Positions 1 to 64,000 of a stretch of 64,000 nt of DNA are shown piece after piece. This stretch comes from Methylophilus sp. TWE2. Its GTDB lineage: Bacteria; Pseudomonadota; Gammaproteobacteria; Burkholderiales; Methylophilaceae. The stretch spans positions 1,116,001 through 1,180,000 of the forward strand of contig NZ_CP012020.1 in NCBI RefSeq assembly GCF_001183865.1, read 5' to 3'. Position numbers and translations under genes: made by a program. The notes below the pieces were generated by a model. The model was not told the DNA's origin. It saw only the letters and a program-made list of their open reading frames with translations, and did no database searches. The stretch's first letter is position 1. Every line of letters begins with the position of its first letter.

Positions 1-2259
1 TTGCCCTTTAGAAACCATGTCAATAAACGGTGGAATATCTTCGGGTAAATTAGCGCGATAATAGTGGTCTACCAAATCACCATCATCATTTAAGCCAAAA
101 CCTTCTGGGTGGTGTAAGTACATGATTGGATTTTTTGTAGGTAAATATTCCAACAAGAATGATCCTACATCTGTCATGATGGCGTTTGAAGCTGCGAAAG
201 ACTCCATACAGTCAGCATTTTCATCTAGCCAAAGATTATCTTTTTCAGCACACAGTTTTCTAAATTCAACCTCACCTGACTCGTTCCAAACTTGTTGGCG
301 CAACATTTCTTTAAAAAACAAAGGGTGTGGGCGAATAATGAAAAACACATCAGGTCTCGCTTCAACCTGTTGCATAATCATTTGGTTATAAATGCGATAC
401 GTTGACCAACTGGCAGGCAACCCAACAGAAAAATGTGGTGACCATAAAACGACTTTTCGCCCTGCAATTTTTGTTTTTAGTTGTGCTGAAATAGGATAAC
501 TGACGAAGTCTTGTTGGCTATCAAACTTAGGATGGCCTGTAACTACTGTGTGAGCATCCCCTATTGCACAGTGTCTGGCGTACATGGCTTTGTTTCTATT
601 AGAGCGAAGGAACACTCGCCATGCTTGTTTTTGTACGTCTGTGCTAAATTGATTTTGAATGTTTTCAGCCCCCCCTCCCATTTCAATACCATATGGAACA
701 TAGGCTGTTCTGATACCTAAACTATGTAGATTGTGACTGTGCAAAAGTTTTACACGGGTTGAGTCATAGGGATTTTGTAAAAATATCAAATGCGGCTTAA
801 AAGAGTAAACAAGATTTTCAGCTAAGGTTTCCAGGGTTATATTTTCTTTCTTAAACAATTCATCCAATTCATTTAGTTGTTTGAATTGATCTTCAGCTAC
901 ATGAATAAATGGCGACTTTATAACTTTGACTTCAATCCCTGGGCTTTTTTTGAGCGCAATATAAACACTTTTCAGAGATGGCCAAACTGAGGCATGTTGA
1001 ATGGTGAGTAATACTCTTATTTTTTTAACATTTATAGTGTTTGCGTTATCGTTTTGCTTTGCTTTGCCGAAAGTATTGATTACCTTTATTAATTCATTCT
1101 GATCGATTTCAAAATCAGCGTGGTTGATATCTATCCAGTTACCTGTTTGCACCGTTTTACCAAGCACATAACAAAGCTGATGTCCTAAAATTTTGGCGAT
1201 GTTACTAAAATACCAATAGTTAACTACTTGGGAGTTGTTCATTAAAACAACCAATTCAGCACCTTCGGGGGCCCAAAGCATGTTAACTAATGCCGCCCCA
1301 GAGGGCGAAACAATAATTTTGGCATTACTAAAAACACTTATTTGCGATTCAAAATCCAATAAACTTGGATCAATCGTTACAAAGCCGTTGTTTTCTAATA
1401 GCTGCTGAATCTCTAACTCATTAACCACGAGCCGGGTACTTTTTTTACCGCCGGGCGTACGTTTAATAAATATTTTTTCTGGTTGGTTTTCTTTGTTTTT
1501 GACATTGGCCAGATTTAAAAACGTATTCCGGGTTTTCTTTATGACCTCAGGATGAAAAAGTGCTTGGGATGGGCTGGCAAGTTCTTCTTCGTTTTTGCCC
1601 ACTGAATTGGCATTTGGTCTTTGGAATACGACGTTAGAGACGGGGCTGACCCATTGAGCTTGGGTAAATTCATAAAAGCATAAATTTTTTATAGGGATTA
1701 ATTGAGATTGACTAAAGCCCAACATATATAGCGCTTCGAGCATACTTGAAAATGACTTCTCGAAAACCAGTACTTTATATTCAGCTAAATCTAATCCTGA
1801 CTGTTTAAGTAAAACTAGCTGAGGTAAAAACTCTGTCATCCAATGCGCATAGTTGAATGAGCCGTTGCCGCACAGGTTAATAACTTTTTCATCTATTTTG
1901 ATATGACCAATCAAACCTCTGTAAGCGATTAAATTATCTTTAATTAAAGCATTACCTTTTGCCTGCTCCCAAGTCTCCCATGTGCTTGCAGCAAACATCT
2001 GCGGTTTCACGCACTTATCGTCAATGATTGGAAACGCACATCCGCCAATTATTTTGTAATTATTCACTTCAGCCATATAAACAGGCGGATGAGTCAGAGT
2101 ATGACTTCGTTGCACCAAGGGGTTGGCACACGGCTCACCGTACATTGGAATCGCGGGGGTTGTGTAGGTTGAGGCGGGCAAAATCTCTATTGCATGGTGC
2201 TTGGCCACCGTTTCACCAACGGTGTTTAACTCAAACATTGCGGCTTTGATTTCTTGCAT
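1..2259 (-). CDS. GT61-type glycosyltransferase fused to a CDP-glycerol-transferase-like domain (3' end cut by window)
   Basis: The minus strand is open from an ATG at 2259 to the window edge (753 codons, no stop). Residues about 125-340 look like a GT61/DUF563 glycosyltransferase: an NLCGNGSFNYAHWM stretch near residue 130 and SPSGAALVNMLWAPEGAELV near 316-335. After a linker, residues about 410-753 resemble the GT-B fold of CDP-glycerol glycerophosphotransferases, with VVLWSPHFS near 600 and MTDVGSFLLEYLPT near 693. It is the last visible gene of the flp-cpaA-glycosyltransferase unit, 11 bases after the acyltransferase gene. No good ribosome-binding site is visible, so Met8 is an alternative start. 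The region looks more AT-rich than the nuo genes. The two-domain reading is from motifs; the transferred sugar or polyol phosphate is unknown. Confidence 0.72.
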   Translation of the reverse strand, partial: MQEIKAAMFELNTVGETVAKHHAIEILPASTYTTPAIPMYGEPCANPLVQRSHTLTHPPVYMAEVNNYKIIGGCAFPIIDDKCVKPQMFAASTWETWEQAKGNALIKDNLIAYRGLIGHIKIDEKVINLCGNGSFNYAHWMTEFLPQLVLLKQSGLDLAEYKVLVFEKSFSSMLEALYMLGFSQSQLIPIKNLCFYEFTQAQWVSPVSNVVFQRPNANSVGKNEEELASPSQALFHPEVIKKTRNTFLNLANVKNKENQPEKIFIKRTPGGKKSTRLVVNELEIQQLLENNGFVTIDPSLLDFESQISVFSNAKIIVSPSGAALVNMLWAPEGAELVVLMNNSQVVNYWYFSNIAKILGHQLCYVLGKTVQTGNWIDINHADFEIDQNELIKVINTFGKAKQNDNANTINVKKIRVLLTIQHASVWPSLKSVYIALKKSPGIEVKVIKSPFIHVAEDQFKQLNELDELFKKENITLETLAENLVYSFKPHLIFLQNPYDSTRVKLLHSHNLHSLGIRTAYVPYGIEMGGGAENIQNQFSTDVQKQAWRVFLRSNRNKAMYARHCAIGDAHTVVTGHPKFDSQQDFVSYPISAQLKTKIAGRKVVLWSPHFSVGLPASWSTYRIYNQMIMQQVEARPDVFFIIRPHPLFFKEMLRQQVWNESGEVEFRKLCAEKDNLWLDENADCMESFAASNAIMTDVGSFLLEYLPTKNPIMYLHHPEGFGLNDDGDLVDHYYRANLPEDIPPFIDMVSKGQ

Positions 2260-2270
2260 GATGGTTATCG

Positions 2271-2723
2271 CTAAATTGATTTTGCAGGGTTACCAATCAC
2301 TGTTATGCCATCTGGCACATCTTTGGTCACGACTGATCCTGCGCCAACTACTGCGCCAGCACCAATCGTGATGCCTGGCAATATCACAGCACCGCCGCCT
2401 ATACTGGCCCCTTTTTTAACGGTGGTTTTGAGTAGTGCAAAGTTTTTATTTTTAGACTTTGGATACTTGTCGTTAGTAAAAGTAACATTCGGGCCAACAA
2501 ACACATCATCTTCCAACGTAATGCCGTTCCAAATGTAGTTTCCGCTTTTAATGGTGACTCTATCGCCTATGACTGCGCCGCCTTCAATCAAGCAATGTGC
2601 ATTGATGTTGCAATCTTTGCCTATGACAGCATTTGCTAAAATCACGCAAAATTGCCAAATGGTGGTGCCTTCTCCAATGAGTTGGCTTTGGCAATCAGTC
2701 GTTGGGTGGATTGTTGCGTTCAT
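2271..2723 (-). CDS. Left-handed beta-helix sugar acyltransferase (QdtC/FdtC/WbpD-like)
   Basis: This 150-residue protein is made almost wholly of hexapeptide repeats (for example [22 protein letters not shown] at residues about 33-54, written in I/V-G-x-x-x-x rungs). It contains the GEGTTIWQF and GPNVTFTND signatures typical of transacetylases that act on dTDP- or UDP-linked 3-amino or 2,3-diamino sugars, and ends in GNPAKSI as that family does. It would transfer an acetyl group from acetyl-CoA to a nucleotide-linked amino sugar in the cytoplasm. It starts 5 bases after the GT2 stop and lies in a glycosyltransferase operon, so the product is probably a modified sugar for a surface glycan or a glycoprotein. 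No gene for the matching aminotransferase is in view. Confidence 0.8.
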
Positions 2724-2727
2724 AGTC

Positions 2728-3711
2728 TTATAAAAGTTTTATGGTTAAGTCACCGTCGATAATTTCTTGTACTTTAATTTCTTTCAAATACGCGTTCCAA
2801 AGTGCTAAAAAGGCATCTTTAAAGTTTGAACTATAGTGAGTATGACTGTTGAAAAGGTTGAGCATGGTGATACCCAACCTGTCCTGGCTAAAGCGCATTT
2901 GTACTTTAGACTTGATTTTAGTAATCAACCCCCAAAGCTGTGTTTCTGAAATCCAGGCTTGCTCATAAGAGGCTATGCCTAGCGCGATCCAGGCGTAATG
3001 AGAGCATTTAATAGAGTCGTTTTGGGTGTTTTGGGTATTTTGCTCACCATGAACTCTAAAAAAACCCAGCGGAGCAGGTATCCAAATGCCAGCTTGTTTT
3101 ATACAGGCATGAATAAAGCTACCCATATCGTCGATACCAAAGTAGCTGATACCATGAATGCTTGGGTCAAGAATAAGTTTTGCCGCCTCACTTCTATAAA
3201 CTGCATGGCTATATTCACCCAGCTTATTTGTTCCCTTTGAAACCAGGTGGTGGGCGATGTTTGCTGCACTAAAGTCCTGCTCAAAGGCTTTGCTTGTTGC
3301 GTAATCCATGGTTAGCGCAAAGGGCTGCCCTTGCTTGTTGGCGTTCCAGCGGGCGCTGACAGAAACAAGTGCATTCGATTTTTGATGTTCGCGGATGTGT
3401 GTTTCATAAAAGGTAGGATAAATCACATCATCATCCAGCAGGATGTGAAAATAGTCACTGCTGTTGGCATAGTTTCTAACGAGGTTGAATATATTGCTGT
3501 ATCCGCCCTGCTGGGGGCCTCTTATCACCGTCACATTGAGTTGCTGAGTCAGCTGACTAAGCTGTTTGCTTTGTATAACCTGAGTCACAATGCCATCTGG
3601 GCTGTCATCCGACACGATGACTTTAAATTGCTTATAGGTTTGAGTAGCTAACGAATGAAGCAACTCATCGATAAATGTGGGTTTATAAGCAGGAATTAAG
3701 GTTGTGATCAT
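2728..3711 (-). CDS. Family 2 glycosyltransferase
   Basis: A 327-residue GT-A fold enzyme. Residues 1-10 give the usual TLIPAYKP start, followed by a nucleotide-binding [10 protein letters not shown] at about 31-40 and the metal-binding LLDDDVIY at about 91-98. It transfers a sugar from a nucleotide donor; the substrate cannot be told from sequence. The ATG overlaps the stop of the giant glycosyltransferase by four bases (ATGA), so the two are translationally coupled. It lies between that gene and the acyltransferase, in the unit that begins with the Flp pilin. Confidence 0.82.
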
Positions 3712-6700
3712 GCCAGTTTTTCCAACAGTGCTTGCCAGCCGTTGTTCTGGCTGGTGAGCATCCAGTTTGTTTGTACTTCTTTTTGTGCGTTAGCACCTAT
3801 TTGTTCACGTAGCGTTGGGTTGTCGATCAGCGTTTGAATTGCTTTTACCCAGCTGTCTGTGCTGTTGTTGACCAGTAGCCCTGTTTCACCATCCACCACG
3901 CTTGTATTGTAGCTCTCAACATTTGAGAACACGGCAGGCACGCCTAAAAAGCCAAACTCTAAAAACTTGAGGTTACTGATACAACGGTTAAATGGGTTGC
4001 CTTCCAAGGGTACCAATGCGATGTCCAACGCTAATTGTGCCAGTCTCTTGGCGTGCGTGGGATAGTGGTAATTGGTGCTATAGCTTTCAAAGCAAGCACA
4101 TGCTGGAATAGCACTCATCAGATTCACAGCGGATTCGCCATAAGCGACCCAAGTTACGCCGGGATAGATTGCCGCAATGGTTGCGATAGCTGAGTTAATC
4201 AACGCAAAATCATCGCGGTGATTTGCTCCCCCCACCAAACCAATACGCAAACTTGTTGGTGTTTGCTGTGACCTGGTTTTCGGTTCAGCTTGCCATAGTT
4301 TGGGGCTTAGCATGTTAGGGATAATTTCAACATGGCCATAGGCAGCAAATTCGTTAGCCAAGGCCTGAGTCGAAACAGTAATCACATCGGCCATTTGCGC
4401 GCACTCCATCATAGCTGGCGCTTTTGCGCGGTGAAATGCCTTGGGATGGTTTTCTGGCAATAAATGAAATGCGTCATCTGTTTCGTAGATGATGGTTTTG
4501 CCCAGCTGCTTCAGCTTGCGGATAAGCGGCAGCGTTTCTGCGGTGGCGGCGTCACGCTGCACAATAATGATCTTACGCATCTGCAAAGTTTCAAAATCTA
4601 TTTGCAGCTTGTTCTGTGCATTGAGTCCACTGGCAATACGCGCACTGTAATGTTCCAGCATCCCCAATGGCTCAATCAGTCGTATTGCAATGGAGGGTAG
4701 GGCTGGTGATTGCGTCGTCAGGATGGCTACTTCTTTTACAGGAGTCGCGTGGTCGGCGCTATTACTCATTGGTTTATCGCCAGGGGGCGGGTTGCTGATG
4801 CAGTCTTGCCATTGTCCGCTAATCACATCAGGGCTGAAGCGTGATTGAATGGCTTGTTGTCCAAGTGCAATCCGCTCAATGACAGCTTGTGGGTGCTCAA
4901 GGCACCATGTAATCCCTTGAATGATGTCTTCGCCTACCCATGCGCTATCGGCAAAGGCTTCGTACGCGGGAAGGCGCCCGGCCACCACCATACGCCCTGC
5001 CCATAGCGGTTCCAGTAAGCGATTAGGGCTTTTGGCATTTTTTAACTCAGTACTCAGCGTAGGAATAATGACTAAATCACATTCTTGTATGGCTTGCTTT
5101 GTTGCCTCAGCCGACCACGCCACGTATGTCACTTGCAAGCCTGTTGGGACAATGGTGGCTAAATCTGCCGCGCCATTGGGTAACTGGGTGACGACGGTGA
5201 GCGTTAAGGGCTGTTGTTTGGCGTATTGGGCAAGGCCAGGTAAACATGCGCGCAAAGTGTCTATATTCACCGCATGCCCAAACCACAGCAGTTTTAGTGG
5301 GTGGCTCGGTGCAAAACAAGGCTTTGCTTGCGTCAATTCTACCGGATCGGAAATGACATAATCGGCGGGGCGTCCACGCGCACCTAACGCTTCATTTAAT
5401 TGCGCGGTAGATGCCACCACGACATCTGCCAGCTGCAGCAGGGCGAGTTGAACAGGGCCACGTTGTGGATGATCCAGATGGTTATCGCAATAATCGACAA
5501 TCAGTTTTGCGCCACGCGCTTTAGTATCTTCCGCCAGCTTGATGGCAAAAGGCGTAAAGACCTTGGAAATCACTACCGTATCGCCTGCAGCAGGGGGCTG
5601 ACCTTGCCAGCCGCCCATCAATTGGGCTTCGTTTTCATACACATACGAAGATTGCCAGCCACGTTGCAAGAGTCCCAAAGAGGGTTGAATGACTCGATAG
5701 CGTGTGCTGGCCAGGACAGAACTTGGTTGACCTGCGCTGGTATCCACTTTGCCAGCACTGACCCAGATAATCCGCTTTGTAGGTGAGCCGGTTGGTGTTG
5801 GCTGAGTCTTCACGACGGTAGCGGCTAATTTTCTGCCATATTTCTGTATTAAGTCTTGCTCTAGTTTTTGTAAACTGGGGTCCCAGCCTGCAAGGCTGTC
5901 CTGACGATACACTTTGCTGCCTTCAAACCAAAGTGAACCGGCGCCTTCATAACCCCAGCGCCAGTCGCCGCCTGGGTTTTGTACCAGCACGCGTGAGCCC
6001 AAGCCCAACCCTGCGCGCAAATGCATATTGGTATTGGATACGCCGATGTTTTCATCCAGCAACGAGAGTAACGCAATCAGATCTTCCAGATCGTCGGTGA
6101 GTCCCGCGGCATCATGCACAGGTGCCTGCAACAGCTGCTCAAATCCACGCAAATCGCTCAGCATCACATTACGTTGCAGAGAGATAAACGTGCCTTGCAC
6201 GCAGGATAACGCCTTGGCAAACGGCGCCGGGTCTATTTCTTTGGATAATTTGCCAAAGGTAAGAGCAGTTTTATCGGCAATGGCACCCGCGCGCCAATTA
6301 AAGCCAATGTAGGGGCCAGGGCCAAGTGAGGCCAGCCAGGCTGACCATTTTTGAATCAGATCTTCGCGCGCATTTAACACTAACGGCGGCGCAATATCGG
6401 GGGCACCGAGATGTTGCACTGCAATTGGCAACTCATTGACCCAAAAGCTTATGTCAAATGCATCACTATTCGGTGCAGGTTGATCATCCGCCAAAATGCA
6501 ATGTGCGAGGTCAAGACGTTTCAGCACAGGGGCCAGTTTTTTGCCAGCCCAGTAAGTGACCTCTCCACCAGCTTCTGTCAGCCATGGCAGATAGCGTAAA
6601 AAGGTGAGCTCATCTCCCAAGCCCATGTCTCGTTTAATCAATACCTTGGCGTTCTGGTACTCTGCATAGGGCGAAGGGCAAACATAATCAGTGATGCGGC

Positions 6701-8663
6701 CTTCAAGCCGTGCCTCTCTTCGCGCCGTGCTGAACTTGAAACCACTGTTGGCATGGCCAACTTTTAATTTTGCACTGCCCAGATAACTACTTACCTCAAG
6801 ATGATTGGGATCGTATTTTAAATAGGCTTCGTAATCAGCAATGGCTTCGTGAAATCTGTTTTGCTGGAGATATAAATAAGCGCGTGATGGCAAAAGCGCA
6901 AATTGTTGCGATATATTTGGCGACGCGAGATAAGGAGCTAGCAGTCTTTCTGCCTCATCATAATGTCTGCCATGCGTCAACACCCTTGCCAAATTGGCAA
7001 GAATTGTCTTGTCCTCAGGTGCGGCGGCGTGTGCTTGTTTGAGCAGTTGTATCGCCATCTCCGTTTTTAAATCGAGGTGCGCAGCCCATCCCAGCAAGTG
7101 TAACAAGTCAGGATGGTTGGCATGCTCTGCCATTTGGGCTTGTGCAATCTTGATGGCTTCTGGCAATTGACGTTTTCTTAAGTGCTCCCAGGCAGGCATT
7201 AAGGCTTGTTTCAAGCGTTTGCTAGCGCGTTCGCTTTGTTGCGCCTGTTTGGCAGGTGAGAGAGGTGGTTCAGCGGTGATTTCTACAGGCTCTTGCTTGG
7301 ATGTGCACTCCCCAAATAACGATTCCGTGACGGCTTGCAATGCCTGGTGCCAATCACCGTTATCAGACTGACGGTACACTTCGGCGTTTGGGTACCATGG
7401 ACTATTGCCATGGGGCAACCAGCGCCAGTCCTGCCAGGGTTGATTGACCAGCACCCGCATAGGTTTGCGTAGTGATTGACGAATATGCACATTAGTATTC
7501 GGTACCGTTACATAATCATCCACCAGACTCATCAGCGCCAGCATATCTTGTAGCTGATCATTGCAGGTTGAAAAATCAGCAAATTCACGCCCCAACCCTT
7601 TTCTGAATGCAGCCTTTTCATCTGGTTCGGGGACGCGTTGCACCGAGATAATTGTGCATGCTTTGTCTGCAAATAGAGCGCCCATTGCTTCAGGGTCGAT
7701 ATGTTTATGGTAGCGCCGAATCCCTTTATCCAGTCGGCGCCCTCGCGCGCCTGCACGCCAGGTGACAGCCACATAAGGTGCAGGGCCAATGGCCGAGAGT
7801 TTCTTCTGCATTTTTGCTACTCTGGCCGGGTCTGGTGTCAGTGGCAAAGCTTCTGCAATCGGCTCACAACCGCGTTGTATCGCTGCCAGGGGTAAGTCCC
7901 CCATATTGAGCCAGAATGCACCGTGCGGAATGCTCAGGTCTTCTTTGACTGAGGCAAACAGACCAGTTGCATTCAATAAAGCTTTGGTTTTTTTATCGGT
8001 TTTAAGGTGCAGGCGGAAGCCTTGTTGCACTAAATGCGCTGCAAACCGCAAGTAAAAGAGCGTGTCTCCAGGACCTTCTTCGTTTTTGAGATAAATCTCG
8101 CAGGGTTGCGCAAACTGCAAAGCCGGACATCGGCTGTTTGCAGTGAGATTTTCTGCGCGACCGGTAAACCATGCAAATCCAGAGGCAATCTGCAATTGCA
8201 TGAGCTGGCAAAAAGCTACTGTTGAATCCCAGGCCATTAAATGTGGTTTCAAAGCAACGGCTTTTCGGGCATTGTTTTCGGCGGCATCAAATTGATTGAG
8301 CGCTGTTTGAATTGCTGCCAGTAACCCATGTGCTTCCGGAGAGGAACCAAATCTTTTAATGCAATCCGTGACAGGGGCGAGAGCGGCTTGAGCATGACCT
8401 GAGAGCAAAAGAGCTTCAGCCATATCTCTCAATCTACGCTCTGTGACCTCTGCATCCAGGGCTTTTTGCAGTAATGGCAAGGCAATGTCATGGCGATAAT
8501 CCCGGCTGGCAATCACCCCAAGCACATGCGCCACCTCAGGCGAATCTGGTGCTATTTGAGAAGCTTGTTTTGCCAGCTCAATGGCATGGCTGGATTCTGA
8601 TTTGAAAATTCGTTGCCAAGCCTCTTCCAGCAAAGTGTTGAGAAGTTTCCCGGTTGTACTCAT
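3708..8663 (-). CDS. 1651-residue multidomain protein: two TPR plus GT-B modules and two further GT-B domains
   Basis: Residues 1-445 are TPR repeats followed by a GT9/GT41-like domain. Residues about 470-925 repeat the same plan. The copies align at EGPGDTLFYLRF (196-207) with MGLGDELTFLRY (680-691), at YVAVTWRAGA with YIGFNWRAGA, and at VPNTNVHIRQSL with VSNTNMHLRAGL. Residues about 963-1240 form a third, GT4-like GT-B domain (SPNRLLEPLWAGRMVVAGRL). Residues about 1285-1651 form a fourth (NRCISNLKFLEFGFLGVPAV, then VVDGETGLLVNN). TPR-linked enzymes of this kind occur in flagellin and S-layer glycosylation clusters. The gene starts 22 bases after the prepilin peptidase gene. I infer a multi-step glycan assembly enzyme for pilin or surface glycan. 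Which domains are active is unknown. Confidence 0.8.
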   Translation of the reverse strand: MSTTGKLLNTLLEEAWQRIFKSESSHAIELAKQASQIAPDSPEVAHVLGVIASRDYRHDIALPLLQKALDAEVTERRLRDMAEALLLSGHAQAALAPVTDCIKRFGSSPEAHGLLAAIQTALNQFDAAENNARKAVALKPHLMAWDSTVAFCQLMQLQIASGFAWFTGRAENLTANSRCPALQFAQPCEIYLKNEEGPGDTLFYLRFAAHLVQQGFRLHLKTDKKTKALLNATGLFASVKEDLSIPHGAFWLNMGDLPLAAIQRGCEPIAEALPLTPDPARVAKMQKKLSAIGPAPYVAVTWRAGARGRRLDKGIRRYHKHIDPEAMGALFADKACTIISVQRVPEPDEKAAFRKGLGREFADFSTCNDQLQDMLALMSLVDDYVTVPNTNVHIRQSLRKPMRVLVNQPWQDWRWLPHGNSPWYPNAEVYRQSDNGDWHQALQAVTESLFGECTSKQEPVEITAEPPLSPAKQAQQSERASKRLKQALMPAWEHLRKRQLPEAIKIAQAQMAEHANHPDLLHLLGWAAHLDLKTEMAIQLLKQAHAAAPEDKTILANLARVLTHGRHYDEAERLLAPYLASPNISQQFALLPSRAYLYLQQNRFHEAIADYEAYLKYDPNHLEVSSYLGSAKLKVGHANSGFKFSTARREARLEGRITDYVCPSPYAEYQNAKVLIKRDMGLGDELTFLRYLPWLTEAGGEVTYWAGKKLAPVLKRLDLAHCILADDQPAPNSDAFDISFWVNELPIAVQHLGAPDIAPPLVLNAREDLIQKWSAWLASLGPGPYIGFNWRAGAIADKTALTFGKLSKEIDPAPFAKALSCVQGTFISLQRNVMLSDLRGFEQLLQAPVHDAAGLTDDLEDLIALLSLLDENIGVSNTNMHLRAGLGLGSRVLVQNPGGDWRWGYEGAGSLWFEGSKVYRQDSLAGWDPSLQKLEQDLIQKYGRKLAATVVKTQPTPTGSPTKRIIWVSAGKVDTSAGQPSSVLASTRYRVIQPSLGLLQRGWQSSYVYENEAQLMGGWQGQPPAAGDTVVISKVFTPFAIKLAEDTKARGAKLIVDYCDNHLDHPQRGPVQLALLQLADVVVASTAQLNEALGARGRPADYVISDPVELTQAKPCFAPSHPLKLLWFGHAVNIDTLRACLPGLAQYAKQQPLTLTVVTQLPNGAADLATIVPTGLQVTYVAWSAEATKQAIQECDLVIIPTLSTELKNAKSPNRLLEPLWAGRMVVAGRLPAYEAFADSAWVGEDIIQGITWCLEHPQAVIERIALGQQAIQSRFSPDVISGQWQDCISNPPPGDKPMSNSADHATPVKEVAILTTQSPALPSIAIRLIEPLGMLEHYSARIASGLNAQNKLQIDFETLQMRKIIIVQRDAATAETLPLIRKLKQLGKTIIYETDDAFHLLPENHPKAFHRAKAPAMMECAQMADVITVSTQALANEFAAYGHVEIIPNMLSPKLWQAEPKTRSQQTPTSLRIGLVGGANHRDDFALINSAIATIAAIYPGVTWVAYGESAVNLMSAIPACACFESYSTNYHYPTHAKRLAQLALDIALVPLEGNPFNRCISNLKFLEFGFLGVPAVFSNVESYNTSVVDGETGLLVNNSTDSWVKAIQTLIDNPTLREQIGANAQKEVQTNWMLTSQNNGWQALLEKLA

Positions 8664-8685
8664 GCTGCACTTTCTGTTTTAACGG

Positions 8686-9267
8686 TTAGGCACCCAGATA
8701 ACGATGCAAGTGCAGATGCAACTGCTCTAAACAGACCAGAATCGTGCCTGCTGCCAGGGCTATGCCGTATGGCATTGCTACCGCGCCTTCAGAACGCAGA
8801 TCCCAGCCAAACTCTCTAAAACCAGTTAAATAGGCTGAGCGTGCCATAAATTTGATGTTGTACCACATATGTCCTAGCCCGCCGATGCGCCATGCCAATG
8901 CCAGTGCCCAAACGCCGCCGGCCATGGCACCAATCAGTAAAGAAAGAATCGCGCCTTTGGGGCCAAGCAACAAACCAATCACCGCCATAAACTTGACGTC
9001 ACCCGCGCCCACCTGTTTATGTTTGTAAGGGAAATAAAGTGATAATCCGCCAATCAGCATACCGATGACAGAAACCATCAGTCCTTTGATGACGAATTTG
9101 AACGGGAACAGAACAAACATGGCGATAAAGACAATCGCCTCCAGGCTGATGGCCGCCAGCAAATAGTTATTAGGAATTTTGCGATAGCGATAATCGCTCC
9201 AGGCCACTGCCAGAGATAAAACAATGGTGATGATGAGCAGCGTAATCAGAAACAATTCAGATGACAT
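8686..9267 (-). CDS. cpaA: Prepilin peptidase, CpaA/TadV type (A24 family)
   Basis: A 193-residue integral membrane aspartic protease with about six hydrophobic segments. Both catalytic aspartates of the family are visible: the first in WSDYRYRKIPN (about 24-34), the second in GAGDVKFM (about 87-94). It lacks the long N-terminal methyltransferase domain of PilD, as expected for Flp/Tad systems. It should cut the leaders of the Flp pilin and of the TadE-like protein, both of which have a G|QxMVEY site. It lies between the pilin and the giant glycosyltransferase, downstream of a hairpin that probably limits its expression relative to pilin. Confidence 0.9.
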   Translation of the reverse strand: MSSELFLITLLIITIVLSLAVAWSDYRYRKIPNNYLLAAISLEAIVFIAMFVLFPFKFVIKGLMVSVIGMLIGGLSLYFPYKHKQVGAGDVKFMAVIGLLLGPKGAILSLLIGAMAGGVWALALAWRIGGLGHMWYNIKFMARSAYLTGFREFGWDLRSEGAVAMPYGIALAAGTILVCLEQLHLHLHRYLGA

Positions 9268-9297
9268 AACGATCCAGTGTATTTGGTCCAGAAGCAG

Positions 9298-9321
9298 TAA
9301 CGCCGCCTTGCGGCGGCGTTA
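9298..9321 (-). terminator. 10-bp perfect hairpin between flp pilin and cpaA (attenuator or mRNA-stabilising)
   Basis: TAACGCCGCC (9298-9307) and GGCGGCGTTA (9312-9321) pair perfectly around a 4-base loop. It begins 25 bases past the pilin stop and no T-run follows on the minus strand. A partial terminator or 3' stabiliser that keeps pilin mRNA above that of the downstream enzymes is the simplest reading. Confidence 0.7.
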
Positions 9322-9345
9322 AGTTCACGATAACACGTAAAACAA

Positions 9346-9681
9346 TTAGTCGTCCAGACCCAGAACAGCGTCGGAACCCAATGTGTTTTGCATGTTTTCA
9401 CTCAGCAAACCAGCTTCGTCGAAACCTGCACCTGAGTCAGCGTTAGTTGACAAGCTTACCAGGCCGTCTGCTTCCAGACGAACGATGTTACCAGTACCGA
9501 TTTCAGTGAATTCACCGCCTGGCAAGTGGTTAGCCATCCATGCATACAGGTCAGCTGTTTTGTCACCCAACTGAACAACTGCGATGTAAGACACGGCTGC
9601 AACAGCACCCAATGTTACACCGTATTCAACCATAGATTGGCCTTCTTCGTCTTGCAGGAAGCTTTTTACGTTTTCGATCAT
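9346..9681 (-). CDS. flp: Flp/Tad major pilin, long form
   Basis: A 111-residue class IVb prepilin. The leader ends at Gly14 and is followed by QSMVEYGVTLGAVAAV: Glu +5 and Tyr +6 are the Flp processing signature, followed by a hydrophobic helix to about residue 37. The mature protein (97 residues) is longer than usual Flp pilins (about 50-60). The extra C-terminal part is acidic and rich in Ser, Asn and Gly, ending in GLDD. The start at 9681 is chosen because GGAG lies 7 bases upstream; an upstream in-frame start at 9705 has no such site. It is transcribed from a sigma-54-type promoter through a leader of about 155 bases that can fold over the ribosome-binding site. The adjoining glycosyltransferases suggest the tail may be glycosylated (inference). 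Confidence 0.92.
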   Translation of the reverse strand: MIENVKSFLQDEEGQSMVEYGVTLGAVAAVSYIAVVQLGDKTADLYAWMANHLPGGEFTEIGTGNIVRLEADGLVSLSTNADSGAGFDEAGLLSENMQNTLGSDAVLGLDD

Positions 9682-9682
9682 T

Positions 9683-9819
9683 TTATTCTCCAAAAAGATA
9701 ACCACCCAATAAAAATTAAAGTCTCATAAACTATGTGCGGGTGTTGCCACATAACTCATGTTTTATCGTTATTGGGGAGGATGGCAACATCCCGACACAC
9801 GGTTATCTTTTTGGAATAA
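9683..9819 (-). promoter_or_regulatory. Structured flp leader with a long-range anti-Shine-Dalgarno repeat
   Basis: The 21 bases at 9683-9703 include the pilin GGAG. Their mirror at 9801-9819 is identical except for a 2-base gap, so the leader RNA can pair 19 bases over the ribosome-binding site. Inside the loop there are two mutually exclusive pairings: a local GGATG/CATCC hairpin (9779-9792) and an 8-bp TGTTGCCA/TGGCAACA pairing (9742-9749 with 9782-9789). This is the layout of a translational switch. What it senses is unknown. Confidence 0.6.
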
Positions 9820-9849
9820 CACTCACCCCGGCGTGTGTACTGCCATTAA

Positions 9850-9866
9850 TGCAAAGGGTGTGCCAA
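9850..9866 (-). promoter_or_regulatory. Sigma-54 (-24/-12) promoter of flp
   Basis: On the minus strand the sequence reads TTGGCACACCCTTTGCA: GG and GC are separated by exactly 10 bases, and both the TGGCAC and TTGCA halves match the RpoN consensus perfectly. The predicted transcript start is near 9838, giving a leader of about 155 bases. No enhancer-binding protein gene lies in the window. Confidence 0.82.
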
Positions 9867-10080
9867 CTTTTGTTTTTGAGGTTTATTTCTGATTATAATT
9901 AAATAAAAACAATGACTTATTTTGTAATGGCTAGTTTTTTTGCGTCAAACCTCCTTCAAGGTGGATGATATGAAAGGTGGTTTATTCTAGCCAAAATGGT
10001 GGTTGTGGTTGTGGTTGTTGATGCGTTTTCATCCATTTGACCAGGGTCTTTCTTGATCTTCGTTCCGTGCATGAGCGTGC
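9867..10080. other. Non-coding upstream region of flp
   Basis: No gene is apparent. This is where an enhancer-binding activator of the sigma-54 promoter would be expected to bind. A short imperfect GTTGTG tandem lies near 9998-10020. No specific operator was recognised. Confidence 0.4.
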
Positions 10081-10670
10081 CCCGTACCACGATATGTGGA
10101 AATTCTGTGCCTTGCAGGCCCGTCATTCCACACTTGATGTGGAGTCCAGTGTCTTTGGTATGTCATGGAGGTAACGACGCTGGATTCCGTTTTACAACGG
10201 AATGACGGCTAGGGTGCTGGATACCAGCGTTCGCTGGTATGACGAGAAGCTGCCATTCAGCACTTGACTTGAGTCTGCCCCGTACTTCGATACGGGGGAA
10301 TCCAGTGTCTTTGTAATGTCATGGGGCTAACGCCGCTAGATTGCGTTTTGAAAATGAATGACGGCTGGTGAGCTTGACACCTGTGTTTGCTGGAATGACG
10401 ACACTCATCATTCATTCTGTACTTGATAAAGAATCAAGTTTCTTTTGTGTTGGAGTTAACGCCTCTGGATTCTGTTTTGCAACGGAATGACAGTTTCGCC
10501 AGTCGATAGTGGCCTTCGCCGGTATATCATGCTATGACGTCATTCCGAACTGAGATTCGGAATCTAGAGTCTTTTTCCTCGTCATTCCTTGCCTGGACAA
10601 GGAATCCAGTGTCTTTCGTATTTTCGGTAACATCGCTGGATTCCGTTTCACAACGGAATGACAGCTGGGC
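10081..10670. repeat. Cluster of degenerate palindromic repeats (CTGGATTCC...GGAATGACG family)
   Basis: At least eight copies of a short palindromic unit, about 27-37 bases, occur in both orientations. The clearest are a CTGGATTCCG/CGGAATGACGG unit at 10179-10209, a CTGGATACCAGCG/CGCTGGTATGACG unit at 10216-10245, and units near 10119, 10465, 10539, 10581 and 10635. Each has a conserved CTGGAT..CC flank, a variable stem and a GGAATGACG or GGTATGACG flank, often followed by CCAGTGTCTTT. The stem sequence varies with compensating changes. This is typical of small dispersed intergenic repeats. Short reading frames across it are products of the repeats, not genes. Confidence 0.8.
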
Positions 10671-10692
10671 AGTTGGATGGGCTAACACTAAT

Positions 10693-10977
10693 TTATAAAA
10701 GTCCCTCATACAAATCATTCCAATATGGATTGGTCGTTTCAATGAGTTCGACTTTCCACTGTCTTTTCCACGCTTTGAGTTGTTTTTCACGTGCAATGGC
10801 AGCCTGCATGGTGGTTGCCTGCTCATACCAAACTAAATGATGTACATGATATTTTTTAGTGAAGCCATCAATTAAATTCGATTTATGGTCCCATACACGT
10901 TTTACCAGGTTTGAGGTTACGCCAACATACAGTGTGCCGTTTCTTTGGCTGGCTAGCATGTAGACACAAGGTTGCAT
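10693..10977 (-). CDS. GIY-YIG domain endonuclease (UPF0213-like)
   Basis: A 94-residue single-domain protein. The GIY-YIG core is visible as VYMLAS (5-10) and LYVGVT (16-21), followed by Arg28 in RVWDHK and Glu64 in AREKQLKAWKR; Tyr17, Arg28 and Glu64 match the catalytic positions of the family. Small proteins of this kind are widespread and of uncertain function; nuclease activity on structured or single-stranded DNA is inferred from the fold. The gene lies alone inside a cluster of palindromic repeats, which bracket it on both sides. No partner gene is present. Confidence 0.82.
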   Translation of the reverse strand: MQPCVYMLASQRNGTLYVGVTSNLVKRVWDHKSNLIDGFTKKYHVHHLVWYEQATTMQAAIAREKQLKAWKRQWKVELIETTNPYWNDLYEGLL

Positions 10978-11084
10978 GGGCGTTCGAAAGCTTTTTGAGA
11001 GTGCATAATATTAACTTTTTATTGGTTCATAGTATATGAGATGCTTCGCACGCAAATCTTCTACCGCTTTTGAGGTACTTTTGA

Positions 11085-11300
11085 ACGATGCTGGATACCA
11101 GCTTCCGCTGGTATGACGAGAACCTGTCATTCCACACTTGACTTGAACCTGCTCCGTACCACGATAAGAGGGAATCAAGTGTTTTTTTCCTTCGTCATTC
11201 CTTGCGCCGACAAGGAATCCAGTGACTTTGGTGTGAGGGTTTAGCGCCGCTGGATACCAGCTTTTGCTGGTATGACAACCTCCTCCCTCGAGCTGTACTA
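11085..11300. repeat. Second block of the same palindromic repeats
   Basis: Three or four further units of the CTGGAT...ATGACG family flank the GIY-YIG gene on its other side: CTGGATACCAGCTTCCGCTGG near 11090, CGTCATTCCTTG..CAAGGAATCCAG near 11193, and a CTGGATACCAGC/GCTGGTATGAC unit near 11248. The rest of 10978-11503 shows no gene. Confidence 0.75.
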
Positions 11301-11503
11301 GACGTGAGCCTGCCCCTTGCTTCGACAAGGTAGAAATCGAGCATTTTCTTGAATTTGAGATCAAACCTTCAGCTATCTAACGGGTAGATATCTGGCAGTT
11401 GAAATATTGCAATTTTGACCTGCCTTTTAACTAAAGTTTTGCCGCTGACTGCCGAAATTATTGTTAAGCGCTTTGCTTAATCGATAATAAAGAAAGGTAA
11501 GCC

Positions 11504-11620
11504 ATGGCAGTCATAGAGCAAGCAATTTTGAGTTCAGGTATTATCGCTACTGCGATTTGGTTAGGTGGAAGTATGGCGGATTTATTTGCTAACATTTTCG
11601 AATTGCCATTTTTCAAATAA
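11504..11620 (+). CDS. Possible 38-residue membrane peptide
   Basis: An ATG preceded by AAAGGTAAGCC opens a 38-codon frame ending in TAA. The peptide begins MAVIEQAILSSGIIATAIWL and has one hydrophobic stretch (about residues 8-32), ending in LPFFK. A strong hairpin starts 10 bases after the stop, giving a compact gene-terminator unit. It lies between the divergent pilin and secretin operons, so a small accessory of the pilus machine is possible. It could also be a chance frame. A TTAAGC/GCTTAA inverted repeat lies just upstream (11464-11480). No function can be assigned. Confidence 0.5.
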   Translation: MAVIEQAILSSGIIATAIWLGGSMADLFANIFELPFFK

Positions 11621-11630
11621 TTTCAAAAAT

Positions 11631-11667
11631 GGTTTATTTCAGCCACACATGGTGGTTGAAATAAACC
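11631..11667 (+). terminator. 16-bp hairpin after the 38-residue reading frame
   Basis: GGTTTATTTCAGCCAC pairs with GTGGTTGAAATAAACC around a short loop, with one G-U pair, and is followed by TTTCC. It would end transcription before the secretin promoter at 11805. Confidence 0.7.
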
Positions 11668-11804
11668 TTTCCTAATCATTTGACCATGAATAATTAGCAT
11701 GGTCATGCGCATCATTCCTTAGAGTTAGCCAATTATGCTATCTTTCAGCCTGCAAAAATTCACCATCCGCCGTGTTTGATTAAAAAAACGTTTATTACTG
11801 TTGT

Positions 11805-11822
11805 TTGGTATGAAAATTGCAT
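11805..11822 (+). promoter_or_regulatory. Sigma-54 (-24/-12) promoter of the secretin-tad operon
   Basis: TTGGTATGAAAATTGCAT has GG and GC separated by exactly 10 bases and a perfect TTGCA -12 element. The predicted transcript start is near 11833, about 30 bases before the secretin ATG. Confidence 0.75.
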
Positions 11823-11862
11823 ACTCAACACGAATTTTATCTAAAAGAAATATAAAGCAATA

Positions 11863-14196
11863 ATGTATCCTAGACTGGCTTGTTTTGTTTTTTTGATGTT
11901 CGCACTGTTGGGTGTAGTGCATGCTAAAAATGTTTCGACGATTTATGTTGAGGCAGGCTTTTCTGTTCCAGTTCAGTTGCCCGAACCGGCAACTACCATT
12001 GCCATAGGCAATCAAGAGATCATTTCAACCAGTACGCTTAAGCCAGATTTGATCATTGTTAATGGTCAGACTGCGGGCGCAACCTCAATCACGGTGTTTG
12101 GCCGCAGCGGCAAGCTCTATGAGTATAGGGTACAGGTAGGTAACGATATTACCCAGTTGCGGTCAATGATTCGCTCACTTGAAAAAAATGTAACCGTGGA
12201 AGATTTAAACGGGACTATTGTGCTCAAAGGCACAGTTTCTAATCCTACCGCACTTATCAGAGTGCTTACCTTGGCAGATCGTTTTGTGACCGGCAACAAT
12301 TCATTGCCCGATTTTTCTGTGATCAGTGATCGTGGTGGTGTTTTGTCAGGGAACCTGCAAGAGTATGAAACCGGAGTGAATGAGGAGATTAGCGGAGTTT
12401 CTCCTGACCCAAGGTTATCAATTCCAACAATACCGCTAGCGGGTGGGGCTGGCGCAGGTGGCGCAGGCGGCGGGGGAGCAGGTGCAGGCGGTGGTGGCGC
12501 AGGCGGCGGTGGTTTGCGCGGTGGTGGCGTAGCCGGGGCTTTGCGCCAGCCACTGATGCCGATTAAAGGGAATTTGGCGCAAAATATATCTCGAGGCGAA
12601 ATCGTGGTTGTTGGTAATGGACGCGTGATGAGCCTGATCAAAGTCGCCAAACAACCTAAAGTTGAAATTCAGATGCAAATTATCGGGATTGATCGTAATA
12701 AAACCGATTCATATGGGCTGGATTGGCGCTTGGATACCCAGTCAAATGGGCGTGTTGTTACGGTTGGGAGTGTAATGGGCGATGTCTCGCCATCTGGAGG
12801 CAATAGTCCGGATCAACTCGCAAATAACGGTTTCGATCCTGGAAATTCTTCAATATTTGCTTTCGTAAATAATCCTGGCAAGTATGCTCTGTCAGCATTT
12901 ATGCGCTTTTTGCAGCAAAAAGGGGCAGCAAAAACACTTTCCAACCCTTTGGTAACAGCTGTTAGTGGCGAGTCGGCAAGCTTTCTTGTTGGTGGGAATA
13001 TTCCAATTCCCGTGCAAACTCAGACTGTGAACCAAGTCACTGCTACAACAGCTACGAATGTGCGCTTTATTCAGTTTGGCCTTAAATTGATTGTGAGACC
13101 GACTGTACTAGAGAACGGCAAAATTTCAATTGTTTTGGATCAATCTATTTCTGAACCTGATTATTCTCAGTCAATTACACTGCTTGGTGCCAGAATTCCT
13201 GGCTTCAATCAGAGAAGTGTAAGCACGCTGACCGAATCTGCAAGTGGGGAAACGTGGGCGGTCGCTGGCTTACTTTCAGAGGAGAATACGCGAAACCTCT
13301 CCCAAATTCCATGGTTATCTAAAGTGCCAGTGCTTGGATGGTTGTTTAAAAACAGCAGTGACGCCAAAACCAGAAATGAATTAATGATTCTTGTGAATGC
13401 AAGAGTTATTGAGGGTGACAACAACACCAAGACCAGTTTTGAGGGTGAAGGTGATTTGGCCCCTTCAGATAATGGCGGAAGTGCTGAACAGGATAACATT
13501 CCACTACCCGAGGAGGGTGGGCAGCTTAACAAGTCTGTCAATGTTAACGAAGAGCCAAGAAAATCTAGATTAAACACTGGCAATACTAATGATCAGGTTC
13601 GTTCTTTGGACTTACCTGAAGTCATCGCACCTCCCGTTAATAGGGGCCCCAAAAAACCTAAATACAAAGAGCAGCCTCCAGCTGAGACTGGTGAGTCATA
13701 TATAAATCAGGATTCGTTGGCCATTTACTCACCGGTTATCAAGGATTTACTGTCAAGACCTTTGCCTCGTGCGGGTCAAGAGCATCAGGTCGTTGCAACA
13801 AGCGCCAAGCTGATTGGTATTGAGGGAAAACTCATTTCTTATGAGGAGTTTCCTAATCCTGTCTTTGCCAACAATGAGCAAATCCAGAGTCCTGCTGAAA
13901 ACAAGCCCGGTGTAGATGGCACTGTGACTGATATCAACCAATATAGCTTGACGTCAGTAAATCAGTTTTCTGACAGTCATTTTAAAAATGACCAGCTTCA
14001 TGTTGAAATGGCTAACGGCTCTGCGTGTTCTGGCTTTTCTACCAACCATTTAGGCTCGGGTAGCACATTGGCTGGTCACTGGATGGCAGGTTTGATATTT
14101 ACTCCGATTCACGCAAAAATCATGAACGATTCGGACGGCACGTACACTGCTCCAATTTTTGCACAGGGCTTTGAAGCATTGAGTGCAAAAAAATGA
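11863..14196 (+). CDS. cpaC: Flp pilus outer-membrane secretin CpaC/RcpA with a long C-terminal extension
   Basis: A 777-residue protein with a signal peptide (cleavage near Ala21). Residues about 25-95 match the pilus-secretin N-terminal domain (IYVEAGFSVPVQLPEPA), and about 95-145 form a BON-like domain. A glycine-rich linker spans 193-226. The secretin core spans about 264-516 and includes NPLVTAVSGESASFLVGG and the closing VPVLGWLFKN...ELMILVNARV. It forms the outer-membrane channel for the pilus. About 260 residues follow the secretin core with no recognised domain, which is unusual because family members normally end soon after it. It is the first gene of the plus-strand tad operon, behind a sigma-54 promoter. 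The ribosome-binding site is weak. Confidence 0.9.
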   Translation: MYPRLACFVFLMFALLGVVHAKNVSTIYVEAGFSVPVQLPEPATTIAIGNQEIISTSTLKPDLIIVNGQTAGATSITVFGRSGKLYEYRVQVGNDITQLRSMIRSLEKNVTVEDLNGTIVLKGTVSNPTALIRVLTLADRFVTGNNSLPDFSVISDRGGVLSGNLQEYETGVNEEISGVSPDPRLSIPTIPLAGGAGAGGAGGGGAGAGGGGAGGGGLRGGGVAGALRQPLMPIKGNLAQNISRGEIVVVGNGRVMSLIKVAKQPKVEIQMQIIGIDRNKTDSYGLDWRLDTQSNGRVVTVGSVMGDVSPSGGNSPDQLANNGFDPGNSSIFAFVNNPGKYALSAFMRFLQQKGAAKTLSNPLVTAVSGESASFLVGGNIPIPVQTQTVNQVTATTATNVRFIQFGLKLIVRPTVLENGKISIVLDQSISEPDYSQSITLLGARIPGFNQRSVSTLTESASGETWAVAGLLSEENTRNLSQIPWLSKVPVLGWLFKNSSDAKTRNELMILVNARVIEGDNNTKTSFEGEGDLAPSDNGGSAEQDNIPLPEEGGQLNKSVNVNEEPRKSRLNTGNTNDQVRSLDLPEVIAPPVNRGPKKPKYKEQPPAETGESYINQDSLAIYSPVIKDLLSRPLPRAGQEHQVVATSAKLIGIEGKLISYEEFPNPVFANNEQIQSPAENKPGVDGTVTDINQYSLTSVNQFSDSHFKNDQLHVEMANGSACSGFSTNHLGSGSTLAGHWMAGLIFTPIHAKIMNDSDGTYTAPIFAQGFEALSAKK

Positions 14197-14227
14197 CCGA
14201 TATGCATTATTAATTATGTGAGCCCAT

Positions 14228-14962
14228 ATGACTGCTTTAGGTAAATATTTAAATCAACTCTCTTTAACCAGAATTTTGCTTTCGTTATTTCTGTTGTTTC
14301 TTGTGGCAGCCTGTACGCAGCAACCTGTCCTTCCAAGTAACCCTGCTGCACCCATGCCTGAGAACGTCTCTTTTGAAGATCAAACACAGAAGCAAATACA
14401 ATCATCAAGGCAGTGGCAAATCGTGGCTGAAGATATGGCCGAGCAGCTTGCACAGACTATTCAGCATAATAACTGGACCAAAAGTACATTCCATGTATTT
14501 CCACAGTCAAAGCCAACGACGTTTACCCGGGCATTTAATGATTTTTTGATTACCTCTTTAGTGAATAAAGGGGTGAAAGTCACTACTGTCAAAACAGCCA
14601 GTCGCGTTTTTAATTATAAAATTCAGCTGGTTGAGTATAATTCGCTCAGGAGTACGATGCTGAGTGAAAACTATAAATTCAGTAGTCTGGCTGCAGGGGT
14701 TGTGGTCGCGCGAAATATAGGTGAAGTATTGGGAGTGGACGGAACACTGTTGGCAGGTGGTGTTGCACTTGACGCTGCAGATTTGAATTTTGCGCCAAAT
14801 CTTGAGGTTATCATTACTTCCTCAATTGTAGAAAACAATGTTTTTGTCCTGCGGACAACAGATATTTATTATGCAAATCGCGCGGACAAGCATTTATACA
14901 TTCCAGCAAATTCACAGCGTAATACTGACGTGTTCAGTGAGCCTTTCTATCAACTGAAATAA
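14228..14962 (+). CDS. Lipoprotein of the tad operon, function unknown
   Basis: A 244-residue protein with a clear lipoprotein signal: a hydrophobic stretch and lipobox LVAAC with Cys29. The mature part is a soluble periplasmic domain (WQIVAEDMAEQLAQTIQ at about 60-76, then a mixed alpha/beta region to the end). The position matches that of the CpaD/TadG-class lipoproteins that help secretin assembly in other Tad loci, but I see no clear CpaD motif; the layout also recalls FlgO-like lipoproteins. It follows the secretin gene by 31 bases. Confidence 0.7.
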   Translation: MTALGKYLNQLSLTRILLSLFLLFLVAACTQQPVLPSNPAAPMPENVSFEDQTQKQIQSSRQWQIVAEDMAEQLAQTIQHNNWTKSTFHVFPQSKPTTFTRAFNDFLITSLVNKGVKVTTVKTASRVFNYKIQLVEYNSLRSTMLSENYKFSSLAAGVVVARNIGEVLGVDGTLLAGGVALDAADLNFAPNLEVIITSSIVENNVFVLRTTDIYYANRADKHLYIPANSQRNTDVFSEPFYQLK

Positions 14963-14980
14963 TATTGAATCAATGTGATA

Positions 14981-15610
14981 ATGAATAAAAAGAAATGGTT
15001 AATTGCAGGGGTGCTAGTATTTATTGTCTTCTTTAGCATCACGTTTATAAAAAACTGGAGTGTTGCTGTATCTGGTAACCTCGTTGAAAAGTATGCTCCT
15101 GTGATCAAGCGATTAAAAAATGATCCCAAATCAGCGCGTATTCAATGCCCAGAAATGATTACGAAGTTAGAAAAAAGTTTGCCAGAACTGGCGCTAAGTA
15201 AAGACAAACTTCAAAAACCGCGCGCGCAAAAGTTGATTGCCGATTGTGCCTTTGCAATCGGTGATTATGAAAAGGCGATTGTGTATTTAAAAGCTTTGTA
15301 CACGCTCGATCCAAATAATGCACAGTGGTATTGGAAGATTGCGGATGCTTACACGCGAGCTGGAAAGTTTGGCGATTCTTTAAATTATGCCCGTCTTTCG
15401 ACGCAACTTGACCCGCAGAATTTCAAATATAACCTGTTACATGCCAGGATACTTGCAAAGCTTGGGCTAAAAAACAGGGCTGTCACAGCATATGCACAGA
15501 CAATAAAGGTTGCTCCTTTTGACAAGATTGAGCCAACCAAAAAGGAGTTGGCTCGGTTTCTTGACAGAATCGAAGCTAAAAACGATGAAGATCAAAAGCA
15601 GGATGAGTAA
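14981..15610 (+). CDS. Membrane-anchored TPR protein (TadD-like)
   Basis: A 209-residue protein from the ATG at 14981; a GTG two codons upstream is an alternative start. Residues about 4-24 form one membrane anchor (WLIAGVLVFIVFFSITFI). The rest is TPR-like, best seen at ADCAFAIGDYEKAIVYLKAL and AWYWKIADAYTRAGKF-type repeats (about 75-165), with a charged tail. In Tad systems a TPR protein (TadD) supports pilus assembly, and the place between secretin and CpaE fits that. The stop abuts the cpaE start directly. Confidence 0.72.
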   Translation: MNKKKWLIAGVLVFIVFFSITFIKNWSVAVSGNLVEKYAPVIKRLKNDPKSARIQCPEMITKLEKSLPELALSKDKLQKPRAQKLIADCAFAIGDYEKAIVYLKALYTLDPNNAQWYWKIADAYTRAGKFGDSLNYARLSTQLDPQNFKYNLLHARILAKLGLKNRAVTAYAQTIKVAPFDKIEPTKKELARFLDRIEAKNDEDQKQDE

Positions 15611-16810
15611 ATGCGCATTTTGATTATTAGTGCTCATCCAACCTTCCGACAGCAAGTACAGGCTGCATGTCTTAGGTTTGAAAATACTGCAGTCAGTCTC
15701 CGAACCGCGGAGTCTATGGGGCAAGGGATAGAGTTGGCGCTCCAGTTTGAGGCTCAGCTTGTTTTTCTTGATTTGACACGAAATCACGAAGCGGGGATGC
15801 TCACACTTGAACAGCTATCTCAGGTGAAAAATCGTCTGGTGGCAGTGAGTGCGGATAAGATGGGAACAGATCTTATGGCGCGTGCGATTCGAACAGGCGC
15901 TGGTGAGCTGCTTGCACAACCTGTTTCAGATGATGATGTATTTGCGATTATTGAAAAGGCAATGCACCTGCAAAGTGACAATGTTGTGTTGCAGCCGCTA
16001 CGGTCAGGTAAATCTATCATGTGTTTTTCCAGTAAAGGGGGCGTTGGGAAAACCTCCATGTCCTGTAATCTTGCTGTTATCTTGAGTGAGATTTATGGCG
16101 CAGGAAAAATCGCGTTGATTGATGCCAACATTCAAGCGCCTAACGTTGCACCCATGCTCGATTTGCGCCCTGTAAGCTGGCTCAAGGATGCTGTTGCAGA
16201 ATATAAACGTCTTGATAGCCAGTTGCTTGGTGATTTTATGACTACACATGAGCCGAGTGGTGTACATGTGCTGGCACACAATACTAATGATCCGCTTGGC
16301 GTTGACTACACAGAAGATCAACTGACAAAAATTCTATTGGTCGCAAAAGGAACTTATGAGTGGACTGTGGTTGACACATTTCCTCTGCTTTCAAGTTTAA
16401 ATTTGTCACTCATGGATTTGTGTGACGAAATAATATTGGTGACTGAGGCTGTTGTTCCTTCTTTACGTAGTGCAAAACATAATCTGGAAATTCTTCAGCA
16501 GGCTGGCTATGGCGAAAATCGAATTCGTGTTGTTCTGAATAGATTCACTAATTTCGAAGGCAATATTTCACCTGAGTTGTGTGCCGAAGCTTTGGCATGG
16601 CCCATCGAGCAGATTATTCCATATGATGTTCACGCAACGATTGCAACAAATGCAGGTAAGCCATACACCCAAATGTATCCTGACAGGCGCATTAGCTCTG
16701 CTGTACGAAATTTGGCTGCAAAGATTGCGCAAACAGAGGTCATGGCAGAAACTGTCGAGACATCAATAGAGAAATATTGGCGGCAGTTCAAAAACTGGAT
16801 GGACATTTAA
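15611..16810 (+). CDS. cpaE: Pilus localisation ATPase CpaE/TadZ
   Basis: A 399-residue protein. Residues 1-120 form a degenerate receiver-like domain (MRILIISAHPTFRQQV; VFLDLTRNHE at 51-60). Residues about 134-385 form a ParA/MinD-type ATPase with the deviant Walker A SKGGVGKTS at 141-149. Such proteins place the Tad machine at the cell pole in known cases. The stop codon of the TPR gene is immediately before the start, and the cpaF start immediately follows its own stop, so the operon is tight. Confidence 0.9.
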   Translation: MRILIISAHPTFRQQVQAACLRFENTAVSLRTAESMGQGIELALQFEAQLVFLDLTRNHEAGMLTLEQLSQVKNRLVAVSADKMGTDLMARAIRTGAGELLAQPVSDDDVFAIIEKAMHLQSDNVVLQPLRSGKSIMCFSSKGGVGKTSMSCNLAVILSEIYGAGKIALIDANIQAPNVAPMLDLRPVSWLKDAVAEYKRLDSQLLGDFMTTHEPSGVHVLAHNTNDPLGVDYTEDQLTKILLVAKGTYEWTVVDTFPLLSSLNLSLMDLCDEIILVTEAVVPSLRSAKHNLEILQQAGYGENRIRVVLNRFTNFEGNISPELCAEALAWPIEQIIPYDVHATIATNAGKPYTQMYPDRRISSAVRNLAAKIAQTEVMAETVETSIEKYWRQFKNWMDI

Positions 16811-18196
16811 ATGGCAGAAGAACGGCTTGATAGCTTAAGATCAGAGCTCAGAAAGCACGAGACCAATCAATTTAGTTTGCTCTCTGAACGCTTGGTTGCA
16901 CTCGGTCAAACTACTCTTGAATCCAATCTGCTGGCCGGTAAATCAGTACAGACCACTTCTGCATCCTCTTACTCTGAAGTTCGTCATCGGCTTCACAAGG
17001 GGCTCATTGAACTACTCAACCCGCAGGCCGTCAGTGTTGCATCATTAGACCAGATTGAGCTCGCGGTAAAAGAGTATGTTAATAATGCGCTTGATCAGGA
17101 AACTGTGCCTCTCAGTAGAATTGAAAGGGGGCGCTTGGTTGAGGACCTTATCTATGAGGTCATGGGGTTGGGTCCTCTTTCACCTTTAATGACTGACCGT
17201 ACCATCTCGGATATTCTGGTGAATGGGGCCCACAATATTTATGTCGAAAAACATGGGTTGCTGGAGCTAACAGATGTGCATTTTCACGACGATGAGCATT
17301 TGATGCTGACCATAGAGCGCATTTTGTCTCGCGTGGGGCGTCGTGTCGATGAGTCCTCTCCGATGGCTGATGCGCGGCTCGCCGATGGTAGCCGTGTCAA
17401 CGTGATTATTCCACCTCTGGCCCTCAAGGGGCCTACTATGTCCATACGCCGGTTCATGCGTAATATTTTGGATGTGAATGAGTTGGTGGCAGGTGGCTCG
17501 ATGACCTTTGAGGCTGCGGAGTTTCTCAAGTTGGCAGTGAGAGCTCAGCTGAATATTGTGGTTTCAGGCGGCACTGGGTCAGGTAAAACCACCATGCTGA
17601 ATTGCTTGTCGCAATACATCGGCGAAGGCGAACGCATTGTCACGATTGAAGACACGGCAGAATTGCAGTTGAATCAACGTCATGTCGTGCAATTAGAGGC
17701 AAGACCAGCCAACACGGAGGGGATGGGTTCAGTCACCATACGTGATCTTGTCAAGAACTCTTTGAGGATGCGCCCTGACCGCATTATCGTTGGCGAGGTG
17801 CGTGGTGCAGAAGCGCTGGATATGTTACAGGCCATGAATACTGGTCATGATGGCTCCCTGGCAACCCTACACTCAAACAGCCCCAGAGATACGCTTGCCC
17901 GTCTTGAAACCATGATGCTGATGGCTGAGCTGGATTTGCCACAACGAGTATTGCGTGAACAGATTGCATCCGCAGTACATCTGATTGTTCATGTGAACCG
18001 TTATGCCGATGGTGGTCGCAGGGTTTCAAATATCTCTGAGATTACCGGCCTGGAGGAGGGAACAGTCCTGATGCAGGATATATTTATCACCAAGCGTGAA
18101 GGAGATGAAATGGTCATGCGCTCATCCGGCATTATTCCAAATATCCTCAAATTGATGCATGAGCGGGGAGTCGATGTGAGTCATGACTTGTTCTAG
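16811..18196 (+). CDS. cpaF: Pilus assembly/retraction ATPase CpaF/TadA
   Basis: A 461-residue secretion ATPase. It shows the N-terminal domain, then the Walker A GGTGSGKTT at residues 253-261, an Asp box (IVTIEDTAEL), the Walker B region (RIIVGEVRGAEALDML), and the His box (GHDGSLATLHSN). It drives polymerisation of the Flp pilin through the TadB/TadC platform. It is placed between cpaE and tadB, as in most Tad loci. Confidence 0.95.
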   Translation: MAEERLDSLRSELRKHETNQFSLLSERLVALGQTTLESNLLAGKSVQTTSASSYSEVRHRLHKGLIELLNPQAVSVASLDQIELAVKEYVNNALDQETVPLSRIERGRLVEDLIYEVMGLGPLSPLMTDRTISDILVNGAHNIYVEKHGLLELTDVHFHDDEHLMLTIERILSRVGRRVDESSPMADARLADGSRVNVIIPPLALKGPTMSIRRFMRNILDVNELVAGGSMTFEAAEFLKLAVRAQLNIVVSGGTGSGKTTMLNCLSQYIGEGERIVTIEDTAELQLNQRHVVQLEARPANTEGMGSVTIRDLVKNSLRMRPDRIIVGEVRGAEALDMLQAMNTGHDGSLATLHSNSPRDTLARLETMMLMAELDLPQRVLREQIASAVHLIVHVNRYADGGRRVSNISEITGLEEGTVLMQDIFITKREGDEMVMRSSGIIPNILKLMHERGVDVSHDLF

Positions 18197-18237
18197 ACGG
18201 ATCAATTTTTTTAAAAGCAAAATAGATACATGACACC

Positions 18238-19185
18238 ATGTTAATTTGGGCAATCTTAGTCGGTACATTGCTTGCTTATTTAATTTTTGATTATTTCAAA
18301 AGTTACAGGCGTGACAAGGTCATGGAGCGTCTTGATTTTGGTTTCACTTATGAAGAGGATGAATTACCTTCTTTGTGGGATGGCGCAAAGAATTTTCTGC
18401 AATTGGGCACTGTGCGACAGCTCTTATTGCAAAGTGCAATTATTCGCGCACTGGATGTGCATCTAAGAAGATCGCAACTTTCAATCAGTCTGCTCCAGGC
18501 AATTTTCGTCATCATAGGGCTGACACTGATTTCTTCAGTGTTATGTTACTTTTTATTTAAAAATGCAACGCCAGCAGTGGTTAGCTTGTTAGTCACTCCC
18601 ATTTTGCTCTGGTGGCTACTGAGTTTTCTGTCTGAAAAGCAACAGAAAAAAATGGACTTGCTTTTACCATCTCTCATCAACAGCATGCTTACTACCATGC
18701 GTGCCGGCGGGACGCCTGTCCAGGCACTCCATGCGACATCTAGAAATGCCGCTGAGCCAATGAAAAGTTCAATCACCCACGTACTCAATCAGTTACAACT
18801 CGGTCAATCCCCGATTACGGTGTGGAAAGAATGGTCTGATTTCTGGGATACTAAAAGTGCCAGGCTTCTATCAACTGGTATCCGTGTAAAATGGGAGGCT
18901 GGAGGGCAGATGTCCTCAGTACTAGAACACATTCTTGAAACGATAGAGTTTAGAAAGAAAATTGAAGTACGCATTAGCACGCTGACTACTCAGGCAAAAA
19001 TCGGGTCTATTCTTCTCACGGTAATTCCTCCGTTCCTGGTCTATATTCAATACTTACGGACACCTGAGCTCGTGACAGAAATGTTTGAAGATGATGTTGG
19101 CCAAAAAATGTATATTTTTGCGGCGACACTCACTATCGTGGGTTTTATTTGGCTACGAAAGTTAGCTAAAGTCAAACTGGAATAA
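18238..19185 (+). CDS. tadB: Tad inner-membrane platform protein TadB
   Basis: A 315-residue T2SSF-type protein. It has a membrane segment at the N-terminus, two more near 85-125 (LLQAIFVIIGLTLISSVLCY) and a pair at the C-terminus (about 255-310). The cytoplasmic GspF domain contains LLPSLINSMLTTMRAGGTPV. Together with TadC it forms the pilus assembly platform that docks onto CpaF. Five bases separate it from tadC. Confidence 0.9.
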   Translation: MLIWAILVGTLLAYLIFDYFKSYRRDKVMERLDFGFTYEEDELPSLWDGAKNFLQLGTVRQLLLQSAIIRALDVHLRRSQLSISLLQAIFVIIGLTLISSVLCYFLFKNATPAVVSLLVTPILLWWLLSFLSEKQQKKMDLLLPSLINSMLTTMRAGGTPVQALHATSRNAAEPMKSSITHVLNQLQLGQSPITVWKEWSDFWDTKSARLLSTGIRVKWEAGGQMSSVLEHILETIEFRKKIEVRISTLTTQAKIGSILLTVIPPFLVYIQYLRTPELVTEMFEDDVGQKMYIFAATLTIVGFIWLRKLAKVKLE

Positions 19186-19189
19186 ATAG

Positions 19190-20050
19190 ATGGATAATTT
19201 CTGGCTTTATTTGCTTTTATTGATTCCGGGAGTATTAGTTGTCTGGTTTATCAGGGCCAGGATGATTAAAAGAAACTTTCGTGAGCGCTTGTTTTTTGGC
19301 ATACAACCGCTTGAGGAGGACGAACCCCCTGAGATCAGCCTGTCTTCAGGAGATTATGGCCTGGAAGGGGTAGATAGAGCTATCTTTTTCCTAAGTAAGT
19401 TTCTTTCAACACCCATCGGATATATCGTTTTATTCGCGCTTGGCGCTTTTATAGGCTTTTTACTCAAGCTGATATTCGGCTTCGAGAAATTTAATACACT
19501 CTTGCTAGCGGCACTCATTGGTGTCCTGCTGTTCTCGATGGTTAATATTTTTATTAACCGTAGCAAGCGTAAAAGAAGCCAGCGGATCAGGTATGAACTA
19601 CCAAACGCATTGCAAAGTATTGTTGCTGTGATGGAGAGCGGTTTGGCCTTTGAATCTGCCTTGCAGCATGTGGTGAGGGAGTCTGGCGTGAGCCATCCAC
19701 TCTATTTTGATTTGCAAGTAATGATGGATGCCATGCAGCAGGGTAGAAGGCGAAATGATGCCCTTAAGCTTTGGGCAACACGGGCAAATGAAAGGACAGT
19801 GACGGATGTTGTCGCTGCCATGATTCAGGCAGACCAGACAGGCGCCGCATTAGGCAGTGTTTTGCGCCATCATGCGACCTCTCAACTGAAGGAAATTGAG
19901 GCCGAGCTTCTCAAAAAAGCTGAGCGTATACCCATTTACATGATTTTTCCGATGATGTTTTGCATACTTCCACCCATCATGATTGTGGCAGTAGGGCCAA
20001 GCGCAATTCGTATCGTAAGAATGTTTCAGGCGATTATGTCCAAGGCTTAA
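19190..20050 (+). CDS. tadC: Tad inner-membrane platform protein TadC
   Basis: A 286-residue T2SSF-type protein with an N-terminal membrane segment, two around residues 60-125, and a last one at about 250-280 (MIFPMMFCILPPIMIVAVGP). The GspF core includes LPNALQSIVAVMESGLAFES and the QADQTGAALGSVLRHH segment typical of the C-terminal half. It is the partner of TadB. It precedes a DUF192 gene by six bases. Confidence 0.9.
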   Translation: MDNFWLYLLLLIPGVLVVWFIRARMIKRNFRERLFFGIQPLEEDEPPEISLSSGDYGLEGVDRAIFFLSKFLSTPIGYIVLFALGAFIGFLLKLIFGFEKFNTLLLAALIGVLLFSMVNIFINRSKRKRSQRIRYELPNALQSIVAVMESGLAFESALQHVVRESGVSHPLYFDLQVMMDAMQQGRRRNDALKLWATRANERTVTDVVAAMIQADQTGAALGSVLRHHATSQLKEIEAELLKKAERIPIYMIFPMMFCILPPIMIVAVGPSAIRIVRMFQAIMSKA

Positions 20051-20056
20051 GGCAAT

Positions 20057-20425
20057 ATGAATCACAACCAAAAATCTAGCACGCAGTCTCTTTACAATAT
20101 CGACGCCGATCAATTAATTGTCAGCCATGTGATAATGGCTAATAATTTTTTTACCAGGCTAAAGGGGCTGATGTTTTGCAAATATCTAGCCCAGGATAGT
20201 GCATTACTGATTAAGCCATGCCAGCAGATACACACGCATTTTATGCACTTTCCAATTGATGTATTGTTTTTGAATAATCAATTGGAAGTAGTTCACGTGA
20301 TTCGGGGAATGAAACCCTGGCGCTTCTCAAAATATATCAAGCAGGCATCATTTGTGATTGAAACCAACGCCGGTGTATCACATTCGGTAGAGGTTGGTCA
20401 CCGCTTAAAACTAGCTACTGCATAA
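20057..20425 (+). CDS. DUF192 family protein
   Basis: A 122-residue single-domain DUF192 protein, recognisable from FTRLKGLMFCKYLAQDSALL and the core IHTHFMHFPIDVLFL followed by VIETNAGV. Members often carry a signal peptide; this one does not and is probably cytoplasmic. DUF192 genes recur next to Tad and type II/IV secretion genes, but the biochemical role is unknown. It closes the plus-strand tad operon; the convergent cpaB gene ends at the very next base, so there is no room for a terminator between them. Confidence 0.85.
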   Translation: MNHNQKSSTQSLYNIDADQLIVSHVIMANNFFTRLKGLMFCKYLAQDSALLIKPCQQIHTHFMHFPIDVLFLNNQLEVVHVIRGMKPWRFSKYIKQASFVIETNAGVSHSVEVGHRLKLATA

Positions 20426-21448
20426 TCATTCATATACCTGGGTTGGATAGTAATCTCTGGAAATGATTTGAACCGGAGCTTGAGCCGTGTCTGAATAGTT
20501 CTGGCTCCTGATTGTTCTGTTATCCGGGTTGTAGTTTGGGTTTTTCTCAGCCTGGCTAAACTGTGAGGACCCTGGAACAGTGTTGGTTCTCTTGGTGCCC
20601 ATAATAATGGCAACCTTGTCAGGGTCTGGCTCCAGCTTCGGAATCCGTGTCGTAATTGATAAGTCCTTTTCAGTCGTTATTTTTTCATCATCAGTAGAGG
20701 GTCTGAACACAACACGCATGGTCGCGCCTGCGGCAATCATGAGCGTTGTAACGTGAGCATTCTGCGGCGACATCTGTAGCACTACAAACTCTCTATCCTT
20801 CCCTCTCGCAGGCGTTCTCAGCACCTCAGCATCCTCCGCAACAAGAGAGGCTGTCACACCATTATCAATTTTGGCGATACCAGCGGGTTGTCCTCTACGT
20901 GGAGGTCTGGCTCCAGGTTGACTGCCCCCAAGATTGGGTGCGCTTGGCGCTGCATCTGTCGCATCTGGGTTAGCACTGATTGCCAGCAGGTCTATATGAT
21001 CACCCACCTTAAGTGTTCCTATCGCACCGGGGATGGTCATGGCATTGACAATTACAATCCGCTTACCAGGGCTTGCCAGTGCAGAGTACCCGCCTTCAAC
21101 ATTACTCTCAGAGACGTTTTCCTCCTTAAAGTGTGTTGCTGCAAGTATCGGTTTAGTTGCATAGTGCCCAAGAAATTGATCTGGTTTAAGCAAAGCATCT
21201 TCAGGCACCTTTTCCGCAGCCTTATAGGCCATGCGTATCATGGAGACATTAATTCTCTCGCCTATATTGATGTTTCTATTGGCGACAGGAACACCGATGC
21301 TGCCAGCTGGTGGCGGGTTATTCGCACGGCCTTTATTTGTGTTACCACCTAAAAGCACATATAGCCCCCCCCCGATCAGTAACATAATAATCACTAATAT
21401 CACTATCATCTGGCGCTGTTGTCTGGCGCGATTATTTTGCTGTGCCAT
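20426..21448 (-). CDS. cpaB: Flp pilus assembly protein CpaB/RcpC
   Basis: A 340-residue protein with one N-terminal membrane segment (about 13-33, IVILVIIMLLIGGGLYVLL). A SAF domain at about 48-115 (GSIGVPVANRNINIGERINV) is followed by the CpaB/RcpC C-terminal domain. A proline/glycine-rich stretch lies near 180-195. It is a periplasmic partner of the secretin. It is the last gene of the third tad unit, 27 bases after the TadE-like gene, unlike most Tad loci where cpaB is adjacent to cpaC. Confidence 0.9.
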   Translation of the reverse strand: MAQQNNRARQQRQMIVILVIIMLLIGGGLYVLLGGNTNKGRANNPPPAGSIGVPVANRNINIGERINVSMIRMAYKAAEKVPEDALLKPDQFLGHYATKPILAATHFKEENVSESNVEGGYSALASPGKRIVIVNAMTIPGAIGTLKVGDHIDLLAISANPDATDAAPSAPNLGGSQPGARPPRRGQPAGIAKIDNGVTASLVAEDAEVLRTPARGKDREFVVLQMSPQNAHVTTLMIAAGATMRVVFRPSTDDEKITTEKDLSITTRIPKLEPDPDKVAIIMGTKRTNTVPGSSQFSQAEKNPNYNPDNRTIRSQNYSDTAQAPVQIISRDYYPTQVYE

Positions 21449-21475
21449 GAATACTCTCTACTTTAATTCCGGTTA

Positions 21476-23056
21476 TTAATTACAAGCACTAATCTGGTTG
21501 GTTTCCACATCAACCTCGTAACAACCTCTGAAATCCTTGAATTGTTTGACAGATAACCTGCCATTATTACCCAGCGGCCCAATCTCAGAGTCAATCACGC
21601 CGTTTACTTGGCCGTTTAAACTGCCGTTGTTAGGATTGTAAAACAAACTTACAGCGGCTTCGTAATCATCGTCATTCACGTCTATTGCCCTGACACCAAA
21701 TCCAAGGAAGCCTTCAAAAATCTTACGGTAACGCGTATGAAGTCTAACCTTACTAAACGAGGTGTCACAACTGGAGATGCTTGATAAATCTGGTGTGGGT
21801 GAGGTGTTACATTCAATTTGCATTGATGGCCTGAAGTTTTGTAAATCAGCATCCACATTGTTGATGGTGTATTTAAACACCTCACTGGAATCGCTGCCTT
21901 TGTTCCAGCGGAAATATCCAGTTGGGCCAATTTCATCAGAGATTAAATCTTGATCTGGACAAATGTTCGTATCATCGCTCATACACATTTTGCCAGGTGG
22001 TATTAAGTTGCCATTTAAATCATTTTTGTACATGCCGTACATGGCTTGATTGAGTTTGGGGAGGCCTGCGACAAAATTGTTTTCAAAATCCTCTACTGAG
22101 TTTATGGAGGATTGGGGTGGAGTATATCCAGCAACTAGGGTTGATAGACCTGCTGTGATAGTTTGGCAGCTCGCAGTATTAATCGGCAAAGGATTAAAAA
22201 GATAAACAACGGATCCAGTTTGAAAGATATGTCTGTTGCCTGTGTTGTCATAGTATTCACGATAGATATATCGATCATTTGGTAACCCGTCATCGTAAAT
22301 GCCAGCATTGCAGTTTGGCTGTTGAATCAGATTGGAGGCATGATCGCCAATGGCAATTGGTGCTTCTCTTAAAGAGTAATCAAAATAATTTAGCGGTAAC
22401 TTAGCTAATTTTAAATGCTGCAATAAAATCAACTTATAATATTTTACTGAAGAACTTGCTTCTTCTTTAATGATTGCCTCTGCCTCAGTCAATTCATCAT
22501 TAGTTAAGCTGTCGTCACCATCAGAATCATATGCATCTAAAACAACATATTCATCATCAGTGTCTGCCTCACTTGTTCTAAATGCATAGGCTTCAAGCAC
22601 ATCGGCTGGTGTGAGTGTAGTGTCAGTCTGAATTGCTGCGATTATTTTTGCATCTAAATATTCGATATAGCTGGCAAATTGTATTGTATACGGTGCAATG
22701 TTATCGCATTTAAATCCAGCGGATGGGGTTGAATCAAGAGTGCCCTCATCATTTGCTTTACCATAAAGAGTGTTACAAGTTGTGGATTCAGCGTTTAATG
22801 AAGCTGTTAAATTTAAAGAGTACTGCCTTTCAGCATTCAATATATTCAACCTCCGCTGATTCACCTCTGCATATTCATTAATCCCCGTTTTCGCAGCATC
22901 GGTATTTTTATAACTGGCCAGGGCGGCCATACCGAGCTCAGCGCCACCAATAAACAATATCGAGAGCACAATAAACAAAATGGCATATTCCACCATGGCT
23001 TGGCCACGCTGGAATTGCATTTGGTTGCTGAAAAAGGGATGATTCAAGGCATTCAC
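21476..23056 (-). CDS. Large TadE-like pseudopilin with an EF-hand-like loop
   Basis: A 526-residue protein. The prepilin site is G18|QAMVEY, followed by a hydrophobic helix (AILFIVLSILFIGGAELGMA), so it should be cut by the CpaA peptidase like Flp. TadE/TadF proteins are usually 150-200 residues; this one has a periplasmic or extracellular domain of about 480. Residues 177-188 (DSDGDDSLTNDE) match a 12-residue EF-hand calcium loop at positions 1, 3, 5, 8 and 12, with Asp in place of Gly at 6. Six or more cysteines are spread through the C-terminal part. I infer a minor pilin at the pilus tip, perhaps an adhesin, stabilised by calcium. The rest of the domain is not recognised. Confidence 0.75.
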   Translation of the reverse strand: MNALNHPFFSNQMQFQRGQAMVEYAILFIVLSILFIGGAELGMAALASYKNTDAAKTGINEYAEVNQRRLNILNAERQYSLNLTASLNAESTTCNTLYGKANDEGTLDSTPSAGFKCDNIAPYTIQFASYIEYLDAKIIAAIQTDTTLTPADVLEAYAFRTSEADTDDEYVVLDAYDSDGDDSLTNDELTEAEAIIKEEASSSVKYYKLILLQHLKLAKLPLNYFDYSLREAPIAIGDHASNLIQQPNCNAGIYDDGLPNDRYIYREYYDNTGNRHIFQTGSVVYLFNPLPINTASCQTITAGLSTLVAGYTPPQSSINSVEDFENNFVAGLPKLNQAMYGMYKNDLNGNLIPPGKMCMSDDTNICPDQDLISDEIGPTGYFRWNKGSDSSEVFKYTINNVDADLQNFRPSMQIECNTSPTPDLSSISSCDTSFSKVRLHTRYRKIFEGFLGFGVRAIDVNDDDYEAAVSLFYNPNNGSLNGQVNGVIDSEIGPLGNNGRLSVKQFKDFRGCYEVDVETNQISACN

Positions 23057-23101
23057 AGAGTTAATCGACGGGCAGGTGTCTTATATGCAAACAGCTTGAT
23101 T

Positions 23102-23797
23102 TCAGGCAGCGTTGTTGATTTCTTCGCGTTGAGAGACATGTAATGCGCGTTGTTTTGCCTGAAACCAGGCTTGCGCGTGCTCGCAGTCTTTATATTCATT
23201 AAAGTATGGACCGCCAAGGGTGAAGTGGACCAGAGCGGCACTAGGGTTTGGTTCATTATAGCCCACCAGGTGGTTCCAGCGTGCTGGAATCTCGCCGATC
23301 AGGTCGTCGTTTGCCAGCCATTTGAACTGATGTAGTTCCAGGCCGGTGGCGGTATTGACGTAGTCAGGAGACAGGGCTTTACACCTTTTGTTGTTAAACA
23401 TCATCACGCTTGACCAGTTTTTTTTCTGGTATTTGGTTTGAACGGCATTTAAAAACTTGATATCTTCTTTGGGTTGATGATCATGCTTGACGCACATGAC
23501 AGCGTAGCGGTCATCACGCATGTTCCACAGGTTGACGATATCTTCAGTCATCAACATGTCGCAATCCATGAAAATACTCCAGCCATCATAAGCTGAAAGA
23601 TAAGGTGTTAAAAATCTAGAAAAAGAAAATTCGGTGGATTGCAATGGATTACGCTCGCGCTTATAAATAGATTTAAGCTGGGAGAGCATGATTGGAGTGA
23701 TGCTGACAGGTTGGGAGGCATGCTCGTGAATACTGTGTGATAACACGCTGAATGCACCGACTTCTTTGGGGTCGTAACCTATAAATACATTAATCAT
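23102..23797 (-). CDS. Small GT8/GT32-like glycosyltransferase heading the tadE-cpaB unit
   Basis: A 231-residue GT-A type protein. It opens with MINVFIGYDPKEVGAFSVL, and the metal-binding DCD motif is in GWSIFMDCDMLMTEDI (about 73-88). A C-terminal HFTLGGPYFNEYKDCEHA resembles the end of GT8-like proteins. It uses a nucleotide sugar; donor and acceptor are unknown. It is the first gene after a sigma-54-type promoter and is followed 45 bases later by the TadE-like pseudopilin. That suggests it modifies a component of the pilus (inference). Confidence 0.78.
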   Translation of the reverse strand: MINVFIGYDPKEVGAFSVLSHSIHEHASQPVSITPIMLSQLKSIYKRERNPLQSTEFSFSRFLTPYLSAYDGWSIFMDCDMLMTEDIVNLWNMRDDRYAVMCVKHDHQPKEDIKFLNAVQTKYQKKNWSSVMMFNNKRCKALSPDYVNTATGLELHQFKWLANDDLIGEIPARWNHLVGYNEPNPSAALVHFTLGGPYFNEYKDCEHAQAWFQAKQRALHVSQREEINNAA

Positions 23798-23838
23798 TGC
23801 TCACTCCAAAACCATTATTTATTTTAGTGAGTAACTAA

Positions 23839-23854
23839 TGCAAAAATTGTGCCC
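23839..23854 (-). promoter_or_regulatory. Sigma-54 (-24/-12) promoter of the glycosyltransferase-tadE-cpaB unit
   Basis: On the minus strand the sequence reads GGGCACAATTTTTGCA: GG and GC are separated by exactly 10 bases with the GGCAC and TTGCA halves intact. The predicted transcript start is near 23828, about 30 bases before the first gene. Confidence 0.75.
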
Positions 23855-24004
23855 ATGCCTGCATGGCTGTTGAGTCCGCGTATTCTGGGATTTGAACGTC
23901 TTTTGAGTATATTTTAAGTGGTTTATTTGAGCCTATTGGTTGTATACAGCCAGTTTTATTTTGTGTATGGTTAATGCTTATTCATTCCGTGGCAGGAGTT
24001 TGAG

Positions 24005-24140
24005 TCTGCCCGTAGTGCGATAGGAAGAATGCTATTGTCTTTAAATCTTGCGAAAAGAAACGCCGCTGGATACCGGCTTGCCGGTATGACATCCTCCTCT
24101 TCCGTTATTCCGCACTTGATGCGGAATCCAGTGCCTCTAA
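24005..24140. repeat. Palindromic repeats of the 10-11 kb family
   Basis: Two clear units recur here: CTGGATACCGGC/GCCGGTATGAC near 24065-24090 and TTATTCCGCA/TGCGGAATCCAG near 24103-24133, the latter followed by CCAGTGCCTCT. They belong to the same family as the repeats around the GIY-YIG gene. The rest of 23855-24230 shows no gene. Confidence 0.72.
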
Positions 24141-24230
24141 ACGGCTTATGATAAAACCCCTGGCGCCACTGTATATCTGCTTTCGCAGCGATGACGATTT
24201 GAAAATTCTGCGTCCACCCCGTTGAACTGT

Positions 24231-25147
<917 letters not shown>

Positions 25148-25182
25148 GATCAATCCATTTCTAATGCATGGTGGATGATAAA

Positions 25183-26100
25183 TCATTTGCTCAGCAATTG
25201 CTCCAGTGTCAGCCCAGAGAGTTGCTTCAATAGCCATTGCATGGCTTTGCCCATTTCAGCGGGGCGTTGTTGCCGCCATGCTATAAAGGTAGGGGCCACA
25301 GGTTTGGGCTCGGACACTTGTTTCACTAACAATTGCCCGCGCGTGGCGGCACTCTGGGCGAGAAATTTTGGCAGGTAACCAATTGCCACGCCCGAAATCT
25401 GTGCCTGTAACTTGGTTTGCATGTCAGGCACGGTGAGAATATCTTGGCCAGACAGAATACCGGATGTGCGCGGTGGCAAGTTGCGGGAGCTATCAGCTGC
25501 TGCCACGACACGGTGCTGCACAATATCACTGGCGCTTAACGGTTCTGCTAATGCTGCCAACGGGTGATGGGGCGCAACGGCAAACACGAATTCCAGCTGC
25601 CCCAGCAAGTGAGTTGCAAAGCCGCTGCCCGGCGGCGCATCGCCAGGTGCGCCTATGGAAATTTCTGCCCGGCCAGATTGCAGGGCATCCCAGCTACCGC
25701 CATACACTTCACGCAATAATTTCACCCGGGTACCAAAGCCTTGCTGGTAAAAGTCTTGCAAAATTTGCAACACTGGCTGGAAATCAAACAGGTCGCTGAC
25801 AGCAATCGCGATATCGGTTTCAACCCCGGTCGCAATGCGCTGTACACGTTTCTCAAGCGTATGCGCGGCATCCAGCAGATAGCGTCCTTCTTTGAGCAAT
25901 TCTGCCCCGGCTTCGGTTAACGTGGCGCGATGCCCGCTGCGGTCAAACAGTTCCAGTCCCAAATCTTCTTCTAATCGGCGTATGGTGTAGGTGAGTGCAG
26001 AAGGGACCCGGTAAAGTGATTCTGCAGCAGCGGCAAAGCTGCCTTTTCGGTCAATGGCGTCAATCACTTCTAGGGCTTCGAGGCTGAGTTTAATGGGCAT
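25183..26100 (-). CDS. LysR-family transcriptional regulator
   Basis: A 305-residue regulator. The winged helix-turn-helix covers residues about 5-64 (LEALEVIDAIDRKGSFAAAA, with VPSALTYTIRRLEEDLG as the recognition region), and an effector-binding domain follows. It is divergent from the pirin gene, and the 104-base gap between the two starts is the likely target for control of the pirin / quinone reductase / YceI / OYE set. The effector is unknown; electrophiles or quinones would fit the neighbours. Confidence 0.88.
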   Translation of the reverse strand: MPIKLSLEALEVIDAIDRKGSFAAAAESLYRVPSALTYTIRRLEEDLGLELFDRSGHRATLTEAGAELLKEGRYLLDAAHTLEKRVQRIATGVETDIAIAVSDLFDFQPVLQILQDFYQQGFGTRVKLLREVYGGSWDALQSGRAEISIGAPGDAPPGSGFATHLLGQLEFVFAVAPHHPLAALAEPLSASDIVQHRVVAAADSSRNLPPRTSGILSGQDILTVPDMQTKLQAQISGVAIGYLPKFLAQSAATRGQLLVKQVSEPKPVAPTFIAWRQQRPAEMGKAMQWLLKQLSGLTLEQLLSK

Positions 26101-26204
26101 GAGGCTTTAATCAAAAAAACTGAACAAGAGATGCAAAATGTTTTGCTATCAAAAGATTAAGTGTTTTTTTATCATACATTTAAACTTTCAAATGGAGTGA
26201 ATAA

Positions 26205-26915
26205 ATGTTGAATATTCGCCATTCAAATACACGCGGTTACGCCAATCATGGCTGGCTGGAGAGCTTTCATAGCTTTTCATTTGCCAGCTACTACGATCCT
26301 GAAAATATGGGGTATTCGGTGTTGCGCGTCATCAACGACGACAAGGTTGCGCCTGCCACTGGCTTTGGCATGCATGGCCACCAGGATATGGAAATTATTA
26401 CCTATATGCTGGACGGTGAGCTGCGCCATACTGACAGCATGGGGCACAGTGAGGTGATTCGTGCCGGTGATGTGCAACGCATGACGGCGGGTACTGGTGT
26501 GCGCCATAGTGAAATGAATGCCTCTGATGAAACGACGGCACATTTGCTGCAAATCTGGATAGAGCCTGACCGTTTGGGTTTGCCCCCTGGCTATGAGGAT
26601 AAAACCATCCCTTTGGCAGACAAGCATAATCGCTGGGCGCTGATTGCTTCACCAGATGCGCGCTTGGGATCATTAAAAGTACATCAGGATGTATTGCTGT
26701 ATGCGACAGTGCTGGATGCAGATGTCTCTTTGCCTGTTGGCGTAGAGGAGGGGCGTTGTGCGTATGTGCATATTGCCCGTGGGACACTTGAGATTAACAA
26801 CCAGCAATTGCAGGCAGGGGATGCATTTAAGCTGGACAACACAGATCAGTTAGACATGCTGGCTTTGGGTGATAGTGAAGTGTTGTGGTTTGATTTGCCC
26901 CAGGACAACGAATGA
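26205..26915 (+). CDS. Pirin family protein (YhhW-like quercetinase)
   Basis: A 236-residue bicupin. Metal-binding residues are in GFGMHGHQDMEIITYMLDGE (about 48-67) and GTGVRHSEMN (about 97-106). YhhW and relatives show quercetin 2,3-dioxygenase activity, and pirins are often induced under oxidative or electrophile stress. It starts the plus-strand group opposite the LysR gene and precedes the flavodoxin-like gene by 31 bases. Confidence 0.88.
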   Translation: MLNIRHSNTRGYANHGWLESFHSFSFASYYDPENMGYSVLRVINDDKVAPATGFGMHGHQDMEIITYMLDGELRHTDSMGHSEVIRAGDVQRMTAGTGVRHSEMNASDETTAHLLQIWIEPDRLGLPPGYEDKTIPLADKHNRWALIASPDARLGSLKVHQDVLLYATVLDADVSLPVGVEEGRCAYVHIARGTLEINNQQLQAGDAFKLDNTDQLDMLALGDSEVLWFDLPQDNE

Positions 26916-26946
26916 TCTTTGAAATGATTAATAAGGAGCTAAAAAA

Positions 26947-27519
26947 ATGACTCAGGTTTCAATTGTTTACCATAGTGGCTACGGACACACCGCCGAGCAG
27001 GCCAAGGCGGTCGCACGTGGTGCGCAGAAAGTGGCAGGCGTCACGGTGAATCTGCTGACGGTTGATGAAGCACAGCAACAATGGGATTTACTGAAGGCCA
27101 GTGATGCCATTGTGTTTGGCAGCCCAACCTATATGGGCTCAGCGTCTGCACAATTTAAAGCCTTTATGGACGCCAGTTCCAAGGCCTGGTACACGCGTGA
27201 CTGGCAAAACAAGATTGCTGCAGGGTTTACAACTTCTGCCAGCCAGAGTGGTGATAAGTTAAACACCCTTATCCAGTTAACCGTGTTTGCGGCACAGCAT
27301 GGCATGATTTGGGTAGGCCAGGATTTATTGCCGGGGAACAATCATAGCAAAGGCTCAGTCAACGACTTAAACCGTCTGGGTGGTTTTTTAGGTGCCATGG
27401 CACAGGCCAACTCGGATCAAGGTCCTGATGTCGCCCCACTTCAGAGTGACTTGCTGACCGCGGAACATTTAGGCGAGCGCGTAGCCACCATCACACAACG
27501 GTTTTCTAAATCCGCATAA
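26947..27519 (+). CDS. Flavodoxin-like NAD(P)H:quinone oxidoreductase (WrbA/FMN-reductase type)
   Basis: A 190-residue flavodoxin-fold protein. The FMN phosphate loop is HSGYGHTAEQA (9-19), and the flavin-contacting GSPTYMGSASAQFKAFMD follows at about 58-75. It would reduce quinones by two electrons. It has a good ribosome-binding site (AAGGAGCTAAAAAAATG). Its place between pirin and YceI suggests a response to electrophiles. Confidence 0.85.
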   Translation: MTQVSIVYHSGYGHTAEQAKAVARGAQKVAGVTVNLLTVDEAQQQWDLLKASDAIVFGSPTYMGSASAQFKAFMDASSKAWYTRDWQNKIAAGFTTSASQSGDKLNTLIQLTVFAAQHGMIWVGQDLLPGNNHSKGSVNDLNRLGGFLGAMAQANSDQGPDVAPLQSDLLTAEHLGERVATITQRFSKSA

Positions 27520-27548
27520 TTAACGAATAACAATCGAAGGAGTTTGAC

Positions 27549-28121
27549 TTGAAAAAAATCATTTTAGCGCTTGGTTTGCTGGCTGCAACACAGGCCTGGG
27601 CAGCGACTGATACCTACAACATTGATGCGACACACAGTTTTGCCAATTTCAGTATCCGCCATGTGGTCTCCAAAACTTCCGGTACTTTTAATGATGTGAC
27701 GGGTGTGATTACGCTCGATCCTGCCAACCTCAATACGGCCACGGTACGTGCTGCCATTAACGTCAGCAGCGTGAATACCGGTTTTGGCAAGCGTGATGAG
27801 CACATTAAGGCGGATAAGTACCTGGACGTGGGCAAATACACGCAGATTCTGTTTGAAAGCACTAAGATTACTGCCAGCAGTCAGACCCAGGCTGTGATGC
27901 AAGGCAAGCTGACCATGCATGGTGTGACCAAGCTGGTCGATATCCCTGTGAAAGTGCTGGGGTACGGTGCAGACCCTTGGGGTGGCCAGCGCGCAGGTTT
28001 TGAAGGTCATTTAACCTTGAAAGCTTCAGATTATGGCTTTGGCTGGGCCACTGGTGCGGGTGCGCCTGTGGGTGACGACATCGAAATCACCTTGCTGATT
28101 GAAGGCGTCAAAGCCAAATAA
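27549..28121 (+). CDS. YceI family periplasmic protein
   Basis: A 190-residue protein with a Sec signal peptide (MKKIILALGLLAATQAWA) and a lipocalin-like YceI domain: DTYNIDATHSFANFSIRHV, then DVTGVITLDPANL, ending in GDDIEITLLIEG. YceI proteins bind polyisoprenoids or amphiphiles in the periplasm. GAAGGAG lies 8 bases upstream of the start codon, a TTG-type context resolved here as the ATG-like start at 27549. It ends the pirin group, followed by a terminator-like hairpin. Confidence 0.88.
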   Translation: MKKIILALGLLAATQAWAATDTYNIDATHSFANFSIRHVVSKTSGTFNDVTGVITLDPANLNTATVRAAINVSSVNTGFGKRDEHIKADKYLDVGKYTQILFESTKITASSQTQAVMQGKLTMHGVTKLVDIPVKVLGYGADPWGGQRAGFEGHLTLKASDYGFGWATGAGAPVGDDIEITLLIEGVKAK

Positions 28122-28172
28122 CTTTGAGTCTGTTCAAAATAGTTTTTCGATTCTAAATAAGTGCGTCAGAAA

Positions 28173-28201
28173 CGGGATGAGCATTTGAATGCTCCATTCC
28201 G
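28173..28201 (+). terminator. Hairpin after yceI
   Basis: CGGGATGAGCATT pairs with AATGCTCCATTCCG (7 central base pairs GAGCATT/AATGCTC plus an outer GGGAT/ATTCC), followed by CTTCTTCTTT. A likely Rho-independent terminator that leaves the next gene with its own promoter. Confidence 0.6.
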
Positions 28202-28241
28202 CTTCTTCTTTACGTGCTTAATCAAATAAATGGAGATGAAT

Positions 28242-29321
28242 ATGGCATTGGATTTGTTTTCCCCAGTGAATCTGGGAAGCCTTGCATTGCAAAATCGTGT
28301 GGTGATGGCGCCTTTGACGCGTAACCGAGCAGGTGAGGGCGGTGTGCCGCAGGCAATGAATGTGACCTACTACGAGCAGCGCGCAACAGCCGGGTTGATT
28401 ATTACCGAAGCAACGCCGATTTCACCCATGGCGCACGGTTATCCGGCGTTGCCAGGCATTTATACCGATGCGCAAGTCGCTGGCTGGAAGAAGGTCACCG
28501 ATGCTGTGCATGCCAAGGGCGGCAAGATTGTGATCCAGTTATGGCATGTGGGTCGTATCTCGCATCCTAGCTTGTTACCTAACCAAGCCACTCCGGTGGC
28601 GCCGTCTGCCATTAAACCCGCAGGCCAGGCATTTACTTACCAGGGGCTGCAGGATTACGTCACCCCACGTGCGCTGGATGCTTCCGAGCTGCCAGGCATA
28701 GTGCAAGACTATGTGCATGCCACCCGCTGCGCCATCGCCGCCGGATTTGACGGTGTGGAAGTGCATGCAGCCAATGGTTACTTGCTGGATCAGTTTTTGC
28801 GCGATGGCACCAACCAGCGCCAGGACCAGTATGGTGGCTCGGTAGAAAATCGCAGCCGTTTATTGCATGAAGTAGTCAAGGCAGTGGGGGATACCATAGG
28901 GGCGGATAAGGTGGGCGTGCGTTTATCGCCCGTGAATCCATTCAACGACATGCGTGACAGCCAGGCACAGCAGACATTTAATTTCGTTGCGCAGTCACTC
29001 AACGCATTTAACCTGGCTTATCTGCATGTGGTTGAAGGGGGTATCCATGGTGGTGGTGAGTCCGAGCCTTTTGATTTTGGGGCTTTACGCAAGCTGTTTA
29101 ACCATGGCTACATTGCCAATCTGAGTTACGACAAGGATCGCGGTAATGCAGCCATCGCCAGTGGCCATGCCGATGCGATTGCTTATGGCGTCCCGTTTAT
29201 TGCTAATCCTGACCTGGTGGCACGCTTTGCCAAAAATGCGCCACTCAATGCAGCGGACTCTTCCACATTTTATGGCGGTACCGAGCATGGTTATACGGAT
29301 TACCCATTCCTCATGGCTTAA
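28242..29321 (+). CDS. Alkene reductase, Old Yellow Enzyme family (NemA-like)
   Basis: A 359-residue FMN-dependent ene-reductase. It starts ALDLFSPVNLGSLALQNRVV with the APLTRNRA motif, continues to VEVHAANGYLLDQFLRDGTN with the substrate-binding His/Asn pair, and has the FMN-binding YGGSVENR. The start at 28242 is chosen because GGAG sits 7 bases upstream; an earlier in-frame ATG at 28230 lies before that site. It would reduce activated alkenes, quinones or nitroesters with NADPH. Its neighbours (pirin, quinone reductase) suggest an electrophile detoxification set. Confidence 0.9.
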   Translation: MALDLFSPVNLGSLALQNRVVMAPLTRNRAGEGGVPQAMNVTYYEQRATAGLIITEATPISPMAHGYPALPGIYTDAQVAGWKKVTDAVHAKGGKIVIQLWHVGRISHPSLLPNQATPVAPSAIKPAGQAFTYQGLQDYVTPRALDASELPGIVQDYVHATRCAIAAGFDGVEVHAANGYLLDQFLRDGTNQRQDQYGGSVENRSRLLHEVVKAVGDTIGADKVGVRLSPVNPFNDMRDSQAQQTFNFVAQSLNAFNLAYLHVVEGGIHGGGESEPFDFGALRKLFNHGYIANLSYDKDRGNAAIASGHADAIAYGVPFIANPDLVARFAKNAPLNAADSSTFYGGTEHGYTDYPFLMA

Positions 29322-29370
29322 CTAAACGGCCGAAGGGTTGTTCAACGATATTCCTCTGTTGCACTTGCCG

Positions 29371-29439
29371 CTCACAGTATGCGGGCGTAAAATTCGCGCA
29401 ACGCGAATTTAAGCGAGCCTAAGCGCCGCACACTGTGAG
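29371..29439 (+). promoter_or_regulatory. Large structured leader just upstream of tpiA
   Basis: An outer stem CTCACAGT (29371-29378) / ACTGTGAG (29432-29439) continues into TGCGGGCG/CGCCGCA with a one-base bulge, and encloses a perfect 9-bp hairpin AAATTCGCG/CGCGAATTT (29390-29410). The outer stem ends 11 bases before the tpiA ATG and contains the only GAG that could serve as a ribosome-binding site. This could be a terminator for the gene upstream, a translational control element, or both. Confidence 0.6.
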
Positions 29440-29450
29440 TTAATTTCTGC

Positions 29451-30245
29451 ATGTCCCGTTCTGATACAACCCTTTCTTCCCCACACAAAATTGTGGTTGC
29501 CAACTGGAAAATGCATGGCAATCTGGTACGTAACCAAGCGCTTGTTGATGGTTATCTGCAAGGCTTGAAATCCTTGCCTCAAACCGATGTTGTCGTATGT
29601 GTGCCTTATCCTTACCTGGCGCAAATTCAATCTTTGTTATCGGGGACGCATGTCGCCTGGGGTGCGCAGAACCTTGCCAAGTACGAGGAAGGTGCTTATA
29701 CCGGTGAGGTGAGCGCGGAGATGTTGCGCGATTTTGGCGCGCAATATGTGATTATCGGCCACTCTGAGCGCAGTACTGCTTATTGTGAGTCGGATGAAAA
29801 TATTGCCGAAAAATTCATGATGGCCAAGCGGCATGGGTTAACGCCTATTCTGTGTGTTGGAGAAACCTTGCTTGAACGTGAGGCTGGTGTCATGGAGCGT
29901 GTCGTCGGTAAACAACTGGAAACCATTATTCGTTTGTTTGGTGGAGAGGCCTTTGCAAATAGCATCGTTTCATATGAGCCGATTTGGGCAATTGGAACCG
30001 GCCTCGCAGCCTCAGCAGATCAGGCGGTGGCTATGCACCAGTTTATCCGGGACACCGTATTCGTCGCAGATAAGAGCGCGGCGGACACGCTAAAAATCCT
30101 CTACGGGGGCAGCGTAAACCCACAAAATGCGGTACAATTATTAAATAAGCAGGAAATTGATGGCGCGCTGGTCGGCCGTTGCTCGCTAAATGCAGAGCAA
30201 TTTATAAAAATCTGTCAGGCCGTTCCTGAAAATAGCGTCGTCTAG
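29451..30245 (+). CDS. tpiA: Triosephosphate isomerase
   Basis: A 264-residue TIM-barrel enzyme interconverting dihydroxyacetone phosphate and glyceraldehyde 3-phosphate, needed for central carbon flow including ribulose monophosphate assimilation. Catalytic residues are Lys20 (VANWKMHG), His104 (IIGHSERS) and Glu176 (YEPIWAIGTG); the phosphate loop is LYGGSVNP. It carries about 10 extra N-terminal residues compared with E. coli. It precedes secG by 54 bases in the tpiA-secG-tRNA-nuo arrangement common in Betaproteobacteria. Confidence 0.96.
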   Translation: MSRSDTTLSSPHKIVVANWKMHGNLVRNQALVDGYLQGLKSLPQTDVVVCVPYPYLAQIQSLLSGTHVAWGAQNLAKYEEGAYTGEVSAEMLRDFGAQYVIIGHSERSTAYCESDENIAEKFMMAKRHGLTPILCVGETLLEREAGVMERVVGKQLETIIRLFGGEAFANSIVSYEPIWAIGTGLAASADQAVAMHQFIRDTVFVADKSAADTLKILYGGSVNPQNAVQLLNKQEIDGALVGRCSLNAEQFIKICQAVPENSVV

Positions 30246-30299
30246 ATAGCGAAAGAGCCAAAAGCCAGATCGTTATTTATTTATTGGATTAAAGGAAAT

Positions 30300-30644
30300 A
30301 TGGAAAACGTCATTCTCGTCATTCATGTGTTGGCAGCCGCTGCCGTGATTGGCTTGGTCTTATTGCAGCATGGTAAAGGCGCCGACATGGGCGCGGCCTT
30401 TGGTAGTGGTGCCTCCGGCAGTTTGTTTGGGGTGTCAGGGTCTTCTAACCTGCTCAGCAAGCTGACATCGATTTTTATTACAGTGTTTTTTGCAACCAGC
30501 TTAACGTTGGCTTTTATGTCCAGCCATAAAGCGGGTTCTGGCAGCGTGGTTAAATCCGCGGTGACACAACAGGCTCCGGCCAAAGGTGAGGCGGCAGAAG
30601 CTGCCAAGCCGGTTGAAAATACACCCAAAGATATTCCCAATTAA
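30300..30644 (+). CDS. secG: Preprotein translocase subunit SecG
   Basis: A 114-residue protein with two membrane segments: ILVIHVLAAAAVIGLVLL (about 4-21) and IFITVFFATSLTLAFMSS (about 60-77). Between them is the family motif KGADMGAAFGSGASGSLFG. It assists SecYE-mediated export. The C-terminal tail is Ala/Pro/Lys-rich. AAAGGA stands just upstream of the ATG. Confidence 0.95.
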   Translation: MENVILVIHVLAAAAVIGLVLLQHGKGADMGAAFGSGASGSLFGVSGSSNLLSKLTSIFITVFFATSLTLAFMSSHKAGSGSVVKSAVTQQAPAKGEAAEAAKPVENTPKDIPN

Positions 30645-30650
30645 GTACTA

Positions 30651-30735
30651 GCCGTCGTGGTGGAATTGGTAGACACGCTATCTTGAGGGGGTAGTGACGA
30701 AAGTCGTGCGAGTTCGAGTCTCGCCGACGGCACCA
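30651..30735 (+). tRNA. tRNA-Leu (anticodon GAG)
   Basis: An 85-base class II tRNA. The acceptor arm GCCGTCG pairs with CGACGGC and is followed by encoded ACCA. The anticodon arm CTATC-TTGAGGG-GGTAG gives anticodon GAG, reading CUC and CUU. The T arm is GCGAGTTCGAGTCTCGC. The variable arm is short for class II. It lies directly after secG, with 7 bases between. Confidence 0.96.
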
Positions 30736-30848
30736 GTTCATGTTGTATTGGCATGGCTGGCAGGGAATTGATAGTTGGGGAATTTTCAAGGTGTTTGTTG
30801 AGTCAGTGCATTGAACATTTTGTTAACATGATCGATTAAGGCAAATCA

Positions 30849-31205
30849 GTGTTAGAAAACTATTTCCCGATTCTGATGTTTATCCTGGTGGGCCTGGGCG
30901 TAGGTTTGGGACCGCTACTTGCTGGTAAAATTCTTTCTCCGCACAAACCTGATGCGGAAAAAAACTCCCCCTATGAGTGCGGCTTTGAGGCCTTTGAAGA
31001 TGCGCGTATGAAGTTTGACGTACGCTATTACCTCGTCGCTATTCTATTTATCCTGTTTGATCTCGAAATTGCATTTCTTTTCCCATGGGCCGTAGTGATC
31101 CAGGAAATTGGGTCTGCCGGTTTTTGGGCAATGATGGTCTTTTTGTTTGTATTGGTGGTCGGCTTCATCTTTGAATGGATGAAGGGCGCCCTTGAATGGG
31201 ATTAA
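30849..31205 (+). CDS. nuoA: NADH-quinone oxidoreductase subunit A
   Basis: A 118-residue membrane subunit with three helices and the conserved loop [20 protein letters not shown] (about 40-59). The start is GTG, with TTAAGG upstream. It opens the complex I operon, which couples NADH oxidation to proton export. The promoter must lie in 30736-30848, but no clear -35/-10 pair was found. Confidence 0.95.
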
Positions 31206-31211
31206 TGCAAA

Positions 31212-31691
31212 ATGAGCATTGAAGGCGTATTAGAAAAAGGCTTTGTTACCACCACGCTGGATACGGTGATTAACTACACACGTACTGGCTCGTTGTGGCC
31301 GATGACGTTTGGTCTGGCATGTTGTGCGGTTGAAATGATGCATGCTGGTGCTTCGCGTTATGATTTGGACCGCTTCGGGATTGTGTTCCGTCCGAGTCCA
31401 CGTCAGTCCGACGTGATGATTGTCGCAGGCACACTTGTGAATAAAATGGCCCCCGCGCTGCGCAAGGTTTATGACCAAATGGCAGAGCCGCGCTGGGTGA
31501 TTTCCATGGGTAGCTGTGCCAATGGCGGTGGTTACTACCATTATTCATATGCGGTAGTGCGTGGTTGTGACCGTATTGTACCGGTTGATGTCTATGTGCC
31601 TGGTTGTCCGCCAACTGCAGAAGCCTTGTTGTACGGCATCATCCAGTTGCAAAAGAAAATCAAGCGTACTAATACGATCGCCCGAACCTGA
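31212..31691 (+). CDS. nuoB: NADH-quinone oxidoreductase subunit B
   Basis: A 159-residue peripheral-arm subunit that holds cluster N2, the last iron-sulfur centre before quinone. Ligands are visible in [14 protein letters not shown] (about 33-46), [10 protein letters not shown] (about 101-110) and [15 protein letters not shown] (about 130-144). It starts 6 bases after nuoA. Confidence 0.97.
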
Positions 31692-31751
31692 GGCGGATGA
31701 GAAGCTAGACTCCCCGGATCACAGAATATACTAAGCCCAAGAAATTAAACT

Positions 31752-32348
31752 ATGTCCGCAAAACTCGAACATCTGTCCGCACAGCTCAAGTTGGCCTTGG
31801 GTGATGGTGTGGTCAAGCTGGAGCAAAAGCTGGGTGAGATCACAGTAGAAGTGCATGTGAAACACCTGCTGGCTGTGGCTGAAAAACTGAAAACACATGC
31901 TGAGCTCAAGTTTGAGCAGCTGATTGATTTGTGCGGGGTAGATTACTCCGATTACGCCGACGGCCGCTGGGAAGGGCAACGCTTTGCAGTGGTGCTACAT
32001 CTGTTGTCTGTGAGCCTGAACCAGCGCGTTAGAATCCGTGCGTTTGCGGCGGATGATGGTTTTCCTGTATTCCCGACCCTTGTGGATATCTGGCCTGTCG
32101 CCAACTGGTTTGAACGTGAAGCCTTTGACCTGTACGGTATCATGTTTGAAAACCATCCGGACTTACGCCGTCTGCTGACAGATTATGGTTTTGTCGGCCA
32201 TCCTTTCCGTAAAGACTTCCCCATGATCGGTAACGTAGAAATGCGCTATGACCCGGTGCAACAACGCGTGATTTACCAGCCGGTCTCGGTGGATTTCAGA
32301 AATAATGTGCCGAGGGTTATTCGCGATGAGGGTGCCCATCATGGCTGA
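31752..32348 (+). CDS. nuoC: NADH-quinone oxidoreductase subunit C
   Basis: A 198-residue peripheral subunit. The 30-kDa signature [20 protein letters not shown] (about 119-138) and the [14 protein letters not shown] motif after it are intact. It is separate from NuoD, unlike the fused E. coli form. Its last codons overlap the start of nuoD. Confidence 0.96.
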
Positions 32349-33594
32349 GATTAAGAACTACACAATGAACTTTGGCCCGCAGCACCCTGCGGCGCACGGG
32401 GTGTTACGCCTGGTGCTGGAACTGGATGGTGAAGTGATCCAGCGCGCTGACCCGCATATTGGTTTGCTGCATCGAGCCACTGAAAAACTGGCTGAAAATC
32501 GCACTTATCTGCAAAGCGTGCCGTATATGGACCGCCTGGACTATGTGTCCATGATGGCCAATGAACATGCTTATGTGATGGCGATTGAGAAAATGCTGGG
32601 CATAGACGTGCCGGTGCGTGCGCAATATATCCGTGTCATGTTCGACGAAATCACCCGTATCCTCAACCATTTGCTGTGGCTGGGTGCGCATGCGCTGGAT
32701 GTGGGCGCAATGACCGTGTTCCTGTATGCGTTCCGCGAGCGTGAAGACCTGTTTGATGTGTATGAAGCCGTTTCTGGCGCACGTATGCATGCGGCTTACT
32801 ACCGTCCAGGCGGTGTTTACCGTGACCTGCCAGAAAAAATGCCGCAGCACGAAACCACCAAATTCCGTAGTGCCGACGAGATCAAAAAACTCAATGAAAA
32901 CCGCCAGGGTTCCATGCTGGATTTCATTGAAGATTTCACCAACCGTTTCCCGACTTATGTCGACGAATATGAAACCCTGCTGACAGATAACCGTATCTGG
33001 AAACAGCGTACTGTCGGGATTGGTGTGGTGACTCCAGAGCGTGCCCTGGCTTTGGGCATGACAGGTGCCATGTTGCGCGGCTCCGGTATTGCCTGGGATT
33101 TACGCAAGAAGCAGCCATATGAAGTCTACGACAAGATGGACTTTGATATCCCGATTGGCGTGAATGGTGACTGTTATGACCGGTATCTGGTGCGCGTCGA
33201 AGAAATGCGCCAGTCCAACCGTATTATCAAGCAATGTATTGACTGGTTACGCAAGAATCCAGGCCCCGTCATCACTGATGATAACAAGATTGCGCCGCCT
33301 AACCGCGAAGGCATGAAAACCAATATGGAAGACTTGATTCACCACTTCAAGCTGTTTACCGAAGGCTTTCATGTGCCTGCAGGGGAAGCCTACGCTGCAG
33401 TAGAACATCCCAAAGGTGAGTTTGGTATTTACATGGTGTCAGATGGTGCCAATAAACCATACCGTCTGAAAATCCGTGCGCCGGGCTTTGCTCATTTGGC
33501 CGCATTGGATGAAATGACCAGAGGCCACATGATTGCTGACTTGGTTGCGATTATTGGTACACAGGATATTGTGTTCGGCGAAATTGACAGATAA
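32341..33594 (+). CDS. nuoD: NADH-quinone oxidoreductase subunit D
   Basis: A 417-residue, 49-kDa quinone-site subunit. It starts [20 protein letters not shown] with [18 protein letters not shown] following. The ATG at 32341 is chosen over an in-frame codon at 32305 because it matches family length and overlaps the nuoC stop by 8 bases. It ends with IVFGEIDR, as usual. Confidence 0.97.
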
Positions 33595-33623
33595 CCGGAT
33601 CGAACAGGAATTAAGGTACAAGC

Positions 33624-34103
33624 ATGCTCAGTGCAGAATCCATTGAAAAGATTGAATACGAACTGTCCAAATACCCTAAAGACAGACGTCAGGCGGCAGT
33701 GATGTCCGCGTTACGTATCGTACAGATGGAGCGCGGCTGGTTATCCAAGGAAAGCATTTCCGAAGTCGCCAAGTATTTACGCATCCCCGAAATTGCGGCG
33801 CTTGAAGTGGCCACGTTTTATAACATGTACGACCTGGAGCCGGTAGGTGAGTACAAGATTACGATCTGTACCAACATTTCATGCATGTTGCGTGGTTCTG
33901 ACGAAATTGTTGAACATCTGCAACACAAGTTGGGTGTCGGTTTTAACGAAGTGACGCCAGATGGCAAATTCTGCCTCAAAGAAGGTGAATGCATGGGCTG
34001 CTGTGGCGGGGCGCCTTTGTTGCATGTGAATAATAGTGAAATGCATGAATTTCTAACCACTGAAAAAGTGGATGCCCTCATTAACGAGTTGAACAAGGGC
34101 TAA
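33624..34103 (+). CDS. nuoE: NADH-quinone oxidoreductase subunit E
   Basis: A 159-residue thioredoxin-fold subunit with the N1a [2Fe-2S] cluster. Cysteines lie in [10 protein letters not shown] (about 86-95) and [13 protein letters not shown] (about 123-135). It pairs with NuoF in the NADH-oxidising module. Confidence 0.96.
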
Positions 34104-34113
34104 GGAACTGGAC

Positions 34114-35448
34114 ATGGCAAAGACTTCAAACACGACTGTTAACAGCAAACCGGTGATTAAAACTGACTTAGCCGGTCAAACGCTGGTGACCCTGCGGACG
34201 TTGACGGAAGAAAATCCTGCTTCGCTGGCGACCTACGAAAAACTAGGTGGTTATGCCCAGCTTAAGCGCCTGGTGACTGAAAAAGTAAAAGCACCTGACA
34301 TCATCAGTCAGGTCAAGGTATCCAACCTGCGTGGCCGTGGTGGCGCAGGCTTCCCGACCGGCCTCAAGTGGAGCTTTATGCCGCGTTATTACGATGGCAC
34401 AAAATATCTGGTTTGCAACACCGATGAAGGCGAGCCAGGCACATTTAAAGACCGAGACATTATCCGTTACAACCCGCACCAGTTAATCGAAGGCATGGCG
34501 ATTGCTGCCTACACGCTGGGTGCACGCGTGGGTTATAACTATATCCACGGTGAAATCTGGCAGGATTACGAAATTTTTGAGGCTGCACTGGCTGAAGCAC
34601 GTGAAGCCGGGTACCTCGGTGAAAATCTGTTTGGCACCGAATTCAGCTTTGACCTCTATGCGGTGCATGGCTATGGCGCCTATATCTGCGGTGAAGAAAC
34701 AGCACTGATTGAGTCCATTGAAGGCAAAAAAGGCCAGCCACGTTTTAAACCACCGTTCCCGGCCAGTTACGGCGTATTTGGCAAGCCAACCAATGTCAAC
34801 AATACTGAAAGCTATGCCTCTATCCCCTGGATCATGCAGCATGGCGGGCAGGCGTTTGCTGACCTTGGGGTGACTAACTCCGGTGGCAGCAAATTATTCT
34901 CGGTCTCAGGCCACGTAGAAAAACCTGGCAACTATGAGATCAAAATGGGGACGCCATTTAAGGACTTACTGGAGATGGCCGGTGGTGTCTGGAAAGGGCG
35001 TAAGCTCAAGGCTGTGATTCCAGGTGGTCCGTCAACCGCGGTCATGCCTGCCAGTGCGATTGAAAATGCCACCATGGACTACGATGGCCTGAGCAAGGCG
35101 GGTTCAAGCCTGGGTGCGGGCTCCATGATTGTGATGGATGAAACGACCTGTATGGTAAAGGCGCTCAAGCGGCTGAGCTATTTCTTTTATGAGGAAAGCT
35201 GTGGGCAATGTACGCCTTGCCGTGAAGGCACAGGCTGGGTGTATCGCATTATTGAACGTATTGTTGACGGCAAAGGCAAAATGGAAGATCTGGATCTGCT
35301 GACCGATTTAAGTAACAACATTTCCGGCCGCACGATTTGTGCGCTTGGTGATGCTGCAGCCACGCCGGTCTTGAGTTTCATTAAGCATTTCCGCCCAGAA
35401 TTTGAGTATTACATCCAGCATGGCAAGTCCATGGTAGACGGTAAATAA
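34114..35448 (+). CDS. nuoF: NADH-quinone oxidoreductase subunit F
   Basis: A 444-residue flavoprotein that takes electrons from NADH. The NADH/FMN loop is [15 protein letters not shown] (about 73-87), with [13 protein letters not shown] next. The N3 [4Fe-4S] ligands are in [15 protein letters not shown] (about 363-377), with the fourth cysteine in [10 protein letters not shown]. Confidence 0.97.
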
Positions 35449-35474
35449 ACGGTTTTAAGCTTAACGGTAATCAC

Positions 35475-37907
35475 ATGCTAAACATCGAAATTGACGGCAA
35501 ACCACTAGAAGTCGAACATGGCAGCACCATCATTGATGCTGCCGATGCGGCAGGGATCGCCATCCCGCGTTTTTGCTACCACAAAAAACTGTCGGTGGCC
35601 GCCAACTGTCGTATGTGTCTGGTACAGGTAGAAAAATTCAATAAACCGCTGCCTGCATGTGCTACGCCAGTGGCAGATGGCATGAAGATTTACACACGGA
35701 GTAAATCTGCTGTCGAAGCCCAGCAAAGTGTGATGGAGTTTCTGCTGATTAACCACCCGCTGGATTGCCCCATTTGCGACCAGGGTGGGGAATGTGATTT
35801 GCAGGATATTGCCGTGGCCTATGGTGCCTCTGGCTCACGCTATACTGAAGAAAAACGCGTGGTATTCAACAAAAATATCGGTCCGTTGGTGAGCACCGAT
35901 ATGACACGTTGCATCCAGTGTACGCGTTGTGTGCGCTTCCTCAAAGAAGTGGGCGGCATGCAGGAACTGGGTCTGGTGAACCGTGGCGAGCATGCAGAGA
36001 TTACCGCATACGTTGATCAATCTGTAAACTCCGAACTCAGCGGCAACATTATTGATTTGTGCCCGGTAGGCGCATTGACCAGCAAACCGTTCCGTTATTC
36101 AGCCCGTAGCTGGGAACTGGTACGTCGTCCTTCCATAGCGCCGCACGATGGTCTGGGATCGCACATTGAAGTACACGTGAAAGACAATAAAGTCATGCGC
36201 GTGCTGCCGCGTGAAAAAGAGTCAATTAACGAGTGCTGGTTGTCTGACCGTGACCGTTTCTCCTATGAAGGTCTCAATAGTCCTGATCGGCTTAAAGTGC
36301 CAATGATCAAGCACAACGGCCAATGGCAGGAGACCGACTGGAAAACGGCACTTGAGTTTGCGGCAGGCCAATTAAAAGATATCACCAAAGAACACGGCGG
36401 CGACGCCCTTGGCGTGCTGGTTTCACCAGGCAGCACCATGGAAGAAGGCTACCTGATCAAGCAACTGGCGGAAGGCTTGGGTTGCGGTAATGTGGATTAC
36501 CGCTTGCGTCAGACCGATTTCCGCCTGGATGGAAAACGTACAGGCACCCCATGGATGGGTTGCAATATCCAGGAAATTGAAGAGCTGGACCGTATCCTGC
36601 TGATTGGTTCCAATATCCGCAATGAGCATCCCTTGCTGGCGCAACGCATCCGCAAGGCCGTATCCAATGGTGCCGAATTGTGTATCGTCAGCCCGTTGGA
36701 TAACGATCCATTGATGGATATTGCGCACAAAGTGATTGTGCGTCCTAATGATATGGTCAATGTGTTGGGCCAGATTCTCAAAGCCATGTCCGGCTTGCAA
36801 AAGCTGTCGTTATGCTTGCCGCCGACATTGAACAAATTGCTAGAAGAAATCCAAGTCCGCCCAAACACACAGAAAATTGCCGAGTGCCTGGCTGGTATCA
36901 GTGAAGAGTTGATCCTGATCGCGCCCAAGGTAGGTATTTTCCTCGGCAATATGGCCTTGAGTGATCCACGTTTTACTGAAATGTATAGTATGGCAGAGGC
37001 GATTGGCGGCATTACTGGCGCCAAAGGCGGGATTTTACCGCCAGCCGCAAACAGTACCGGTATGCACCTGATGGGCGTGATGCCTTCTGCGACTGGCATG
37101 CACGCGCGAGCCATGCTGGAAGTGCCACGCAAGGCTTATTTGTTACTGAATATTGAACCGGAGCTGGATTGCCAGCACGCAGCTTTGGCCAGTGCAGCTA
37201 TGGCGAAAGCCGAGTGTGTGATTGCGCTCACCGCATACAAGTCTTCTGCGCTTGAGAACGCAGATATCCTGCTGCCGATCACGCCGTTCACTGAAACCTC
37301 AGGCACATTCATGAGTATGGAAGGCCGTGTACAAAGCTTCCAGGCGGTAACACGCCCACTAGGCGAAGCGCGCCCTGGCTGGAAAGTATTGCGTGTACTT
37401 GCGAATACCTTGGGCTTGTCCGGTTTTGACTACAACAGCTCAGAAGAAGTGAAGAGTGCTATTTTCAACGGCGAGAAACCTTCTGCGGTGGTCTGGCGTA
37501 GCTTGAACAATAACTTGAAAGAACTGGTGGAAATCCAGGTCAATATCAAAAAGGAGGGCTTGCAGCGCATTGGCGAAGTACCTCAGTATGAGTCTGATCC
37601 GATTGTGCGCCGTTCTGCACCTCTGCAAAAAACCAAATACAACATCCGTCCAATGGCGCGTATGCGCGCCGAGCAACTGGCTGAGTTGGGCTTGCAGGAT
37701 GGCGATATCGTGGTGGCCCGCCAGGACAAGGGCAGTGCAGTATTGAAAGTTCGATTAGATAACCACGTTGCCAAAGGTTGCGTGCGCGTCGCAGCAGCAC
37801 ATCCGCTGACGGCAGGTCTGGGCGATTTGATGGGAGATATCACTATTGAAAAAGCCTCTACCGAGCAAGTGGCAATTTACGAAAAACAACTGACCGAGAT
37901 GGCATAA
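35475..37907 (+). CDS. nuoG: NADH-quinone oxidoreductase subunit G
   Basis: An 810-residue subunit. The N-terminal ferredoxin domain has ligands in [19 protein letters not shown] and PACATP (about 30-63), then a His-Cys3 cluster in [18 protein letters not shown] (about 94-111) and a [4Fe-4S] motif in [13 protein letters not shown], and finally a molybdopterin-oxidoreductase-like domain without cofactor. Length is slightly over the usual 780. Confidence 0.96.
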
Positions 37908-37908
37908 C

Positions 37909-38937
37909 ATGCAATTCTTTGCTGAATTATTTGGTTCCTACTGGACAGACGTGCAGTTGGTAGCGTGGACACTGATCAAGATTGTGGCCATTGTTTTGCC
38001 GTTGATGATTGGTGTCGCTTACCTGACATTGGCTGAACGTAAAGTCATCGGTTACATGCAGGTGCGTATTGGCCCTAACCGAGTTGGTTATTTTGGCCTA
38101 TTACAGCCTTTGGCCGATGGTTTAAAGCTGCTGTTTAAAGAAATCATTCTGCCGACAGCTTCCAACAAGGCGCTTTTCTTTATTGGTCCGGTGCTGGCAA
38201 TTGCACCCGCCTTTGCAGCCTGGGCGGTCATCCCCTTTGATGCGACGCTGGTTTTAGCCAACATTGATGCGGGTTTGCTTTATATCCTGGCGATGACTTC
38301 TGTGGCCGTGTATGGCGTGATTATTGCCGGTTGGGCCTCTAATTCCAAATACGCTTTCCTTGGTTCGTTGCGCTCTGCCGCACAGATTGTGTCTTATGAA
38401 ATTGCCATGGGTTTCACGCTGGTTGGGGTGCTCATGTGTGCCAACTCCCTCAACTTGGGCAAGATTGTCATGGGACAGGAAGGCGGCTTTTGGCACTGGT
38501 ACTTCCTGCCATTGTTTCCGCTGTTTGTGGTGTATTTCATCAGTGCCGTGGCTGAAACCAACCGCGCTCCGTTTGACGTGGCCGAGGGTGAGTCCGAGAT
38601 TGTGGCGGGTTTCCATGTGGAATATTCCGGCATGGCTTTTGCCGTCTTTTTCCTGGCTGAGTACGCCAACATGATGCTGGTCTCCATGTTGGCTGCATTG
38701 ATGTTCCTGGGTGGCTGGTTATCACCTGTACCTCTCCTGCCGGACAGCATCTTGTGGCTGCTGGCAAAAGTCGCATTCCTGCTGTTCCTGTTCTTATGGT
38801 TCCGCGCGACCTTTCCGCGTTACCGTTATGACCAGATCATGCGTCTGGGCTGGAAAGTATTTATTCCAATCACACTGGTGTGGATTATCGTGGTTGGTGG
38901 AATGATGCAAACCCAGTGGGCCTATTTGTTCCATTAA
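37909..38937 (+). CDS. nuoH: NADH-quinone oxidoreductase subunit H
   Basis: A 342-residue membrane subunit at the junction with the peripheral arm. It shows eight or so helices with the signature [20 protein letters not shown] (about 53-72) and [20 protein letters not shown] in the acidic quinone-channel loop. It begins one base after the nuoG stop. Confidence 0.97.
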
Positions 38938-38980
38938 TGTCACCTGGAAATGCACAGACAAGGATTTTGGAAACCTTACC

Positions 38981-39472
38981 ATGTTGAATTCGATTAAAAA
39001 TACATTGGGCAGTTTGATGTTATGGGAAATGCTGAAAGGCATGGCCCTAACCGGACGCTATTTCTTTGCCAAAAAAATCACCATTCAGTACCCGGAAGAG
39101 CGTACGCCACAATCCAACCGTTTCCGTGGGTTGCATGCACTGCGTCGCTACCCTAACGGCGAAGAGCGTTGTATTGCCTGCAAACTGTGCGAAGCGGTAT
39201 GCCCGGCGCTGGCGATTACCATTGAATCCGAGCAACGTGACGATGGTACGCGCCGTACCACGCGTTATGATATTGACCTGACCAAGTGTATTTTCTGTGG
39301 CTTCTGTGAAGAGTCCTGCCCGGTAGACAGCATTGTAGAAACCCGTATTTTTGACTATCACGGTGAACAGCGTGGCGACCTGGTTTATACCAAGCAAATG
39401 TTGCTGGAAATTGGTGACAAGTACGAGGCGCAAATTGCAGCAGACCGCGCCCAAGACAAAGTGTACAGATAA
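38981..39472 (+). CDS. nuoI: NADH-quinone oxidoreductase subunit I
   Basis: A 163-residue 8Fe ferredoxin subunit. Two CxxCxxCxxxCP motifs are intact: [12 protein letters not shown] (about 61-72) and [12 protein letters not shown] (about 101-112). It holds clusters N6a and N6b. Confidence 0.97.
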
Positions 39473-39517
39473 CACCCATAGATAAAAGTATATCGATAAG
39501 GGCAAACAGGAAGAATC

Positions 39518-40141
39518 ATGGTATTTACCGATATTGTTTTTTATGTGCTGGCTACAATATTGCTGTTCTCCGGCATCCGCGTGATTACAACACGCAATCC
39601 GGTGCATGCGGCATTGTTCCTGGTACTGGCATTTTTTACTGCCGCAGGTATCTGGCTGTTGCTTGAAGCCGAGTTCCTGGCGATTGCACTGATCTTGGTC
39701 TATGTGGGCGCAGTCATGGTGCTGTTCCTCTTTGTGGTCATGATGCTGGATATCAACCTGGACAAGTTGCGCGAAGGCTTTTGGGAGTACCTACCCATGG
39801 CTGGCCTGATCGGCCTGTTGATGGTGGTTGAAATGACCATGGTGCTTGCCGAGAAAAACCTGCATCCAACCCAGGCTGTTGAACTGCCTGCCAATTACAG
39901 TAATACCGCCGCCCTGGGTAAGGTGTTATATACCGACTACCTGTTGCCATTTGAACTGGCGGCGGTGGTATTGCTGGTGGCCATGATTGCTGCGATTGTG
40001 CTGACCCTGCGCGAGCGTAAGGATAACAAATCCATGAACCCGGCCGAGCAGGTGAAAGTCAAGCGTAACGACCGTCTGCGCATCGTGTCCATGCCTGCCG
40101 AAGTAGAAGACCCGGCACCGACTGCAGAGGAGAAAAAGTAA
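39518..40141 (+). CDS. nuoJ: NADH-quinone oxidoreductase subunit J
   Basis: A 207-residue membrane subunit with five helices; conserved [20 protein letters not shown] lies near residues 62-81. The C-terminal 35 residues are charged and extend past the last helix, as in other Betaproteobacteria. Confidence 0.95.
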
Positions 40142-40143
40142 TC

Positions 40144-40449
40144 ATGGTTGGTTTGTCTCACTACCTGATACTGGGCGCACTGATGTTTGCCATCAGCGTG
40201 ATCGGTATCTTCCTCAACCGTAAAAACGTGATCATTCTGCTGATGGCCATTGAACTGATGTTATTAGCGGTGAACCTCAATTTTGTGGCTTTTTCGCATT
40301 ACCTGAATGATATTGGCGGCCAGGTTTTTGTGTTTTTTATCCTGACTGTAGCAGCAGCAGAGTCTGCGATTGGCCTGGCGATTCTTGTGGTGCTGTTCCG
40401 TAACCTGCATACCATCAACGTCGACGATCTGGATCAGTTAAAAGGTTAA
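40144..40449 (+). CDS. nuoK: NADH-quinone oxidoreductase subunit K
   Basis: A 101-residue membrane subunit with three helices and two buried glutamates, in [18 protein letters not shown] (Glu near 36) and [17 protein letters not shown] (Glu near 72), which form part of the proton path. It starts 2 bases after nuoJ. Confidence 0.96.
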
Positions 40450-40454
40450 GCGTG

Positions 40455-42527
40455 ATGACAATAAAACAAATCCTGATATTGATTCCATTGCTGCCATTAA
40501 TCGCAGCTGCCATCGTGGGTATATTCCGTAATTATTTGCCGCGCTGGGCTGGCCATGTGGTCACGATTGCTGGTGTAGGTGCTGCTTTTGCCTTGTCCGC
40601 ATACATTTTCAACCAGACGCTGAGCGGCTTTACGCTCAATGAAGCTGTCTATACCTGGCTGAATTCCGGTGACGTGCATTTTGAGGTGGGTTTCCTCATC
40701 GACAACCTCAGTGCCATGATGATGGTGGTGGTGACTTTTGTGTCACTCATGGTGCATATCTACACCATAGGCTATATGGCAGAAGACCCCGGTTACAGCC
40801 GTTTCTTCAGTTATATTTCACTGTTCACGTTCTCCATGCTGATGCTGGTCATGAGTAACAACTTCATGCAGCTGTTCTTTGGCTGGGAGGCTGTGGGCTT
40901 GGTGTCTTACTTGTTGATTGGTTTCTGGTTCACGCGCCCAACGGCGATTTATGCCAACCTCAAGGCATTCCTGGTGAACCGGGTAGGGGATTTTGGTTTC
41001 CTGTTGGGCATTGGCATGGTGCTGTATTACTTTGGTAGCCTGGATTACGCCACGGTGTTCCAGCGCGCCCCCGAATTTGCCAATACCGAAGTCAATCTAC
41101 TCGGTGCCTGCAACTGGTCGCTGATGACCGTGACCTGCCTGCTGCTGTTTGTTGGTGCCATGGGTAAATCCGCACAAGTGCCGCTGCACGTCTGGCTGCC
41201 AGACTCAATGGAAGGCCCTACACCGATTTCTGCGCTGATTCACGCGGCAACCATGGTGACCGCCGGTATCTTTATGGTGGCACGCATGTCACCTTTATAT
41301 GAATTGTCTACCACGGCCTTGTCGACGGTCATGGTGATTGGCGCAATCACTGCGCTGTTTATGGGTTTTCTGGGCATTATCCAGAACGATATTAAACGTG
41401 TGGTGGCTTATTCCACCTTGTCGCAACTGGGTTATATGACTGTGGCGCTGGGTGCTTCTGCCTATTCTGTGGCCATTTTCCACCTGATGACACATGCGTT
41501 CTTTAAAGCGCTGTTATTTCTCGGGGCGGGTTCAGTGATTATGGGCATGCACCACGATCAGGATATCCGCAACATGGGTAACCTCAAGAAATACCTGCCG
41601 GTCACCTGGATCACTTCTTTGATAGGTTCCTTGGCCTTGATTGGCACGCCGTTCTTTGCCGGGTTTTATTCCAAAGACAGCATCATCGAAGCGGTTGAGA
41701 TGTCGCATATCCCCGGTAGTGGTTTTGCCTATTTTGCCGTGATCGTTGGTGTGTTTGTGACGGCTTTCTATTCATTCCGTTTGTACTTCCTGGTGTTCCA
41801 CGGTGAGGAAAAGTGGCGCCATGCCAAACACGATGACCATGCACATGTCGCACATGCAGACGCACAACATGACGACGCGCATCATGATGATCATGCACAC
41901 GACGAAGAGCATCATCATGGCCTGGGGCCAAATGACAATCCGCATGAGCCAGGCTGGGTCGTTACCCTGCCATTGGTGTTGCTGGCGATCCCCTCACTGG
42001 TGATTGGTTACATCGCGCTGGAGCCCATGCTGTACGGCGATTTCTTCAAGAATGTGATTTTTGTGAATCCTGAAGCACATCCTGCCATGGCGCACCTCGC
42101 TCATCACTACCACGAGTTTATGCACAGCCCGGCAGGCATGGCGATTCACGGCTTCACCAGCCTGCCATTTTTCCTGGCGGCTTCAGGTGTCTTGCTGTCA
42201 TGGTTCTTCTATATGAAGCGTCCAGATATTCCTGCTGCGATCAAGAGCCGCTGTATCGTGATCTACAATATCCTGGAAAACAAATACGGCTTTGACAGCT
42301 TTAACGAGAAGTTTTTTGCTGGTGGATCACGTTGCCTGGGTAGCCTGTTATGGAAGTTTGGCGATATCACGCTGATTGATGGCGCCATGGTGAATGGCAC
42401 CGCCAATACCATGGGCAAAATTGCGGCCAAAATACGCAACCTGCAATCCGGTTTAATTTATCACTACGCCTTTGCCATGATTATTGGCGTATTCCTACTC
42501 ATGACTTTCTTTATCAAAATTAACTAA
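40455..42527 (+). CDS. nuoL: NADH-quinone oxidoreductase subunit L, with a His-rich loop
   Basis: A 690-residue antiporter-like subunit. The usual core is present: FGWEAVGLVSYLLIGFWF near 142-160, HVWLPDSMEGPTPISALIHA near 245-264. Between about residues 456 and 489 is a hydrophilic insert with 13 histidines and many aspartates, which looks like a metal-binding loop; comparable His-rich loops occur in NuoL of other Betaproteobacteria. The start is set at the ATG at 40455; a GTG one codon earlier is possible. Confidence 0.95.
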   Translation: MTIKQILILIPLLPLIAAAIVGIFRNYLPRWAGHVVTIAGVGAAFALSAYIFNQTLSGFTLNEAVYTWLNSGDVHFEVGFLIDNLSAMMMVVVTFVSLMVHIYTIGYMAEDPGYSRFFSYISLFTFSMLMLVMSNNFMQLFFGWEAVGLVSYLLIGFWFTRPTAIYANLKAFLVNRVGDFGFLLGIGMVLYYFGSLDYATVFQRAPEFANTEVNLLGACNWSLMTVTCLLLFVGAMGKSAQVPLHVWLPDSMEGPTPISALIHAATMVTAGIFMVARMSPLYELSTTALSTVMVIGAITALFMGFLGIIQNDIKRVVAYSTLSQLGYMTVALGASAYSVAIFHLMTHAFFKALLFLGAGSVIMGMHHDQDIRNMGNLKKYLPVTWITSLIGSLALIGTPFFAGFYSKDSIIEAVEMSHIPGSGFAYFAVIVGVFVTAFYSFRLYFLVFHGEEKWRHAKHDDHAHVAHADAQHDDAHHDDHAHDEEHHHGLGPNDNPHEPGWVVTLPLVLLAIPSLVIGYIALEPMLYGDFFKNVIFVNPEAHPAMAHLAHHYHEFMHSPAGMAIHGFTSLPFFLAASGVLLSWFFYMKRPDIPAAIKSRCIVIYNILENKYGFDSFNEKFFAGGSRCLGSLLWKFGDITLIDGAMVNGTANTMGKIAAKIRNLQSGLIYHYAFAMIIGVFLLMTFFIKIN

Positions 42528-44035
42528 TGATGCAAGCCGACCTCACAAGTATTTCCTGGTTAAGTCTGGCCGTCTGGCTACCGGTGCTTTCCGGCGTGCT
42601 GGTATTGTTGCTGGGGGGTGACCACAAGGCCACATTGACACGCTGGCTAGCATTGGCAGGCAGCCTGGTCAGTTTTTTGGTGACCGTGCCGCTGTACACC
42701 TTGTTTGATGTGCAGGACGGATTCTTCCAGTTTGAAGAACTATTACCTTGGGTGCCCGCATTTAATATGCATTACCACCTGGGCATTGATGGATTTTCCA
42801 TGCCGTTGGTGTTGCTGACCAGTTTTACAACTGTGATTGTCGTGTTGGCTGGCTGGGAAGTGATTACCAAACACATTGCACAATATATGGCTGCCTTCCT
42901 GATCATGAGCGGCATCATGATAGGCGTATTTACAGCACTGGATGCGATTCTTTACTACGTATTCTGGGAAGCCATGCTGATCCCGATGTTCCTGGTGATT
43001 GGTATCTGGGGTGGACCAAATCGAGTTTACGCTACGATCAAGTTTTTCTTGTATACCTTGCTCGGTTCCTTGTTAATGCTGGTGGCATTCATTTATCTAT
43101 ATCACCAGACCGGCAGTTTTGAGCTGGCTGACTACTACTTGTTACCATTGAGTCTGCAAGCACAGATTTATATTTTTATTGCCTTCTTTATGGCGTTTGC
43201 GGTGAAGATCCCGATGTGGCCGGTACATACCTGGTTGCCAGACGCTCACGTGGAAGCGCCAACTGGTGGCTCAGTCGTGCTGGCGGCCATTGCCCTGAAA
43301 CTGGGCGGTTACAGCTTCCTGCGTTTCGCCATGCCAATCGCACCCGATGCTGCGCATTACTTTAGTACCGCCATGATTGTGTTGTCATTGATCGCGGTGG
43401 TGTATATTGCGCTGGTTGCCTTGGTGCAAAAAGACATGAAAAAGCTGATTGCTTACTCCTCGATTTCGCACATGGGCTTTGTCACGCTTGGTTTCTTCAT
43501 GTTTGGTCAGCTGGCATTGGAAGGCGCTATGGTGCAGATGATTTCGCACGGCTTTATTTCTTCTGCCATGTTCTTGAGCGTAGGTGTGCTCTATGACCGC
43601 GTGCATAGCCGTGAAATCTCGGCCTATGGCGGGGTGGTTAACAAAATGCCAGTTTTCGCGGCATTTGCCGTGTTGTTTGCCATGGCCAACAGTGGCTTGC
43701 CAGGGACCTCAGGCTTTGTCGGTGAGTTTATGGTGATCCTGGCTGCAGTCAAATTCAACTTCTGGGTAGCGTTCTTCGCGGCGACAACCCTGATTTTTGG
43801 GGCGGCATATACTTTATGGATGACCAAGCGTGTGTTTTTTGGCAATGTGACCAATCATCATGTGGCAGAACTCAGTGACCTCAATAAACGTGAATTCCTC
43901 ATCCTGAGCATTCTGGCGCTGCTGGTCATTGGTTTTGGCGTTTACCCGCAAGCATTGACTGAGGTCATGCAGGCCACCAGTGCAGAATTCCTGAAACATA
44001 TGGCGATTTCCAAATTGCCCGTCACAGGCTATTAA
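42527..44035 (+). CDS. nuoM: NADH-quinone oxidoreductase subunit M
   Basis: A 502-residue antiporter-like proton-pumping subunit with about 14 helices. Motifs include FYVFWEAMLIPMFLVIGIWG-type (about 144-163) and PVHTWLPDAHVEAPTGGSVV. Its ATG overlaps the last base of the nuoL stop. Confidence 0.96.
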   Translation: MMQADLTSISWLSLAVWLPVLSGVLVLLLGGDHKATLTRWLALAGSLVSFLVTVPLYTLFDVQDGFFQFEELLPWVPAFNMHYHLGIDGFSMPLVLLTSFTTVIVVLAGWEVITKHIAQYMAAFLIMSGIMIGVFTALDAILYYVFWEAMLIPMFLVIGIWGGPNRVYATIKFFLYTLLGSLLMLVAFIYLYHQTGSFELADYYLLPLSLQAQIYIFIAFFMAFAVKIPMWPVHTWLPDAHVEAPTGGSVVLAAIALKLGGYSFLRFAMPIAPDAAHYFSTAMIVLSLIAVVYIALVALVQKDMKKLIAYSSISHMGFVTLGFFMFGQLALEGAMVQMISHGFISSAMFLSVGVLYDRVHSREISAYGGVVNKMPVFAAFAVLFAMANSGLPGTSGFVGEFMVILAAVKFNFWVAFFAATTLIFGAAYTLWMTKRVFFGNVTNHHVAELSDLNKREFLILSILALLVIGFGVYPQALTEVMQATSAEFLKHMAISKLPVTGY

Positions 44036-44051
44036 GGCAGGATTTTAAAAA

Positions 44052-45497
44052 ATGGATAATATGCAATTCGATTTGCTCGCCCTGTTGCCGGAACTGGTTG
44101 TCCTCGGGATGGCTATGTTTATTTTGTTGCTGGATTTGTTTATCCTGCCTCAGAACCGTTCCATGATTTATGGCCTGAGCCAGTTCACGCTATTTGCTGC
44201 AGCCTTCTTTACCTTTAAAACCCATACTCCTGCGGTGGGCTTTGCCTTCTCGCACATGTTTATCGACGACACCTTGTCAGATGTCATCAAGCTGATGATG
44301 TATCTGAGTACATCGCTGATTCTGGTGTATACGCGTAAATACCTGCAAGACCGCAACCTCTACCGTGGCGAGTTCTATGCCATGGTGTTGTTTGGTTTGC
44401 TCGGGATGATGATTATGGTGTCAGGTCACAATCTGCTGACCATTTACATCGGCCTTGAATTATTGTCGCTTTGTTTGTATTCCCTGGTGGCATTTGATCG
44501 CGATAATCCAAAGGCGTCGGAATCTGCCATGAAATACTTTGTGTTAGGCGCACTGGCTTCCGGCATGCTGCTATATGGCATGAGTATGCTGTATGGCATG
44601 ACGGGCAGCCTGGATGTGACTGATATTGCCAACAGGATTCTTCAGCAAAGCAAGAGTCCGGTGCTGATCATGGGCCTGGTATTTGTCGTGGCCGGTATCG
44701 CCTTCAAGTTTGGTGCAGTGCCTTTCCAGATGTGGGTGCCTGATGTCTACCAGGGCTCACCCACACCGATGACCTTGCTGATTGGTTCTGTGCCCAAACT
44801 GGCTGCTTATGCCATGACGGTACGCTTGCTTGTGCAAGGCTTGCATCCACTGGCGCTGGATTGGCAAGACATGCTGGTGCTGATGGCCGTGCTGTCGATT
44901 ATTATCGGTAACTTTAGTGCCATTGTACAAACCAACCTCAAGCGCATGCTGGCTTATTCAACCATCTCGAATGTGGGCTTCATCATGTTTGGCATGATGA
45001 GTGCGAATGCGAATGGCTTTGCTTCCAGTTTCTTCTATATTGCCGCCTATGTACTGATGTCTATTTCAGGTTTTGGCATTATTCTGCTGTTAAGCCGCAA
45101 GGGATTTGAGGCGGATGAAATCAATGACCTGAAAGGCTTGAACCAGCGCCATCCATGGTATGCGTTCCTGATGCTGATTGTGATGTTCAGCATGGCTGGG
45201 ATCCCGCCAACCGTGGGCTTTTATGCCAAGTTTACCGTGCTACAAGCGGCCTGGCAGGCAGGCTTTACCTGGCAAGTGGTATTGGCAGTTTTGATGGCGA
45301 CCATAGGTGCTTTTTACTACCTCAATATTGTGCGCAAAATGTATTTTGATGAGGCTGTGGATCATGCGCCACTGACAGCGCCGCTTGATATGCGTTTTGT
45401 GCTCAGTGTGCAGACACTGGCCTTGTTGGGTCTTGGCTTGTTTCCGGAAATCCTGCTCAGTGTCTGTGGCCACAGTTTGCTGATCAGCCTGCAGTAA
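44052..45497 (+). CDS. nuoN: NADH-quinone oxidoreductase subunit N
   Basis: A 481-residue antiporter-like subunit. Characteristic segments are LLTIYIGLELLSLCLYSLVA (about 125-144) and GAVPFQMWVPDVYQGSPTPM (about 223-242). It is the last nuo gene. Confidence 0.96.
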   Translation: MDNMQFDLLALLPELVVLGMAMFILLLDLFILPQNRSMIYGLSQFTLFAAAFFTFKTHTPAVGFAFSHMFIDDTLSDVIKLMMYLSTSLILVYTRKYLQDRNLYRGEFYAMVLFGLLGMMIMVSGHNLLTIYIGLELLSLCLYSLVAFDRDNPKASESAMKYFVLGALASGMLLYGMSMLYGMTGSLDVTDIANRILQQSKSPVLIMGLVFVVAGIAFKFGAVPFQMWVPDVYQGSPTPMTLLIGSVPKLAAYAMTVRLLVQGLHPLALDWQDMLVLMAVLSIIIGNFSAIVQTNLKRMLAYSTISNVGFIMFGMMSANANGFASSFFYIAAYVLMSISGFGIILLLSRKGFEADEINDLKGLNQRHPWYAFLMLIVMFSMAGIPPTVGFYAKFTVLQAAWQAGFTWQVVLAVLMATIGAFYYLNIVRKMYFDEAVDHAPLTAPLDMRFVLSVQTLALLGLGLFPEILLSVCGHSLLISLQ

Positions 45498-45503
45498 TTC
45501 ATC

Positions 45504-45785
45504 ATGGCGACAAAATTACTGTTTTTGTTGATCATGCTGTTTATGGCAAATCTTGGCTGGGTCTCGGATAAGTGGCTGGGCCTGGTTGGCTCAGTCAGCC
45601 AGTTATGGCAGCGCTTTGTGGCATTGTTGCCGGCGTATTTTATTACGCTTGGCATCGCCTACCTGGTTGAACGCTTTGTGATGGGCCAGGTGTGGCCACA
45701 AGGATGGGAGTACTACAGCATCACATTGTGTATCTTCCTCGTGCTCTCGTTTCCGGGCTTTGTCTACCGTGTGCTATGGAAGTAA
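45504..45785 (+). CDS. DUF2818 family membrane protein
   Basis: A 93-residue protein with three hydrophobic segments. DUF2818 genes sit directly after nuoN in many Betaproteobacteria, as here (6 bases after its stop), so an accessory role in complex I assembly or stability is likely, though unproven. Confidence 0.82.
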   Translation: MATKLLFLLIMLFMANLGWVSDKWLGLVGSVSQLWQRFVALLPAYFITLGIAYLVERFVMGQVWPQGWEYYSITLCIFLVLSFPGFVYRVLWK

Positions 45786-45895
45786 GCACACGTCATATTA
45801 ACTTCATCAATCCTTCACGATAGTTTCAAGCATCATCGTCACACTATGCTTACCCAAAAAGCATAAGTCGGGGTCATCCCCGGAAAGGACGTGCG

Positions 45896-46429
45896 ATGCT
45901 GAAACTACAACAAACACTGGGATGGGTGCAGTCGGTTGACAGCCGGCTGTGTGTCAAAGTCAGTCATACCGGGCAATATCGCCTGATTCGCCATTTTTTC
46001 CGCGCCATTTCACGTATGGGTGATGGCATGTTCTGGTACTTGCTGATGCTGGTGATTGCAGTGACGCAAGGCCAGCACGGCCTCTATGTCTGTTTGCATA
46101 TGCTCACGGCAGGCCTCACGGGTACCTTGGTCTACAAATGGCTTAAACATCGTACCAGCCGTCCGCGACCATTCCAGGTTCGGCAGGACGTACTGTTAAG
46201 CGGGACGCCTCTGGATTATTTCAGCTTTCCCTCAGGGCACACCCTGCATGCCGTAGCATTTGGTATGGTAGCCTTACATTACTACCCGCAATTATTTCCT
46301 ATCGTGTATCCCTTTGTGGTGTTGGTAGGTGTCTCGCGTGTGGTGTTGGGGTTGCATTATCCCAGTGATGTGCTCGCCGGTGCAGCGGTTGGTTATTTAA
46401 TCGTCATGCTTTACACGCCGCTGTTTTAG
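45896..46429 (+). CDS. PAP2-family membrane phosphatase
   Basis: A 177-residue membrane protein with the three phosphatase motifs: KWLKHRTSRPRP (about 81-92), FPSGHTLH (about 112-119) and RVVLGLHYPSDVLAG (about 147-161). Lipid-phosphate or undecaprenyl-pyrophosphate phosphatase is the likely class. A CGGGGTCATCCCCG hairpin lies just upstream of the ribosome-binding site. Confidence 0.88.
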   Translation: MLKLQQTLGWVQSVDSRLCVKVSHTGQYRLIRHFFRAISRMGDGMFWYLLMLVIAVTQGQHGLYVCLHMLTAGLTGTLVYKWLKHRTSRPRPFQVRQDVLLSGTPLDYFSFPSGHTLHAVAFGMVALHYYPQLFPIVYPFVVLVGVSRVVLGLHYPSDVLAGAAVGYLIVMLYTPLF

Positions 46430-46443
46430 GAGGACACTGAAAT

Positions 46444-46465
46444 AACGGATGCCTAGGCATCCGTT
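46444..46465. terminator. 10-bp bidirectional terminator hairpin
   Basis: AACGGATGCC and GGCATCCGTT pair around a 2-base loop, followed by TTCTTATTT on the plus strand. It lies between the convergent PAP2 and DUF2798 genes. Confidence 0.8.
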
Positions 46466-46485
46466 TCTTATTTCTGAAGTGTCAC

Positions 46486-46743
46486 TTAATGTCCGTCAAC
46501 CAATCGCGTGACTAGATGCATTACGATAGGCCTGACGATCAATACGCAACAAAATGCGACGGGCATCGCCAGTGAATATGCGTGCAAGACACGTAATACG
46601 TAACCCGAATGTAAACCACTATTGGCGGCAACAATTACCATAGACATTAAAAATGCCATGATGCCCGCCATGAAGAAAGCAAATACATAAGCCGTATATT
46701 TTTTCGGGATCTTGCGGAAACTACTTTTTGTTTGATTCATCAT
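46486..46743 (-). CDS. DUF2798 family protein
   Basis: An 85-residue protein with two membrane segments (VFAFFMAGIMAFLMSMVIVA at about 20-39 and a second near 54-75), the DUF2798 layout. Function is unknown. It is divergent from a LysR gene and may be its target. A second member of this family lies at 49022-49270. Confidence 0.78.
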   Translation of the reverse strand: MMNQTKSSFRKIPKKYTAYVFAFFMAGIMAFLMSMVIVAANSGLHSGYVLRVLHAYSLAMPVAFCCVLIVRPIVMHLVTRLVDGH

Positions 46744-46823
46744 GCTCTCCAGTCAATGCATGCACTATAAAACGATTCAAAAGCTTGGAGTAGTCTCTTG
46801 AATATTGAATCACTTTATAGATA

Positions 46824-46855
46824 AACTATCGAATAGTTGGTTATGATCGATAGTT
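46824..46855. promoter_or_regulatory. Putative LysR operator in the divergent gap
   Basis: AACTATCGAATAGTT (46824-46838) is an inverted repeat with 3-base spacer, and a further inverted half-site TCGATAGTT lies at 46847-46855, next to the LysR start. The arrangement fits autoregulation and control of the DUF2798 gene. Confidence 0.5.
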
Positions 46856-46856
46856 A

Positions 46857-47789
46857 ATGGATACTCTGAGAAGCATAGAAAGTTTTGTCAAAGCCGTCCA
46901 GGCAGGCAGTATTGCAGCCGGCGCAAGGCTGCAAGGGATTACTGCTGCTGCAGCCAGCCAGAACATCCAGCGACTGGAAAGATCGCTAGGCACGCGTTTG
47001 TTGATGCGAACAACCCGTAAACTGGCCATGACTGAAAGTGGTGAGCTTTATTATGCGGAAGTACAACCTATCATAGAGGCACTGGCCAAGGCACAATCTG
47101 TGATTACCGAGTTTCAAGGCCAGCCGCAGGGCCGCTTGCGGATAGGGTCATCGGTGGCCTTTGGCCGCCATGTACTTATGCCACTAATTCCTGCATTTAC
47201 ACGCACTTACCCAAAAGTTTCCATTGAGTTGGTGTTGTCTGATCATAGCTTGGATCATGTGACGGAAGATATCGATATCAGCATTCGTTTTAAGCAACAA
47301 CTGGAACCAGGCCTGGTAGCCAGAAAAATTGCGACCGTCCCCGTATTGTTTTGCGCGGCGCCTGCCTATCTTCAACGAAAAGGTATTCCTCAGACACCAG
47401 AAGCCTTGTCAGGGCATGACTGCCTGCTGTTCCGCATCCCGGTGAATGGCCGTTTGCTCAGCTGGACATTTAACCGTAATGGCATGCTGTATGAGCCTGA
47501 AATCAAGCCTAGTATTATCTGTAATGATATTGATTCTTTACACCGGCTGGCCCTTGAAGGGGCGGGGATTGCGCGATTGGCTGCCTTTGTTGCCAATGGA
47601 GATATCGTAAAAGGATCGCTGGTCCCGCTGTTCCAGCCTTCTGCAGCATATCCCGATATGATGACCGCCGAGAGTTTGCCACTGGAGTTTTATGCATGCT
47701 TTCGCGACAAGCATGCAATCACCAATAAGGTCAGGGTATTTATGGATTATCTTGTGCGCGAGATACCTGCCTCATGGTCATCATTATGA
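46857..47789 (+). CDS. LysR-family transcriptional regulator
   Basis: A 310-residue regulator. The helix-turn-helix is at about 1-60 (MDTLRSIESFVKAVQAGSIA), and the effector domain follows (GRLRIGSSVAFGRHVLMPLI). It belongs to the CrgA-like group of LysR proteins. No strong ribosome-binding site is seen; the half-site ends one base before the ATG. Confidence 0.87.
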   Translation: MDTLRSIESFVKAVQAGSIAAGARLQGITAAAASQNIQRLERSLGTRLLMRTTRKLAMTESGELYYAEVQPIIEALAKAQSVITEFQGQPQGRLRIGSSVAFGRHVLMPLIPAFTRTYPKVSIELVLSDHSLDHVTEDIDISIRFKQQLEPGLVARKIATVPVLFCAAPAYLQRKGIPQTPEALSGHDCLLFRIPVNGRLLSWTFNRNGMLYEPEIKPSIICNDIDSLHRLALEGAGIARLAAFVANGDIVKGSLVPLFQPSAAYPDMMTAESLPLEFYACFRDKHAITNKVRVFMDYLVREIPASWSSL

Positions 47790-47839
47790 TGACTCCCGGC
47801 CTGTGATTGTTTGATTTTCGCCGGATGATTAAATAGTTG

Positions 47840-47868
47840 TTGCCAATATTCAATATTACGTGCATAGT
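47840..47868 (+). promoter_or_regulatory. Probable promoter of the cold-shock gene
   Basis: TTGCCA (47840-47845) and CATAGT (47863-47868) are 17 bases apart. The transcript would have a leader of about 125 bases before the cold-shock ATG, as is usual for csp genes. Confidence 0.45.
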
Positions 47869-48001
47869 ACAACCTCACGACGTTCAAGTAGTGTTGTTGT
47901 TCTCCGGTTCTATCTTTTGGTTCTATCGTTACTTCTCGCCATCTTGATCCTCGTTTTTATGGGTTTTTGCCCGATTTTTTATTTTTATTCAAGGATTTAT
48001 T

Positions 48002-48208
48002 ATGGTGACAGGTTCTGTTAAATGGTTTAACGATTCTAAAGGTTTTGGTTTTATTACTCCGGATAACGGCGGCGAAGATTTGTTCGCACATTTTTCTGCA
48101 ATTCAATCTGCAGGCTTCAAAACATTGAAAGAAAATCAGCGCGTAAGCTTTGAAGTAGCTACTGGTCCTAAAGGCAAGCAAGCTGCAAACATTCAAATTA
48201 TTGAATAA
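48002..48208 (+). CDS. Cold-shock protein (CspA family)
   Basis: A 68-residue OB-fold RNA chaperone with both RNA-binding motifs: KGFGFITP (about 14-21) and DLFAHFSAI (about 27-35). AAGGA precedes the ATG at a good distance. A strong terminator follows. Confidence 0.95.
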
Positions 48209-48250
48209 TTCAATGATTGTCCGCCGGGTTGCTTTTGAGCAACCTAACGG

Positions 48251-48278
48251 AAAAAGCCCGGCCAATCCGGGCTTTTTT
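48251..48278 (+). terminator. Rho-independent terminator of the cold-shock gene
   Basis: AAAAAGCCCGG and CCGGGCTTTTT form an 11-bp stem with a 5-base loop, ending in TTTTTT. Confidence 0.92.
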
Positions 48279-48298
48279 ATTGTTAAAAAGGATGCTGA

Positions 48299-48535
48299 AT
48301 GGCAAAAGAAGAGTTAATTGAAATGCAAGGTGCAGTGACTGAGATTCTGCCAGATGCGCGTTATCGCGTGAAACTGGATAATGGTCATGAATTGATTGCT
48401 TATACCGGCGGCAAGATGCGTAAACACAAAATCCGTATCCTGGCTGGGGACAAAATCACCATTGAAATGTCGCCTTATGATATGGATAAAGGCCGCATTA
48501 TTTTCCGTCACCTGGAGCCACGCAAGCCGTTCTGA
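48299..48535 (+). CDS. infA: Translation initiation factor IF-1, long variant
   Basis: A 78-residue OB-fold protein. The family core is clear: [20 protein letters not shown] and [22 protein letters not shown]-1 is usually 72 residues and sits near the ribosomal-protein genes; this stand-alone, slightly longer gene, next to a cold-shock gene, looks like the second IF-1 copy found in many Betaproteobacteria. Confidence 0.92.
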
Positions 48536-48992
48536 TGGCGCAGCGATGATTCGCTGACACTTAGCCAATCTTGCCGATGGTTTGTCACTGCGCTTGCAAG
48601 GCTCAGGGTTATTCAACCCTGATTCATCCAGTATTGAGAAAGCTTGAATACGCGCCCCTGAGCAGACGCGATAGACTGGCTTATATTTCCTCCTCTCCGC
48701 TTCAGTTCCAGTGTGGCTTTGGCACACCCTGTGCGCAGGCATCACTTTCTCTCAATAAGTAGGACACGTTTCTCAGCAGCATTGCCACATAAGGTAATCA
48801 CGCTGTCCGGTGTTAACGGTAATTCATTCTACGACTTGCTGTAATAATCTTCGAAAGCAATGTGTTTTGATTTTCACAGAGTAATTGAGCGAGGAAATTA
48901 AAGTGACTGCTTGTGTGGGTGTCAAATAACTATATCTTCATGAATATAGTAAGCGCCACTGAACCCTCTATGACGAAACAACATTTTGAAAT
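48536..48992. other. Gene-free stretch after infA
   Basis: No gene is seen. It holds two small hairpins after infA: CAGCGA/TCGCTG (48541-48556) and CAGGGTT/AACCCTG (48604-48621). Either could end infA transcription. The rest looks featureless. Confidence 0.5.
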
Positions 48993-49020
48993 GCACCGCC
49001 GTGGTTCGGCAGGGCGGTGC
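48993..49020 (-). terminator. Terminator of the SDR-DUF2798 unit
   Basis: GCACCGCC and GGCGGTGC form an 8-bp stem that starts two bases after the DUF2798 stop, followed by ATTTC on the minus strand. Confidence 0.7.
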
Positions 49021-49021
49021 T

Positions 49022-49270
49022 TTAGGCATTTTCTTTGATCAGCCACTCCGTCAAGCGCAGTAAAGCAGGCGCTAAAAGCAGAATGCTAATGAGGACGATA
49101 GGCCAGGCGATGCTGATACTAGTCAACCATTTCTCTAAAAAGTGAGCTGCTGGCACATGATTCAGAAGCAAAATAGATAAGGTGACAATGTTGACGGTCA
49201 CCAGCGACATCAGCAGGGCGAACACTAGCTTACGTTTAAGTGCCACCCGTTTGTTTGCGCTGTTTACCAT
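49022..49270 (-). CDS. DUF2798 family protein, second copy
   Basis: An 82-residue protein with two membrane segments (VFALLMSLVTVNIVTLSILL and IAWPIVLISILLLAPALLRL). Its ATG overlaps the end of the SDR gene by 7 bases, so the two are co-translated and share the TetR-type operators upstream. Confidence 0.75.
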   Translation of the reverse strand: MVNSANKRVALKRKLVFALLMSLVTVNIVTLSILLLNHVPAAHFLEKWLTSISIAWPIVLISILLLAPALLRLTEWLIKENA

Positions 49271-50007
49271 GGCAAGATTTGGTCTTCGTGGAAATAACCG
49301 CCTGTAGGGCCTTGTTCATCCAACGTGGCTAGTCTGATTGAAGTTTTCCAGCTATCGCTGATTTCCATTGGTGCATGCGGCCCACCCAGTTCGGTTTTTA
49401 CCCAGCCAGGGTGTGCTGAATTGACTTTAATATTGCTGTCCTTCAAGGCATGCGCCAAATGGATGGTGAACATATTCAAAGCACTTTTTGATGCATTGTA
49501 GGCAAGGCCTTTGGCGACTTCGATCGGCGAGTTAGGTGTGCTATGCAGGGTTTGTGACCCCAGGATGCTGGACAGGTTGACGATACGGCCTGCGGGGGAA
49601 CGTTGTAGTAATGGCAGTAATGCCTGAGTCAGGGCAATGACGGCAAAGAAGTTGGCCTCAAAGGTGGTTTTGAGTGTTTCTTGATCTACCGTCAAGCTGT
49701 TATTTTGCCCGATGAGTTCTTCTTTCAGGATGCCTGCGTTATTGACCAGGATATCCAGCTTGCCGTACCGGGATTCCAGCGTCTGGGCGACTTTTTGTGC
49801 GGCGTCAGCTAAGCTTGCATCGTACAGTACATAATCTGCATCGGCCCCCAGCGCCTTTAATTCTGCCACTGCCTGTTCACCTTTGAGCTGGTCACGCACA
49901 CCAATCACCACCTTTATTCCCTGTTCTGCCAGTTTTTTGGCAGTTTCGAAACCAATCCCGCGGTTACCGCCTGTGATCAATGCAATGCGTTGTTGTAGGG
50001 CACTCAT
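49264..50007 (-). CDS. Short-chain dehydrogenase/reductase
   Basis: A 247-residue classical SDR. The cofactor loop is TGGNRGIG (12-19), with NNAG (about 88-91), a catalytic Ser in LSSILGSQ and YNASKSAL as the YxxxK motif (about 169-176). The substrate is unknown; it resembles plant-type carbonyl reductases that act on aldehydes and ketones. It is controlled by a promoter flanked by two palindromic operators and probably by the TetR regulator next door. Confidence 0.88.
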   Translation of the reverse strand: MSALQQRIALITGGNRGIGFETAKKLAEQGIKVVIGVRDQLKGEQAVAELKALGADADYVLYDASLADAAQKVAQTLESRYGKLDILVNNAGILKEELIGQNNSLTVDQETLKTTFEANFFAVIALTQALLPLLQRSPAGRIVNLSSILGSQTLHSTPNSPIEVAKGLAYNASKSALNMFTIHLAHALKDSNIKVNSAHPGWVKTELGGPHAPMEISDSWKTSIRLATLDEQGPTGGYFHEDQILPW

Positions 50008-50034
50008 ATATAACTCCTTTAATGATTAATTAAA

Positions 50035-50101
50035 TACCATTTGGTAAATAAATAATAAAACAGCATTAGTGCGCTTGTCAATATATTTTTACCAAATGGT
50101 A
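50035..50101 (-). promoter_or_regulatory. SDR promoter bracketed by two TetR-type operators
   Basis: Palindromes TACCATTTGGTA (50035-50046) and TACCAAATGGTA (50090-50101), with matching AAAT/ATTT flanks, enclose a minus-strand promoter: -35 TTGACA (50076-50081) and -10 TATTAT (50052-50057), 18 bases apart. One operator lies just downstream of the -10, the other just upstream of the -35, so a bound repressor would block the promoter. Confidence 0.75.
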
Positions 50102-50470
50102 TTTAAATTAAAGTGACCGGAAAGAGTGATGATGACAACTGGTCATCTTTGTAAAAAAACGTGGGCGGTTAATAGCCTTTTCTCATGAAGCTACCAGAAC
50201 AGGACATCTTGAGACAGGCTGCTCTTACGCTACTTGACTGCTTGCAGTTGCTGGTAACATGGAGACACGAGCGCAGTCAAACGAGCGATCATTAAAAGGA
50301 TTCGTTGCCAACCAGGGTCATGATGATGGCAACGCTTCAGGCGTACTTGTGCAGGCAGTCACAAAGTCAAAAGTGTGATGTGCAAACGTGGCTAATCATT
50401 TCATTGCGCAGGCTTACACTCCTGGCAAATTCTGATAATTAAAGCACCATAGAATAAATAGTAAAGAAGG
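50102..50470. other. Gene-free stretch between the SDR operators and the TetR gene
   Basis: No gene or clear repeat is seen. A TGATGATGACAACTGGTCATC imperfect palindrome lies near 50127-50147. Confidence 0.4.
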
Positions 50471-50498
50471 CACTGCCACCCCTTGGTGGGTGGCAGTG
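50471..50498 (-). terminator. Terminator of the TetR gene
   Basis: CACTGCCACC and GGTGGCAGTG form a 10-bp stem 7 bases past the TetR stop, with CCTTCTTT following on the minus strand. Confidence 0.82.
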
Positions 50499-50504
50499 GT
50501 TGTA

Positions 50505-51059
50505 TTAGAGGGCGTTATGCACCAGTGTCACGGCTGCGAGTTTTGCACGTGCGGCGGCACCAGTGTTGGGGGTGAGCCGCTCAACCAAAGCGGCACCTTC
50601 AAACAGGATGGTCAGTTGCTGGCCTAATGCTTCAGGATCTTTGGCACCGGCATGGCGGGCAATGCCACATAAATAGCGTTGTAATTCAGCAGAGAGTACC
50701 GCTGAGTATTGATTGATAGGATGTTCAGCCTCCGGAAACTCGACGGCTGCGATATGAAACGGCAGGCCACGAAATTCCGGCTGGCTGATCCATTGTTCCA
50801 TCAATTCGCAAAGCAGCAGCAATAATTCTTGTGACTCGGCCTTTTTGGAGGCTAACTGGGCATTTAACCAGGCATAAAATTTGTCAGACTTGTCACGCAG
50901 GTAAGCTGTGATGAGCTGATTCTTGCTTGGGAAATGCTTGTACAGCGTTGCTTTCGCCACGCCAGCTTCCAGAATGATTGTATCTACGCCCGAGGCCTGT
51001 ATCCCTCTGCTGTCAAACAGGCTACTCGCTATATTCAGTATTTTGTCTCGCATGTTCAT
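50505..51059 (-). CDS. TetR-family repressor
   Basis: A 184-residue repressor. The helix-turn-helix is at about 5-50 (DKILNIASSLFDSRGIQASG and AGVAKATLYKHFPSKNQLI). The C-terminal ligand domain includes LTPNTGAAARAKL. It lies upstream of the SDR gene in the same direction with its own terminator; the paired palindromes at 50035 and 50090 are its likely binding sites. Confidence 0.88.
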   Translation of the reverse strand: MNMRDKILNIASSLFDSRGIQASGVDTIILEAGVAKATLYKHFPSKNQLITAYLRDKSDKFYAWLNAQLASKKAESQELLLLLCELMEQWISQPEFRGLPFHIAAVEFPEAEHPINQYSAVLSAELQRYLCGIARHAGAKDPEALGQQLTILFEGAALVERLTPNTGAAARAKLAAVTLVHNAL

Positions 51060-51130
51060 TGCTTATCCTTTTATCCCGACTTTCAGTGATCCCGATTTCA
51101 GGGTTCCCGATCTTTTAGTATGTACTTTGC

Positions 51131-51892
51131 TTATTCACTAGAGATACGATCCCGCCCTTGTGGCCGCATCAGTTCTTGCGGGTAAAGGCAGCTAACATAG
51201 CCTAGCGCTTGCCGTAACGGTTCCACCTGGTCTGTATCGACCTTGCCTTCTGTCACAAACAGGATGAAGGCGCGACGCTGTACTTCAGGCAGCATGGCTG
51301 CCTGCGGCAGTTGGCAGCTGCCATTTTGCATTTTCTGGTAGGCTAGGTTGAGCAGGCTCAGCGTGACAGGATCAGCGGTACCCACATTCTGGCTGAGCGG
51401 GCTCTCCAAAGGCTCAGCTTCCAACGGTTTTTGCTTCATTGGGGCAAAAGTCATCCACATCACACACAAACTCACTAGCAGGCCAAATGACAGCGAGCGG
51501 TAAAAAACAGGCGGCGCCAGCTGGCTATGCACGGACTGGTCAAACAGTTGCCAGGCCTTACTGCTGCCTGTTTGCGACTGTACCTGTATGGCACCTACCG
51601 CCAGGAAAAACCATTGATCCAGCAGGGCAGGGGGCAACTTGGCCATGGACCGTTGTTGCGCAGTTTCCAGCATCTGGCGGATAGTGGAAATATCCTGCAC
51701 ATTGAGAGCACTCGCGCCCGTTTGTTGAATCCGCTGCATATTCCAGCCGAGAAATTCATCACGCAGCCTGTAAAAAGGCGCATGCTTACCCCATTGTTTA
51801 AACCCCAGCTTCCATAAGCCGTGCGTGGCATAAGCCTTGCACATGCGGCCGTATCGCTGTCTGGTCTGATTCACGATCGTTAATAGATTCAC
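51131..51892 (-). CDS. Membrane protein of unknown function divergent from mxaR
   Basis: A 253-residue protein. A membrane segment lies near residues 128-148 (VFYRSLSFGLLVSLCVMWMT). The N-terminal part is basic and helical; the C-terminal part (about 175-240) is a small domain with two cysteines (NGSCQLP, VSCLYPQEL). No family was recognised. It shares a 184-base divergent promoter region with the mxa maturation operon, so a role in methanol oxidation is possible but not shown. Confidence 0.65.
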   Translation of the reverse strand: MNLLTIVNQTRQRYGRMCKAYATHGLWKLGFKQWGKHAPFYRLRDEFLGWNMQRIQQTGASALNVQDISTIRQMLETAQQRSMAKLPPALLDQWFFLAVGAIQVQSQTGSSKAWQLFDQSVHSQLAPPVFYRSLSFGLLVSLCVMWMTFAPMKQKPLEAEPLESPLSQNVGTADPVTLSLLNLAYQKMQNGSCQLPQAAMLPEVQRRAFILFVTEGKVDTDQVEPLRQALGYVSCLYPQELMRPQGRDRISSE

Positions 51893-51957
51893 GCCGATAA
51901 CCCCTAAAATCCTCTTGCTTTTTTTTCAATGGCTGCAGTAGACTAGAAAGAAGTGAA

Positions 51958-51990
51958 CAGACCTGTCTGCATATTAGCGTGGCTTCACGC
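51958..51990. promoter_or_regulatory. Two palindromes in the mxaR divergent promoter region
   Basis: CAGACCTGTCTG (51958-51969) and GCGTGGCTTCACGC (51977-51990) are perfect inverted repeats with 2- and 4-base centres. They lie between the starts of the 253-residue protein gene and mxaR, where a regulator of mxa expression could bind. Confidence 0.45.
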
Positions 51991-52076
51991 AAATTGCAAC
52001 CAGTGGATGTCACACTGTTTTCCAAAAGCTACTCTGGCATCATAGCTCCGGCTGAATTTGTTAACAAGGGATTACC

Positions 52077-53123
52077 ATGACATCTGTCTCCATTGCAACA
52101 CAACTGGCGGACTGGCGCGCTCATGCGCTCACGCTTGAAAATGAAGTGAAAAAGGTCGTTGTTGGCCAGGACAAGGCCATCCGCGCCATTAATATTGCTA
52201 TTTTCGCCCGCGGTCATGTGCTGCTTGAAGGTGGCGTGGGCGTGGGTAAAACAACCTTGTTGCAATCCATCGCCCGGGGCCTGGGTGGCGCGTATGAGCG
52301 TATCGAAGGCACGGTGGATTTAATGCCAAATGACTTGATTTATCATACTTTCCTCGGTGAAGATGGTCGTCCGAAAGTGGATGAGGGGCCTTTGCTCAGG
52401 GCGGGTGAACAGCTCTCGGTCTTTTTCTTTAACGAGATCAACCGTGCACGCCCGCAAGTACATGCCTTGATGTTGCGCGTGATGGCAGAACGTCATGTGC
52501 ATGCCTTCAAAAAAGAATACCGTTTGCCACATATGCTGGTATTTGCTGACCGTAACCAGGTCGAGAAAAATGAAACTTTTGAAATCCCATCGGCTGCCCG
52601 TGACCGCTTTATGATGGAAATCCCGATTGAGATTCCTGACGACAGGAATCTGCGCAAGGCGCTGATGTTTGATGTGAAGTTCCAGCATGCTGAACGCCTG
52701 ACGCAGCAGGTCCAGAGTGGCGTACTGGCTTACGACCAGCTCAATGCGTTCTCCGATGTGTTGCAAAACCACATCAGTGCGAGTGATGTCCTGGAAGATT
52801 ACGCGCTGGATTTATGGCAGGCCACGCAATCCCCGGCGGCGTTTGGCATCCAGCTCGACAGCGTGGATGTCAACCGCCTGATTCATACCGGTGCCAGCCC
52901 GCGCGGCATGGGCATGTTGCTTAAAGCGGCGCGTGTACACGCCTGGCTGATGGAGCGAGACAGCCTGTACCCTGAAGATATTCATGCGGTATTTCATGAG
53001 ATCATCGCGCACCGCCTGGTGTTGAATCCCATGTTTGAGAGCCGCCGTACCGAGTTGTCACGTGAACTGACCAATCAGATCCTGGCGACAGTCAGTGTGC
53101 CGCCTAAGGCGAAAGCAGCATGA
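52077..53123 (+). CDS. mxaR: MoxR-type AAA ATPase of the methanol dehydrogenase maturation operon
   Basis: A 348-residue AAA ATPase. Walker A GVGVGKTT is at 53-60, Walker B is in LSVFFFNEINRARPQ (about 114-128), and sensor regions follow. MoxR ATPases act with von Willebrand-type (MIDAS) proteins to insert metals or fold enzymes; here the partners MxaS, MxaC and MxaL follow directly. In methylotrophs mxaRSACKL is needed for active PQQ-methanol dehydrogenase, including calcium insertion. The operon continues by an ATGA overlap into mxaS. Confidence 0.92.
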   Translation: MTSVSIATQLADWRAHALTLENEVKKVVVGQDKAIRAINIAIFARGHVLLEGGVGVGKTTLLQSIARGLGGAYERIEGTVDLMPNDLIYHTFLGEDGRPKVDEGPLLRAGEQLSVFFFNEINRARPQVHALMLRVMAERHVHAFKKEYRLPHMLVFADRNQVEKNETFEIPSAARDRFMMEIPIEIPDDRNLRKALMFDVKFQHAERLTQQVQSGVLAYDQLNAFSDVLQNHISASDVLEDYALDLWQATQSPAAFGIQLDSVDVNRLIHTGASPRGMGMLLKAARVHAWLMERDSLYPEDIHAVFHEIIAHRLVLNPMFESRRTELSRELTNQILATVSVPPKAKAA

Positions 53124-53980
53124 TTCCGGCTAACGCGCAGCCGTTTTTTTACCAGGTACCCTGGCGATCCGGTAGTGTGCATTCCGGGGAGCACTTGGGT
53201 ATACAGCGTGGCCCTGGCGATGAATTCAGCAAGCATGTGTCGCTGGTGGATTACCCGGATGCCAGGCGCCTGGATTTGCGTCAGACTTTGCGTGACCCTT
53301 ATGAACAGGTACAAGTGCGCGTGTTCAAGCAAGAAGCCTCGACGCCGCTGTATGCCGTATGTGATTTATCCAGCTCGATGCAGTTTCAGGGACAGGCCAG
53401 CAAGCTCGAGACCGTGCAGGCCGTGGCAGCTTCGATTGCCTGCTCTGCGCATGAAAACAGCGACCTCTTTGGCATGGTGAGTTATGACCATGCCGTGATT
53501 CCCCACCTGAGCCAGGCACCTGGTCATCATGCGCATCAGTCTTTTGACACCATTGCCCAGCTGGCCGGATTTCGTAACACGCACAAGGATAGTCAGGGCA
53601 TAGTAGAAGCCACCGGATGGTTGGGGCAGCAAAAAGGCCTGGTGTTCTGGATATCGGATTTTCATTTTTCACTGAGTTTAATCGAGCGCGGACTCAACGG
53701 CATGTCGAATCACCAGGTGATCCCGGTGGTGTTATGGGATCCGCAGGAGTACCAGCGCTTGCCACGCTTTGGGTTTGGCAATTTGCAGGATCCGGAAACA
53801 GGCCTGCAAAGAACCATCTTTTTCCGCCAGGCGATCCGTAACCAGTTTGCCGAACAGTTTGAACAACGCAAACAGGCACTCGATCAATTGTTTGCACGCT
53901 TTGATATCCGGCCTTTGTATGTTGCTGGCCATTTTGAGGCTGGCTTGCTGTCGGATTATTTTGAACAACTTATTCACTAG
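53120..53980 (+). CDS. mxaS: MxaS, DUF58/VWA-like protein
   Basis: A 286-residue protein of the DUF58 family. Residues about 10-60 carry the GEHLGIQRGPGDEFSKH region, and the metal-site motif DLSSS is at 82-86, matching the MIDAS pattern DxSxS. It has no signal peptide and probably works in the cytoplasm with the MxaR ATPase. Its start overlaps the mxaR stop. Confidence 0.88.
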   Translation: MIPANAQPFFYQVPWRSGSVHSGEHLGIQRGPGDEFSKHVSLVDYPDARRLDLRQTLRDPYEQVQVRVFKQEASTPLYAVCDLSSSMQFQGQASKLETVQAVAASIACSAHENSDLFGMVSYDHAVIPHLSQAPGHHAHQSFDTIAQLAGFRNTHKDSQGIVEATGWLGQQKGLVFWISDFHFSLSLIERGLNGMSNHQVIPVVLWDPQEYQRLPRFGFGNLQDPETGLQRTIFFRQAIRNQFAEQFEQRKQALDQLFARFDIRPLYVAGHFEAGLLSDYFEQLIH

Positions 53981-54006
53981 AGTCCCATAGTGAAACCGAA
54001 AGTATC

Positions 54007-54918
54007 GTGATGAAACAGATTTTTTTAGGGTGGTTGGCCGTGTGCCTGATTGCAATGCCAGCATTCGCCGAGACGCAGGTGACAAAAACGCAGCCCGTAG
54101 GGGTCAAGGTATTGAGTGTGCAGAACCCTGCTACTTATGCGGGTATACAACTGGGTGATGTATTGCAGCGCACAGTCAGGCTCTCGGTCTCTGGGCAGGA
54201 CCAGCTCAACGAAAATGATCTGCCTTTGAAGGGGTTGCAACGGCACGGCGTAGAGCTCAGGCAGGTTCAGGTCAGCAACGAGTCACAGGCGGGTGAAAAG
54301 AGGTATACATTGGTATTTGAATACCAGGTGTTTGCCAGCAGCGGCAAACCGGTGCAGTTGCAATTGCCTGCCGAGCGTATTGTATTTAATAGTGGGGCCT
54401 TCGCCGAAATACCCGCGTGGCGTTTCTGGCTGATGTCGCAATTGCCGGATCGTTTGCAGCCAGCTCAACCTACCGTGATTGCGCAATACCATCCGCTGTT
54501 GAAGAAAACAGACATGATACAGCGCTGGCTGGCAGTGAGCCTGTTGCTGGCAGTGGTGGGTAGCCTTGTCCTGCTTTACCGGAATGCCGATTGGCGCTGG
54601 TTGCCGATAATGAATGGCGATTTTGCACGCGCTTATCGCCAACTCAAGCGTTTGCCAGCCACCTCAGATGGCCAGAAACAGGCAGCGCTGGTCATGCAGC
54701 AGGCGTTTAACGATCGCTTTGGACAACAAATGCTGGCCAGCCACGTGCCAGCGTTTGTAGCAGAACAGCCGGTGTTTCAGCCGCTGGAATCGCAAATAAA
54801 AACCTTTTTTGTGCAGTCAAATGCAGTGTTGTATGGCGGCCAGTTACCGACTGCTGAGTATTTGCAGCAATGCAAGACACTCGCACGCCAGTTACGTTAC
54901 TGTGAACGGAGGGTGTGA
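54007..54918 (+). CDS. mxaA: MxaA, periplasmic/membrane protein
   Basis: A 303-residue protein with a signal peptide (about 1-21, ending AFAET), a periplasmic domain, a membrane segment near 175-195 (WLAVSLLLAVVGSLVLLY) and a cytoplasmic tail. The place between mxaS and mxaC and this layout match MxaA, which is needed for calcium incorporation into methanol dehydrogenase. Assigned mainly by context. Confidence 0.8.
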   Translation: MMKQIFLGWLAVCLIAMPAFAETQVTKTQPVGVKVLSVQNPATYAGIQLGDVLQRTVRLSVSGQDQLNENDLPLKGLQRHGVELRQVQVSNESQAGEKRYTLVFEYQVFASSGKPVQLQLPAERIVFNSGAFAEIPAWRFWLMSQLPDRLQPAQPTVIAQYHPLLKKTDMIQRWLAVSLLLAVVGSLVLLYRNADWRWLPIMNGDFARAYRQLKRLPATSDGQKQAALVMQQAFNDRFGQQMLASHVPAFVAEQPVFQPLESQIKTFFVQSNAVLYGGQLPTAEYLQQCKTLARQLRYCERRV

Positions 54919-55883
54919 TGCATTGGTTACACCCTTGGTTTTTGCTGTTACTCCCTGTGGCAGCCGTTCCTTTCCTGCTGAAAAGCCGGCATGCGCAAGC
55001 CTATTCTTGGCTGGAGATGGTGCCTGACGATCCATTTTCTGAGCGTATCCATTTAATGGTAAAAGCCGCGACGGCCTTATTGCTATTGTGCCTGGTGCTG
55101 GCGCTGGCGAGCCCGCAAGGCGATAGCCATGAGGAACAGAAAGTTGGTAAGGGTGCACAAAGCGTGTTTGTGATTGATCGTAGTGTCAGTATGGATCACC
55201 CGTTTGCCGGGCAAGCAACAGGCGGCCATGCAGCAGAAATCAAGTCAGCTGCGGCCAGGCGCCTGATTACCGCATTTATCGATTCGCGGCCAGATGACAT
55301 GATGGGCGTGGTTGGTTTCACCAACTCAGCTTTATATGGCATGAAAATCACGACCAACCGTGATGGTATTCATGCGGCTATTCAGGCCGCGACCGGACCG
55401 GCACTCAACCAGACCAATATTGGCGCGGGCATTACCAACGCTGTCACCTTGTTTGAAAACATTCCAAGTACCGGATCGCGGGCGATTGTATTGTTGTCGG
55501 ACGGCGCCGGTAAATTAAGCCCACGCGTCAAATACCAGATCCGTAAACAGCTGGTGGGTAAGAAACTGAATTTGTATTGGATTGTGCTGCGTGAGCCGGA
55601 TGACATCAGTATTTTTAATGGCAATCAATATGACGATGACCACTTGCCTGAAGCGATTGCGCTGGATCGATTTTTTCAATCTCTCAATATCAAGTACAAG
55701 GCATTTGAGGCGGATAACGCAACCGCGCTGGAATCTGCTTTGCGCGAAATTGATGCCAAGGAAAAGAATGTGATCCAGTATGGGGTCATCATTCCTGGCC
55801 ATGACTACGCCAAAGACCTGATCGTCGTCGCTTTGTTGCTAGGGTTGGGTCTGATATTTATTAAACAGATAAAGGTGTACTAA
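54918..55883 (+). CDS. mxaC: MxaC, VWA-domain membrane protein
   Basis: A 321-residue protein. Two N-terminal membrane segments (about 5-22 and 49-66) are followed by a von Willebrand A domain with the MIDAS motif DRSVS (about 87-91), a membrane segment near the C-terminus (LIVVALLLGLGLIFI), and an extracytoplasmic location of the domain is likely. The ATG at 54918 follows GGAGGG and overlaps the mxaA stop; a GTG one codon earlier is too close to that site. Confidence 0.87.
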   Translation: MHWLHPWFLLLLPVAAVPFLLKSRHAQAYSWLEMVPDDPFSERIHLMVKAATALLLLCLVLALASPQGDSHEEQKVGKGAQSVFVIDRSVSMDHPFAGQATGGHAAEIKSAAARRLITAFIDSRPDDMMGVVGFTNSALYGMKITTNRDGIHAAIQAATGPALNQTNIGAGITNAVTLFENIPSTGSRAIVLLSDGAGKLSPRVKYQIRKQLVGKKLNLYWIVLREPDDISIFNGNQYDDDHLPEAIALDRFFQSLNIKYKAFEADNATALESALREIDAKEKNVIQYGVIIPGHDYAKDLIVVALLLGLGLIFIKQIKVY

Positions 55884-56419
55884 TGACAGTTTATCAAAAA
55901 CATGCCAATTGGTTTTGGGGCAGTATGACATTCATCGGGATTGTCGGAACGCTCTATTCTGGTTGGCAGCTGCATATGCTGCGTGACTTAAATCACCAGA
56001 TTCGCACCGGTCAAGTCATCAAGGAGGGCGCGGAACCCTACTTGCAGAAGTTTACGGCCGCTTATGATCAGGGCCAGCATGGCGATTACAAGCATGCGGT
56101 GCAAACTTATGGTCAGGCGCTGGAGTTGGCCCCGCCCGCTGCAGAGTTGCCGCATATCCATTTCAATATTGGCAATAACCTGTTTTTGTCTGGCCTGGTG
56201 CGTACGATTAATGAAGATGGCACCTTCCAGGATGAAGCAAGGTATGCCTTTACCCAGGCCAAAATTTCCTACGAGCAAGCGTTGCGTTTGCAGCCTGATG
56301 ACAAGGCCGCTAAATTCAACCTGGCCTTGCTGCATTCGGTGATGGCACGCGGTATGCAGGCCGCCAGCAAAGATCAGTCGCATATGGAACTCAGTAACTT
56401 GCCGATAGGATTGCCATAA
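55883..56419 (+). CDS. mxaK: MxaK, TPR-like membrane-anchored protein
   Basis: A 178-residue protein with one N-terminal membrane segment (about 11-28) and TPR-like helices: KHAVQTYGQALELAPPAAEL and FTQAKISYEQALRLQPDDKA. The start overlaps the mxaC stop (TAATG). Assigned by order and layout. Confidence 0.8.
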   Translation: MTVYQKHANWFWGSMTFIGIVGTLYSGWQLHMLRDLNHQIRTGQVIKEGAEPYLQKFTAAYDQGQHGDYKHAVQTYGQALELAPPAAELPHIHFNIGNNLFLSGLVRTINEDGTFQDEARYAFTQAKISYEQALRLQPDDKAAKFNLALLHSVMARGMQAASKDQSHMELSNLPIGLP

Positions 56420-57375
56420 TGAAGTGGATGACATGGTTAAAGCAACGCTACGAACCGGTATGCTATGGGCTTGCCTTGGTGTTGTTGCTTCTTGCCTTGG
56501 TGAAACCGGAGATCCAGCTCAGACAACAGGTGCAGCATTATTTGCTGATTGCCGATATTTCACAAAGCATGAACGCTGAAGATGAAAGCCTGAACCAGAA
56601 GGCGGTCAGCCGTTTGGCCTATAGCCAGTATTTGATGAAACAGCTGGTGCACAAATCACCCTGCGGGACGTATTTCAGCCTGGGGATTTTTGCCTCGGAT
56701 AATATCGCCATGCTGCAAACGCCGCTGGAAGTCTGCAAAAACCTGGACGTGATCAGTGATGGCATCGATCACCTGGAATGGCGCATGGCATGGAAAGGTA
56801 ACAGCCGCCTGAGTTTTGCCGTGCATGCAGCCACGCATGTATACGACGCGCTTAACCAGCCAGCACAGATGCTGTTTTTTACCGATGGTGACGAAGCGCC
56901 TCGCGTGAATGTCACCATCAAACAGGACCTGAGTGGTGTGCAGATTGGTGAGTTTTTCACCTTTATTGGCGTTGGCGGCCCACAAAAAATAGCAATTCCA
57001 CGCTATAACTCAGCGAATAAACCGGTGGGGTATTGGCCGGTCAGCGACAATAACAATGCAGGTGCGGTTGGCGTGACTTATGCCGATCCTAGCCAGGACG
57101 AACCTGACCCACCTGTCGCCTACGCCGAGTATGACCGCATGCTATCGCAACTGGAAGAGGACTACCTGAAATCGCTGGCTGGTGAGTTTAAGGGTAGCTA
57201 CCTCAAAGGGGCAGACACTGAAGCGTTTTACCGCACGCTGTCAGACAAACCACGCACAGCCAGTTTTGTCACGGATTATCCGTTGCGCGCCATTTATCTG
57301 GTGGCGGCCTTGTTGTTGATCCTGGCGACTTATGTGCCGGATATCCGTTTCCGTCGGCTGGCTGAAGAAGCTTAA
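56419..57375 (+). CDS. mxaL: MxaL, VWA-domain membrane protein
   Basis: A 318-residue protein. An N-terminal membrane segment (about 14-30) is followed by a VWA domain with MIDAS motif DISQS (46-50) and FFTDGDEAPRV further on; a C-terminal membrane segment is near 292-308. It closes the mxaRSACKL operon, starting on the mxaK stop (TAATG). No mxaD follows. Confidence 0.86.
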   Translation: MKWMTWLKQRYEPVCYGLALVLLLLALVKPEIQLRQQVQHYLLIADISQSMNAEDESLNQKAVSRLAYSQYLMKQLVHKSPCGTYFSLGIFASDNIAMLQTPLEVCKNLDVISDGIDHLEWRMAWKGNSRLSFAVHAATHVYDALNQPAQMLFFTDGDEAPRVNVTIKQDLSGVQIGEFFTFIGVGGPQKIAIPRYNSANKPVGYWPVSDNNNAGAVGVTYADPSQDEPDPPVAYAEYDRMLSQLEEDYLKSLAGEFKGSYLKGADTEAFYRTLSDKPRTASFVTDYPLRAIYLVAALLLILATYVPDIRFRRLAEEA

Positions 57376-57408
57376 ATGCCTAGTTTCTGGCAGAGTCGCA
57401 ACGCTAGA

Positions 57409-58563
57409 TTAATCGAGTGGGACCAGGGTTAAACACGTAATCTCTGAGGGGGCGCCGAAGCGGATAGGTGGCCCCCAGTAACCTGTGCCGCGGCTGACAT
57501 ACACCCATAGGTCTTGCAGTTTATGCAGGCCAGCCACATAAGGTTGCTGCAGCGGCACAAAGTATTTCCACGGCCAGAACTGGCCGCCGTGGGTATGGCC
57601 TGAGAGTTGCAGGTCGAATCCGGCAGATTCAGCCGCCTCTGCGCTGCGGGGTTGATGCGCCAGCAGGATTTTGGGCGCATCATTGGGTGCGCCAGCAATG
57701 GCTGCGCGCGGATCACTCTGGTGATCATCGTAAAAACTGCCTGCGCTATAGTCCGTCACCCCGGCTACCACTAAAGTGGCGCCATCATGGGCAAGTTGTA
57801 CATGCTCATTCAGCAGCACACGCACACCCAGTCGGTCCAGTTCGCGTATCCAGTCGAGCGCTCCCGAGTAGTATTCATGATTGCCGGTGACAAAAAAACT
57901 ACCGTGACGCGCGGTCAGTTCGGCCAGTGGTTTGGTGTGTGACGACAATTCGTGTACACGGCCATCGACCAGGTCTCCGGTAATGGCGACCAGATCGGCT
58001 TCCAGCGAATTGACCTCTTGCACAATGCGCGATAAATAACCTTGCTTGATGGTAGGCCCAACGTGAATATCGCTGATTTGCACAATACGGAAGCCATGCA
58101 GGCTTTGCGGCAGGTTGCGCAGTGGTACGGTCACATTCACTACCTTCGCCAGTTTGCGTGCCTGAATAAATCCAGCCACGGTGATCATCAACGTTGCGCC
58201 AAGCACCATCAGAGCAGTATTTTTTTCAAGTACGGCGAAATCAATAGTCATGAACTGCATGGCATGCAGGCCCGCCACCAGCAGTAACAATACATCACGT
58301 AAAACAGTGAATACCAGCAGCGATGAAAACAGGCCCATGACGGTCATCGCTACCCAGCTGACCGTATCCCTTAACCATGCGTTGCGGAAGCCTCGTGCCA
58401 GCAAGGCGACGGGCTGTAAAAGCGCCGATAAGGCCAGTAATGCCCACCCTGACCAATAGATGGCTGGTGGCCATGGCATCTGGTTAAGCAAGCGGGCGCC
58501 GATGTAATAATGCAAAAGACCTACCAGCGAGGTGCTGATGATTAAAAAGCGAAGAGGGCGCAT
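57409..58563 (-). CDS. Membrane metallophosphoesterase (YkuE/YaeI-like)
   Basis: A 384-residue protein from the ATG at 58563; an upstream in-frame TTG at 58635 is less likely. About four N-terminal membrane helices precede a calcineurin-like domain with QISDIHVG, TGDLVDGR, GNHEYYSG and LSGHTHGGQFWP metal-binding motifs. Such enzymes cleave phosphodiester or pyrophosphate bonds of lipid-linked compounds. It lies near a phospholipase-like gene and pst genes. Confidence 0.87.
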   Translation of the reverse strand: MRPLRFLIISTSLVGLLHYYIGARLLNQMPWPPAIYWSGWALLALSALLQPVALLARGFRNAWLRDTVSWVAMTVMGLFSSLLVFTVLRDVLLLLVAGLHAMQFMTIDFAVLEKNTALMVLGATLMITVAGFIQARKLAKVVNVTVPLRNLPQSLHGFRIVQISDIHVGPTIKQGYLSRIVQEVNSLEADLVAITGDLVDGRVHELSSHTKPLAELTARHGSFFVTGNHEYYSGALDWIRELDRLGVRVLLNEHVQLAHDGATLVVAGVTDYSAGSFYDDHQSDPRAAIAGAPNDAPKILLAHQPRSAEAAESAGFDLQLSGHTHGGQFWPWKYFVPLQQPYVAGLHKLQDLWVYVSRGTGYWGPPIRFGAPSEITCLTLVPLD

Positions 58564-58722
58564 ATTCTTTTTATCCAGGGGGCGGGCTATCGCCCGGTGA
58601 TGTCTGTTAGATGGAGACAATGCCCGAAGATTCAAGTTTGCTTGAGAGAACGATGAGGTTGCGCAAGATTGGATAGCTCATGGGTGTCGCGCCCGGCAAG
58701 CAAGTTTTACGCGGCACAAAGA

Positions 58723-59580
58723 CTAGCAGTCTGGCTGGTTAAACCATTGGTGCTGATACTGTTCAAAAGCACTGATGGCGCGCGTCGGCCGCAGACGCGC
58801 ATCTTGCAGGCATTTCCGGCGCCAGTCGTCCAGTTGCTCCATGCCCAGGTTGATATGTTCGGCATGCAAGGATGGAAAGTTGCCATTGATCAGCTGAGGC
58901 AAGTCATGCAGCGCCAAGGTGACCTGGTCACGGTAATAAGCCAGTTTGTGTTCAAACTCGTTATCCAGCCTGCGGTAACGGTGCAGCAGGTATTGCGGAA
59001 TGCGCGACAGGCGCAGGGCCTGATCGGCCCCGGCCAGCCTTGAAACCGCTTTGTGCACAATATTGGCCTCGCATTGCCAGGCGGGCGACAGCGTCTCGAC
59101 AATCGTTTTACGGTGTATGCGCAACAGTTTGCCTGGTGCAAGCATGTCAGGCTGATGCAAATAGGCATCCATGGCCCATTCGGCAGCGGCGTGTGTGAGT
59201 ACGCTGTGATGCCGCCATTTGGCTTCAAAGGTTGGGACAAAATGCTGGTGGGCAACCACGTCGGTGAGCAGGTGGATGTTATAACCGATGCCCAGCGCCA
59301 ATTGGCGTTCATTTTTGGTCTGCAACAACTGCTGGCCCATGCCCCAGCCGTGGCTATGGCTAAATGTCCGCGACACCACTGCCAGGTCTGGCAGGCAAGC
59401 CCCCGCCATGACCAAGGTCGGATATCGCCGCATCACCCCCAGCCAGGGCAAAGGCAATAGCGGCAGTGCTTGTAGCCACTGGTGGGTATAAGCGACATGT
59501 GAATACAATCCCCAGGCATGTGCCTCACTGGGCAATGCCAGGACCAATAACAGTATGATCATCATTGTGCGAAGTGACAT
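58723..59580 (-). CDS. Secreted zinc-dependent phospholipase C-like protein
   Basis: A 285-residue protein. The signal peptide ends SEAHA, and the mature protein would start with Trp (WGLYSHVAYTHQW), as in Bacillus-type zinc phospholipases C, where the N-terminal Trp binds zinc. Further His/Asp residues stand in GYNIHLLTDVVAHQHFVP (about 104-121) and HHSVLTHAAAEWAMDAY. Substrate is unproven; phospholipid head-group cleavage yielding diacylglycerol is the family activity. It is divergent from a GT4 enzyme across a Pho-box-like array. Confidence 0.72.
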   Translation of the reverse strand: MSLRTMMIILLLVLALPSEAHAWGLYSHVAYTHQWLQALPLLPLPWLGVMRRYPTLVMAGACLPDLAVVSRTFSHSHGWGMGQQLLQTKNERQLALGIGYNIHLLTDVVAHQHFVPTFEAKWRHHSVLTHAAAEWAMDAYLHQPDMLAPGKLLRIHRKTIVETLSPAWQCEANIVHKAVSRLAGADQALRLSRIPQYLLHRYRRLDNEFEHKLAYYRDQVTLALHDLPQLINGNFPSLHAEHINLGMEQLDDWRRKCLQDARLRPTRAISAFEQYQHQWFNQPDC

Positions 59581-59602
59581 GTACGCACTTTGCAGGTGTT
59601 AA

Positions 59603-59642
59603 ATGACAGTCAGATGAAGTCTGTATGACGTTGATGTGAAAG
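59603..59642. promoter_or_regulatory. Four-unit Pho-box-like array in the divergent gap
   Basis: ATGACAG (59603), ATGAAGT (59614), ATGACGT (59625) and GTGAAAG (59636) stand exactly 11 bases apart. The first is a perfect complement of the PhoB half-site CTGTCAT, and the 11-base period is the spacing of PhoB-bound direct repeats. Two half-sites are weak. Confidence 0.6.
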
Positions 59643-59726
59643 CCTTTTTCGTCACAAAAGCATCACGGAAGCTTGTTAAGCTATGTCAGTATTGTTAACA
59701 CGGAACCCGGCATTACGGAACATGGC

Positions 59727-60926
59727 ATGAAAATTTTGATGATTTCAGATGTGTACTTCCCCCGCGTCAATGGTGTTTCCACTAGCATCCGCACCTTTGC
59801 AGAAAGCTTGCGTGAACAGGGACATGTCGTACACCTGATCGCCCCTTTATATCCTGCGCAAGAAGGCCAGCCACTGACTGCTGATGAAAGCTGGATCACG
59901 CGCATAGATGCACGCAAGATAGTGTTCGATCCCGAAGACTATTTGATGAAATGGTCTGCCTTGATGGCCTATGTGGATAGCCTGCACCCTGGCGATTATG
60001 ACCTGGTACATATCCACACCCCTTTTATTGCCCATTATGCCGGACTCAAAATTGCCAAACGGTTGCAGGTGCCTGCCATGGAAACCTACCACACGTTTTT
60101 TGAAGATTACATGCATCATTATTTGCCCTGGGTGCCACGCAAATGGGCGGTGCGTATTGCACAAACCGTTTCCCGCAAGCAATGCCAGCAGGTAGATACC
60201 GTGGTATCGCCCTCGGCCCAAATGAAAGATGTCTTACAACAGTATGGCGTGACAACACCCATCACGGTGATTCCTACAGGGCTTGATGCTTCACGCTTTG
60301 TGACAGGCGATGGCGCGGCTTTTCGTGAGAAATATGGTATTCCGCCACAGCGTCCTTTGTTGTTGTTTGTGGGGCGCGTGGCGCATGAAAAAAATATCCA
60401 GTTCCTGCTCGAAATGTTATCACTGGTGATTCAGGATCATCCTGAAGTACTGCTGGTGATTACGGGAGAAGGCCCGGCCGAAGGCATGCTCAAGAAAATG
60501 GCGCGCGATAACGGTTTGCAATCGCATGTCATCTTCCTCGGTTATCTGGATCGTGCCGTGGGCCTCAATGCGGCTTATCAGGCCGCTGATATTTTTGTGT
60601 TTGCTTCCAAAAGCGAAACCCAAGGCCTGGTCTTGCTCGAAGCCATGGCGCAAGCCACGCCCGTGGTGGCAATTGCCGAGCTTGGCACGGCGTCGATTTT
60701 GCGCCAGGGCCAGGGGGCGCTCATCGCACAAGATGATGAGGTACATTTTGCCGAGCAGGTACAAACCCTGCTGATAGACCATCAACTGCGTGATCGCGTC
60801 GGCAAACAAGGCAGGCGCTATGTCGAACAGGTCTGGTCCAGTGATGCCCAAGCAAACAAGCTCCAGGCTTGTTATGAGCGGTTAATGTTGACCCATATGC
60901 CAATGGCCGCATCAGCAGTTGCCTGA
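59727..60926 (+). CDS. GT4 glycosyltransferase (diacylglycerol/GDP-mannose-dependent type)
   Basis: A 399-residue GT-B enzyme. The N-terminal domain starts MKILMISDVYFPRVNGVSTS and has HIHTPFIAHYAG (about 98-109); the C-terminal donor site is FVGRVAHEKNIQFLLEML and SKSETQGLVLLEAMAQATPV (about 294-313). The closest families I recognise are bacterial diacylglycerol glycosyltransferases and MgtA/PimB-like mannosyltransferases. Together with the phospholipase-like gene it could replace phospholipids by glycolipids. The ATG at 59727 gives the usual family N-terminus; a TTG at 59673 would add 18 residues. Confidence 0.85.
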   Translation: MKILMISDVYFPRVNGVSTSIRTFAESLREQGHVVHLIAPLYPAQEGQPLTADESWITRIDARKIVFDPEDYLMKWSALMAYVDSLHPGDYDLVHIHTPFIAHYAGLKIAKRLQVPAMETYHTFFEDYMHHYLPWVPRKWAVRIAQTVSRKQCQQVDTVVSPSAQMKDVLQQYGVTTPITVIPTGLDASRFVTGDGAAFREKYGIPPQRPLLLFVGRVAHEKNIQFLLEMLSLVIQDHPEVLLVITGEGPAEGMLKKMARDNGLQSHVIFLGYLDRAVGLNAAYQAADIFVFASKSETQGLVLLEAMAQATPVVAIAELGTASILRQGQGALIAQDDEVHFAEQVQTLLIDHQLRDRVGKQGRRYVEQVWSSDAQANKLQACYERLMLTHMPMAASAVA

Positions 60927-60962
60927 TTTCCCTTGATTCCTCAGTAAAATCTTGAATTTTTA

Positions 60963-60984
60963 CCGGGAGGCTTGACGCCTCCGG
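60963..60984 (+). terminator. Hairpin after the GT4 gene
   Basis: CCGGGAGGC and GCCTCCGG form an 8-bp stem with one bulged G and a 5-base loop. There is no T-run, so termination may be partial. 60985-61200 shows no gene. Confidence 0.5.
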
Positions 60985-61208
60985 GCTTGCCCGCCAAGAT
61001 AAGGCAAGACTTGCGCTCATGCAGGTTGCCGTGAAGGCTATACATCAGCCACAGGTAAAGCGCTCAAGTGGGCCAAATTGATGCGCTTGAAGTCTATGCA
61101 GCAGCCTGGAAGCAGAGAATTGTCCAGCCGCTTCCAATAAATACTGGTCAAAAATCTACTAATATAGAGATCTAATAAAATTAAAAGTTTACCGATGAAG
61201 GAGTGAAA

Positions 61209-61532
61209 ATGGCAGCGTTTCTAATTGCAGATGTTCTAGTTAAAAATGATGAATGGGTGCCTGAATATGCAAAGCATGTTCACCTGATTGCTGAAAAACA
61301 TGGTGGGAAGTATTTAAGTCGCAGTGCCAATATTGATGTGCTTGAGGGTAAGCCATTGGAAAACACATTGATTGCGTTGATCCAGTTTCCGAACAAAGAA
61401 GCAGCAGTCGCGTTTGCGAATGATCCAGAATACGCCCCTTACTCCAAAGCTAGACAAGAGGGTACAGAAAGCCGTTTTCAGCTGATAGATGACACAGATG
61501 TTGCAGGTAGCATCCCTTATCTTCCTAAATAA
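61209..61532 (+). CDS. DUF1330 family protein
   Basis: A 107-residue ferredoxin-like-fold protein: AAFLIADVLVKNDEWVPEYA, then GGKYLSRSANIDVLEGKP and VAFANDPEYAPYSKAR. The start at 61209 is chosen for AAGGAG 5 bases upstream; an in-frame GTG at 61203 would overlap that site. Function is unknown. It stands alone, convergent with pstB. Confidence 0.85.
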   Translation: MAAFLIADVLVKNDEWVPEYAKHVHLIAEKHGGKYLSRSANIDVLEGKPLENTLIALIQFPNKEAAVAFANDPEYAPYSKARQEGTESRFQLIDDTDVAGSIPYLPK

Positions 61533-61687
61533 AGCCGGTTAAAAACGAGTAACCGGACCAGTTGGTATTTAGATTGGTAGTTGCACACTGGTTGAAATCG
61601 CAATATCAATTTTAGCTGAGATTATCCAGACAAGAACATCGCAAAGGCTAAAGATAAAAGGTCAAAGATAATAAGTGATATGCATAT

Positions 61688-61722
61688 AAAAAAACGCCAC
61701 ATAATTCGTGGCGTTTTTTTTA
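61688..61722. terminator. Bidirectional terminator between the DUF1330 gene and pstB
   Basis: AAAAAAACGCCAC and GTGGCGTTTTTTT form a 13-bp stem with T-runs on both strands. It ends the pst operon 12 bases past the pstB stop. Confidence 0.93.
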
Positions 61723-61733
61723 AGACAATTAGA

Positions 61734-62513
61734 TTAACCAAACTTGCCGGTAATGTAATCTTCGGTTTCTTTACGGCCCGGATTGGTAAAAATTTTGTCG
61801 GTGTCATCGTACTCAATTAATTCACCCAAGTACATATAAGCAGTGTAATCAGACACACGCGCGGCTTGCTGCATGTTGTGGGTGACGACGAGGATGGTCA
61901 GTTTGCTGCGCAGTTCTACCATTAACTCTTCGATATTGGCCGTGGCAATCGGGTCCAACGCAGAGGTTGGCTCGTCAAACAGCATAATTTCTGGGTCGGT
62001 TGCCAGTGCGCGGGCAATACACAACCGTTGTTGCTGGCCGCCAGAGAGGTTAAATGCCAGGTCGTGCAGACGATCTTTGACTTCGTTCCATAAAGCCGCG
62101 CCTTTCAGCGCTTCTTCAACCTTGTCATCCATGATGCGTTTGTTGTTTTCACCACGTACGCGTAAACCGTAAGCCACGTTTTCATAGATGGACTTTGGAA
62201 ACGGGTTAGGTTTCTGGAACACCATGCTGATGCGCATACGTACTTCAATCGGGTCTACGCCAGTATCCAGCACATTGGTGTTGTCAGGATGCATCACAAT
62301 TTGGCCCTGATATTTGTTGCCTGGGTACAGGTCATGCATACGGTTAAAGCAGCGCAGGAAAGTAGATTTTCCGCAGCCAGAAGGGCCGATCAGTGCCGTG
62401 ATCTTGTTTTCATACAAGGGCATGGAAATGCCTTTGAGGGCACGGGCGCCGTTGCTGTAGAAGAAGTTTAAATCGCGAGCTTCGGCTTTTATTGCAGTTG
62501 TGACAGTGGCCAT
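61734..62513 (-). CDS. pstB: Phosphate ABC transporter ATP-binding protein
   Basis: A 259-residue ABC ATPase. Walker [10 protein letters not shown] (about 43-51), the signature LSGGQQQRL (about 149-157) and Walker [14 protein letters not shown] are intact. It powers high-affinity phosphate uptake through PstC and PstA. No phoU follows within the window. Confidence 0.96.
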
Positions 62514-62538
62514 GGAGTTTCCTAAATCTTGTGTGGCA

Positions 62539-63492
62539 TTACCATTTAATATTTTTACGAATTTTGTAGCGTAACCAGATCGCTGTGCCGTTCATTAACA
62601 GCGTAACGATGATAATGAGGGCGCCGGTGGCCGCCGCATTGACATGAAAGGCATGGTCAGGGCGGGACAACCAGTTAAACATCTGGATTGGCATCACGGT
62701 AAACCCGGATGACAACCATTCAAAGTTGAGGAAGGGTGGCTCAGTTGTAATCGGGCTGGGTGGCAAAAAGGCGATAAACGTCAATGCGCCAATAGTGATG
62801 ATAGGTGCGGTTTCACCCAGGGCACGTGCCATACCGATAATAATACCTGTCAGTATGCCGCCGTAAGAGTATTTGAACACGTGGTCATACACCACTTGCC
62901 ATTTGGTTGCGCCGACGCCATAAGCCGCTTCGCGAATAGAGACCGGAATGGCGCGGATGGCTTCACGGGTCGATACAATCACAATCGGCAAAATGAGCAG
63001 ACCTAAGGTTAAACCTGCAGTCAGTATGCTCTGGCCGAAATCCAGCATATACACGAACAAGCCTAACGCCAGCAAACCGTAAATGATGGAAGGTACGCCA
63101 GCCAAGTTGGAGACGTTGATTTCAATCAGGTCAGTAAACCAGTTTTTTGGGGCATATTCTTCAAGGTACAACCCTGCGGCAACGCCAACAGGCACCGCAG
63201 TCAGGAAGGTCACCGCCATCACGAGCAAAGAGCCTACCCAGGCTGACAGCAAACCAGCACGACCTGCGCGGCGCGAAGGGAATTCAGTCAGAAAATCGAT
63301 ATTGAATTTTGGGTAACCATCAGCAATCAGTTGCCAAAACAGCAACATCAGCGTGACAAGTCCAAACATCAGGCACAGCAGACCAATTGCCGCAAACAGT
63401 GTGTCATTGCGCTTGTGGCGTTTGATCATGGCACGTACGTCGGCCAGGTTTTCGAGGACAGAAGCTTTATGTTCCATGTGTGTTGTTTCCAA
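62539..63492 (-). CDS. pstA: Phosphate ABC transporter permease PstA
   Basis: A 317-residue permease with six or so helices. The EAA loop is [20 protein letters not shown] (about 175-194). A cytoplasmic N-terminal extension of about 30 residues precedes the first helix. It lies 25 bases before pstB and 78 bases after pstC. Confidence 0.95.
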
Positions 63493-63570
63493 TGACCGGC
63501 AGTCAAGCTACCAGCAGTCTAGGGTGGTTATATGTCAGTATTGAGACAAATCGACAACTTTGATCAGTCT

Positions 63571-64000
63571 TTAGTAGCTTTCACGGTATTTTTTACGGAC
63601 CCAGTGGCCAACAATATTGAATGACAAGGTCATCGCCATTAATACCAGGCCTGCGGCAAAAATACTTTGGTAACCGATGCTACCGTGCGGCAAGTCACCC
63701 ATCGCCACTTGTACGATATATGCGGTGATGGTGGCTGCGCTTTCCAACGGATTAAAGGTCAGGTTGGGTTGCTGACCAGCAGCAATCGCGACCACCATGG
63801 TTTCACCTACGGCACGTGAAATCGCCAGGATATACGCCGCGACAATCCCTGAAACAGCGGCCGGGGTCACCACTTTAATCGCCGTCTGAAAGCGGGTAGC
63901 GCCCATGGCGTAAGAACCTTCGCGCATACTCATTGGCACAGCACGCATGGCATCCTCAGACATGGAGGCGATGTATGGAATAATCATGATGCCCATCACA
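63571..64000 (-). CDS. pstC: Phosphate ABC transporter permease PstC (5' end cut by window)
   Basis: The C-terminal 142 or more residues of a PstC-type permease, with the EAA loop [20 protein letters not shown] near its start and [16 protein letters not shown]. The frame stays open to the window edge, so the Met at 63999 is internal. PstS and any Pho box lie beyond the window. Confidence 0.93.

Follow-up and report, generated by a model that had tools for sequence, protein, structure and literature searches.

The three transcription units of the Flp/Tad pilus of Methylophilus sp. TWE2 are each headed by a predicted sigma-54 promoter. With a probability of about 0.78, these RpoN promoters are activated by an NtrC-family response regulator encoded at C1:1514144-1515559, within a wider surface regulon. 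We propose that RpoN promoters transcribe all three Tad units and that the regulator, phosphorylated by a kinase upon a signal, would activate all three of them. It would bind TGGYT-N6-ARCCA dyads, which usually number two or three, spaced by 18-32 bp and lying about 70-260 bp upstream, and DNA looping would bring it to the RpoN-RNA polymerase. Since the regulator would also drive its own operon, whose first gene encodes a TonB receptor, as well as four ECF-type sigma genes and two sRNA-like genes, pilus making would belong to this wider regulon. What the sequence itself shows is that the sites and dyads exist and are conserved, and that the dyads are associated with the regulator operon.

The window, the whole stretch of 64 kb that was analysed, contains the following Tad genes.

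3708 to 8663, minus strand: TPR/glycosyltransferase protein gene (Pfam)
8686 to 9267, minus strand: prepilin peptidase gene (Peptidase_A24 match)
9346 to 9681, minus strand: flp pilin gene, first of its unit (Flp_Fap Pfam)
11863 to 14196, plus strand: secretin (RcpA/CpaC) gene, heading the main tad unit (secretin models)
14228 to 20425, plus strand: remainder of the main tad unit (two genes, CpaE-like, TadA, TadB-/TadC-like, DUF192)
20426 to 21448, minus strand: CpaB/RcpC-like gene (SAF domain)
21476 to 23056, minus strand: gene without assigned family, second in the glycosyltransferase/CpaB unit and kept in relatives
23102 to 23797, minus strand: family 8 glycosyltransferase (GT8) gene (Pfam)

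The flp pilin, prepilin peptidase, secretin and TadA-type ATPase of a Flp/Tad cluster are thus all present. Flp scored 19.7 bits with Flp_Fap, under the cut-off of 32.2, and TadA scored 334.8 with its NCBIfam model, under the curated cut-off of 373.15. The TadB- and TadC-like genes were assigned by position and gave no match in the NCBIfam search. The label tadE that the sequence-only reading had attached to the gene at 21476-23056 was not borne out, as the Pfam search gave no match.

Ahead of the units lie three sites, which we regard as confirmed sigma-54 promoter predictions.

9850 to 9865, minus strand: predicted sigma-54 promoter of the flp unit, TGGCACACCCTTTGCA, with the top matrix score in the window
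11806 to 11821, plus strand: predicted sigma-54 promoter of the secretin unit, TGGTATGAAAATTGCA, matrix-scored and conserved
23839 to 23854, minus strand: predicted sigma-54 promoter of the glycosyltransferase/CpaB unit, GGGCACAATTTTTGCA, matrix-scored and conserved

All three contain GG-N10-GC with TTGCA, as the sequence-only reading had claimed, with near-consensus flanks around the -24/-12 elements. As it had also stated, every site faces the first gene of its unit; the predicted leaders of 158 (flp), 31 and 31 nt agree with its estimates of about 155, 30 and 30. When the window was ranked with a sigma-54 matrix written from the consensus, the Tad sites took ranks 1, 4 and 6. Ranks 2, 3 and 5 fell at 56343, 51826 (overlapping an opposite-strand ORF) and 57596, all outside the tad region. 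The pattern KGGYAYRNNNNTTGCA, which was designed to fit the three Tad sites, had 14 matches in the 3.08-Mb genome versus 4 for the backward-read pattern, and about 8 of the 14 directly precede genes. An rpoN gene was found in the genome.

Upstream of each Tad site, 72-168 bp away, we observed an enhancer-like dyad, TGGYT-N6-ARCCA, which is a new observation.

9978 to 9993, minus strand: perfect dyad of the flp unit, candidate enhancer
11630 to 11645, plus strand: perfect dyad of the secretin unit, candidate enhancer
11653 to 11668, plus strand: second dyad of the secretin unit, one mismatch
23919 to 23934, minus strand: second dyad of the glycosyltransferase/CpaB unit, one mismatch
23937 to 23952, minus strand: perfect dyad of the glycosyltransferase/CpaB unit, candidate enhancer

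The window holds exactly three perfect dyads, one for each Tad promoter, which would provide a common upstream site for an activator, as an enhancer would. Composites of site plus dyad were found three times in the window and never in 300 dinucleotide shuffles; this figure is post hoc, since the dyad was spotted after the sites, and conservation in relatives is the independent test.

In M. methylotrophus and M. aquaticus, sigma-54 sites were found at the same heads, and in further relatives they are kept at most unit heads. The site at the flp head scored at least 16.8 in eight of nine flp-bearing genomes, and a perfect dyad lies within 420 bp of 16 of the 18 unit heads examined. Three genomes (G130, G002, G025) have weaker or imperfect Tad sites, and in one (G134) neither the secretin nor flp has a sigma-54 site or a perfect dyad. 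With rpoN present, the sites conserved and the dyads common to all three promoters, the RpoN control suggested by the sequence-only reading is supported. In the family's other type of Tad cluster (11 loci, L066-L076), six loci have recurrent sigma-54-like sites about 2.8 kb before the secretin. Perfect dyads were found in none of these 11 loci, and the regulator is therefore not claimed for this type.

The sigma-54 activator domain was matched at nine places in the genome; two matches were weak (30.6 and 26.4 bits), and seven were counted as true activators. The regulator had been expected to be encoded elsewhere, and indeed none of the seven matched within the initially extracted Tad loci or the window at 1e-3. 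The best candidate lies outside.

C1:1514144-1515559: candidate regulator gene, about 375-390 kb from the Tad units

Its receiver, sigma-54 AAA+ and Fis-type HTH domains all had Pfam scores above the cut-offs. It is the only one of the seven activators with a perfect dyad within 20 kb, and each of the 15 TonB-receptor/regulator operons read has two or three perfect dyads ahead of it. The sigma-54-like sites of this operon are often poor: in three loci (L147, L148, L152) the top-scoring site is missing the -12 GC, and in another (L153) it faces the opposite way. The regulator is present in all nine relatives having this Tad type; as it was found in 82 of 150 family genomes, this is weak evidence alone. 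One genome (G006) carries a second copy beside flp, inside its Tad island and just past the end of the locus initially extracted. Dyads numbered 880 versus 170 for the control in the 82 regulator-bearing genomes and 144 versus 71 in 66 genomes without it, a comparison with genome size and kinship as confounders. A dyad excess was also seen in three genomes that were checked for a close orthologue and had none (G021, G018, G026) and in four further genomes (G056, G058, G086, G089), whereas eight genomes showed little or no excess despite the regulator (G005, G023, G033, G041, G042, G045, G061, G121).

Outside the family, a dyad pair with at most one mismatch each directly follows the regulator gene in four of six loci, and two of these four pairs precede a homologous TonB receptor. 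No good sigma-54 site was found near the two perfect dyads scored in these loci (3.8 and 9.9). A histidine kinase gene lies directly upstream of the regulator in four of the six; within the family, none adjoining the regulator gene was recognised by eye. The sigma-54 contact loop of the regulator reads GAFTNA rather than GAFTGA. In 39 loci, the loop was GAFTNA in 26, GAFTGA in 6, GAFTSA in 4, GAYTNA in 2 and GSFTGA in 1; GAFTDA-type variants are recorded for other activators in the accounts available.

The promoters could be RpoN-dependent while another activator binds the dyads, for example PilR (C1:2785066) or an AtoC-like regulator (C1:2867631), with the TonB-operon regulator being just one of its targets. 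The genome has seven activators to choose from, and PilR-type regulators control other pili via RpoN according to the part of the literature consulted (PMC2725144). However, the remaining six activator genes have no perfect dyad within 20 kb, the dyads accompany the TonB-operon regulator inside and outside the family, and its second copy is located in a Tad island. We consider another activator unlikely.

Counted over the whole genome, the dyad occurs at 23 places versus 3 for the reversed control. A correctly placed sigma-54-like site was found at 10 of 22 box places, compared to 5.3% of random points, and with the Tad places removed at 7 of 19 (P 3.5e-5). The ten places belong to the three Tad units, four ECF-type sigma genes, two sRNA-like genes and the TonB-receptor operon, which encodes an NtrC-family response regulator. 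Both sRNA-like genes are conserved, and sigma-54 sites and dyads are kept together there; in the comparison for the second one (sR2), some rows were measured from the terminator and not from the promoter. Their loci had no gathering-level match to known RNA families, and in E-value mode the sRNA-like genes and the flp leader gave sub-gathering matches only.

9768 to 9838, minus strand: segment of the flp 5' leader that is conserved and looks structured (alignment of 7 leaders)

At the other 12 box places, 8 of them within ORFs, no sigma-54-like site was found. This would fit a dyad bound by some other transcription factor, whether it activates or represses, with Tad transcribed mainly by sigma-70 and the sigma-54 sites minor. 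Against this, the Tad heads and the two sRNA-like genes keep sigma-54 sites and dyads jointly, and sigma-70-like matches around the unit heads were no commoner than chance (6 versus 6.1 expected, 1 versus 1.4), so that sigma-70 promoters were rejected there; we hold this explanation to be quite improbable. A short consensus can be matched by chance, and the similar-scoring matches at 56343, 51826 and 57596 might suggest this for the three sites as well; this explanation is extremely improbable and was rejected, in line with the sequence-only reading, by the same-head conservation, the common dyads and the composites in 0 of 300 shuffles.

Taken together, our results argue for the TonB-operon regulator as the activator of the Tad promoters. 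Somewhat better than even are the odds of a broader proposal, a family-wide sigma-54 master switch. Here, the TonB-coupled NtrC-family regulator, controlled together with the TonB receptor via a paired TGGYT-N6-ARCCA enhancer code, would command a set of ECF-type sigmas and two small RNAs, and also the Tad pilus in genomes that have it. If true, a single signal, perhaps linked to the ligand of the receptor, would control both attachment to surfaces and uptake through the outer membrane. Pilus making would be joined to TonB/ECF-sigma uptake control and small RNAs, and Tad pili in methylotrophs would gain a concrete candidate regulator, binding site and target list. The circuit would resemble QseF, yet include a transport receptor; LuxO-Qrr is another circuit of similar kind.

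In the open-licence literature, we found no account of sigma-54 control of Tad pili in Methylophilaceae. In Pseudomonas sp. M1, mutations in the AAA+ domain of FleQ, the flagellar master regulator, accompany Tad protein loss in proteomics; direct sigma-54 tad promoters are absent from the consulted part of that account (PMC13111069). No FleQ was recognised by eye among the seven Methylophilus activators. A two-component response regulator of Pectobacterium acts positively on flp/tad transcription, but its gene adjoins the flp/tad cluster whereas our candidate is encoded elsewhere; mutation of the sigma-54 activator VasH left the tested flp/tad genes unchanged by qPCR there, as far as the excerpt tells (PMC3767616).

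The NtrC-family regulator of QseE/QseF in Escherichia coli drives the sRNA glmY and the ECF sigma gene rpoE from sigma-54 promoters with several upstream sites, as proposed here. Its site is TGT-N12-ACA, unlike TGGYT-N6-ARCCA, its kinase gene adjoins the regulator, whereas none was recognised by eye beside the regulator in the Methylophilaceae loci, and the sections available mention no pilus or TonB receptor (PMC6075780). A likeness in pilus targets is shown by DVU2114 of Desulfovibrio vulgaris, an NtrC-family, sigma-54-dependent response regulator. Its targets are pilin and pilus assembly genes that its authors termed most similar to Cpa/Tad, and the portions consulted name pili only, with no mention of ECF sigma genes, a TonB receptor or sRNAs (PMC3333781, PMC4641369). 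Its sites were mapped by DNA binding, whereas those of the Methylophilus regulator are predicted from sequence. From what these partial sources report, sigma-54 control of Tad-type pili has a precedent in DVU2114 of Desulfovibrio.

Direct reading of the window confirmed the three GG-N10-GC sites with TTGCA that the sequence-only reading had placed at the heads of the three Tad units. The leaders, claimed to be about 30 bases for two units and about 155 for the third, are predicted at almost the same lengths.

9850-9865, minus strand: sigma-54 site of the flp unit, GG-N10-GC with TTGCA, predicted leader 158 nt
11806-11821, plus strand: sigma-54 site of the secretin unit, GG-N10-GC with TTGCA, predicted leader 31 nt
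23839-23854, minus strand: sigma-54 site of the glycosyltransferase unit, GG-N10-GC with TTGCA, predicted leader 31 nt

The 64-kb window was then scored with a sigma-54 matrix built from the general consensus. The Tad sites took ranks 1, 4 and 6, and the remaining three of the six best scores were outside the tad region. The genome is a single contig (C1) of 3.08 Mb with one rpoN gene, and the window covers C1:1116001-1180000. In it, the pattern KGGYAYRNNNNTTGCA, which was fitted to the three Tad sites, had 14 matches versus 4 for the reversed control. Since about 8 of the 14, Tad heads included, lie directly 5' of genes, the pattern detects plausible RpoN promoters. From our reading of the translations, these genes include an ECF sigma gene, a formate/nitrite-transporter-like gene, a hemolysin-like gene, an ssuD-like gene adjoined by an SfnR-like activator and a PQQ-dehydrogenase-like gene adjoined by an AcoR-like activator. 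A 38-residue ORF (MAVIEQAILSSG...LPFFK; 11504-11621, plus strand) lies 5' of the secretin promoter and is kept in Methylophilus methylotrophus and M. aquaticus; a Pfam search with it gave no match. By eye, short repeats of the type GGATACCAGC...GCTGGTATGAC recur in the intergenic stretches 10000-11350 and 24000-24200 flanking the main tad unit.

The conservation of the sites was followed in 150 Methylophilaceae genomes (G numbers). Ten of them, including our own, have a secretin of the same Tad type (at least 43% identity); the others are G075 (M. methylotrophus DSM 46235), G036 (M. aquaticus), G112, G060, G006, G130, G134, G002 and G025. Twenty Tad loci were fetched, nine of this type and eleven of another. 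In M. methylotrophus and M. aquaticus, each of the three sites is found again at its own head and at an almost unchanged distance, G006 retains all three, and G112 and G060 retain the secretin and flp sites; for the glycosyltransferase head, the comparison covers three relatives. The G130 secretin has a weak GG-N10-GC site (score 10.0), the G002 and G025 secretins have a site at -48 that lacks the initial G, plus a full site at about -309, 5' of the dyads described below, and no sigma-54 site was found at the G134 secretin. At flp, 8 of the 9 genomes with a match have a site scoring at least 16.8, located 174-219 bp 5' of the ATG, and no flp site was found in G134 or at the second flp-like copy of G036. 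Two fetched loci contain an overlapping head-to-head pair of sigma-54-like sites (L059:4942-4969 and L060:2649-2676), one directed toward the secretin and the other toward an unknown 142-residue ORF.

A dyad, GGYT-N6-ARCC, recurs 5' of the Tad sigma-54 sites, often twice. The window contains exactly three copies of the perfect form TGGYT-N6-ARCCA (9978, 11630 and 23937), one upstream of each site. With up to one mismatch, 16 dyads were counted versus 9.8 expected, among them second copies at 11653 and 23919. A perfect dyad was present within 420 bp at 16 of the 18 heads examined, the exceptions being the G134 secretin and the G006 flp head, the latter with 2-mismatch copies. Among the 8 genomes of the flp set that have the site, a perfect dyad occurs in 5, and G002, G025 and G006 have 2-mismatch copies. 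Three site-plus-dyad composites in the window compare with none in 300 dinucleotide shuffles, a post hoc figure that is not an unbiased probability because the dyad came to light only once the sites were known.

In the whole genome, TGGYTNDWWHNARCCA occurs 23 times versus 3 times for the reversed control, and as two of these are only 22 bp apart, 22 box places were counted. Ten of them have a sigma-54-like site in the right orientation with a score of at least 11.5, 79-168 bp away (positions on the contig, except for the Tad units).

Three Tad units: box places at the heads described above
423529, 804502, 840486 and 1281789: ECF-type sigma genes (sigma-70 region 4 Pfam matches)
1511473: TonB-receptor operon
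143667/143689 and 1384893: no protein gene recognised downstream

With a chance of 0.053 for such a site at a random window point, 10 of 22 corresponds to P = 7e-8; without the Tad places, 7 of 19 have a site (P = 3.5e-5). None of the eight boxes within ORFs has a sigma-54-like site, and four intergenic boxes lack one; one of these four (1291203) is close to a fifth ECF-type sigma gene.

RpoN control had been expected to involve an activator encoded away from the window, and the best candidate is indeed a distant one, the NtrC-family response regulator at C1:1514144-1515559. Among the seven sigma-54 activators counted as true in the genome, this regulator is the only one with a perfect dyad at a distance of 20 kb or less; its two perfect dyads are 5' of the TonB-receptor gene that precedes it. 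Orthologues with at least 62% identity are found in 82 of the 150 family genomes, two more genomes have a copy at 43%, and the regulator is present in all 9 relatives with our Tad type. Of the sixteen regulator regions read, one was our own and 15 came from 14 relatives. All 15 TonB-receptor/regulator operons have two or three perfect dyads 5' of the TonB gene, 2.6-2.8 kb before the regulator, spaced by 22 or 32 bp (18 and 24 in L153). Sigma-54-like sites 5' of these operons score 8.1-15.5; the best one lacks the GC in L147, L148 and L152 and points in the opposite direction in L153. A second regulator copy in G006 (L144), which makes up the sixteenth region, is in a Tad island, where it adjoins flp and a prepilin peptidase and has no TonB gene; one perfect dyad is 336 bp upstream.

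The dyad counts were also compared between genomes. They were 880 versus 170 for the control in the 82 genomes with the regulator, 144 versus 71 in 66 genomes without it and 5 versus 6 in the two genomes whose copy has 43% identity. The excess goes with the presence of the regulator (Mann-Whitney P 2e-18), in a comparison for which both genome size and kinship are confounders. Eight genomes having the regulator show an excess of at most 2, and twelve without it an excess of at least 3. The twelve include G056, G058, G086 and G089, and a check covered the other eight: G007 has a regulator fragment of 59% identity that contains stops, the assemblies of G133 and G064 are incomplete, and the search found nothing above 41% in G021, G018, G026 and G148 and nothing in G135. 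In 26 of 39 regulator loci (L022, L109-L138 and others), the sigma-54 contact loop reads GAFTNA, not GAFTGA; the HTH is almost invariant across the 39.

Outside the family, six copies with 55-58% identity were found in 5 genomes of a 120-genome sample of the order, in which matches also occur in our own genome and in three members of the family. At four of the six copies, a dyad pair with no more than one mismatch per dyad and a spacing of 19-21 bp lies 0.1-0.5 kb 3' of the regulator, and at two of these four loci the next gene encodes a TonB receptor homologous to ours (37-38%). No perfect dyad was found at the two regulator copies of G165, and next to the two perfect dyads of the outside loci the sigma-54 scores reach just 3.8 and 9.9. 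For 4 of the 6 copies, the gene immediately 5' of the regulator encodes a histidine kinase. Regulator, dyad and TonB receptor thus tend to stay linked despite a changed gene order, and we regard this linkage as the strongest evidence that the regulator would read the dyad. Some of the outside loci are near PQQ-related genes, at present a lead only: an alcohol dehydrogenase family match in L226 reached 363 bits (cut-off 480), and the best match of the L225 TonB receptor is PqqU, with a score of 143 that falls far short of the cut-off (1200).

In 6 of the 11 loci with the family's other Tad type (L066, L067, L069, L070, L073 and L075), a sigma-54-like site is located about 2.8 kb 5' of the secretin, and no perfect dyad was found in the 11. 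A different activator may serve this type.

Both box places without a recognised protein gene precede candidate sRNA genes, here called sRNA-like.

Site C1:143779 (L098:3780-3960): first sRNA-like gene, about 153 nt to a strong terminator (by eye); loci L154-L168
Site C1:1384801, minus strand (L093:4165-4317): second sRNA-like gene, about 125 nt with a terminator (by eye); loci L175-L189

Similar DNA was found in 20 of 150 genomes for the first and 15 of 150 for the second, our own included. The first alignment comprised 15 genomes, leaving out five with short fragment matches and a second match in G139; the second comprised all 15. The sigma-54 site is retained in 15 of 15 genomes at either gene, and so is a core dyad, 86-90 and/or 108-112 bp 5' of the site at the first and about 92 bp at the second. 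The second is predicted to fold into stable stems, in which 3 of 38 pairs are altered on both sides in some genome with a covariation term of about 0, so that its structural support is modest. Rfam gave no gathering-level match for either gene; on the first gene's own strand, the most significant weak match was anti-hemB (23.4 bits versus 49.5). The flp leader (9768-9838, minus strand) contains a conserved CACAC-(2-3)-GGGGTGAG-stem-GTGTGTCGGGA in 7 aligned leaders. Since the inner stem, by eye, seems altered on both sides, this element may be a regulatory RNA.

Taken together, we propose that the phosphorylated regulator would bind the dyads as dimers, and that two or three closely spaced dyads would aid the assembly of the AAA+ ring. 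Looped DNA would carry the ring to the RpoN polymerase at -24/-12, which, once contacted, would open the promoter. For Pseudomonas sp. M1, the accessible text reports that FleQ mutations accompany the loss of Tad proteins (PMC13111069), and in the available part of an rpoN study of P. fluorescens, the rpoN comparison lacks a value for flp/tad. As far as our literature searches show, the dyad, the assignment of the regulator and the composition of the regulon in Methylophilaceae are new. A precedent for a sigma-54-dependent response regulator acting on such pilin genes is DVU2114 of Desulfovibrio, whose targets, in the available parts of the papers, are pilin genes likened by their authors to Cpa/Tad (PMC3333781, PMC4641369). 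QseF of E. coli, according to the accessible part of the report on it (PMC6075780), already provides a case of one regulator for both an ECF sigma gene and an sRNA.
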